A stretch of DNA of 33,829 bases, taken from contig JAFUGS010000013.1 in assembly GCA_017469265.1 (NCBI GenBank), positions 1 through 33,829 of the forward strand, read 5' to 3'. Below are positions 1 through 33,829 of the stretch, piece after piece. Within the stretch, counting starts at the first letter, position 1. Each line of letters opens with the position of its first letter. Origin of the DNA: Clostridia bacterium (lineage in GTDB: Bacteria > Bacillota > Clostridia > Christensenellales > Aristaeellaceae). Both the position numbers and the translations under genes were made by a program. Under the pieces are notes generated by a model, which worked only from the letters and a program-made list of their open reading frames with translations, was not told the DNA's origin and did no database searches.

Positions 1-138
1 GCGGCGGCGGCGGACCTGAAAAAAATCAGCACGCGGTACGTGCTGATTCATGACCGGGAAAACGAAGCGGTGCGGACCTGGCTGGGCGCCGCTGACCCGG
101 AGCGGGAAGAAAAGGGCATCATCTGTCTCATGGAATGA
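1..138 (+). CDS. C-terminal fragment of an unrecognised protein
   Basis: An open frame enters from the left edge and ends at TGA 136-138, leaving 45 residues. The visible tail is hydrophilic (motif YVLIHDREN, then an acidic/basic stretch) and ends in ICLME. Tails of this kind occur on the soluble end of large membrane glycosyltransferases, which would suit the locus, but 45 residues are too few to assign a family. It converges on the minus-strand GtrA gene with a gap of about 40 bases, and no clear terminator is visible between them. That it is the end of a real gene is fairly likely from the frame and composition. Its function is unknown. Confidence 0.5.
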   Translation, partial: AAAADLKKISTRYVLIHDRENEAVRTWLGAADPEREEKGIICLME

Positions 139-177
139 GCGGAAGAATATGGCTGACGGGACGCCGTGCGCGGAACG

Positions 178-651
178 TCAGCTTTTTTTTGCCCATTTTT
201 CTGCCCATTTTTTCAGCAGGCCGGAATTCAGCACGGCCCTTTTGGTAAAGAAATTCCAGAACAGGACGATGCCGGTGGTCAGGCACACGTTGACGATGTA
301 CATGGTGATGTCCTTTCCCATGAGGGTGAACAGCACCTGGGTTTCCCCGAAGATTTTTCCGAAAAGGAGCATCAGCAGCTCGTTCCACACCAGGCCGATC
401 AGGCTGGTGACCAGGAAGCCGGCCTTGGTAAGCAGGTCGTTATCCCTGGCGGCGGGCCAGATCCACAGGACGCACAGAATGTAGTTGGCCACGATGGCGA
501 CCAGCTCCGCCAGCAGGACGGACAGCCAGGTCTCATGCCCCATGCCGAATTTGAGTGCCACCGAGCAGACCAGCTTCACCAGGAAGCAGATGCCGCCGGA
601 AATCAGAAACTTCAGCACCTCGCTGAACCGGGAATCCTTCGCCTGGGCCAT
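178..651 (-). CDS. GtrA family membrane protein
   Basis: A 157-residue protein with four hydrophobic segments (about residues 13-35, 43-65, 75-97 and 112-134) and the NFFTKR motif after the last one, which is typical of GtrA/DPMS1-type proteins. The family is thought to move polyprenyl-phosphate-linked sugars across the membrane, or to assist a DPM1-like synthase. The start at 651 is chosen because AAGGAGGG lies 8 bases upstream. A longer reading from 756 would add a basic, low-complexity leader without such a site. It lies 116 bases downstream of rfbB on the same strand, so the two are probably co-transcribed. The C-terminal end is lysine-rich. Family assignment is good; the sugar is unknown. 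Confidence 0.85.
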   Translation of the reverse strand: MAQAKDSRFSEVLKFLISGGICFLVKLVCSVALKFGMGHETWLSVLLAELVAIVANYILCVLWIWPAARDNDLLTKAGFLVTSLIGLVWNELLMLLFGKIFGETQVLFTLMGKDITMYIVNVCLTTGIVLFWNFFTKRAVLNSGLLKKWAEKWAKKS

Positions 652-767
652 GGGAAAGCCCTCCTTGTATCGGAATGAATCATCCTTTGCTTTCGTGCCG
701 CCCGCACGGGCCGGAGAACGCCGGAACCGTCCGGAAACCGCGGAATGAAGCGGCACGGGGGGGAACC
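652..767 (-). other. rfbB-gtrA intergenic spacer with inverted repeats
   Basis: This is the 116-base gap between rfbB and the downstream gtrA, read on the minus strand. It holds a long-range inverted repeat (GTGCCGC at plus 705-711 and GCGGCAC at plus 750-756), a smaller CCCGTGCGGG hairpin and, at its end, the gtrA ribosome binding site. There is no U-tract, so it looks like a structured spacer rather than a terminator. Confidence 0.35.
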
Positions 768-1787
768 TTACCGGTTTCCGTACATCTTCTCATAGTAGTG
801 CTGGTATTCCCCGCTGATAATCTCCTCCCACCAGTCCCGGTTGTCCAGGTACCACTGGATGGTCTTTTTGATGCCGTCGGCGAATCGGGTTTCCGGCAGC
901 CAGCCCAGCTCGTTGTGGATCTTGGTGGGATCAATGGCGTACCGCATGTCGTGGCCCTTCCGGTCCGTGACATAGGTGATGAGGCTTTCGGGCTTGCCCA
1001 GCTCCCGGCAGATCAGCTTCACGATGTCGATGTTGGCCATCTCGTTGTGCCCGCCGATGTTGTAGACCTCGCCGACCCGGCCCCGATGAATGATCAGGTC
1101 GATGGCCTTGCAGTGATCCTCCACATACAGCCAGTCCCGGACGTTTTTGCCCTCCCCGTACACGGGCAGGGGCTTGTCATTCAGGGCGTTGGCGATCATC
1201 AGGGGAATCAGCTTCTCCGGAAAATGGTAGGGGCCGTAATTGTTGCTGCAGCGGCTGATGGTGGCGGGGAGCCCGTAGGTCCGGTGATAGGCCATGACCA
1301 GCAGGTCCGCCGCGGCCTTGCTGCTGGAGTAGGGGGAGGAGGTGTGGATCGGCGTTTCCTCGGTGAAGAGCAGATCCGGCCGGTCCAGGGGCAGGTCACC
1401 GTAAACCTCATCCGTGGAAACCTGGTGATAGCGCTGGATGCCGTACTTCCGGCAGGCGTCCATCAGGGTGGCGGTGCCGAGGATATTGGTCTGCAGGAAA
1501 ACGCCGGGATCCTCAATGGAGCGGTCCACGTGGCTTTCCGCCGCGAAGTTGACCACCATGTCCGGGCGTTCCTCCTCAAAGAGGCGGTAAACCGCCTCCC
1601 GGTCGCAGATGTCCGCTTTCACGAAGCGGAAGGACGGATGATCCATGACCTTTTTCAGCGTGGACAGATTCCCCGCGTAGGTCAGCTTATCCAGGCAGAT
1701 GATCCGGTAATCCGGATACTTCTCCAGCATGTGAAAAATAAAGTTGCTGCCGATGAACCCGGCGCCGCCGGTAACGATGATGGTCAT
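768..1787 (-). CDS. rfbB: dTDP-glucose 4,6-dehydratase
   Basis: A 339-residue short-chain-dehydrogenase-fold enzyme that converts dTDP-glucose to dTDP-4-keto-6-deoxyglucose in the cytoplasm, using bound NAD. Visible signatures are the nucleotide motif GGAGFIG (residues 7-13), the catalytic STDEVYG (124-130, with Asp126 and Glu127) and the YxxxK pair Tyr153/Lys157. The length is typical of RmlB. The start at 1787 is chosen because GGAGG stands 8 bases upstream and the sequence then begins directly with the Rossmann strand. It precedes gtrA on the minus strand and is transcribed from a promoter divergent from the SMR pair. Its partner rfbA lies about 7 kb away on the other strand. No rfbC or rfbD is in the window, which fits use of the keto sugar for an amino sugar rather than rhamnose. 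Confidence 0.96.
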
Positions 1788-1854
1788 TTCCGCATCCTCC
1801 TGTCTGACGCCGCGGCCCGGAGCGCTTCCGGGCGGCGCGGAGCTTTCTGTAAAC

Positions 1855-1883
1855 ATTATATCAGACCCCGCGCCTTTCAACAA
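1855..1883 (-). promoter_or_regulatory. rfbB: Probable sigma-A promoter of rfbB
   Basis: On the minus strand TTGTTG (plus 1878-1883) is followed after 17 bases by a perfect TATAAT (plus 1855-1860), about 68 bases before the rfbB start. The region is A+T-rich compared with its surroundings. The call rests on motif and position only. Confidence 0.55.
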
Positions 1884-1899
1884 GAGGGAACCCGCGGCC

Positions 1900-1929
1900 T
1901 TGCTTTTCCAAAGAGGCTCATTGTATAAT
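1900..1929 (+). promoter_or_regulatory. Probable sigma-A promoter of the SMR pair
   Basis: TTGCTT (1900-1905) is followed after 18 bases by TATAAT (1924-1929), about 98 bases before the start at 2027. It is divergent from the rfbB promoter, so the short A+T-rich stretch at 1850-1935 controls both directions. The layout TTGC-N-T, an 18-base spacer and TATAAT recurs at 4317 and 8844. Confidence 0.6.
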
Positions 1930-2026
1930 ATACTGTTACATGGGTTTCGCACCCTCGGGACAGATGGAGGGAAGAAAGCCGGTCCTGAAGGGCAGGATAT
2001 GGCGTCCCCTCCGGGAAGGAAGAAGC

Positions 2027-2464
2027 ATGGACCAGGGAAAGATGGAGCGGAAAAACGCCGGGACGACGGCCAACGGGGCGGAGCGCCGGCCCGCGGGAAG
2101 GAAAAAGCTGTTCAGCCTGCTGCTGATGCACGGCCTGTTTCTGGTTTACTCCATGTCCACGGTGATCAGCAGGGCCATCGGGGACGCGCCGCTGTTCAGT
2201 GCAAAATGGATCGGAGGGTATCTGCTGGTTTTTCTGTGCCTGGGGATTTACGCCCTGGGCTGGCAGCAGGTGCTGAAGGCGTTTTCCCTGTCCACGGCGT
2301 ACACGAACAAGGCCGTCGTCGTGATCTGGGGGCTGGTGTGGGGGTTTCTGTTCTTCGGGGAAGCCATCACCCCGCGGAAGCTGATGGGCGCGGGACTCAT
2401 CATCGCGGGAGTGGTGCTGTTCGCTTCCGCGGAAAAAGCGCCGGACGGGCGGACGGAGGCATAG
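2027..2464 (+). CDS. EamA/SMR-type small membrane transporter, first half of a pair
   Basis: A 145-residue protein with a hydrophilic N-terminus (about 35 residues) followed by four hydrophobic segments. The last contains the EamA-like end [13 protein letters not shown], preceded by a charged turn (FGEAITPRK). Such four-helix proteins act as dimers; the ArnE/ArnF pair, for example, flips lipid-linked aminosugars. The start at 2027 has GGAAGGAAG just upstream. Its stop is one base before the next gene's ATG, so the two are translationally coupled and probably form a heterodimer. A role in flipping an undecaprenyl-linked glycan precursor fits the context but is inferred. Drug efflux is an alternative. 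Confidence 0.75.
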
Positions 2465-2465
2465 C

Positions 2466-2813
2466 ATGGACAGAAAGCTGCTGTACTGCCTGATCCTGCT
2501 GGGAAGCACCTTCATCAGCGCCCTGTCCCAGGTGCTGCTGAAAAAGGCGGCGGCGCGCCGCTGGGAAAGCAGGATCCGGGAGTACCTGAACGCGCCGGTC
2601 ATGGGGGCCTATCTGATTTTTTTCATCGCCACGGTGATGGGGGTCTACGCCTACCGGGTGCTGGAGGTTTCGGAGGGAACCCTGCTGGAAACCACGGGGT
2701 ACATCTTTGTGTTCATCCTCGACGTGCTGGTGTTCCGCCAGCGGATCACCTGGCGGAAGGTGCTGGGCACGGCGCTGATCATCGGCGGCGTGCTGCTGAC
2801 GGTAGGCGCTTAG
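2466..2813 (+). CDS. EamA/SMR-type small membrane transporter, second half of a pair
   Basis: A 115-residue protein with four hydrophobic segments and the family-typical features SQVLLKKAA in the first helix region, a conserved Glu/Gly-rich middle (VSEGTLLETTGYIF) and the C-terminal helix GTALIIGGVLLTVGA. It starts one base after the stop of the preceding gene, and the two differ enough to suggest an asymmetric heterodimer like ArnE/ArnF. In this locus the likely cargo is a polyprenyl-phosphate sugar; this is inference from context. A structured gap of 256 bases follows. Confidence 0.78.
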   Translation: MDRKLLYCLILLGSTFISALSQVLLKKAAARRWESRIREYLNAPVMGAYLIFFIATVMGVYAYRVLEVSEGTLLETTGYIFVFILDVLVFRQRITWRKVLGTALIIGGVLLTVGA

Positions 2814-2830
2814 GGAAGCGCTGATGCAGG

Positions 2831-2936
2831 CTCCCCCGCAAGGCGGGGACGAACAGGCGATGGACCGCCTGCGGCGGATATTTCATCGGCTGTGAGATCA
2901 ACTGAAACAAGCGAACTGCCCGGTGGGCTGCCGCTT
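2831..2936 (+). ncRNA. Candidate structured RNA or leader with four successive stems
   Basis: Within 106 bases of non-coding sequence four stems can be drawn: CCCCGC/GCGGGG (2834-2839 with 2843-2848, loop AAG), CAGGCG/CGCCTG (2854-2859 with 2866-2871), TTTCA/TGAAA (2881-2885 with 2903-2907), and a two-part stem AAGCG...GCCC/GGGC...CGCTT (2909-2936). No U-tract follows the first stem, so it is not a standard terminator. It sits between the SMR pair and the CDP-glycerol transferase-like gene and could be a leader of the latter. I do not recognise a known riboswitch class. Confidence 0.3.
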
Positions 2937-3069
2937 CGATTGAGGTTGCGGACAGCAGGAAAACGTTTCAAAGAAAAGAAGCAAGCAGAACGCTTTCATG
3001 CGAATAAAGCAGCATTTTCTTAGCGCGGATTTGCGGAATGATGCTTTACGACTGGCGGGAGAAAAACAG

Positions 3070-4314
3070 ATGATTCTTTATATTGATCCCGGTACGGGCA
3101 GCATGCTCTTTACGATCCTGATTGCGGTGGTGGGCTCCCTGGTTTACCTGCTGAGATCCCTGAAGCTGAGACTGGGACTCCTGACAGGACGGCGGAAAAA
3201 TGTGCGGGAAGAAGAGGCGGCACTGCCCTTGGTGATCTTTTCTGACCATAAGCGGTACTGGAACGTTTTTGAACCCATCTGCGACGAGCTGGAGCGTCGG
3301 GGGCAGGAGACGTTTTACATGACCGAATCCCCGGATGATCCGGCCCTGGAAAAGCCCTATACCCATATTCACGCGGAATGGATCGGTGAGGGCAGCAAGG
3401 CTTATACCCGGCTGAACTTTCTGAAGGCACGAATGCTGCTTTCCACTACGCCGGGGCTGGATGTGTACCAATGGAAGCGTTCCCGGGATATTCCATTCTA
3501 TGTGCATATTCCCCATGCGCCGGGGGATGTTACCCGCTATCGGATGTTCGGCCTGGATTATTATGATGCAGTGCTGCTTTCCGGAGAGTACCAGATCGGC
3601 CAGCTGCGACGGTTGGAACAGAGCAGGGGTCTTCCGGAAAAGGAGCTGCGCATTGTGGGCATTACCTACCTGGATCAGATGCGGAAGCGACTGGAGACAC
3701 TGCCGCCTGTGCCGCCGCGTCCTGACGGGAAAAAGACGGTGCTGCTTGCGCCATCCTGGGGTGCCAGCGGCATCCTCAGTGTGTATGGTGGAAAAATCCT
3801 GGACGCACTGCTGGCCACAGATTTTCATCTCATTGTGCGGCCGCATCCGCAGTCCTTTTCCACGGAAAAGACGATGCTGGAGGACCTGATGCGGCGGTAT
3901 CCGGAGGGACCGCAGCTGGAGTGGAATCGGGACAATGACAACTTTGAGGTTCTGCGGCGGTCAGATATTCTGATTTCGGATTTTTCGGGGGTCATGTTTG
4001 ACTTTTCCCTCGTCTTTGACAAACCCATTATCTATGCGGATACTTCCTTTGATAAGGGCCCCTACGACTGCTACTGGCTGGATGAAAACCTGTGGACCTT
4101 TGAGGTGCTGCCGAAACTAGGGCATCAGCTGTCGCGGGACAACCTTTCCCGAATTCGGGAAGTCATTGAGGATGGACTGGCGAATCCCGCCTTCCAAGCG
4201 GCCCGGGATGAAGCTCGGGCGGAAACCTGGCAGCATCCCGGCGAAGCCGCGGATCGGGTGGTGGACTACCTGATGGAAAAGCTGGCAGAGAGCGGCGGGG
4301 GGGGGGACAAGTGA
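3070..4314 (+). CDS. CDP-glycerol glycerophosphotransferase-like protein
   Basis: A 414-residue protein of the TagB/TagF-type transferase family, which moves polyol-phosphates or related groups from CDP donors onto a lipid-linked glycan at the inner face of the membrane. It opens with a YIDPGTGSM motif and one hydrophobic helix (about residues 10-30). In the C-terminal half it shows RPHPQ (257-261) and the donor-site block from SDILISDFSG (298) to KPIIYAD. The start at 3070 is preferred because GGGAG lies upstream and family members begin with this YIDPGTG segment; a start at 2998 has no good ribosome site. A run of ten G residues lies just before the stop, and A/T-ending codons are commoner than in genes after 8.9 kb. 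The true donor is unknown. Confidence 0.82.
   Translation: MILYIDPGTGSMLFTILIAVVGSLVYLLRSLKLRLGLLTGRRKNVREEEAALPLVIFSDHKRYWNVFEPICDELERRGQETFYMTESPDDPALEKPYTHIHAEWIGEGSKAYTRLNFLKARMLLSTTPGLDVYQWKRSRDIPFYVHIPHAPGDVTRYRMFGLDYYDAVLLSGEYQIGQLRRLEQSRGLPEKELRIVGITYLDQMRKRLETLPPVPPRPDGKKTVLLAPSWGASGILSVYGGKILDALLATDFHLIVRPHPQSFSTEKTMLEDLMRRYPEGPQLEWNRDNDNFEVLRRSDILISDFSGVMFDFSLVFDKPIIYADTSFDKGPYDCYWLDENLWTFEVLPKLGHQLSRDNLSRIREVIEDGLANPAFQAARDEARAETWQHPGEAADRVVDYLMEKLAESGGGGDK
4297..4306 (+). repeat. Ten-base G homopolymer inside a coding region
   Basis: A run of ten G bases encodes glycines four residues before the stop of the CDP-glycerol transferase-like gene. Slippage by one base would change only the last residues and shift the stop, so any effect would be on the C-terminal tail. 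It could also be a sequencing-prone site. Confidence 0.9.
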
Positions 4315-4316
4315 GG

Positions 4317-4346
4317 TTGCTTTTTAGAGAAGCACCATAGTATAAT
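4317..4346 (+). promoter_or_regulatory. Probable sigma-A promoter of the GtrII A-acyltransferase-GtrII B unit
   Basis: TTGCTT (4317-4322) is followed after 18 bases by a perfect TATAAT (4341-4346). The -35 box lies inside a small inverted repeat TGCTT/AAGCA (4318-4322 with 4330-4334). The start codon follows about 80 bases later. The box arrangement matches the promoters at 1900 and 8844. Confidence 0.6.
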
Positions 4347-4427
4347 CATCAATGAAGGAAGGCTTTGTGGATGGGGATGGAAACGGGAAAAAAGGATTCT
4401 GATTATTTCATTTGACAGGAGAGAAAT

Positions 4428-5996
4428 GTGTATATGGAGTATAAAGAGAGCACGAATCCGGTGATTACGCTTATCCGGAAAATTCCCGGGCAGGTGCGTT
4501 ATGCTTTTTTCAGCGCGCTGGTTTTCGGAATTTTTGCCCAGGGAATGGGTCTGTTTAACAAGCTGTCCCATCATGATGATGTTGCCAGCCTTTTTGATAC
4601 CGGCACAACCATATCCTCCGGGCGGTGGATGCTCCGGGTGTTCGAATGGCTGGAGGGGCTGTTCTACGGAACGGGGAATACCAGCCTTCCGCTGTTCAAC
4701 GGCGTGGTTTCCCTGCTGTGCATCGGGGCTGTTGCAGGCCTTCTGGTGCAGATGCTGAAAATCCGGAGCCGGATCTACAGCGCCCTGCTGGGCTGCGTCA
4801 TGGCGGCGTTTCCGGTCGTTACCGCGCTTTTCGCCTATATGTTTACCAGCCACCCTTACATGATCGGACTGCTGGCGATGACCCTGAGCGCCTGCCTGAT
4901 CTGCGCGAAGCTGCCCTGGTGGACAAAGATCATCGCCGTATGCATGGGCGGCGCGGCGGTGGGCATTTATCAGGCGTATCTTCCGGTGTTTGTGACCGTT
5001 CTGCTCCTGAATGATATTATGATCCTGGCGGAGGAAAGCGATTCTTTCAGCATGAAAGCGTTCTGGATCCATGTGGGGATCCAGATCCTCTGCGTCATCG
5101 GCGTGATGCTGGTATACGCGGCGGGAAACCGTTTTTTCCTGAATAAATATCAGATGGAGCTGTCAGGTTACCAGGGCATTGATGAGATGGGACGGATGAC
5201 GCTCGGGACGCTGCTGGATCGATGCGCGACCGCCTACCGGGAATATTTCAATCCTATGCCCGGAGCGTTCCGGGATATGTACCCGGGTACGGTACGCTAT
5301 CTGTATTATCTGATGCTGGCGGCGGAAGGGGTGCTGGCGCTCCGGCTGATCATCCGGACGATGAAAAAAGGCGCCGTACGCGCTGCGCTGCTGGGCCTGC
5401 TGTTTGCCCTGATGCCGCTGGGCTGCAACATGATCTTTGTCATGGCGGAAAACGTACACGGACTGATGGTCTACGGGCAGGTGATGCAGGTGGTCCTGTT
5501 CGTCTGGATGGCGGACCGGCTGGATTTCACCTTCCCGCGGCTGAACCGGATCGCGTCCGGCGCCGCCGCCTGCGCGCTTGCTTTGCTGGCGGTCATGTAC
5601 GCCCGGTTTGACAACCAGTGTTACCTGAAGGACATGCTTCACCAGCAGGAGGCCATCAGCTACTACACAACGGTGATTACAAGGATTAAATCGCTGCCGG
5701 GGTACAGACCGGACATGGAGGTTCTTTTTGCCAACACGGAGAACGCGAAGGATCCGACGGTCTATAACATTGATGAACTGGATTTTATCCGGTTAAATCC
5801 GTACTGGCACAATTCCTACGAATACCTGCACTCGCTGACAAGGGAACAGTTTATCAAGGTCTGGTGCGGCGCTGATTTTTCCTGGGCATGGGATCCGGAG
5901 CTGCAGTTCTCGCCGGAGGTGCAGGCGATGCCTTCTTACCCGGCGGATGGGTCCATCATGATCATGAATGACCAGACCGTTGTTGTGAAGTTTTAA
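4428..5996 (+). CDS. GtrII-type polytopic glucosyltransferase, paralogue A
   Basis: A 522-residue membrane protein with about ten hydrophobic segments, of the GtrII (GT-C-like) type that transfers a sugar from polyprenyl phosphate to a glycan on the outer face of the membrane. Key features are an acidic pair in the first external loop (HHDD, Asp50-Asp51), SGRWML (64-69), SHPY, a YQAYLP loop, [10 protein letters not shown], and a soluble tail ending PADGSI...VVVKF. Three other genes here share all of these landmarks. The start is GTG 4428, with AGGAGA five bases upstream; an ATG two codons later is also possible. It has its own promoter and is followed 13 bases later by an acyltransferase. The sugar and acceptor cannot be read from sequence. 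Confidence 0.85.
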   Translation: MYMEYKESTNPVITLIRKIPGQVRYAFFSALVFGIFAQGMGLFNKLSHHDDVASLFDTGTTISSGRWMLRVFEWLEGLFYGTGNTSLPLFNGVVSLLCIGAVAGLLVQMLKIRSRIYSALLGCVMAAFPVVTALFAYMFTSHPYMIGLLAMTLSACLICAKLPWWTKIIAVCMGGAAVGIYQAYLPVFVTVLLLNDIMILAEESDSFSMKAFWIHVGIQILCVIGVMLVYAAGNRFFLNKYQMELSGYQGIDEMGRMTLGTLLDRCATAYREYFNPMPGAFRDMYPGTVRYLYYLMLAAEGVLALRLIIRTMKKGAVRAALLGLLFALMPLGCNMIFVMAENVHGLMVYGQVMQVVLFVWMADRLDFTFPRLNRIASGAAACALALLAVMYARFDNQCYLKDMLHQQEAISYYTTVITRIKSLPGYRPDMEVLFANTENAKDPTVYNIDELDFIRLNPYWHNSYEYLHSLTREQFIKVWCGADFSWAWDPELQFSPEVQAMPSYPADGSIMIMNDQTVVVKF

Positions 5997-6009
5997 GGGA
6001 GGGGACCGG

Positions 6010-7116
6010 ATGAAAAAGCTGCTGGCAAAGCTGACAGAGCCTTTTGACCTTTATCAGATTTCCGGGGTCAGATCCTACCTGATGGGGATCGCCTGCCTGT
6101 GGGTGACCATCTATCACAGCAAGTATCTGAACCCGTTCAACTCCATCCTGCTGAAAACGACCCATCTGCTGGGAATCGTGGCCAGGGTTCAGGCGATCGG
6201 GAACTGTGCGGTGGATCTGTTTTTCTTCCTGTCCGGCCTGGGACTGTATTTTTCCTATACCCGCCTGATGGAAAGCGATGCGCACCCCACAAAAACGTTT
6301 TATATTCGCCGGTATCGGCGGATTCTCCCGGCGGTTCTGATCGTCACCTTCCTGACCTATGGGCTGATAGAAGTGGAAGACCTGGCGAACTGGTTCGGAT
6401 ACGTTTTCCTTTACGGCTTTCTGACTCCCAACCTGGAACGGGGGAACTTCTGGTATTTCTCTTTTACCATGGTGCTTTATCTGGTTTTTCCCCTGGTTTA
6501 TCGGGCTGTCCGGGGCAAACGGGGAATTTGGGGGATGCTTGCGATCACCCTGGCCTCCGTGGCGCTGTGCGCGGTTTTAAGCCGGGTTGCGGAGAGATAT
6601 TTCTATATGCGGGGCATATTGATGTTCTGCCGGATTCCGGTCTTTGTGCTGGGGGCATTCACGGGCAAGCTTTGCCTGCGGCATCAGAAGGTTCCCGCCT
6701 GGGTGCCGGCCCTGTCGATTCCCGCAGCCATTGGCCTGATTGTTGCGCTGAACGATCTTCCGGAAATCTCTCCGCCCTACCTTCGATTCTATGAATACTG
6801 CGCTTTGGTGCTGTGCATAGCCCTGAGCCATGGCTGGATATTCTCCATCTTCCGGAAGCGGGGATTCCTGTCGAAGATGATCATGCTGCTGGGCTCCTAT
6901 TCCATGGAGATATACCTGCTTTACGAGAGCCTGTACAATCACCAGCCCATCCTGTTTAATTATCTGGAAGGCACGGGGATGGTCTATTCCGTGACGGTTT
7001 TTGCCGCGACGCTGGTTTTGGCCGTGCTGCTGAAAATGGTGGCGGGGCAGCTGGTGAAGGGCTATGATGCCCTGAGCGGAGGCGCTGGTGGGGAGAAAAC
7101 GGGGGTGAAGCAGTGA
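6010..7116 (+). CDS. Acyltransferase family 3 membrane protein
   Basis: A 368-residue protein with about ten hydrophobic segments, matching the acyltransferase-3 (OafA/NodX-like) family that acetylates or otherwise acylates sugars of surface glycans. The early catalytic-type His36 (WVTIYHSKY) and the basic FYIRRYRRILP segment after the second helix are the recognisable marks. A strong GGGAGGGG precedes the ATG. The stop overlaps the GTG start of GtrII B by four bases, so translation is coupled. Lying between two GtrII paralogues, it may O-acylate the same side chain that they add. It lacks a C-terminal SGNH domain. Family is secure; substrate is inferred. Confidence 0.88.
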   Translation: MKKLLAKLTEPFDLYQISGVRSYLMGIACLWVTIYHSKYLNPFNSILLKTTHLLGIVARVQAIGNCAVDLFFFLSGLGLYFSYTRLMESDAHPTKTFYIRRYRRILPAVLIVTFLTYGLIEVEDLANWFGYVFLYGFLTPNLERGNFWYFSFTMVLYLVFPLVYRAVRGKRGIWGMLAITLASVALCAVLSRVAERYFYMRGILMFCRIPVFVLGAFTGKLCLRHQKVPAWVPALSIPAAIGLIVALNDLPEISPPYLRFYEYCALVLCIALSHGWIFSIFRKRGFLSKMIMLLGSYSMEIYLLYESLYNHQPILFNYLEGTGMVYSVTVFAATLVLAVLLKMVAGQLVKGYDALSGGAGGEKTGVKQ

Positions 7117-8657
7117 AGCAAAGATACGCTTTCCGGATGAAAGCCCTGAATCCCCGCGAATATCCTCAGATTTGGGCAGCCCTGCTGGGGACCATGATCT
7201 TTGGCCTTTTTGCCCACGGAACGGGACTGCTGAACAAGCTGTCCCATCAGGATGATGCTGCCAATTTGTTCGGTTTCGGGGCAACCATCACCTCCGGCCG
7301 ATGGATGCTGCATGTGCTCAGCTGGGTGGAGGGGCTGCTGTTCAGGACGGGGAGCGCCAGCGTGCCCCTGTACAACGGAATCGTATCGATCCTCTGCGTA
7401 GCGGCGGTCTGTGCCCTGCTGGTGGACCTTTTGAAGATCCGCAACCCGGTATACTGCGCCCTGCTGGGGTGCCTGCTGGCGGCGTTCCCCGCCATGGCGG
7501 TGCTGTTTTCCTATATGTTTACCAGCCATCCCTACATGATCGGCCTGCTGATGATGGGCCTGGCCGCTTATCTGATCTGCCGCGCGACTCCCTGGTGGGC
7601 AAAAATACTGGCGGTGGTGCTGGGCGGCGCTTCTATCGGGGTATACCAGGCGTTTCTGCCCGTACTGCTGTCGGTGATCCTGATCTATGACTTCATGGCC
7701 CTCGGGACGGAAGAGAAAAATGACGGTCTCTTCAAACGGGTGGGGATTCAGATCCTTTGCGTGGTGGGGATCATGGCGGTCTACTTTGCCGGGAACCGAT
7801 TCTTCCTGTGGAAATTCAATCTGCAGCTGTCCACCTATCAGGGGATCGACAGGATGGGGAGAATGTCCCTTTCCGTCTTCCTGGAACGATGCGCAAGGGC
7901 GTACGCGCTGTTTTTCCATCCCGCGGGGAACGTGGACGCTGATATGTATCCCGGGACGCTGCATGCGGTTTATTCTTTCGTAATGGCGGCCAGCCTGCTG
8001 CTGGCTCTGCGGAGGATCATCCGGACGGGCCGGGAAAGCAGGCTGAAAGCGGTGCTTCAGCTGATCCTGCTGGCGCTGTTCCCGCTGGGGAGCAACTTTA
8101 TCTACGTCATGTCCGAGGAGGTGCACGGGCTGATGGTCTTCGGCGGGATCATGCCCTTTGTGCTGCTGATCGCCATGCTGGATGAGTTGGAATCCGCGCC
8201 GTTCCGCGGAAAACAGGCGATGTCCCTGGCGGCGTCCCTCGTGCTGGCGGTGACGGGCGTCATGTTTGCCCGCTTTGACAATCAGTGCTATCTGAAGGAT
8301 ACGCTCCAGCAGTCCCAGGCCATGAGCTATTATACGACGGTGATCACCCGGATCAAATCTACACCCGGCTATACTCCGGAGACAAAGATCAGCTTCGTCA
8401 ATGACTGGACAAACCTGGATCCAACCATTTATAATCTGCCGGAGATGGATTTTATTCATTTGAATCTGTACAGCCACAATACCACAAGATATATCCACCT
8501 GTACAAGGAGTTTTTTATGCGGGTGTGGTGCGGCTTTGAGGGAAACTGGTACTTCGGGGAGGATCCGGCGGGGTGGCCGGAGGTGCAGGCGATGCCTTCC
8601 TATCCGGCTGACGGTTCCGTGCAGATGGTCCGGGATGTGCTGATTGTAAAGTTTTAA
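7113..8657 (+). CDS. GtrII-type polytopic glucosyltransferase, paralogue B
   Basis: A 514-residue membrane protein clearly paralogous to the one at 4428: NKLSHQDD with Asp47-Asp48 in the first loop, SGRWML (61-66), SHPYMIG, a YQAFLP loop, [10 protein letters not shown] and a tail with the [14 protein letters not shown] block. Of the four copies it looks closest to A, and the two are separated only by the acyltransferase gene, so a local duplication is likely. It starts with GTG 7113 inside the stop of the preceding gene. The role is probably addition of a lipid-carried hexose to the exported glycan, with an acceptor or linkage different from the other copies. Confidence 0.85.
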
Positions 8658-8727
8658 GACGCGATCGCGGGGGAAGCAGTCCGCGGGAACAATGTCCGTG
8701 CCAGGTGAAAACGAAAGATGCGCGGAA

Positions 8728-8747
8728 CAAATCCGGATTTGCTTTTT
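8728..8747 (+). terminator. Possible intrinsic terminator after GtrII B
   Basis: A perfect 14-base palindrome CAAATCC/GGATTTG (8728-8741) is followed by C and five T residues. Seen as a hairpin it has a five-pair A+T-rich stem and a CCGG loop, so it is weak. It lies 70 bases past the GtrII B stop and about 100 bases before the rfbA promoter, where a terminator is expected. Confidence 0.45.
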
Positions 8748-8751
8748 ACAG

Positions 8752-8789
8752 GCTTCAGAACGGAGCCCTGCTCCACAGAATGCTGAAGC
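8752..8789 (+). other. Nested hairpin between terminator and rfbA promoter
   Basis: An outer stem GCTTCAG/CTGAAGC (8752-8758 with 8783-8789) encloses an inner stem GGAGC/GCTCC (8762-8766 with 8770-8774, loop CCT). It lies upstream of the rfbA promoter and is not part of any convincing gene. It may belong to the 3' end of the upstream transcript or be a separate structured element. Confidence 0.4.
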
Positions 8790-8843
8790 GCCGAAACAGT
8801 TTTGTAACTTGCGAGGGAGCCATGGGCTGTGGCTTCGGAAAAG

Positions 8844-8873
8844 TTGCCTGCCGGACGGCAGATATGGTATACT
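8844..8873 (+). promoter_or_regulatory. rfbA: Probable promoter of the large glycan operon, with a dyad in the spacer
   Basis: TTGCCT (8844-8849) is followed after 18 bases by TATACT (8868-8873), 36 bases before the rfbA start. Between the boxes lies a perfect inverted repeat CTGCCG-GA-CGGCAG (8848-8861), a natural place for a repressor or activator to bind. This is the only clear promoter seen before the 18-gene run that ends at 29724. Confidence 0.6.
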
Positions 8874-8908
8874 GTCTTTTTAGAAAACGACCGGAGGAGG
8901 GAAGCCAA

Positions 8909-9796
8909 ATGAAAGGAATTATTCTGGCGGGCGGCGCGGGTACCCGGCTGTATCCCCTGACCATGGTGACCAGCAAACAGCTGCTGCCGGTGTACGACAA
9001 GCCGATGATCTATTATCCCCTGTCCACGCTGATGCTGGCGGGGATTCAGGAGATCCTGATTATCTCCACCCCCACGGATACCCCGCGGTTTGAGCAGCTG
9101 CTGGGGGACGGCAGCCAGTTCGGGCTGAAGCTGAGCTACAAGGTGCAGCCCTCTCCGGACGGGCTGGCCCAGGCCTTCCTGCTGGGTGAGGAATTTATCG
9201 GGGAGGACTCCTGCGCCATGGTGCTGGGGGACAACATCTTTTACGGCAACGGTTTCGGCAAGGTGCTGCAGCAGGCGGCCACCAACGCGGACTGGAATCA
9301 CCGAGCCACGATTTTCGGATACTACGTGAACGATCCGGAGCGCTTCGGCATCGTGGAGTTTGACGAAAAGGGGAAGGTGCTTTCCGTGGAGGAGAAGCCG
9401 GCGCATCCCAAGAGCAATTACTGCATTACGGGGCTGTATTTCTACCCCCGGGGCGTCAGCCAGCTGGCGCATCAGGTGAAGCCTTCCGCCCGGGGCGAGC
9501 TGGAGATCACCACCCTGAATGACCTGTATCTGCGGCGGGATCTGCTGGATGTGCAGCTGCTGGGCCGGGGATACGCCTGGCTGGATACGGGGACCATGGA
9601 CAGCCTGGTGGACGCGTCGGACTTTGTCCGCATGATTCAGAAACGGCAGAGCGTGGTCATCTCCGCCCCGGAGGAAATCGCGTTCAAAAACGGCTGGATC
9701 AGCAGGGAGGAGCTGCTGGCTTCCGCCCGGCGGTACGGCAAGAGCCCCTACGGGGAGCACCTCAAGGCCGTGGCGGACGGAAAGCTGAGATACTGA
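8909..9796 (+). CDS. rfbA: Glucose-1-phosphate thymidylyltransferase
   Basis: A 295-residue nucleotidyltransferase that makes dTDP-glucose from dTTP and glucose-1-phosphate, the first step of dTDP-sugar synthesis. Marks are GGAGTRLYP (residues 8-16), [11 protein letters not shown] (22-32) with the catalytic-region Lys, LGDNIFYG near 107-114, and the EEKP and WLDTGT blocks. Length is usual for RmlA. ATG 8909 follows GGAGGAGGG closely; an upstream in-frame extension runs through the promoter and is not coding. It heads the long operon, supplying substrate for RfbB (opposite strand) and then for the ketoisomerase and aminotransferase downstream. Confidence 0.96.
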
Positions 9797-9844
9797 CGCG
9801 CCGGCCGGGACGCGGACACGATACCCTGCAGGAGGGATTGATCA

Positions 9845-11260
9845 ATGATGAGGAAACTGGGGTGCCTGTTGCTGACGCTGGCGCTCGCTGCGGGCCTGAC
9901 GCCCGCGGGGGCGGAAGAGGAAAAAGTGCCGATTCCGAACGCGGACGCGGTGGAGGCGGTCATGCTGCCCGCCAAAGGATATGACTTCGATTTCACGCTG
10001 CGGCTGCATCCGGAGGCCCTTTCGGCCGACCTGCAGGACCGGTTTCAGGGATACGCGGAGCTGCTGGAGGCCCTGCGCTTTCAGGGCCATGTCCGCTGGG
10101 CGGAAACGGGAGAGGTTTTTGACCTGACGGTTTCGATTGTCCCCACCGCGGAGCGGGCGGGATCCATCGACATCCGGGTCCACGGGGCGGAGGATCTGCT
10201 TTTTGTCAACTCCAACCTGCTGGCGGACAGGACCATCATGCTGCGGAATTTTTCCCTGCTGAATTTCTGCGCCAAGATGTCGGAGCACCTGGATCTTCCG
10301 CTGCACCTGCTGGCGCTGCTGTATCCCTACTCCTGGGTCAGCGGGCTGGAGCTTCCGCTGCAGGACTGGCGGGGCATGGTGGAAAAGGAAAACGAGCAGG
10401 GCATCATTCCGGAGGAAGCGGTGCGGTACCTGTGGGACTGCTGGGCTTACCGGGTGGAATTTGACGAGCAGACGCGGATCCTGATCAGCGCCCTGTGCAA
10501 GGATTCCGAGATGGAGGAGGCCTTCCGGGGCATGGTGGCCGAAATCCCGGATTACGTGGTGCATCAGGTGGCGCAGGATCAGGAGATTCAGATTCTCCGG
10601 ACGGAAAACAGCGAAACCTGGCGCACGGCCAGCGGGGATGTTTTCTTTTCCTCCGCCGAGGATCACACCAGGGCCCAGGCGCTGGTGCTTCCCCGGATGA
10701 AGACGGGATATCTGCCGGTGTATCTGTGGGACGAGGTGCGGGAGAAGGAGCACCAGTCCGGTCGGCTGCGGGTGCAGATTCTGGGGGACGGCGAGCTGCT
10801 GGGGGACCTGGTGAACCTGCAGGCTTCCTATATCTCCTTCCCGCTGACCTGGCCGGCGGACTGTGACTCGCTGCTGAGCCTGAACCTGACGGGCGGGCTG
10901 CTGCCCAATGTGGGCGTCTCCGCTTACCTGGCCGGGGAAAAGGACGGGCATGTCCGGGTGGAGCTGCGGAAGCCCACCGTGGATATGGAGCCCGGCGCCC
11001 TGATGCTGACGCTGGAGGGGTCCCTGACCCTGCTGGCGGAGGACGCGAAGGTTCGGGAGCTGATGTTTGAGGATGCGACGGACGCGCTGGATCTGCTGGT
11101 GGCCAACGACGCGACCATCCGGGCCTTCCTGCCGGATCTGGTCATGCCCATGGTGGAGGGCATGGTGCGCTTCCTGGTGGGCGTTCCCACCGCCGCCTGC
11201 CAGACGATCATGGATGATCTGACGGATCTGGGCGTGTTTGGGGTGCTGCTGGGCGAATAA
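9845..11260 (+). CDS. Secreted protein of unknown function
   Basis: A 471-residue protein I do not recognise. It opens with a clear signal peptide: basic MMRK, a leucine-rich core and a likely cut after AGA near residue 23. The mature part is acidic and soluble-looking, with mixed short strands (residues 30-130), a helix-rich middle with several Trp residues, and a more hydrophobic C-terminal third. No lipobox is present, because the only early Cys lies inside the hydrophobic core. GGAGGG sits 8 bases before the first of two tandem ATGs. It lies between rfbA and gtrA in the same direction, so it is expressed with the glycan genes and may act on, or assemble with, the exported polymer. No enzyme motif is visible. 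Confidence 0.75.
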   Translation: MMRKLGCLLLTLALAAGLTPAGAEEEKVPIPNADAVEAVMLPAKGYDFDFTLRLHPEALSADLQDRFQGYAELLEALRFQGHVRWAETGEVFDLTVSIVPTAERAGSIDIRVHGAEDLLFVNSNLLADRTIMLRNFSLLNFCAKMSEHLDLPLHLLALLYPYSWVSGLELPLQDWRGMVEKENEQGIIPEEAVRYLWDCWAYRVEFDEQTRILISALCKDSEMEEAFRGMVAEIPDYVVHQVAQDQEIQILRTENSETWRTASGDVFFSSAEDHTRAQALVLPRMKTGYLPVYLWDEVREKEHQSGRLRVQILGDGELLGDLVNLQASYISFPLTWPADCDSLLSLNLTGGLLPNVGVSAYLAGEKDGHVRVELRKPTVDMEPGALMLTLEGSLTLLAEDAKVRELMFEDATDALDLLVANDATIRAFLPDLVMPMVEGMVRFLVGVPTAACQTIMDDLTDLGVFGVLLGE

Positions 11261-11292
11261 GCGCGGCCGCCGGGACGGGCACGCCGCGTCTC

Positions 11293-11311
11293 GCGGGCCG
11301 CGCCGGCCCGC
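11293..11311 (+). other. Strong G+C hairpin before the gtrA block
   Basis: GCGGGCC/GGCCCGC (11293-11299 with 11305-11311) closes a five-base loop. No U-tract follows, so it is not a normal terminator. It lies 33 bases downstream of the secreted-protein stop and just before the ribosome site of the TTG-started gtrA, so it could stabilise or cut the message or modulate translation. Confidence 0.45.
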
Positions 11312-11336
11312 GGGCGGAGGAAGAAAGGAAAGCGAT

Positions 11337-11801
11337 TTGAAAACCATCCGGGAAAAGCTCCTGGCGCTGTACAGGCGGTACCGGGAGCAGATTCATTACC
11401 TGATTGTGGGCGGGCTGACCACGGTGGTGAGCCTGGCGGCCTATTACCTGTGTGTCACCACCTTCCTGGACCCGGAGCGGCCGGTGCAGCTGCAGGCGGC
11501 CAACGTGATCTCCTGGATCTGCGCGGTGACCTTCGCCTATTTCGCGAACCGCCGCTTCGTGTTCTACAGCCAGGAGCAGAACCGGCTGAAGGAGGCGGGA
11601 AAGTTCTTTCTCTCCCGGGTGGCCACGCTGCTGATGGAAATGGCAGTTATGTGGCTGGGGGTCACGGCCCTGGGGATCAATGACAAGATCGTGAAGCTCG
11701 CGGCCCAGGTGATCATCATTATCGCCAACTACGTCTTCAGCAAGCTGCTGGTTTTTACGCGGAAACAGGAGGCCGGAAACGGTGAACATCACAACCTTTG
11801 A
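11337..11801 (+). CDS. GtrA family membrane protein, second copy
   Basis: A 154-residue protein with four hydrophobic segments and the two GtrA hallmarks: FAYFANRRFVF after helix two and NYVFSKLLVF at the end of helix four. No ATG fits. The best start is TTG 11337, preceded by GAAAGGAAAG, because sequence upstream of it is a G+C hairpin and not protein-like. GtrA proteins are linked to transmembrane transfer of polyprenyl-phosphate sugars. Its end overlaps the ketoisomerase gene by 20 bases. It would serve the DPM1-like enzyme and GtrII paralogues of the same operon. It differs strongly from the gtrA at 178. Confidence 0.85.
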   Translation: MKTIREKLLALYRRYREQIHYLIVGGLTTVVSLAAYYLCVTTFLDPERPVQLQAANVISWICAVTFAYFANRRFVFYSQEQNRLKEAGKFFLSRVATLLMEMAVMWLGVTALGINDKIVKLAAQVIIIIANYVFSKLLVFTRKQEAGNGEHHNL

Positions 11802-12201
11802 TTTCGAGGAGCACGGGGATGAGCGGGGGATCCTGATCTCCCTGGAGGAGGAGCGGAACATCCCCTTCGACATCCGCCGGTGCTACTTTATGTACAACAC
11901 CCAGCCCGGGGTCCGGCGGGGCTTTCATGCCCACAAAACCCTGCGGCAGGTGCTGGTCTGCGTCCGGGGCAGCTGCAAAATCCTGCTGGACGACGGGCGG
12001 GAGAAGGCGGTGGTGCCCCTGGACCGGCCCAACAAGGGGCTGTACCTCTCCTCCGACATCTGGCGGGAAATGTTTGATTTTTCGGACGACGCGGTGCTGA
12101 TGGTGCTGGCGGACCAGCTGTACGACGAGGCGGATTACATCCGGAACTATGCGGATTTCCTGGCCTGGGTCGAGAAGAAGAACAGGGAGGCGCGGACATG
12201 A
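11782..12201 (+). CDS. dTDP-4-keto-6-deoxyglucose 3,4-ketoisomerase (FdtA/QdtA type)
   Basis: A 139-residue cupin that moves the keto group of dTDP-4-keto-6-deoxyglucose from C4 to C3, preparing it for amination. The active-site RGFHAHK segment (His49, His51), the SCKILLDDG strand and the DIWREMFDF block are clear family marks. Start is GTG 11782, overlapping gtrA by 20 bases; the stop overlaps the aminotransferase ATG by four. Members yield either the galacto (Fuc3N) or gluco (Qui3N) product. From memory, the residues that decide this in QdtA are Tyr17 and Arg97. The matching positions here appear to be Arg15 and Arg95, one of each type, so the product configuration is left open. Confidence 0.92.
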
Positions 12202-13295
12202 GCATGATCCAGGTACCCTACGCGGATTTCGGGAAGATGCATGATCCCCTGCGGCCGGCGCTGGACGCGGCCTGGAAGCGGGTCATGGACCGGGAGTGGT
12301 TCATCGCCGGCGAGGAGGACAGGGCTTTTGAGGAGGCCTTTGCCGCCTGGCTGGGGGTGAAGGCCTGCGTGGGCGTGGGCAACGGGCTGGACGCCCTGCG
12401 GCTGATCCTGATGGCCCTGGACATCGGGCCGGGGGACGAGGTGCTGGTGCCCGCCAACACCTTTATCGCCAGCGCGCTGGCGGTTTCCTATGTGGGGGCG
12501 CGGCCGGTGCTGGTGGACCCGGATCCGGAGACGGCCCTGATCACCCCCGCGGAAGCGGCGAAGCATATCACCCCCCGGACGAAGGCCGTCATGGTGGTGC
12601 AGCTGTACGGCCGGGTGGCGGACATGGACGGCTTTGAGGCCCTGGCCCGGGACAGGAACCTGATCCTCATGGAGGACGCGGCCCAGGCCCACGGCGCCAC
12701 CTGGCGGGGGCGAAAGGCCGGCACCTTCGGCACGGCGGCGGGGTTCTCCTTTTATCCCGGGAAAAACCTGGGAGCCCTGGGGGACGCCGGCGCGGTGGTG
12801 ACGGACGACCCGGCCCTGGCCCGGAAGGTGCGGGCCCTGGGCAATTACGGCGCCTATGAGAAGTACCATCATGAGCTGGCGGGGGTCAACTCCCGGCTGG
12901 ACGAGCTGCAGGCGGCGCTGCTGACGGTGAAGCTGGCCCATCTGGACGCCTGGATGGCGGAGCGGCGGCGGATCGCTGCGGTCTATGAGGCGGAGATCCG
13001 GAATGGGAAAATCCGCCTGCTGCGGCCGGACGAGGGAAACGGGTACCATGTCTTCCCCGTGTTCTGCGGGGAGCGGGACGCGCTGAACCGGACCCTGGCG
13101 GAGGCGGGCATCCACTGCCAGATCCATTATCCCGTGCCGGTGCATCTGCAGCGGGCTTACGCGGATCTGGGCTATCACCCCGGGGATTTCCCCGCGGCGG
13201 AGGCCCTGGCGGAGACGGAGCTGAGCCTGCCCCTGTATCCGGGCATGACGGAAGCGCAGATCGCCCACGTGGTGGACACGCTGAACCGGTTTTAA
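12198..13295 (+). CDS. PLP-dependent dTDP-3-keto-6-deoxyhexose 3-aminotransferase (FdtB/QdtB type)
   Basis: A 365-residue DegT/DnrJ/EryC1/StrS aminotransferase. It shows the PLP-contact block MEDAAQAHG (Asp160, Gln163), the PLP lysine Lys189 in [13 protein letters not shown], and N-terminal GNGLDALRL. With the preceding ketoisomerase it would aminate the 3-keto sugar using glutamate, giving dTDP-3-amino-3,6-dideoxyhexose. The ATGA overlap with the ketoisomerase gene makes the pair a fixed unit. Length is normal. Whether the product is Fuc3N or Qui3N depends on the ketoisomerase. The acyltransferase that should complete the sugar is not adjacent but 13 kb downstream at 26276. Confidence 0.92.
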
Positions 13296-13315
13296 GGAAA
13301 AGGAAAAGGGGGAGG

Positions 13316-14029
13316 ATGGATTTGCGGCTGCTGGTGGTGATTCCCGCCTACAACGAGGAAGCCAGCCTCCCCGCCACGATTCGGGAGCTGCGGGAGAAGG
13401 CGCCGGAGGCGGACTTTGTGGTGGTGAATGACGGATCCCGGGACCGGACGGCGGAAATCTGCCGGGAGGCGGGATATCCGATGCTGGATCTGCCCACGAA
13501 CCTGGGGCTGACCGGGGCCTTTCAGACCGGGATCCGGTACGCTTACGAGCGGGACTATGACGCGGCGCTGCAGCTGGACGCGGACGGGCAGCATGACCCG
13601 GCCTTCCTCCGGCCCATGGCGGAAAAGATGGAGCGGGAGGGGCTGGATCTGGTGCTGGGGTCCCGCTTTCTGGAGAAACGGCGGCCAAGGAGCCTGCGGA
13701 TGGTGGGCAACGCGCTGATTGAAACCGCCCTCCGCTGGACCACGGGCAGGAAGATCACGGATCCCACCTGCGGCATGCGGCTGTACGGCCGGCGGGTGCT
13801 GGCCCACATGGCCCTGTCGCCGAACGCCCGGCCCGAGCCGGACACCATCGCCTTCCTGATCCGCAGCGGGGCGAAAACCGCGGAGGTTCCGGTTTCCGTC
13901 CGGGAGCGGCAGGCGGGGGAAAGCTACCTGAGCCTGGGGCGCTCCTTCCGCTACATGGCCCAGATGGGCATGAACATCTTTGTGCTGCAGTGGGTGCTGA
14001 AGAAGGAGAAGCTGACGGCGGACGCCTGA
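13316..14029 (+). CDS. DPM1-like family 2 glycosyltransferase
   Basis: A 237-residue GT-A-fold enzyme: VVIPAYNEE at the N-terminus, NDGS (38-41), DADGQHD (88-94, metal-binding DxD) and GSRF near 120. The closest functional type is polyprenyl-phosphate hexose synthase (DPM1/GtrB), which loads a hexose from a nucleotide sugar onto the lipid carrier. Unlike classical GtrB it has no C-terminal pair of membrane helices. ATG 13316 has GGAGG directly against it. TTG 13322, six bases after the same GGAGG, may be the real start, a difference of two codons. The membrane protein DUF2304 follows 116 bases later. Confidence 0.88.
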   Translation: MDLRLLVVIPAYNEEASLPATIRELREKAPEADFVVVNDGSRDRTAEICREAGYPMLDLPTNLGLTGAFQTGIRYAYERDYDAALQLDADGQHDPAFLRPMAEKMEREGLDLVLGSRFLEKRRPRSLRMVGNALIETALRWTTGRKITDPTCGMRLYGRRVLAHMALSPNARPEPDTIAFLIRSGAKTAEVPVSVRERQAGESYLSLGRSFRYMAQMGMNIFVLQWVLKKEKLTADA

Positions 14030-14092
14030 TCAGGCCGCGCGGGGGCTGAAAGCGTCTGTGTCCGCGTGCCGTGGCATGATGAACAGCCGGAA

Positions 14093-14115
14093 GGAAACAG
14101 CGGAGCGCTGTTTCC
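14093..14115 (+). other. Perfect ten-pair hairpin in the GT2-DUF2304 gap
   Basis: GGAAACAGCG/CGCTGTTTCC (14093-14102 with 14106-14115) closes a GAG loop, and an outer CCGG pair (14087-14090 with 14120-14123) can extend it. There is no U-tract, and DUF2304 starts 30 bases later. It looks like an RNA stability or processing element inside the operon. Confidence 0.5.
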
Positions 14116-14145
14116 GGGGCCGGGAAAGATGAGGGGAACAGAAGA

Positions 14146-14520
14146 ATGTCTGTAGCCATGCGGGTGCTGCTGATTGTGGGATCGCTGCTGACGGCGGGAT
14201 ATGTGCTCCGCCGGGTGCGGAAAAGCCGGATGCGGACGGAGGATTCCGTTTTCTGGCTGGTGTTCAGCCTGATCCTGGTGCTGATGGGGGTGCTGCCGAA
14301 CCTGGTGACCGGGCTGGCCCGGGCCATCGGGGTCATGAGCGCGGCGAACCTGGTTTTCCTGATCATCATTTTCCTGCTGATCATCAAGCTTTTCCTCATG
14401 GATCAGCGGATTTCCGCCCTGCACCGGCAGGTGACGGAAACGGCCCAGGCTGTGGCGATCCAGACGCGGGAAGCGGAAAAAACGGCCGAAGAGGCAAAGG
14501 TTCCGCTGCCCGTGAAATGA
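14146..14520 (+). CDS. DUF2304 family membrane protein
   Basis: A 124-residue protein with three hydrophobic segments (about residues 5-22, 36-55 and 62-85) and a charged C-terminal helix rich in Glu, Lys and Ala that could form a coiled coil. The pattern and the RTEDSVFWLVFSL segment fit DUF2304. Such genes commonly sit beside GT2 genes in glycan loci, as here, and may provide the membrane anchor or helper that the soluble DPM1-like enzyme lacks. A hairpin stands in the gap before it. The molecular role of the family is not established. Confidence 0.82.
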   Translation: MSVAMRVLLIVGSLLTAGYVLRRVRKSRMRTEDSVFWLVFSLILVLMGVLPNLVTGLARAIGVMSAANLVFLIIIFLLIIKLFLMDQRISALHRQVTETAQAVAIQTREAEKTAEEAKVPLPVK

Positions 14521-14602
14521 GATGGCGCCACAGGCGCGGAGGAAACAGGAGATCCGCGGGGGCGGGCCTCCGACGGACAAGAAAGGAACAACCGATAGCG
14601 GC

Positions 14603-16459
14603 ATGTGGACAAAGATCCTGAATCGGAAAAACCTGCTGCGGGCCGGCGCGCTGATCCTGGCGGCGCTGGCGCTGGCGGTGGGGCTGGAGTGGCTGATGCA
14701 GCGGACGCTGCCGCCCATTTTTGTGGACGCGGAGGTGGAGGTGGCCAATGATCCCACCCTGCTTTCCCGCGGCGCCACCTACCTGCACCCCTCCGGCCGG
14801 CTGGCCCTGGTGGAGGAGTGGCACGGGCTCCGGCTGGCGGCCACCTTCGTGCTGCAGCTGGCGGTTCTGACCGTCCTGTTCCCCCTGGGGCTGGGAAAGC
14901 GCCTGGCTGCGGGGCTGGGAAAGGGCTTCCGGAGCCTGCGCCGGTCCCTGAGGGAGGAGAAGCGCAAAAACGGGAAACGGATCCTGTTCTTCCTGGCGGC
15001 CTTCGCCGCGGTGTTCCTGCTCAGCCGGGTCTGGATCCGGGACGTGTATCACCGGGACAACTGGATGACCCTGGCGGTCTGCGCCTGGGCGGGGGTGGCC
15101 GCGGGAATCCTGGCGGCGTTTCATGACCACCTGGGCAAAAGGCCGGAGGTCTTTTTCCTGGTGCTGGTGCTGATCCTCGGGGGCATGCTTTCCTTCTTCC
15201 TGCAGGATGTGACCCGGGTCAGCCTGGACGACGGCTACCATTTTCAGCACGCGCTGAATTATTCCTCCCTGGGCCGGGTCCGGTTCACCGGCGCGGAGTG
15301 GGACGCCATGCAGGAGGAGAATCAGCGGGAGTACAACCTGGCCCGACGGGAGGCCTTCCTGGCGGCTCAGGATGAAAAATACAACGCCGGGGCGGTGTAT
15401 GTGACCACCGGCTTCCACCTGAGCGTGAAGGAAGGCTGGATGGCCACCTACGGCCTGGGGCTGTTCCTGGGCCGGGTGCTGGGCCTGCGGTTCTTCGACA
15501 TCTGGAGCCTGGGGCGGTTCACGGGGCTGCTGGCTTACGCGCTGGTGGGCTTTTTCGCCATCCGCCGGCTGAAAAGCGGAAAGATCATCCTGGCCCTGAC
15601 GCTGATGATCCCCTCCTGCGTCTTCCTGGCGTCCAATTACAGCTATGACCCGGGGGTGATCGGGGGCATCACCCTCAGCTGCAGCTACTGGGTGGCCCAG
15701 TGGCAGGAGCGGGATCAGCGGCTGAAGATGAAGGACGTGGCCGTGATGCTGGCCGGCATGCTGCTGGCCTGCTATGTGAAGGCCATTTACTTCCCGATTT
15801 TCCTGCTTTTCCTGTGCGTGCCGGAGAGCAAGTTCCGGGACCGGCGGCAGCGCCGGGCGTACCGGATCGTGATCCTGCTGGCCATGGCGCTGGTCATGCT
15901 CCACATTCTCCTGCCCATGGGCCGCAGCGGCGGCCAGGGGGACAGCCGGGGAGAAGGAAATGTGAATACCTTCGGCCAGGTGCAGTTCATCCTGAGCCAG
16001 CCCCTGGCCTACGCGGAAATTCTGTGGCATTTCCTGCAGAAGTACCTGGATCCCAACAACATGGGCGCCCTGGTCAGCTCCTACGGCTATCAGGGAGGCG
16101 GGGACAACACCATCCTGATCCTGGTGATCCTGGCCCTGGCCGCCTTCACGGACGCGCCGGCAGAAAACCTGCAGCCCCATCCGGGCGTGCGGATTTTCGG
16201 TGAGGTGCTGCTCTTTGGCGCGCTGGTGCTGATGGTGACCTCCATGTACGTCTGGTTCACGGAGGTGGGTTCCACCGAAATCGCGGGGATGCAGGCCCGG
16301 TACATGATTCCCTACCTGTATCCGGCCATGGCCCTGATGGGCTCCGGCCGGGCGCGGAACCGGGGCAGGCAGGGGCTGTACAACGGGCTGATGATGGCGG
16401 GCATGTTCTTCGCGGGTGTTTCCGGGCTGCTGTCGACCTGCGTGGAGTACTATCACTGA
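14603..16459 (+). CDS. DUF2142 family polytopic membrane protein
   Basis: A 618-residue protein with about a dozen hydrophobic segments. DUF2142-type marks are the acidic loop LDDGYHFQHALNYS (Asp209-Asp210 to His213) and ASNYSYDP (343-350) in the middle. The fold is probably GT-C-like, so a lipid-linked sugar donor and an external active site are expected, but the activity is unproven. The start is uncertain: ATG 14603 gives a clean N-terminus with a first helix but its AAAGGA is about 15 bases away. ATG 14522, one base after the DUF2304 stop, would add 27 hydrophilic residues without a clear ribosome site. Confidence 0.78.
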   Translation: MWTKILNRKNLLRAGALILAALALAVGLEWLMQRTLPPIFVDAEVEVANDPTLLSRGATYLHPSGRLALVEEWHGLRLAATFVLQLAVLTVLFPLGLGKRLAAGLGKGFRSLRRSLREEKRKNGKRILFFLAAFAAVFLLSRVWIRDVYHRDNWMTLAVCAWAGVAAGILAAFHDHLGKRPEVFFLVLVLILGGMLSFFLQDVTRVSLDDGYHFQHALNYSSLGRVRFTGAEWDAMQEENQREYNLARREAFLAAQDEKYNAGAVYVTTGFHLSVKEGWMATYGLGLFLGRVLGLRFFDIWSLGRFTGLLAYALVGFFAIRRLKSGKIILALTLMIPSCVFLASNYSYDPGVIGGITLSCSYWVAQWQERDQRLKMKDVAVMLAGMLLACYVKAIYFPIFLLFLCVPESKFRDRRQRRAYRIVILLAMALVMLHILLPMGRSGGQGDSRGEGNVNTFGQVQFILSQPLAYAEILWHFLQKYLDPNNMGALVSSYGYQGGGDNTILILVILALAAFTDAPAENLQPHPGVRIFGEVLLFGALVLMVTSMYVWFTEVGSTEIAGMQARYMIPYLYPAMALMGSGRARNRGRQGLYNGLMMAGMFFAGVSGLLSTCVEYYH

Positions 16460-16462
16460 CTG

Positions 16463-16476
16463 ACCCGCCGGCGGGT
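16463..16476 (+). other. Palindromic hairpin before the cytidylyltransferase gene
   Basis: ACCCGCC/GGCGGGT is a perfect 14-base palindrome starting four bases after the DUF2142 stop. No T-run follows. It occupies the 61-base gap before the cytidylyltransferase-ThDP pair, in the same kind of position as the hairpins at 11293, 14093 and 24616. Confidence 0.4.
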
Positions 16477-16520
16477 GGAAGCGCGCCGCGCCGGGTGGAA
16501 TCCGGAGGGAGGGCTGAACC

Positions 16521-17276
16521 ATGAACATTGCGATTATTACCGCCGCGGGCACCGGCACCCGGACAAAACAGATGGTGCCAAAGCAGTTTCTGAACGTGAA
16601 TGACAAGCCGATCATCATCTATACCCTGGAGTGCTTCCAGCGGCATCCGGAGATCGACGCCATCTACGTGGCCATCCTGGAGGGCTGGGAGGGCTTCATG
16701 GACCTGTATGCCAAGCAGTTCCACATCACGAAGCTGAAGGGCATCGTCCGGGGCGGCGCCACGGGACAGGAATCCATCGAGAAGGTGCTGGCGGCGGTGG
16801 CGAAGGACTGCGGGCCGGAGGACCTGGTCATGGTGCACGACGGCAGCCGGCCCTACCTGCCCCAGCGGGTGATTACGGAGAACCTGCGGGTCTGCCGGGA
16901 GCACGGCAACGCCATCGCGGCGGTGGACACGAAGGAAGCCATGCTGCAGACGGAGGACAAGATCAAGTCCAACATCAGCATTGACCGGGAGATCCTCTAC
17001 CGGACCCAGACGCCGCACACCATGCCCCTGGGGGCCATGCTGGCCCTGCACCGGGAGGCGGAGGCGCGGGGGATCACCGGCTCCGTGGCCACCTGTACCC
17101 TGCTGATCGAGTGCGGATACACGGTGTGGTTCTCCCGGGGATCGGACCTGAATTTCAAGATCACCTCCCTGGAGGATCTGATGATCTTCCGGGCCCTGGT
17201 GTCGGTGATGGATAAGCTGAACCTGGAGGAGGAAACGGAGTTTCCCAATGTAAAAAGCCTGGAGGAAAACGCATGA
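16521..17276 (+). CDS. IspD/TarI-like cytidylyltransferase
   Basis: A 251-residue GT-A-like nucleotidyltransferase that should join CMP from CTP to an alcohol or polyol phosphate. Marks are AAGTGTR (8-14), PKQF (20-23), VHDGSRP (105-111), the QTPHTM segment and the C-terminal NFKITSLEDL. The body resembles IspD (methylerythritol) and TarI (ribitol) enzymes. The ATG has GGAGGGAGG upstream, and its stop overlaps the ThDP enzyme gene by four bases (ATGA). Given that partner and the nearby CDP-glycerol transferase-like protein, it probably makes a CDP-linked glycan precursor. No TarJ-type dehydrogenase is adjacent, so ribitol is not the obvious substrate. Housekeeping IspD is less likely here. 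Confidence 0.85.
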   Translation: MNIAIITAAGTGTRTKQMVPKQFLNVNDKPIIIYTLECFQRHPEIDAIYVAILEGWEGFMDLYAKQFHITKLKGIVRGGATGQESIEKVLAAVAKDCGPEDLVMVHDGSRPYLPQRVITENLRVCREHGNAIAAVDTKEAMLQTEDKIKSNISIDREILYRTQTPHTMPLGAMLALHREAEARGITGSVATCTLLIECGYTVWFSRGSDLNFKITSLEDLMIFRALVSVMDKLNLEEETEFPNVKSLEENA

Positions 17277-19069
17277 ACGTCGCGGAGTACATCGTCAAAT
17301 ACGTGGAATACCGGGAAATTGAGCACGCCTACGTCATCGTGGGCGGCGCGGCCCTGTGGATCTGCAAGGCCCTGGGCCAGTCCAAAAAGCTGAAGTTCAC
17401 CTTCGTCAACCATGAGCAGGCGGCGGTAATGGGGGCCGACGGCTACGCCCGCATCAGCGGCAAGGCCGGCGTGGCCTTCGTGACCAACGGCCCCGCCCTG
17501 ACCAACACGGTGACGGGCATGGCCCAGGCCTATGTGGACTCCTCCCCGGTGGTGCTGTTCACCGGGGATTCCAACAGCCGGCACGTCCGCTTCGAGGGGG
17601 AGAACGGCCTGCGCCAGTACGGCACCCAGGACGTGAAGACCCACCGGATCATGGAGCCGGTGACCAAGAAGGTCTATACCCTGGAGGACCCGGCGAAGAC
17701 CGCCGAGGTGCTGGCGGAGGCCTTCTATCTGGCGGAGAGCGGGCGCCCCGGCCCCGTCTGCGTCCATGTGCCCATTGACATCCAGAGCGCGGAATGCCCC
17801 TGCGCCTTCCCGCCGGCCTGGACGCCCCCCGCGGAGCCGGAGATCCCCGCGGAGACGGTGGCGGACGTGCTGCGCCAGCTGAAGGCCGCGAAGCGCCCCC
17901 TGATCCTGGCGGGGCAGGGCGTGCGCCTGGCCGGGATGGTGGAAACGTTCCGGCGGCTGCTGCCCATGATCGATGTGCCGGTGGTCAACGCCCGCATGGG
18001 CATTGACACCATCCAGACGGATAATCCCTATTACGCGGGGCGCTGCGGCAACCACGGTTTCCGCTCCGCCCATTTCGCCCTGCAGACCTGCGACACGCTC
18101 CTGATCCTGGGCAGCCGGCTGGCCCCGAACACCACGGGCTACAACGTGCCGGATTTCGCGAAGCAGGCGAAGAAGATCCTCGTGGAATGCGACCCGGCGG
18201 AGCTGAAGCAGTACGGGGTGAAGATCGACGAAAACATCCAGGGGGATCTGCGGGACTTCCTGGGGAAGGCGGAGAGCCTGCTGGCAGCGGAAAAAACGCT
18301 GCGGGGGAGCCATCCGCGCTGGGTGTCCGTGTGCCAGGACTGGCTGCGCCGCTATCCCGTGGTGCAGGACAAGTACCTGCGGGGGGAAATCATCAATTCC
18401 TACTGGCTGGTGGACACGGTGACGAAGCTGGCGGGGGAGGAGGACATCGCCATCGCGGATACCGGCTCCTCCTGCAGCATCGTGGCCCAGGCCTGGCGGG
18501 TGCGGGAGAAGCAGCGGGTGCTGATCTCCGGCGGCCTGTCCGCCATGGGGTACTGGGCCACCTCCCTGGGCCTGGCGGAGGCCAACCGGGGAAAGGGGCA
18601 GGTGCTCTGCTTCGTGGGGGACGGCGCTCTGCAGATGAACATTCAGGAGTTCGCCACCCTGGCGGCCTATCAGATTCCGGTCAAAATCTTCCTGGTGACC
18701 AATGACGGCTACCAGTTCGTCCGCATGAGCCAGGGCGGGTACAACATCCATCCCCCCTTCGGCACGGACGCCTCCGACGGGGTGCCGATTCCGAACATGG
18801 AAAAGGTGACAAAGGCCTACGGGCTGAACTACCTGCGCTGCGAAAAGCCGGCGGAAATGGAGGCCCGGGTCCGGGAAGCCCTGGCGGCCCAGGGCCCCAC
18901 GGTGTGCGAGGTGTTTGTCAGCAAGGATCTGGAGGTGGAGCCCCGGCTGAAGTCCGTGGCCCGGCCGGACGGCACCTTTGGCATGCCCAGCTATGAAAAC
19001 CTGTATCCGAACCTGCCGGAAGACGTGCTGAAGGCGGAGATGGCGAAAGCCTTCGCGGACGGGGACTGA
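17273..19069 (+). CDS. Thiamine-diphosphate-dependent enzyme, acetolactate-synthase-like
   Basis: A 598-residue three-domain ThDP enzyme: an N-terminal pyrimidine-binding domain with catalytic Glu48 (NHEQAAVMGADGYAR), a central Rossmann-like domain (about 195-335), and a C-terminal diphosphate-binding domain with GDG (449-451), 25 residues and then ND (477-478), the standard magnesium/ThDP motif. Length fits acetohydroxyacid synthases, but no small subunit or ilvC is adjacent. It overlaps the cytidylyltransferase gene by four bases. Among glycan enzymes of this family YerE, known for yersiniose, adds a pyruvate-derived two-carbon unit to a CDP-keto-sugar. A similar carboligation, or a decarboxylation, making a CDP-linked precursor is a reasonable inference. 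The substrate is unknown. Confidence 0.85.
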   Translation: MNVAEYIVKYVEYREIEHAYVIVGGAALWICKALGQSKKLKFTFVNHEQAAVMGADGYARISGKAGVAFVTNGPALTNTVTGMAQAYVDSSPVVLFTGDSNSRHVRFEGENGLRQYGTQDVKTHRIMEPVTKKVYTLEDPAKTAEVLAEAFYLAESGRPGPVCVHVPIDIQSAECPCAFPPAWTPPAEPEIPAETVADVLRQLKAAKRPLILAGQGVRLAGMVETFRRLLPMIDVPVVNARMGIDTIQTDNPYYAGRCGNHGFRSAHFALQTCDTLLILGSRLAPNTTGYNVPDFAKQAKKILVECDPAELKQYGVKIDENIQGDLRDFLGKAESLLAAEKTLRGSHPRWVSVCQDWLRRYPVVQDKYLRGEIINSYWLVDTVTKLAGEEDIAIADTGSSCSIVAQAWRVREKQRVLISGGLSAMGYWATSLGLAEANRGKGQVLCFVGDGALQMNIQEFATLAAYQIPVKIFLVTNDGYQFVRMSQGGYNIHPPFGTDASDGVPIPNMEKVTKAYGLNYLRCEKPAEMEARVREALAAQGPTVCEVFVSKDLEVEPRLKSVARPDGTFGMPSYENLYPNLPEDVLKAEMAKAFADGD

Positions 19070-19078
19070 CCGTCCGCG
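19054..19078 (+). other. Nine-pair hairpin spanning the stop codon of the ThDP enzyme gene
   Basis: CGCGGACGG/CCGTCCGCG (19054-19062 with 19070-19078) closes a seven-base loop containing the TGA stop. There is no U-tract. Translating ribosomes would disrupt it, so it could couple translation of this gene to the fate of the downstream message. Confidence 0.45.
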
Positions 19079-19111
19079 GCCGGGATCAGGAAAGGGAAAG
19101 GAGAAAGCGCC

Positions 19112-20452
19112 ATGCGCCTGCTGGACCGCGTCATTCATGTCCCCTACGTGTGGGAAAACCTGCGGAAGGCGGGGCTGCTGAAGGGGTATGAACGGAGGGC
19201 GTTCCGCCGCCTGGAGAAGGCGAAGACGGAGATCGACGCGCGGCTGGCCCGGAAGGCGGCCGCCGGGGAAAAGGTGAACGTGGTTTTCGTCTGCCACCGG
19301 CCCCAGGTCTGGCCCTCCCTGAAGCCCGTGTATGAGGCGCTGAAGGCGGATCCCCGTTTCCAGGTTCAAATCGTCGCCATTCCCCAGCGCAGCCCGGTGA
19401 AGGGCCTGGGGTACCTGAACGAGATCTATACCTCCGAGGGCGCGGAGGCTTTTTTCCGGCCGGAGGGCTGCCTGGAGGGGTACGACTACGAAAAGAAGCG
19501 GTGGCTGGATCTGCGGACGCTGGCGCCGGACTACGTCTTTTTCCAGCAGCCCTACAACGTGGCCCGGCCAGACGCCTACACCAGCGCCGCGGTCTCGGCC
19601 TACGCGAAGGTCTGCTACATTACCTACTACATCATGCTGGACATTGACCACCGGACCGTGGACTGCACGCCGGTGGATTTCCTGCATGATCTGTCCTTCT
19701 ACTTTTCCCAGAACGCGGCGGACGCGGTGTTCATCCGGGGCCGGCTGGAAAAGGGCGGCCCCAACCTGTGCCGGGTGGAAATCACCGGGCATCCCCGGCT
19801 GGAGGGGCTGGAAAGGCACCGGGCGGACACCTGTGACCGATGGGACCGGCCGGACCGGTTCAAGGTTCTCTGGGCGCCGCGGTGGACCACCCACGAGGGC
19901 AACTGCCACTTCTTCGCCTACCGGGAGCCGCTGACGGCCTGGTGCGAGGCGGACGCGGACACGGAGCTGATGCTGCGGCCCCATCCCCAGGCCTTTAAGG
20001 AATGGCGCAGCACCGGCGAGATGGACGCGGCGGGGGAGGCGGCCCTGCGGGAAAGCTTCCGGCGGGAGCGGTTCCACCTGGACGAGGAGGAGAATTTTTA
20101 CCCCCAGCTGTTCACCGCGGATGTACTGATCACGGATCCCTCCTCCCTGATCATCGACGCGTACTTTACCGGCAAACCGATCATTTACTGCGCCAGCGGC
20201 GGCCGCAACGACGGCGTCACCGAGGTGCTGCGCCCCGGCCTGTACTGGACGGAGAGCTGGGACGAGGTGGCGCGGACGCTGGACATGCTGCGGGCCGGGG
20301 AGGATCCCCTGCGGGAAATCCGGGCGGAATGCGCCCGGCAGTACCAGGGGGCGGACGGCGCGGCGCCCACCCGGAAAATCGTGGACATTCTGCGGGCGGA
20401 CGCCCTGGGACCGGGGGCGGCGGATCCCGCCGGAGGAAAGGAGAACCCATGA
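19112..20452 (+). CDS. CDP-glycerol glycerophosphotransferase-like protein, second copy
   Basis: A 446-residue transferase of the TagB/TagF type. It has a basic N-terminal helix region likely to touch the membrane, a middle WAPRWTTHEGN motif, RPHPQ (289-293) and the donor-site block DVLITDPSSLIIDAY (337-351) followed by GKPIIY. It has no N-terminal membrane helix, unlike the copy at 3070. GGAAAGGAG precedes the ATG, and its stop overlaps GtrII C by four bases. Placed after the cytidylyltransferase and ThDP enzyme, it is the natural candidate to transfer the CDP-activated group to the lipid-linked glycan, probably as a phosphodiester. Donor identity is inferred only from neighbours. Confidence 0.83.
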   Translation: MRLLDRVIHVPYVWENLRKAGLLKGYERRAFRRLEKAKTEIDARLARKAAAGEKVNVVFVCHRPQVWPSLKPVYEALKADPRFQVQIVAIPQRSPVKGLGYLNEIYTSEGAEAFFRPEGCLEGYDYEKKRWLDLRTLAPDYVFFQQPYNVARPDAYTSAAVSAYAKVCYITYYIMLDIDHRTVDCTPVDFLHDLSFYFSQNAADAVFIRGRLEKGGPNLCRVEITGHPRLEGLERHRADTCDRWDRPDRFKVLWAPRWTTHEGNCHFFAYREPLTAWCEADADTELMLRPHPQAFKEWRSTGEMDAAGEAALRESFRRERFHLDEEENFYPQLFTADVLITDPSSLIIDAYFTGKPIIYCASGGRNDGVTEVLRPGLYWTESWDEVARTLDMLRAGEDPLREIRAECARQYQGADGAAPTRKIVDILRADALGPGAADPAGGKENP

Positions 20453-21993
20453 CACGGGAAAGCAGGCCTGGGAAGCGCTTTTTCCGGCAGCCCGGGGGGC
20501 CGGCCCGGGCCGCTTTTTTGGGCGCGCTGATCGGGGGCCTGGTGGCCCAGGGCATGGGGCTTTTTAACAAATTCTCCTGGCATGACGATATTTTCCAGCT
20601 CTTCGGCACCGGCGCCACGATCACCTCCGGCCGCTGGATGCTGCAGGTGCTGATGGAGGCGGAGGATCTGCTCTTCGGCGGGCACTGCAGTCTGCCGCTG
20701 CTGCATGGCTTTTTCGCGCTGCTGTGCGTCGGGGCGTCCGCCGGGTTGATGGTGGCCCTGCTGCGGATCCGCCGTCCGCCGCTCTGCGCCCTGCTGGGGG
20801 CCGTGATGGCGGCCTTCCCCATGGTGACGGCGCTCTTCGGGTTCATATTTACGGCGCCGGCCTATTCGCTGGCCCTGCTGATGATCACGGCGGGGGCGTA
20901 CCTGCTCTGCGCGGAGGGCCGCTGGGGATGGAAGATCCCGGGGATCCTGCTGTGCGTCTGCTCTGTGGGTACCTACCAGGCCTTCCTGCCGCTGCTGCTG
21001 AGCCTCCTGCTGCTTTCCGACCTTCGGATGCTGGCGGAGGGGGAGCGGCCGCCGGCGGCCCTGCTGCGCCGCATGGCCGGCCAGGGGATCTGTCTCGTCC
21101 TGATTATGGCGCTCTATCTGGCGGGAAGCCGCTTCTTCCTCCGGAAATACGGCCTGGTGCTGGACACCTATATGGGCATCAATCAGGCGGCGTCCACCTC
21201 CCCGCTGGTCTATCTGGAGCGCGCGGGCCGGGCGTACCGGGAGTTCTTCCTGCCCTCCCGGAATGTGTCCTGGGACATGTATCCCCAGCACGCCCATTAC
21301 CTGTACCTGCTGATGCTCTGCGCGGACGGGCTCATGGGCCTGGGGCTGGCGTTCACCGCCTGGCGGCGGAGCCGCGGCCGGGGGGCGCTGACGCTGCTGC
21401 TCCTGGCGCTTTTCCCCCTGGGGTGCAATTTCATCTTCGTCATGTCGGAAGAGGTGCACAGCCTCATGACCTACGGTCAGGTGGCGCAGCTGGCGCTTTT
21501 CGTCTGGCTGGCGGACCGGACGGAGCTTCCGCGCCCGCGCTTCCGGCGGCTGATTCCCGGCCTGGCGGCGCTGGTGATGGCCGGCCTGGGCGTCATGTAT
21601 GCCCGGTATGACAATCAATGCTACCTGAAGACCGCCTTCCAGCAGCAGCAGGCCATTTCCTGGAACACGGCGCTGGTGGCGCGGATTAAGTCCGCGAAAG
21701 GGTACCGGGACGAGCTGCCCGTGGCCTGGGTCAACCGGACGGAGGCTCAGGACCGAACCCTGTACAACATCGGCGAGCTGGACTTCCTGCGGCTGTCCGG
21801 CTATGAGTACGACATCCAGACCTATGTCAACAACTGGGCCTGGGAAAGGTTCCTGGCCCGGTGGTGCGGCTTCGCGCCGGAAACGGTGGATCCGGAGACG
21901 GTTTCATCCCGGCCGGAGGTGGAGGGGATGCCCGCCTACCCGGCGGATGGATCCATCCAGGTGCTGGAGGACGTGGTGGTTGTCAAATTCTGA
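20449..21993 (+). CDS. GtrII-type polytopic glucosyltransferase, paralogue C
   Basis: A 514-residue membrane protein with the shared GtrII landmarks: NKFSWHDD (Asp46-Asp47), a TITSGRWML segment, YQAFLP loop, ARYDNQCYLK, QQQQAIS and the PADGSI...VVVKF tail. It differs from A and B in lacking the SHPY motif (here TAPAYS), a loop that could shape acceptor choice. The start is ATG 20449, with GGAGGAAAGGAG upstream, overlapping the preceding transferase by four bases. A much longer in-frame upstream reading is only a shadow. Coupling to the CDP-glycerol transferase-like gene suggests that both act on the same repeat unit. Codon use matches its G+C-rich surroundings. Confidence 0.86.
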   Translation: MTRESRPGKRFFRQPGGPARAAFLGALIGGLVAQGMGLFNKFSWHDDIFQLFGTGATITSGRWMLQVLMEAEDLLFGGHCSLPLLHGFFALLCVGASAGLMVALLRIRRPPLCALLGAVMAAFPMVTALFGFIFTAPAYSLALLMITAGAYLLCAEGRWGWKIPGILLCVCSVGTYQAFLPLLLSLLLLSDLRMLAEGERPPAALLRRMAGQGICLVLIMALYLAGSRFFLRKYGLVLDTYMGINQAASTSPLVYLERAGRAYREFFLPSRNVSWDMYPQHAHYLYLLMLCADGLMGLGLAFTAWRRSRGRGALTLLLLALFPLGCNFIFVMSEEVHSLMTYGQVAQLALFVWLADRTELPRPRFRRLIPGLAALVMAGLGVMYARYDNQCYLKTAFQQQQAISWNTALVARIKSAKGYRDELPVAWVNRTEAQDRTLYNIGELDFLRLSGYEYDIQTYVNNWAWERFLARWCGFAPETVDPETVSSRPEVEGMPAYPADGSIQVLEDVVVVKF

Positions 21994-22011
21994 GAGAGGG
22001 GGCGCCGGCGG

Positions 22012-23037
22012 GTGAAAATCTCCTTCCTGGTGACGTACTATCAGCAGGCGCGGTTCGTGGCGGAGAGCATGGACAGCCTGCTGGCGCTGGAAAAGCCGGC
22101 GGAGTGGGAAATCCTCATCGGGGATGACGGCTCCACGGACGGGACGGCGGAGGCGGCCCGGGCTTACGTGGACCGGGATCCCGCCCATATCCGGCTCTTT
22201 GTCATGGATCGGGATCCCGCCCGGAAGTACAACGCCGTGGAGCGGGCCAGCCGGAACCGGCTGAACCTGGTGCGCCACGCCACCGGGGACTGCTTCACCC
22301 TCATGGACGGGGACGATTTTTATTCGGAGACGGACTTTATCCCCCAGGCCCTGCGCCTGCTGGCGGATCATCCGGAGGTCAGCGTGGTGGCGTTCGACAC
22401 CTGGCGGTACAGGGAGGGGGACGCCCGGAAGGCCCGGAAGGCCGGAGACCCGACCCCCGTGGTGACCCATCGCGGCCGCTATCTCCGGTGGGACTACACC
22501 CACGCCGGGGCCTGCGTGTTCCGGCGGGATCCGGCGCCGGACGCCCTGGCGGCGCCGGAGAAAATCGGGCTGTTTGACGATAACGGGATCACCCTTTTCG
22601 CCCTGAACCGGGGCCGGATGATCCGGGTGCGCCGCCCGGTGTACGCCTACCGCCAGGCGGCGGGGGAAAGCGTCTACACGGCCATGCGCGCCCAGGAGCG
22701 GGCCGCGCTGAACCTGGCGGGGCTGGGCGCCTGCCTGGCCATGATGGACCGGAAATGGGAAGAAGCCGTGCTGGCCCGGTTTGCCACGGCGGTGTGGATG
22801 GCCTGGTTCCTGCGGAACCGGATGACGGAGGGCCTGACCCCGGAAAAGCGGGAAACCTATCTGGCGGCCTGCCGGCGGGCGGGCTTCCGGGAAGGGGAAA
22901 TGCTGATGGGCTATCCGGCGCTGGAGCCGGCAGAGCGGCGGCGCCTTCGGAAATGGGTCCGCCGGACGGGGCGGCTGAGCCCGCCCCGGGTGCTGTACGC
23001 CTGGCTGGAGGTTCATCGCGGGAGGCGGAAGCCGTGA
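22012..23037 (+). CDS. Family 2 glycosyltransferase
   Basis: A 341-residue GT-A-fold enzyme with the usual N-terminal strand (SFLVTYYQQ), the donor-binding GDDGSTDGT (37-45) and the metal-site LMDGDD (97-102). The C-terminal third is basic and Trp/Arg-rich, probably membrane-associating. It begins with GTG 22012 about ten bases after GAGAGGGGG, 18 bases after GtrII C, and its TGA overlaps the GTG of the flippase gene. It should add one sugar to the cytoplasmic lipid-linked repeat unit. Because the operon also makes a dTDP-3-amino sugar, that donor is a fair guess, but nothing in the sequence fixes it. Confidence 0.88.
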   Translation: MKISFLVTYYQQARFVAESMDSLLALEKPAEWEILIGDDGSTDGTAEAARAYVDRDPAHIRLFVMDRDPARKYNAVERASRNRLNLVRHATGDCFTLMDGDDFYSETDFIPQALRLLADHPEVSVVAFDTWRYREGDARKARKAGDPTPVVTHRGRYLRWDYTHAGACVFRRDPAPDALAAPEKIGLFDDNGITLFALNRGRMIRVRRPVYAYRQAAGESVYTAMRAQERAALNLAGLGACLAMMDRKWEEAVLARFATAVWMAWFLRNRMTEGLTPEKRETYLAACRRAGFREGEMLMGYPALEPAERRRLRKWVRRTGRLSPPRVLYAWLEVHRGRRKP

Positions 23038-24548
23038 ACAAGCAGATCAGCAGGGGGGTCATGCTTTCCTTCGTGGCCCAGGGCATCGCCATCCTGGTCA
23101 ACCTGGTTTATACCCCCTTCATTATCCGGATTCTGGGGCAGAATGAGTACGGGCTGTACCAGCTGGTACAGTCCGTGGTCAACTATCTGAACCTGATGAA
23201 CTTCGGCTTCACCGGCGCCTACATCAGCTTCTACGCCCGGGCGAAGGCGGAAAGCGGCGAGGAGGGCGTCGCCCGGCTGAACGGCATGTTCCTGCGGATT
23301 TTTCTGACGATCACGCTGGTATGCGTGGCGGCGGGGGTCTTCCTGGTGAGCCATATTCAGCTGCTGGGTTCCCGGCTGTCGGCGGCGGATTACGTCACCG
23401 CCCGGAAGCTGATGATCCTGCTGGTGGCCAACCTGGCCTGCTCCTTCCCGAACTCGGTGTTCACGGTGTACATCGCCGCCCGGGAGCGCTTCGTCTTCAA
23501 GCAGGGGGTCACCATCCTGAATTACGCCCTGATTCCCCTCTGCGGCCTGCCGGCGCTGTACATGGGGCTGGGCTCCGTGGGGCTGGCGGCGGTGACCCTG
23601 GGGCTGGCGCTGCTGCGGCTGGGGCTGAACATGGGCTACTGCCTGGGAAAGCTGCGGATGCGCTTCCGCTTTGGCCGCTTCGACAGGGCGCTGTTCGCGG
23701 GGCTGGTGGGGTTCACCTTCTTCATCTTCCTCAGCGACGTGGTGGACCAGCTGAACACCAATGTGGACAAATTCCTGCTGGGGCGGCTCATGGGCACCGG
23801 GGCGGTGGCGGTTTACAGCGTGGGCTTTGAGCTCAGCACCTACTTCACCTTCTGCTCCTGGGTCATTCCGGAGATGTTCATGCCGGAGGCCAACCGGATC
23901 GCCGTGGAGGAGGGGGACAACGGGAAGCTGACGGAGATGTTTGCCCGCGTCGGCCGGTACAACAACTATATCCTGCTGCTGGTGCTGACGGGCTTCATCC
24001 TGGCGGGCCGGCCCTTCATCCGCCTGTGGGCGGGGGAAGGATACGAGGTGTCCTACCAGGCGGGGGTGATCCTGATGCTGGCCCGGTACATTCCCGCGGT
24101 CCAGACCATGGGGGTCACCATCCAGAACGCGAAGCGCATGCACCGGCCCCGGGCGGTGATCTACTTTGTCATCGCGTGCGTCAACGTGGCAGCCAGCATC
24201 GGGCTGATCCGCCTGTGGGGCGTGGTGGGCACCAGCCTGGGCACCCTGGCGGCGGTGGCGCTGGGGGCCGGGCTGTTCATGAATCTGTACTACCATTTCC
24301 GGATCGGGCTGAACGTGAAAACCTTCTGGCGGGCGCTGCTGCGCTGGACGCTGATGGCGCTGCTGCTCTGCGGCGGGGCGGGCCTGGTGATCCGGGGTAT
24401 CTCCCTGGACAGCTGGCCCCGGCTGGCCGCCTTCGTGCTGATCTATTCCGGGCTGTACCTGGCGCTGCTGTGGACCCTGGGCATGCGCCCCGGGGAGAAA
24501 AAGGAAATCCGGCAGGCCCTGGCGGGGCTCCGGGGCCGGAAGGGCTGA
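23034..24548 (+). CDS. Wzx-type polysaccharide flippase
   Basis: A 504-residue protein with about 14 hydrophobic segments in the polysaccharide-transport (MOP superfamily) pattern. It has the N-terminal Gly- and Phe-rich first helix, GQNEYGLYQL after helix two, the DQLNTNVDKFLLG segment in the middle, and further helix pairs to the end. It would flip the finished lipid-linked repeat unit outward. GTG 23034 lies 8 bases after GGAGG and overlaps the previous stop. A longer upstream reading runs through the GT2 gene and is rejected. It is the only full-size flippase visible; the SMR pair and GtrA proteins probably handle single lipid-linked sugars. Confidence 0.93.
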   Translation: MNKQISRGVMLSFVAQGIAILVNLVYTPFIIRILGQNEYGLYQLVQSVVNYLNLMNFGFTGAYISFYARAKAESGEEGVARLNGMFLRIFLTITLVCVAAGVFLVSHIQLLGSRLSAADYVTARKLMILLVANLACSFPNSVFTVYIAARERFVFKQGVTILNYALIPLCGLPALYMGLGSVGLAAVTLGLALLRLGLNMGYCLGKLRMRFRFGRFDRALFAGLVGFTFFIFLSDVVDQLNTNVDKFLLGRLMGTGAVAVYSVGFELSTYFTFCSWVIPEMFMPEANRIAVEEGDNGKLTEMFARVGRYNNYILLLVLTGFILAGRPFIRLWAGEGYEVSYQAGVILMLARYIPAVQTMGVTIQNAKRMHRPRAVIYFVIACVNVAASIGLIRLWGVVGTSLGTLAAVALGAGLFMNLYYHFRIGLNVKTFWRALLRWTLMALLLCGGAGLVIRGISLDSWPRLAAFVLIYSGLYLALLWTLGMRPGEKKEIRQALAGLRGRKG

Positions 24549-24615
24549 GGATCCCCGCGGGCCGGGCTTCCCCCTCCGGGAAACGGAAACAGCGAAAATG
24601 GACCGGAAACCGCCG

Positions 24616-24631
24616 CGGAAGAGCGCTTCCG
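24616..24631 (+). other. Hairpin in the flippase-GtrII D gap
   Basis: CGGAAG/CTTCCG (24616-24621 with 24626-24631) closes an AGCG loop within the 126-base gap. A second small stem CGGGA/TCCCG follows closely. No U-tract is present. It is another intra-operon structure at a module boundary. Confidence 0.35.
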
Positions 24632-24674
24632 AGGCGGGAAATCCCGGTGGAACGCAAGGAAAGGAACACAAGGC

Positions 24675-26240
24675 ATGGAAGCAAAAGGAAGGGGCTTTTC
24701 GCCGCTGCGGCGCGTGCCGGAACCGGCGCGCTGGGCGTTTGGCGGCGCGATGCTCTTCGGGCTCCTGGCGCACGGCATGGGGCTCTGGAACAAGCTTTCC
24801 TGGCATGATGACATCGTCGCCCTCTTCTGGGTGGGCAGCACGATTTCCTCCGGCCGGTGGATGCTGCATGTGCTGGGCTGGCTGGAGACCCTGCTTTTCG
24901 GCGACGGGCATTTCAGCCTGCCGGTGATGAACGGCCTTTTCGCCCTTTGCTGCGTCGGGGCGGCGGCGGCCTTGCTGGCGCGGCTGCTGGGCATCCGGAA
25001 AAAGAGCATTTGCGCGGGCCTGGGCTGCGTCATGGCGGCCTTTCCCACGGTGGCGGGGCTTTTCGGGTATATGTTCACCATCCCCTATTACCTGCTGGCC
25101 ATGGTCATGATGGTGGTCAGCGCCTGGGCGATCTGCGAGGGAAAATGGTGGATGAAGCTGGGGGCAGTCCTGCTGGGGGGCTGCTCCGTGGGGATCTATC
25201 AGGCCTTCGTGCCCATGCTGCTGAGCGTCCTGCTGCTGTATGACATGCGGCGCCTGGCGGAAGGCAGCGAATCCGTCGGCGCCTTCCTGAAGCGGGCGGC
25301 CGCGCAGGGGCTGTGCGTGGCGGGGGTCATGGGGTTCTATTTCGCGATGAACGCCTTCTTCCTCGCCAAGTTTGACCTGCGGATGAACACCTACATGGGC
25401 ATGGATCAGATGGGGGCCGACTCCCTGGGGGACTATCTGGGCCGGGTGGGCCTGGCCTATCAGCGGTTCTTCGGGCCGGAGCGCTACACCTCCGCGGACA
25501 TGTATCCCATGCGGGCGTATTACGCCTACCTGGCCATGCTCTGCGGGGATCTGCTGCTGGGGCTGGGGCAGGTGATCCGCCTCTGGCGGAAAAACCGGGG
25601 CAAGGCCCTGCTCTTTATCCTGCTGCTGGCCCTGTTCCCCCTGGCCAATGATTTCATCTACGTCATGTCCGAGCGGGTGCACGGGCTGATGACCTACAGC
25701 CTGGTGATGCAGGCGGCGCTCTTCGCCTGGCTGGCGGACCGGACGGATTTCCGGACGGTTTTCGGCAGGGAAAGGGCGGCGGCAGTTCTGCGCCGGGCGG
25801 TTCCCGGCCTGGCCGCGGCGGTGCTGGGTTTCACGGGGATTCTGTACGCCCGGTTTGACAATCAGTGCTACCTGAAGGCCACCTTCCAGCAGCAGCAGGC
25901 CATTTCCTTCTTCACCGCCCTGACCGCCCAGATCAAGGCGGCCCCGGGCTTCCGGGACGACATGCCCGTGGCCTTCCTGAATGAGGAGAAGATCGCGGAT
26001 CAGACGCTGTACAACATCGATGAGCTGGATTTCATCCACCTGCCCCCCTACGGGGATACCATGGAGGGCTATGTGAACACCTATGCCTGGCGCGCCTTCA
26101 TGGAGCGCTGGTGCGGCTTCGGCCCCGCCTACGCGGATCCTTCCGCCTGCGCGGATCTGCCGGAGGTCCAGGCCATGCCCCACTATCCGGACGACGGATC
26201 CATCCGCCAGGTGGGGGACATCCTGGTGGTGAATTTTTAG
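24675..26240 (+). CDS. GtrII-type polytopic glucosyltransferase, paralogue D
   Basis: A 521-residue membrane protein sharing the family plan: NKLSWHDD (Asp45-Asp46), a TISSGRWML segment, [31 protein letters not shown] and the tail PEVQAMP...PDDGSI. It looks closer to C than to A and B around the first loop (SWHDD). The SHPY motif is replaced by TIPYYLL. AAAGGAA lies about 11 bases before ATG 24675; an in-frame ATG a little upstream has weaker support. Only 35 bases separate it from the acyltransferase. Having four such enzymes in 22 kb is unusual and suggests several distinct side-branch additions. Confidence 0.86.
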   Translation: MEAKGRGFSPLRRVPEPARWAFGGAMLFGLLAHGMGLWNKLSWHDDIVALFWVGSTISSGRWMLHVLGWLETLLFGDGHFSLPVMNGLFALCCVGAAAALLARLLGIRKKSICAGLGCVMAAFPTVAGLFGYMFTIPYYLLAMVMMVVSAWAICEGKWWMKLGAVLLGGCSVGIYQAFVPMLLSVLLLYDMRRLAEGSESVGAFLKRAAAQGLCVAGVMGFYFAMNAFFLAKFDLRMNTYMGMDQMGADSLGDYLGRVGLAYQRFFGPERYTSADMYPMRAYYAYLAMLCGDLLLGLGQVIRLWRKNRGKALLFILLLALFPLANDFIYVMSERVHGLMTYSLVMQAALFAWLADRTDFRTVFGRERAAAVLRRAVPGLAAAVLGFTGILYARFDNQCYLKATFQQQQAISFFTALTAQIKAAPGFRDDMPVAFLNEEKIADQTLYNIDELDFIHLPPYGDTMEGYVNTYAWRAFMERWCGFGPAYADPSACADLPEVQAMPHYPDDGSIRQVGDILVVNF

Positions 26241-26275
26241 AAATAAGGTATCTATTAACACAGGAGGAAAAGCGC

Positions 26276-27148
26276 ATGCGGGAGCCCGCGAAACAGGGAG
26301 AACACTGCGTCATCGGCCGGGATGTGGTCTTTGGCGAAAACGTGACGCTGGGGCATAACTGCGTCATTGAGGATCACGTGCGCATCGGCGCGGACTGCTA
26401 TATCGACAGCAATACCATCATCCGGGGCGGCGTGACCCTGGGGGACGGCGCCCTGGTGGGGGCGAACTGCCTGCTGGGGGAATGCGGGGCGGACTTCCGC
26501 GGGGACCCGCGGCATCAGGAACTCCCCCTGACCATCGGGGAGAAGGCCCTGATCCGGAGCGGATCCATCCTTTACGGCGGCTCCGTCATCGGGGACCACT
26601 TCCAGACCGGCCATCAGGTGACCATCCGGGAGAAGACGGAGATCGGGAACCATGTCAGCGTGGGCACCCTGTCCGACATCCAGGGAAACTGCCGGCTCGG
26701 TCACTACGTGCGGCTGCACAGCAATGTGCACATCGGGCAGCTGTCCGTGGTGGACGATTTCGTCTGGATTTATCCCTACGTGGTGCTGACCAACGACCCG
26801 ACGCCGCCTTCCAGCGACTTCGCGGGGGTGCATGTGCATTCCTTCGCCATCGTGGCCACCGGCGCCATCATCATGCCGGGGCTGGACCTGGGGCAGGACT
26901 GCCTGATCGGCGCCGGGGCCATCGTGACCCGGTCCGTGGAGCCCTACGCCGTGGCGGTGGGCAATCCCGCCCGGGTGATTTCCAATGTCCGGAAGGTGCG
27001 GAACCGGGTCACCGGCGAGCCGGTGTATCCCTGGCGGGAGCATTTCAGCCGCTACATGCCCTGGGAGGGGACGGAGTTTGACGCCTGGTACGCGGCGCTG
27101 CCCGCGGAGGAGAAGACGCGCTATACCCTCCGGGATCTGCAGGAATGA
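26276..27148 (+). CDS. Left-handed beta-helix sugar N-acyltransferase
   Basis: A 290-residue protein built of hexapeptide repeats (isoleucine/valine-glycine turns such as VIGRDVVFGENVTLG) across roughly residues 8-215, followed by a helical tail (EPVYPWREHFSRY). This is the trimeric acyl-CoA-dependent transferase fold seen in QdtC-like and other amino-sugar acyltransferases. The start has a perfect AGGAGG 8 bases upstream. It should acylate the 3-amino group of dTDP-Fuc3N/Qui3N, the missing last step of the pathway begun at 8909-13295. It is followed after nine bases by a CoA-ester dehydrogenase and a thiolase, which hints at an acyl donor other than acetyl-CoA. Fold assignment is firm; donor and acceptor are inferred. 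Confidence 0.88.
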   Translation: MREPAKQGEHCVIGRDVVFGENVTLGHNCVIEDHVRIGADCYIDSNTIIRGGVTLGDGALVGANCLLGECGADFRGDPRHQELPLTIGEKALIRSGSILYGGSVIGDHFQTGHQVTIREKTEIGNHVSVGTLSDIQGNCRLGHYVRLHSNVHIGQLSVVDDFVWIYPYVVLTNDPTPPSSDFAGVHVHSFAIVATGAIIMPGLDLGQDCLIGAGAIVTRSVEPYAVAVGNPARVISNVRKVRNRVTGEPVYPWREHFSRYMPWEGTEFDAWYAALPAEEKTRYTLRDLQE

Positions 27149-27157
27149 GGTGAAAGC

Positions 27158-28474
27158 ATGCGGAACATCCGTACCGTGACGGTGATCGGGGTCACCGGGA
27201 CCATGGGAGCCAATGTGGCCGGGATCTTCGCGTCCTTCGGGGACGCGAGGGTCTTCTGCGTGGGCCGTGACCTGGAGAAGGTCCGGCGGACGGTTCCTCG
27301 CATTGTCCGGTCCGTGAAGGCGGACGCCATCGCGGCGAACCTGGTGCCCGCGGATTTTTCCATGCTGGAGACCTGCGTGGCGGAATCGGATCTGGTGTTT
27401 GAAAGCGTGCGGGAGGATCTGGCCCTGAAGAAGGAGATCGCCGCCCGGGTGGCCGGCGCCCTGCGGGCGGACGCCATTTCCGGCACCGGCTCCTCCGGCC
27501 TGTCCATCACGGAGATTGCGGAATGCTATCCGCCGGAGAAGCGGAGCCGCTTCTTTGGCATCCATATGTTCAACCCGCCCTATACCCTGCCCCTGTGCGA
27601 GCTGACGCCCACGGTGTATTCCGACCGGGCGCTGCTTTCCTGGCTGAAAACCTACCTGCGGGAAAAGCTGTTCCGCACGGTGGTAGAGGTCCGGGATTCC
27701 CCGGCGTTCCTGGCGAACCGGATCGGCTTCCAGTTCATCAATCAGGCCCTGCGGGACGCGGAGCGGTATCAGGATAACGGCGGCATCGACTACATGGACG
27801 CGGTGCTGGGCTCCTTCACCGGGCGGACCATGCCGCCCCTGACCACCGCGGATTTCGTCGGCCTGGATGTGCATCAGGCCATCGTGAACAACCTGTACGC
27901 GCATACCGCGGACTGGGCCCGGGACAGCTTCGCCCTGCCGGCCTTCGCCCGGGACCTGATCGACGGGGGCCGGCTGGGGCGGAAGAGCGGCGGCGGGCTG
28001 TACCAGGTGGTGAAGTACGAAAACGGGCTCCGGCGGCAGACGGTGTACGACATTTCCACCGGGGCGTACCGGGATGTGATCCCCTATCATTTTCCCTTCG
28101 CGGAGCAGATGCAGCAGGCCATCGCGGAGGGGGATTATCAGCTGGCCTTCACCCGGCTGACGCGGAATCAGTCCCCGGAGGCCCGCCTCTGCCTGGCCTA
28201 TCTGCTGCGCTACATGCTGTACGCGCTTTTCGCGGCGCGGGAGGCGGGCGGGGACATGGCCGCCGCGGACGACGTCATGGCCGCAGGCTTCAGCTGGTGT
28301 CCGCCCCTGGCGCTTTATCAGGCGCTGTCCTCCGCGGCGGATGTGCCCGCCCTGATCCGGGAGCGCCTGCCGGAGGTGTGCGAAAGGATGGACGTGGACC
28401 GCGCCCTGGCGGAGATCCGGCCTTCGCGGTATGATTACCGGCGGTATTTCAAGTCGGGGAGGCGGATGGAATGA
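27158..28474 (+). CDS. 3-hydroxyacyl-CoA dehydrogenase family protein
   Basis: A 438-residue enzyme of the FadB/Hbd dehydrogenase family, which interconverts 3-ketoacyl-CoA and 3-hydroxyacyl-CoA with NAD(H). It has an N-terminal Rossmann domain, the catalytic pair His136 (GIHMFNPP) and Glu148 with the usual 12-residue spacing, Asn187 in AFLANRIG, and [12 protein letters not shown] near 265-276. A second C-terminal 3HCDH-like domain (about 320-420, with [14 protein letters not shown]) makes it longer than the usual 280-residue Hbd. The nucleotide loop reads GVTGTMG (11-17), one residue longer than GxGxxG. GAGGTGA precedes the ATG, and its stop overlaps the thiolase ATG by four bases. No hydratase or acyl-CoA dehydrogenase is nearby, so it probably serves glycan modification rather than beta-oxidation. 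Confidence 0.9.
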
Positions 28475-29724
28475 AGAAGGTATATATCCTCGGCGGCGCC
28501 CAGACCGATTTTGAGCGGAACTGGAAAAAGGAAGGCAAGGGCATGGTGGCCCTGCTGAAGGAAGCCGTGGCGGACGGCCTGACCGGGGCGGGGCTCAGCT
28601 TTGAGGACGTGCGGGCCCTGAACCGGGAGGACCGGGTGGCCTGCTTCGTCGGCAATTTCATCGCGGAAAAGTATACGGAGCAGGGACACCTGGGCGCGTT
28701 TCTGACGGAGGTGGATCCGGCTTTCTACGGCGTGCCCTCCGCCCGGTACGAGGCGGCATGCGCCAGCTCCTCCGCTGCCATCGACGCCGCCCGGACCAGC
28801 ATCCGGGCCGGGGACCGCGACGTGGCAATCGTCGTCGGCTGGGAGCTGATGAAGACGGTGGACGCCCGGACCGGCGGCGACTTCCTGGGCCGGGCCGCGT
28901 ACTACGAGAAGGAGGCGAAGGGTATCGAGCTGCCCTTCCCGAAGCTTTTCGGCCGCCTGGCGGACGAGACGCTGCGGAAGTATCCGGCCCTGGAGGAAAA
29001 ACGGTACATGGACGCCCTGGCCCGGATCGCCTGTATCAACTATGCCAACGCGAAACGGAACCCCCTGGCCCAGACCCGCCAGTGGTTCATGAACTTTGCC
29101 CAGGCCAGCGCCCGGGGCACAGAGACCAATCCCCTGGTGGGCGGGCGGCTGGCTGTGTCGGACTGCTCCCAGATCACGGACGGGGCCGCGGTGGTGGTGC
29201 TGGCCTCGGAGGATTTCGTCCGGCGCCGGGGCCTGACGGGCCGGCCGGTGATCAAGGGCTTCGGCCACCGGAACGCGCCCCTGCGCTTTGACCGGAAGGT
29301 CGCCGAGCAGCCGGACAGCCCTTATCTGCTCCCCTGGACGCGGCAGGCCGTGCTGGACGCCTATGGTCGCAGCGGGCTGACCGTGGCGGACATGGATGTT
29401 TTTGAGGCCCACGACTGCTTCACCAGCTCGGAGTATGCGGCGCTTTCTGCCTTCGGCCTGACGCCCCCCGGGGAGGAGTACCGGGCGGTGGAATGCGGGC
29501 TCATCGCCCCGGGCGGGGCGAAGCCGGTGAACTCCGGCGGCGGCCTCATCGGCTGCGGCCATCCCGTCGGCGCCACCGGCGCCCGGATGCTGCTGGACCT
29601 GTACAAACAGGTGACCGGCGCCGCGGGGGGCTATCAGGTTCCGGACGCGAAAAATGCCCTGATGCTGAACATCGGGGGCACGGCCACGACCAATTATGTC
29701 TTTATTGTGGGCAGAGAGGACTGA
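28471..29724 (+). CDS. Thiolase family protein, SCP-x type
   Basis: A 417-residue thiolase-fold enzyme. Nucleophile Cys97 lies in YEAACASSS, the first His in EAHDCF (His314-Cys316), and the second His in [10 protein letters not shown] (His364, after Cys362). The C-terminal CxGGG cysteine of classical biosynthetic thiolases is replaced by NIGGT; together with HDCF this marks the sterol-carrier-protein-x-like branch. Such enzymes condense or cleave acyl-CoAs. Coupled by an ATGA overlap to a 3-hydroxyacyl-CoA dehydrogenase and a sugar acyltransferase, it could make a 3-ketoacyl-CoA such as acetoacetyl-CoA for reduction and transfer to the amino sugar. It is the last gene of the run and ends before a strong hairpin. 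Confidence 0.9.
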
Positions 29725-29736
29725 GAAAACCCTGAC

Positions 29737-29763
29737 AAAAGCCCTCCCGCAAAGCGGGAGGGC
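29737..29763 (-). terminator. Intrinsic terminator of the minus-strand GT2 gene
   Basis: A perfect ten-pair stem GCCCTCCCGC/GCGGGAGGGC (29741-29750 with 29754-29763) closes a three-base loop. Read on the minus strand it is followed by TTTT (plus 29737-29740) then GTC, the order needed for termination of the GT2 gene. For the plus-strand thiolase gene the hairpin lies 16 bases after the stop without a U-tract, so it may only protect that message. Confidence 0.7.
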
Positions 29764-29771
29764 GGGAAGGA

Positions 29772-29793
29772 CCGCGGCGCCGCGGCGCCGCGG
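29772..29793. repeat. Perfect 22-base G+C palindrome between convergent genes
   Basis: The stretch reads identically on both strands over 22 bases and consists of alternating CCGCGG and GCGCC units. It lies between the terminator hairpin and the GT2 stop codon, so it would fold in both convergent transcripts. It may help termination or message protection. Confidence 0.6.
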
Positions 29794-29808
29794 CTCCGGC
29801 CGCGCCGG

Positions 29809-30765
29809 TTATGCCCGGCTTTTCCGGTCTTTCCGGTTCTTCCGGGCGACGCGCCGGTCCAGCAGGGAGGTGTAGCAGAAGAAGGGCAGGTACCGGACGC
29901 GGAGCAGCAGGCGCTTCCCCGGGGACAGCCGGGGCCAGCGGGCTTTGGCCATGTAAAACTGAAGGCCGTGGCGCTTCAGCAGGTTGTAGACGCCCTGCAG
30001 CGGGCCGAAGCGGCGGTCGTAGGGGAAAATGAACTCGTCGTAGATTTTGAACATGTCCTCCATGAAGGCTTCGCTGTAGTGCCCGGTGCTGCTGATGCCG
30101 CTGAGCCGGTAGCAGAGCACCACCTCATCCAGGTAGGCGAAGGGCACGCCGTTTTTCGTCAGCGTTAGCCAGTAGGGATAATCCTCGATGAGCCGGATGG
30201 ATTCCGGATACAGCCCGTTTTCCTCCAGCAGGCGGCGGGTCATGATCTTGGCGGGGGCGGGCAGAAAATTCCGGGAGAAGAGCCGGTTCCGGGTCTGCTC
30301 CACGGTGTAGGACTTCAGCAGGTCATAATCCGATTCGCAGCTGAGCAGGTGATCCACGGTCCGGCCCTCCGGGGTCACGCCCCGCATCCGGCCGAAACAG
30401 ATGCCCCGCCCGGTTTCCTCCAGGGTTTCCACCAGGTGGGTCAGGACGCTTTCGTGGGCCAGCTCGTCCTCCGGGGAGAGGGAAAACAGATATTCTCCCT
30501 CCGAGGCGCGGATGGCGTCATTCATGTTCCGCACGGTGCCCACGTTTTCCGGGTGGGAAACCCAGCGGACGCGCCCCAGGGCCGGCCCGCGGTGGGCCTC
30601 AATGTAGGCCGCCACCCGGGGCTGCGCCGCCGCGTAATCGGCGGAGGCATCGTCGGCCAGCACCAGCTCCAGACAGGGGTAATCCTGCCGGAAGATGCTG
30701 TCCAGGGTCCCGTATACCCGGTCCAGGTTGTTGTAGCTCAGCAGCAGAATGGATAGCAGCTTCAA
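29809..30765 (-). CDS. Family 2 glycosyltransferase, minus strand
   Basis: A 318-residue GT-A-fold enzyme with SILLLSYNN at the N-terminus, the donor motif LADDASAD, SPEDE as the metal-site motif near 97-101, and a basic Arg/Lys-rich C-terminus that probably touches the membrane. The start is TTG 30765, nine bases after GGGAGG; a nearby ATG is out of frame. It converges on the thiolase gene and diverges from the PIG-L gene, so it is its own unit. Its presence suggests at least one more sugar in the repeat unit or a variant residue. Specificity is unknown. Confidence 0.86.
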   Translation of the reverse strand: MKLLSILLLSYNNLDRVYGTLDSIFRQDYPCLELVLADDASADYAAAQPRVAAYIEAHRGPALGRVRWVSHPENVGTVRNMNDAIRASEGEYLFSLSPEDELAHESVLTHLVETLEETGRGICFGRMRGVTPEGRTVDHLLSCESDYDLLKSYTVEQTRNRLFSRNFLPAPAKIMTRRLLEENGLYPESIRLIEDYPYWLTLTKNGVPFAYLDEVVLCYRLSGISSTGHYSEAFMEDMFKIYDEFIFPYDRRFGPLQGVYNLLKRHGLQFYMAKARWPRLSPGKRLLLRVRYLPFFCYTSLLDRRVARKNRKDRKSRA

Positions 30766-30834
30766 GAATCATTTCCTCCCGCGGCGGATCGTCACGGGCC
30801 GGCCCCGGTTTGCGCGGGCACGGCCTGCCAGACC

Positions 30835-30863
30835 ATGATACGCCCATCCGCCGTTTTCCACAA
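30835..30863 (-). promoter_or_regulatory. Possible promoter of the minus-strand GT2 gene
   Basis: On the minus strand TTGTGG (plus 30858-30863) is followed after 17 bases by TATCAT (plus 30835-30840), about 70 bases before the TTG start. One mismatch in the -10 box and a poor -35 box make it a tentative call. Confidence 0.35.
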
Positions 30864-30925
30864 GGGGCAAAACGCGGAAAGCCACGGCGCGCGAAGCGGG
30901 CCGCGGCAGGACGCGTCCTTCCGCG

Positions 30926-30947
30926 GGGCCCGGGAGGCCCTCTTTTT
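30926..30947 (+). terminator. Terminator-like hairpin in the PIG-L leader
   Basis: GGGCC/GGCCC (30926-30930 with 30936-30940) closes a five-base loop and is followed by TCTTTTT. It is oriented to stop plus-strand transcription, yet no plus-strand gene ends nearby. It stands 80 bases before the PIG-L start. It could be an attenuator of that gene or the end of a short transcript. The stem is short but all G-C. Confidence 0.4.
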
Positions 30948-31027
30948 CCGTAACGATTCAGTCCAGCAAGCGGAGCGACGGAACAGATACCTTCTTCCGA
31001 AATACAGTTTGCGCAGGAGGTCAGTGG

Positions 31028-33025
31028 ATGCGAAGAAAAAGCGTTTTCAACGGCGTGATCCGATGGAGCATTCCCTTTCTCTGCGCCCTGCTCAGCCTCT
31101 GTTTCCGCTTTTCCCATTTTCACTGGCAGGTTCTGGCCGGGGCGCTCTGCTTCGCGGGCGCCTGGCTGCTTTTCTGCGCGAAGCGCCGGCCTGTCCGAAG
31201 CCGGAAGATCCCCCTGTGCGTATTTCTGCTGCTGGCGGTACTGCTCGGGCTGTACGCCCTGGTGGGGGAAGGGGTCTATCACACCCGGTACCAGGCCCAC
31301 GATCTGGACCGCAATCTGTTCAAAGGGAAGAAGATCCTCGTGCTGGCGCCCCATCAGGATGACGAGATCAACCTGTTCGGCGGCCTCTATGAGCACTTTA
31401 CGGCGGACAGCGAGGTGTATGTGGCCTTTTCCACCAACGGGGACAAGGTGGTCACCGGGGACATCCGCATCCGGGAGGCAGCGGAGGCCCTGGGGCATAT
31501 GGGGGTGGACCGGGATCACATCATTTTCCTCGGCTACGGGGATACCTGCGCGGCCTGGGCCGGCCGGCATATGTACAACCATCCCGGGGATCAGGTGGTG
31601 GCCTCCTTCCGGGGGGACACGGAAACCTACGGGGCGGAGGGCTTTACGCCATACCGGCAGCATACCTTTACCCGTGACCATCTGAAGGCGGATCTGCGGG
31701 ATCTGCTGCTGGACCTCCGGCCCGACGCCGTCTTCTGCATCGACTACGACTACCATCATGACCACCGGGCCCTGTCCCTGCTTTTCGAGGAAGCCATGGG
31801 GGAGATTCTCGCCCGGGAGGGAAATGACTATACCCCCGCCGTTTTCAAGGGCTTCGGCTATTCCACGGCCTACCTGGGGGCGCCGGACTTCTACGCGGAC
31901 AACATCCGGTCCACGGTGCCCTACGCGCAGGAGTATCCCTTTCCCGGGGACGCCTATACGGACGAGGCGGGCGGCCGGGTTTTCTACAAAGGGGAGAACA
32001 ACATCTACCTGTGGCGGGACCGGATCCGCTTTCCCCTGGCGGAATGCAACCTGTCCCGCACGCTCCACGCCAGCCAGCTGTACGACGCCATGTACGCGCA
32101 CCGGTCCCAGGACGTGCTCTACGAGGCGGGTGCCAATCTGCGCGCCATCCTGAACGGGGACAAGGTGTTCTGGCCGCGGGACACCTCCGGCCTCCTGTAC
32201 GGGGCGGCGGTTTCCGTCTCCTCGGGGGACGGCGGCATGCTGCGGGACTTTAAGCTGATCGACTCCGGGGACATTACGGACAAGGAGCGGCCCCCTTTCG
32301 AGAACCTCTGGGCACCGGAGGCGGCGGACAGCCAAAAGACCGCGACCTTCACCTTCCCGGAGGAGACCGCCCTGGATTCGATCCGCCTGTACGACAACCC
32401 CTCCCTGACGGACAACGTGCTCCGCGCCAGCATCCTTTTCTCCGACGGCAGCGAAATCGCCTGCGGGCCCCTGGCCATCGGGGGCAGCCCCACGGTGCTT
32501 TCCTTCGGGGAAAAGCGGGTAACCTCCTTTTCCGTCCGGATTTTGGAGACGGAGGGGGAGCGGCCGGGGCTCACGGAGGTGGAGGCGTATCTGCGGGCGG
32601 ATGCCCGCGCCGCGGTGCCGGAGATCATCAAGCTGCAGGACGCGGAGGAAAACTTCGTCTATGATTACTGGATGACGGAGGCGCCGGAGGTGTTTTCCGT
32701 CTATAACGCGCTGGACGCCTATGACGGGGGCGCTTCCCGGACCTACGAGCTGAAGCTTCTCGGCGGGCAGTGCGGGATTACCCGGGTGGACGGAAAGTCC
32801 TTCTCCGTTTCCTGCGAAAAGGGGGAACGGGCGGAGCTGGCCCTCTATGCGGAGGGACAATCCGACCCGGTGGACCGGATTACCGTCCGCAACCCCCGCT
32901 GGCCGGAAAGGGCGTGGATCGCCCTGCTGACCGCGGCGGAAAAAACGGAAGGCTTCTATACCCCCCGGGAGCAGCTGGCGTATTTCCGCCTGACGGTGAC
33001 GGATTTTCTGGAGAAGCATTTTTAA
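31028..33025 (+). CDS. Membrane-anchored PIG-L family deacetylase with a C-terminal beta domain
   Basis: A 665-residue protein. Three hydrophobic segments (about 13-27, 34-50 and 62-80) anchor it. The PIG-L zinc-hydrolase domain follows with APHQDDE (107-113) and HHDH (243-246), the metal ligands of N-acetylglucosaminyl-type deacetylases. A discoidin-like beta domain lies at about 425-525 (TFTFPEE...IRLYDNPSLTDNV), and another beta-rich end follows. This layout suggests a deacetylase outside the membrane that binds the glycan and removes N-acetyl groups. The ATG has AGGAGG upstream. It lies downstream of the divergent GT2 gene and is followed after 110 bases by a further membrane protein. The zinc motifs appear intact. 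Confidence 0.9.
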   Translation: MRRKSVFNGVIRWSIPFLCALLSLCFRFSHFHWQVLAGALCFAGAWLLFCAKRRPVRSRKIPLCVFLLLAVLLGLYALVGEGVYHTRYQAHDLDRNLFKGKKILVLAPHQDDEINLFGGLYEHFTADSEVYVAFSTNGDKVVTGDIRIREAAEALGHMGVDRDHIIFLGYGDTCAAWAGRHMYNHPGDQVVASFRGDTETYGAEGFTPYRQHTFTRDHLKADLRDLLLDLRPDAVFCIDYDYHHDHRALSLLFEEAMGEILAREGNDYTPAVFKGFGYSTAYLGAPDFYADNIRSTVPYAQEYPFPGDAYTDEAGGRVFYKGENNIYLWRDRIRFPLAECNLSRTLHASQLYDAMYAHRSQDVLYEAGANLRAILNGDKVFWPRDTSGLLYGAAVSVSSGDGGMLRDFKLIDSGDITDKERPPFENLWAPEAADSQKTATFTFPEETALDSIRLYDNPSLTDNVLRASILFSDGSEIACGPLAIGGSPTVLSFGEKRVTSFSVRILETEGERPGLTEVEAYLRADARAAVPEIIKLQDAEENFVYDYWMTEAPEVFSVYNALDAYDGGASRTYELKLLGGQCGITRVDGKSFSVSCEKGERAELALYAEGQSDPVDRITVRNPRWPERAWIALLTAAEKTEGFYTPREQLAYFRLTVTDFLEKHF

Positions 33026-33135
33026 CCGCCTGCGCGCCTTTTGCGGCGTTCCGCGCGGATTTTCCGAAAAACGTATTTTGAAACGCCCGCGCGTTTGCCG
33101 GCTTTCCCGGCGGCGCGGCGGAAAGGAGCATCGGC

Positions 33136-33829
33136 ATGGTCAGGTTCAGGGCGCTGATTGCCCGGGCGGCCATTCTGGCCTTCGCGGCGGCGGCGGCCTT
33201 CTACGCCCTGTACGTTTCCTCCCTGGGGCGGCTGATGGTTCCCTCCGGCGAGCCGGCGGAGCTGGCGCGCTTCCTGTCGGAGCTGGCGGCCTCCCTGGGC
33301 CGGAACGGCATCGCGGATATGCTGCGCCGGCTGGGAACGGCGGACTTCTGCGCTGCCGCGCTGCTGTTCGCGGCGGTGTGCCTGGGCGGGGAAAGCTGCT
33401 TTGAGGGGCGGAAAAGGGCCGCCCTGCGGCGGGCGGCGGCCCGGGGGCTGATGCCGGCCCTGGCGGTTCTGGCCGTCCTCTGGGTGCTTTTCCGCCTGAA
33501 CAACACCAGCCTTTTCGCCTGGAACTATGGGCTGCGGGGCAACGCGGGCTATCCGCTGTTCGGCGCCGCCCGGGCCATCCGCCGGGACGAATTCGCCCTG
33601 TGGACCCCCATGGCGCTTTCCCAGGAATACATCGGCTGGCCGGGGGTCAGCAGCCTCATGGGCCAGGGGACGGACGTCACCTGGATCAGCATGGGCGGCC
33701 TGCCGGCCTGGAACGCGGCGGCGGTTTTCAAGCCCCTGTACTGGGGCTTCCTGCTGCTGGGGGCTGACCGGGGGCTCAGCCTGCTCTGCGTCAGCCGGCT
33801 GGCGCTGCTCTTCGCGGTATCCCGGCGGA
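33136..33829 (+). CDS. Large polytopic membrane protein, N-terminal part (possible DUF7657-like)
   Basis: The frame opens at ATG 33136 with GAAAGGAG upstream and runs off the right edge after 231 residues without a stop. It has hydrophobic segments at about 7-27, 80-95 and 112-127, then an external-looking loop with the pattern AIRRDEFALWTPMALSQ (165-181). A basic-acidic pattern of this kind after the early helices is known to me from large uncharacterised membrane proteins of surface-glycan loci (DUF7657-like, GT-C-type). Assignment rests on that loop only. It follows the PIG-L gene after 110 bases, a gap with only a small GCCGG/CCGGC hairpin. Confidence 0.65.
   Translation, partial: MVRFRALIARAAILAFAAAAAFYALYVSSLGRLMVPSGEPAELARFLSELAASLGRNGIADMLRRLGTADFCAAALLFAAVCLGGESCFEGRKRAALRRAAARGLMPALAVLAVLWVLFRLNNTSLFAWNYGLRGNAGYPLFGAARAIRRDEFALWTPMALSQEYIGWPGVSSLMGQGTDVTWISMGGLPAWNAAAVFKPLYWGFLLLGADRGLSLLCVSRLALLFAVSRR

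Follow-up and report, generated by a model that had tools for sequence, protein, structure and literature searches.

Genes of the locus

The window analysed here, a stretch of 33,829 nucleotides from a Clostridia bacterium (contig JAFUGS010000013.1 of assembly GCA_017469265.1), carries at positions 26276-29724 a gene for a sugar N-acyltransferase followed by genes for a 3-hydroxyacyl-CoA dehydrogenase (HCDH) and a thiolase, presumably transcribed together as the last genes of a glycan operon (Table 1). Nine bases (27149-27157) separate the acyltransferase and HCDH genes, and the HCDH and thiolase genes share an ATGA overlap (28471-28474). An earlier note on this DNA described three tightly coupled genes; the open reading frames, both junctions and all three families are as it claimed, and the catalytic residues are conserved.

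Table 1. Features of the window, in order of position
Feature	Positions	Strand	Remarks
RmlB dTDP-glucose 4,6-dehydratase	768..1952	-	TIGR01181 501 bits vs cut-off 365.1; match begins at ORF residue 58
Acyl_transf_3 protein	6010..7116		
RmlA glucose-1-phosphate thymidylyltransferase	8705..9796	+	TIGR01207 457.7 bits vs cut-off 360.65; match begins at ORF residue 70
FdtA/QdtA-type dTDP-sugar 3,4-ketoisomerase	11782..12201	+	Pfam FdtA; best PDB match FdtA 2pa7, 145 bits; QdtA 123 bits
DegT-family sugar 3-aminotransferase, QdtB-like	12198..13295	+	Pfam DegT; best PDB match QdtB 3frk, 390 bits
Wzx-type polysaccharide exporter	22755..24548	+	Pfam Polysacc_synt_3; real start probably further into the ORF
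GtrII-family glucosyltransferase, just 5' of the three genes	24675..26240	+	Pfam PF14264
QdtC-type left-handed beta-helix sugar N-acyltransferase (P0001)	26276..27148	+	290 aa; Pfam Hexapep
3-hydroxyacyl-CoA dehydrogenase with extra C-terminal domain (P0002, HCDH)	27158..28474	+	438 aa; Pfam 3HCDH_N and 3HCDH
SCP2-type thiolase (P0003)	28471..29724	+	417 aa; NF004936/PRK06289
Terminator-like hairpin, 3' of the thiolase gene	29741..29763	-	10-pair stem; consensus match only

The same note placed a full route to a dTDP-3-amino-3,6-dideoxyhexose within the operon. RmlA, the FdtA-type ketoisomerase and the aminotransferase are indeed found there, whereas RmlB is encoded outside it, on the minus strand. 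The ketoisomerase and 3-aminotransferase genes belong to the same-strand gene run as the acyltransferase gene, at a distance of 13-14 kb that counts against the explanation preferred below. They give mixed pointers as to whether the sugar would be Fuc3N or Qui3N, the closest solved ketoisomerase being FdtA and the closest solved aminotransferase QdtB.

The dehydrogenase and the thiolase

The thiolase scores 547 bits against NF004936/PRK06289 (cut-off 375), and its best PDB match is the SCP2-thiolase-like protein 4bi9. Its catalytic residues Cys97, His314 and Cys316 (HDCF), and His364 (GHP) are invariant in all 52 aligned rows. The closest solved relative of the HCDH by sequence alignment is clostridial Hbd, and the catalytic Ser113, His136, Glu148 and Asn187 are conserved in 48 of 49 rows, the remaining row having a gap. 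An AlphaFold model of the HCDH (pLDDT 88.5) has structural matches to E. coli 3mog and clostridial Hbd.

The nucleotide loop of the HCDH is GxxGxxG, not GxGxxG, and is followed by [GSAC]R, with Arg37 present in 46/46 rows; strand 2 ends at Gly36 in the model. The position after Arg37, aligned with an Asp of Hbd, is acidic in 27 of the 46 rows, including that of the window. The analysis suggests NADP(H) as a possible coenzyme; no literature on coenzyme preference was found among open-licence PMC papers.

Distribution of the HCDH-thiolase pair

Thiolase relatives were collected in one scan, and the best 80 of 345 were divided into set A (51 loci, L022-L072) and set B (29 loci, L073-L101); this sample is biased to close relatives, because the scan was seeded with the window's thiolase and only the best 80 were taken. 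The HCDH gene lies directly 5' of the thiolase gene in 48 of the 51 closest loci (set A; best 80 of 345). Of the other three, L068 and L070 have no HCDH and also no hexapeptide or DegT match, and the sequence of L063 begins 18 bases 5' of the thiolase gene, so that its HCDH can not be judged. The measurable pairs number 47 rather than 48, as the HCDH of L027 is a 67-residue fragment at a contig end.

Within set A (again from the best 80 of 345), a hexapeptide acyltransferase is encoded within 800 bp of 34 of the 47 measurable pairs and a DegT aminotransferase in the flank of 31/47; one or both are present in 41/47. The link between the pair and amino-sugar genes in homologous loci, whose absence the earlier note would have taken as evidence against its reading, is thus found. 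Counting against it are six pairs that have no DegT aminotransferase in the available flank and no hexapeptide acyltransferase close by (L028, L047, L049, L050, L058 and L071), and eight more distant pairs of set B (L073-L078, L081 and L082), which have no hexapeptide match and DegT in one case. In the 21 distant loci that have the thiolase but no HCDH (L079, L080 and L083-L101), there is no hexapeptide and no DegT match, some of the flanks being short; the comparison of 47 pairs with these 21 loci excludes L063, L068, L070 and the eight pairs of set B. Thirteen of the 47 pairs have no adjoining hexapeptide match, and a single neighbour was examined in seven of these: it is a GNAT protein in L028 and L030 and an Acyl_transf_3 protein in L071, and in L047, L049, L058 and L061 it matches no acyltransferase family above the cut-off, which also counts against the link. 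Chance neighbourhood of the pair and glycan genes is rejected in view of the recurrence of this context across loci.

HCDH and thiolase sequences co-evolve (r 0.87 for 46 loci plus the window, a value reached by 0 of 999 permutations; L024 and L027 were left out, as their HCDH sequences are short). The acyltransferase next to the pair may be QdtC-like, VioB-like or LpxD-like, and its class switches several times along the thiolase tree. Sister loci with different classes are L025 (VioB-like) and L032 (QdtC-like), with support of 100/99, and L029 (LpxD-like) and L045 (VioB-like, also with a weaker LpxD-like match), with support of 99/91. Missing data make the counted class changes too numerous, since the class "other" (22 of 52 rows) includes hexapeptide matches below 150 bits and rows at contig ends. 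The range of acyltransferase families and amino-sugar genes next to the pair is thus wider than the earlier note saw. Named strains are the source of four of the loci (Anaerocolumna sedimenticola CBA3638, Ruminococcus turbiniformis CLA-AA-H200, Lachnoclostridium sp. An138 and Butyricicoccus sp. Marseille-Q5471), so glycan analysis may be feasible.

The acyltransferase and its relatives

The best PDB sequence match of the acyltransferase is QdtC 3fs8 (302 bits, E 3.6e-89, residues 14-278), and Foldseek matches at E<=0.001 are to QdtC entries only, for an AlphaFold model of moderate quality (pLDDT 73.8). QdtC of Thermoanaerobacterium thermosaccharolyticum (3fs8, 3fsb and 3fsc) agrees with P0001 in fold and family over 265 residues, and its partner enzymes QdtA and QdtB are of the same types as those in the window. 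QdtC is an N-acetyltransferase according to its PDB title, and differs from P0001 at five columns that are fixed in pair-associated homologues: His152, Ile153, Gln155, Tyr168 and Thr195 of the window's protein, found in 10/10 pair-associated rows, correspond to Phe138, Val139, Glu141, His154 and Ala181 of QdtC.

These five residues are common to the QdtC relatives with the pair and absent from the closest four without it. That first comparison did not include the distant pair-less relatives L128, L136, L137 and L147; when these four rows are added, three of the five residues stay distinctive, His152 occurring in 1/8 and Ile153 in 4/8 of the rows without the pair. The differences may be phylogenetic, since the closest four pair-less rows are grouped on the same side of a branch (82/92).

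It is conceivable, though distinctly unlikely in our judgement, that P0001 acetylates as QdtC does and that the hydroxyacyl-CoA made by the pair goes to another acceptor, for example a lipid, or a glycan O-acylated by the Acyl_transf_3 protein of the window. QdtC relatives without the pair do occur near FdtA and aminotransferase genes (L125, L126 and L165), and an Acyl_transf_3 gene adjoins the pair in L071. The Acyl_transf_3 gene of the window is, however, ~19 kb from the three genes; it is P0001 whose gene adjoins the pair, as hexapeptide acyltransferase genes do in most set A loci, and the residue differences part the QdtC rows with the pair from those without it. Supply of the adjoining acyltransferase by the pair is the reading retained here.

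Other searches for relatives added little. A phylum-wide profile search for QdtC relatives gave matches in 38 of 398 genomes, with at most 190 bits among the matches listed as against 499 for the window's own protein; L136, L137 and L147, from this search, have an adjoining DegT aminotransferase and no pair within 3.6 kb. Among plasmids, the acyltransferase matched nine haloarchaeal records (37-41% identity, partial coverage) and the thiolase two from Cupriavidus (42% identity). A scan of viral contigs found one QdtC relative, with no pair in its 10.8 kb.

The assembly and the genus

The assembly that contains the window is 91.75% complete. It has no thiolase other than P0003 and no full-length 3HCDH other than P0002 (control genomes matched 14/14 in both searches), and no crotonase (13/14 control genomes matched). 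The statement of the earlier note that no beta-oxidation hydratase accompanies the three genes can accordingly be extended from the window to the assembly. Beta-oxidation and butyrate formation are the processes for which both enzyme families of the pair are chiefly known, and one might suppose that the pair has a part in fermentation or in breaking down fatty acids, its place in the glycan operon being accidental. Given that the assembly lacks a crotonase and any other thiolase or full-length 3HCDH, such a role is very unlikely, and the idea of a beta-oxidation or butyrate operon is rejected; the recurrence of the glycan context in tens of loci likewise leaves this idea with hardly any probability.

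Five other genomes of the genus have a thiolase, and in four of them all three genes are present, with protein identities of 66-81%. In G018, which has no thiolase match, the syntenic operon is kept with another acyltransferase in place, which favours supply of the acyltransferase by the pair. Against it, in G027, which lacks QdtC, it is another hexapeptide protein that accompanies the pair, and the top-scoring FdtA gene and the three genes are on separate contigs in G032, G039, G042 and G043; in G039 and G042 a weaker-scoring FdtA gene is near the three. Locus L043 holds rmlA, rmlB, fdtA, the aminotransferase gene, qdtC and the HCDH and thiolase genes inside ~11 kb, with acyltransferase, ketoisomerase and 3-aminotransferase inside ~8 kb.

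Proposed function

Judging from sequence, the last three genes of the glycan operon probably serve together to N-acylate a dTDP-3-amino-3,6-dideoxyhexose, and the pair would be a portable acyl-donor cassette. The thiolase would join an acyl-CoA and acetyl-CoA to a 3-ketoacyl-CoA, in the simplest case two acetyl-CoA to acetoacetyl-CoA. The HCDH would convert this to an (S)-3-hydroxyacyl-CoA, most simply (S)-3-hydroxybutyryl-CoA, and the QdtC-type enzyme would place the hydroxyacyl group on dTDP-Fuc3N or dTDP-Qui3N, at the 3-amino position, ahead of glycan assembly. Different glycan loci would have joined the pair to different sugar acyltransferases. Thiolase equilibrium is unfavourable to condensation, and for that reason the direction of the reaction is one that we infer. 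The earlier proposal that the pair supplies hydroxyacyl-CoA and the acyltransferase loads it onto the 3-amino group is upheld in large part: the tie to amino-sugar genes is borne out by homologous loci; the nature of the acyl group is something that nothing in the sequence shows.

The pair might feed the acyltransferase with a group other than 3-hydroxybutyryl, such as a 3-hydroxyacyl group that is longer, 2-methyl-branched or substituted in some other way, the starter then being a different acyl-CoA. SCP2-type thiolases accept varied acyl-CoAs, and several acyltransferase classes are used with the pair. Acetyl-CoA is nevertheless the simplest starter, and no acyl-CoA synthetase or mutase family matched among the window ORFs scanned with Pfam; we consider such a group rather unlikely, and 3-hydroxybutyryl remains the simplest candidate.

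A broader proposal, which we regard as evenly balanced between right and wrong, is that the HCDH and SCP2-type thiolase are an acyl-donor cassette that is dedicated to glycan loci and has been reassorted horizontally. The cassette would be widespread in gut Clostridia, and perhaps present in other phyla, and would make (S)-3-hydroxyacyl-CoA, perhaps with NADPH, for a QdtC-like, VioB-like, LpxD-like or GNAT partner. Amino-sugar glycans with N-(S)-3-hydroxyacyl groups would then be a whole class not yet described, mostly in bacteria without another 3-hydroxyacyl-CoA dehydrogenase. N-acyl groups on rare sugars can determine antigenicity and phage or host recognition. If the proposal is true, the pair predicts from the genome alone which gut Clostridia bear hydroxyacylated amino sugars, the source of the donor is explained for bacteria without beta-oxidation or butyrate formation, and the logic is modular, with donor supply swapped independently of sugar and acyltransferase.

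Comparison with known systems

The clostridial Thl-Hbd pair carries out the same two reactions to (S)-3-hydroxybutyryl-CoA in butyrate formation. The pair of the window differs in its thiolase subfamily (SCP2 type), in the extra HCDH domain and in the lack of a crotonase in the assembly. In Bacillus anthracis, antA of the anthrose operon encodes an enoyl-CoA hydratase, and is thus a gene of CoA-ester metabolism within the sugar operon of a Gram-positive bacterium; to our knowledge antABCD includes no thiolase-HCDH pair. Like the locus described here, it is a Gram-positive sugar operon, with an N-(3-hydroxy-3-methylbutyryl) amino sugar as product (PMC10050317, PMC6947953); unlike here, the sugar is a 4-amino sugar.

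Transfer of 3-hydroxybutanoyl to Fuc3N or Qui3N has been assigned to FdhC and QdhC in O-antigen loci of E. coli O103, Acinetobacter and Hafnia; there the group is (R), and neither "thiolase" nor "dehydrogenase" appears in the main text of that paper (PMC4869667). The Acinetobacter qhbCB/gdr module resembles the proposed product in its (S)-3-hydroxybutanoyl amino sugar, QuiNAc4N, but this is a 4-amino sugar, and the module as listed in the available text has no thiolase or dehydrogenase (PMC9676051). A 3-hydroxybutyryl-CoA dehydrogenase ORF is present in the capsule/LPS region of Vibrio cholerae NRT36S, yet the available part of that paper describes amino sugars that are N-acetylated and mentions no hydroxyacyl group (PMC1847822), which counts against our reading. 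The available parts of PMC3726653, PMC2914790 and PMC9614988 contain nothing on the HCDH-thiolase pair, and searches of open-licence PMC papers brought up no description of such a pair in a glycan locus.

The closest functional parallel is the viosamine island of Pseudomonas syringae (vioA, vioB, vioS, vioR and acp), in which a single glycan locus provides, as in the window, a sugar aminotransferase, an N-acyltransferase, an enzyme for C-C condensation and a ketoreductase. Its proposed product is N-(3-hydroxybutyryl)viosamine, and the flagellin glycan of a vioR mutant is rhamnose only (PMC3927599). The island uses an ACP, a 3-oxoacyl-ACP synthase III and an ACP reductase for a Gram-negative flagellin glycan, whereas the window has a CoA thiolase and a 3-hydroxyacyl-CoA dehydrogenase, with an expected (S) product, in Clostridia. 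The three genes would be functionally like the acyl supply of the island, yet they are not a member of that type, since the two enzymes next to the acyltransferase are of the thiolase and 3HCDH families. In view of this island and of antA, the earlier claim that a dedicated CoA-ester supply in a Gram-positive glycan locus is undescribed was too broad. The logic of acyl supply is already known in its ACP-based form, and it is the portable CoA/thiolase form in Clostridia that appears to be new.

The three-gene unit and its surroundings

The genes for the acyltransferase, 3-hydroxyacyl-CoA dehydrogenase (HCDH) and thiolase exist and are spaced as the earlier note stated. The acyltransferase is a homologue of QdtC, its best PDB sequence match (302 bits, E 3.6e-89, residues 14-278 aligned). 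HCDH carries both 3HCDH domains of Pfam and an additional C-terminal part; its AlphaFold model (pLDDT 88.5) is close to clostridial Hbd in the first two thirds of the chain (4kue, rmsd 2.2), and along most of the protein there is a looser resemblance to E. coli 3mog and to beta-oxidation complex alpha subunits (TM to query 0.6-0.7). The thiolase is of SCP2 type (NF004936, 547 bits against a cut-off of 375), with 4bi9 as the closest solved structure. RmlA, ketoisomerase and aminotransferase genes lie upstream on the same strand. The glycan locus also carries four GtrII-family glucosyltransferases, and a putative glycan unit in which overlapping IspD-like and ThDP enzyme genes are followed by one for a Glyphos_transf protein.

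Features of the window
Feature	Position	Strand	Remark
RmlB	768-1952	opposite to trio
GtrII-family (PF14264) glucosyltransferases	4428-5996, 7113-8657, 20002-21993, 24675-26240
IspD-like cytidylyltransferase, overlapping acetolactate-synthase-like ThDP enzyme	16521-19069		both below NCBIfam cut-offs
Three-gene unit	26276-29724	+
Acyltransferase	26276-27148	+	QdtC homologue
HCDH	27158-28474	+
Thiolase	28471-29724	+	SCP2 type
Terminator-like hairpin	29741-29763
Large protein (domains: PIG-L de-N-acetylase, DUF7402)	31028-33025		beside the operon

Distribution of the HCDH-thiolase pair

One scan of species-representative genomes, seeded with the window's own thiolase and hence biased to close relatives, supplied the best 80 of 345 confirmed thiolase relatives, and among these HCDH is encoded immediately upstream of the thiolase in 48 of the 51 closest loci. 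Some of these 51 records are titled Planctomycetes, Bacteroidales or Verrucomicrobia; they are metagenome-assembled, and either transfer or mis-binning may be responsible. Flanking genes were sought by profile searches of six-frame translations, with 47 pairs measurable. A hexapeptide acyltransferase lies within 800 bp of 34 of the 47, a DegT aminotransferase in the available flank of 31, and one or both accompany 41; where both flanks reach at least 9 kb, the proportions are 19/21 and 16/21, respectively. Neither family was detected at the 21 less closely related thiolase loci that lack HCDH (L079, L080, L083-L101), some of which have short flanks.

Thirteen pairs have no adjacent hexapeptide match, and one neighbour was tested by Pfam in seven of them. 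A GNAT protein is found directly upstream of the pair in L028 and as the second gene downstream in L030, and Acyl_transf_3 directly upstream in L071; the single neighbour tested in L047, L049, L058 and L061 matches no acyltransferase family above cut-off. Three additional loci tested by Pfam (L038, L064 and L069) have Hexapep proteins. At eight more distant pairs, mainly from planctomycete records (L073-L078, L081, L082), hexapeptide matches number 0/8 and DegT matches 1/8. The identities there are 52-54% for the thiolase and about 30% for HCDH, and five of the eight flanks carry a sugar-transferase (Bac_transf-type) gene. Two spirochaete thiolases (L068, L070), at 61% identity to the window's and almost the same as each other, occur without HCDH, with an AMP-binding protein in the L070 flank.

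The earlier note held that the pair feeds the acyltransferase. Its logic is mostly borne out by the recurrence of the pair beside sugar acyltransferase and aminotransferase genes, while the chemistry is a prediction.

Exchange of acyltransferase classes

HCDH and thiolase have evolved together: their pairwise identities correlate at 0.87 (46 loci plus the window), a value reached in 0/999 permutations. The hexapeptide acyltransferases adjoining them fall into three classes, QdtC-like, VioB-like (best PDB match of L054, 7txp) and LpxD-like (best PDB match of L041, 3eh0), and the class shifts often along the thiolase tree. The minimum numbers of changes forced by starred branches are four for QdtC-like, four for LpxD-like and seven for VioB-like, counts that are inflated by rows of class “other”. 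Clean switches join L025 (VioB-like) with L032 (QdtC-like; branch 100/99) and L029 (LpxD-like) with L045 (VioB-like; 99/91). The labels are still somewhat clustered (20 changes, compared with 25.2 on average after shuffling). This swapping is the strongest argument that the product of the pair is something used by sugar acyltransferases in general.

LpxD-like proteins lie directly 3' of the pair in the Clostridia records L026, L029, L041 and L057, of which L041 alone was compared with the PDB; they are odd in Clostridia because the known setting of LpxD is the synthesis of outer-membrane lipid A. The L054 aminotransferase best matches PDB 1o61 (PglE), and that locus therefore probably makes a 4-amino sugar.

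Relatives in the genus and pathway context

In a search of 200 genomes taken as relatives, the window's own among them, a close thiolase (at least 73% identity) is found in six of the genus, own included. Close acyltransferase and HCDH genes adjoin it in four of the five others; in the fifth, G027, the hexapeptide gene accompanying the pair is a different one and lies downstream. An FdtA-family gene is present in 6/6 carriers, as opposed to 24/200 genomes overall, and in several carriers it sits on another contig. QdtC relatives directly beside FdtA and an aminotransferase occur in genomes G058 (L125) and G292 (L126) and on the viral-collection contig L165, and the pair is absent from the stretches read around them. 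Genome G018 shares the downstream glycan genes GlyPT, GtrII, GT2, Wzx and GtrII with the window (60-81% identical) and has an aminotransferase-FdtA pair; in place of the trio it has a different hexapeptide acyltransferase, and its genome has no thiolase match.

A role of the pair in ordinary beta-oxidation or butyrate metabolism is very unlikely, barring a pathway concealed in the missing 8%, because the window's assembly (2.57 Mb, 91.75% complete) encodes one thiolase, one full-length 3HCDH (a second match spans 52 positions, below cut-off) and no crotonase found by genome-wide search. Control genomes were positive for thiolase (14/14), 3HCDH (14/14) and crotonase (13/14). Among six other carriers searched with PF02737, a further strong 3HCDH (202 bits) is found only in the Butyricicoccus genome G961; remaining matches in Ruminococcus turbiniformis, Lachnoclostridium An138, Anaerocolumna sedimenticola and the L048 and L043 genomes are below 30 bits.

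Active sites and residues

Catalytic residues are invariant in the thiolase (52/52 rows) and conserved in 48 of 49 HCDH rows, the remaining row being a gap. The HCDH family differs from clostridial Hbd in a GxxGxxG loop (P0002 residues 11-17) that is one residue longer, and in an invariant Arg37 preceded by a small residue; in the model, strand 2 ends at Gly36. In 27/46 rows the residue after Arg37, which corresponds to the aspartate of Hbd, is acidic. These features of alignment and model suggest that the cofactor may be NADP(H) and the role therefore reductive, though the window's HCDH retains aspartate at 38.

Among relatives of QdtC, the 10 rows accompanied by the pair share five fixed columns that differ in the four closest rows without it: His152, Ile153, Gln155, Tyr168 and Thr195 in the window, against Phe138, Val139, Glu141, His154 and Ala181 in QdtC. 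Among 1001 ways of dividing the 14 rows, this division alone yields as many fixed columns (three divisions do so under looser columns). A branch (82/92) sets the four rows apart, and their sister, L048, has the pair and the five residues. When four less closely related sequences lacking the pair were added (L128, L136, L137, L147), Gln155, Tyr168 and Thr195 stayed exclusive to pair rows (10/10 against 0/8), while His152 occurs in 1/8 and Ile153 in 4/8. The differences fit a change of acyl donor; common descent could also account for them.

Proposed mechanism and comparison with known systems

Judging from family membership, the thiolase would condense two acetyl-CoA to acetoacetyl-CoA, HCDH would reduce this to (S)-3-hydroxybutyryl-CoA, and the QdtC-like enzyme would transfer the acyl group onto the 3-amino group of dTDP-Fuc3N or dTDP-Qui3N. 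The remaining operon genes would export and assemble the acylated sugar, and the unfavourable thiolase condensation would be drawn forward as the product is consumed.

Several elements have precedents in the literature. FdhC and QdhC are described as hydroxybutanoyl transferases for Fuc3N and Qui3N (PMC4869667), and the (S)-hydroxybutanoyl form is described on a 4-amino sugar (PMC9676051). A caution against reading the pair as a hydroxyacyl supply comes from V. cholerae NRT36S, whose capsule/LPS region carries a 3-hydroxybutyryl-CoA dehydrogenase ORF (PMC1847822, table), yet the NMR passages of that paper report N-acetyl amino sugars. In principle, making a hydroxyacyl donor on site has a precedent in the P. 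syringae viosamine island, where vioS, vioR and acp lie beside vioA and vioB, and the glycan of a vioR mutant is rhamnose only (PMC3927599). The earlier note's claim that a dedicated CoA-ester supply in a Gram-positive glycan locus is undescribed was too broad. Searches of open-licence PMC papers yielded no description of a thiolase and HCDH pair in a glycan locus, and the novelty narrows to this CoA/thiolase variant, portable and common in Clostridia.
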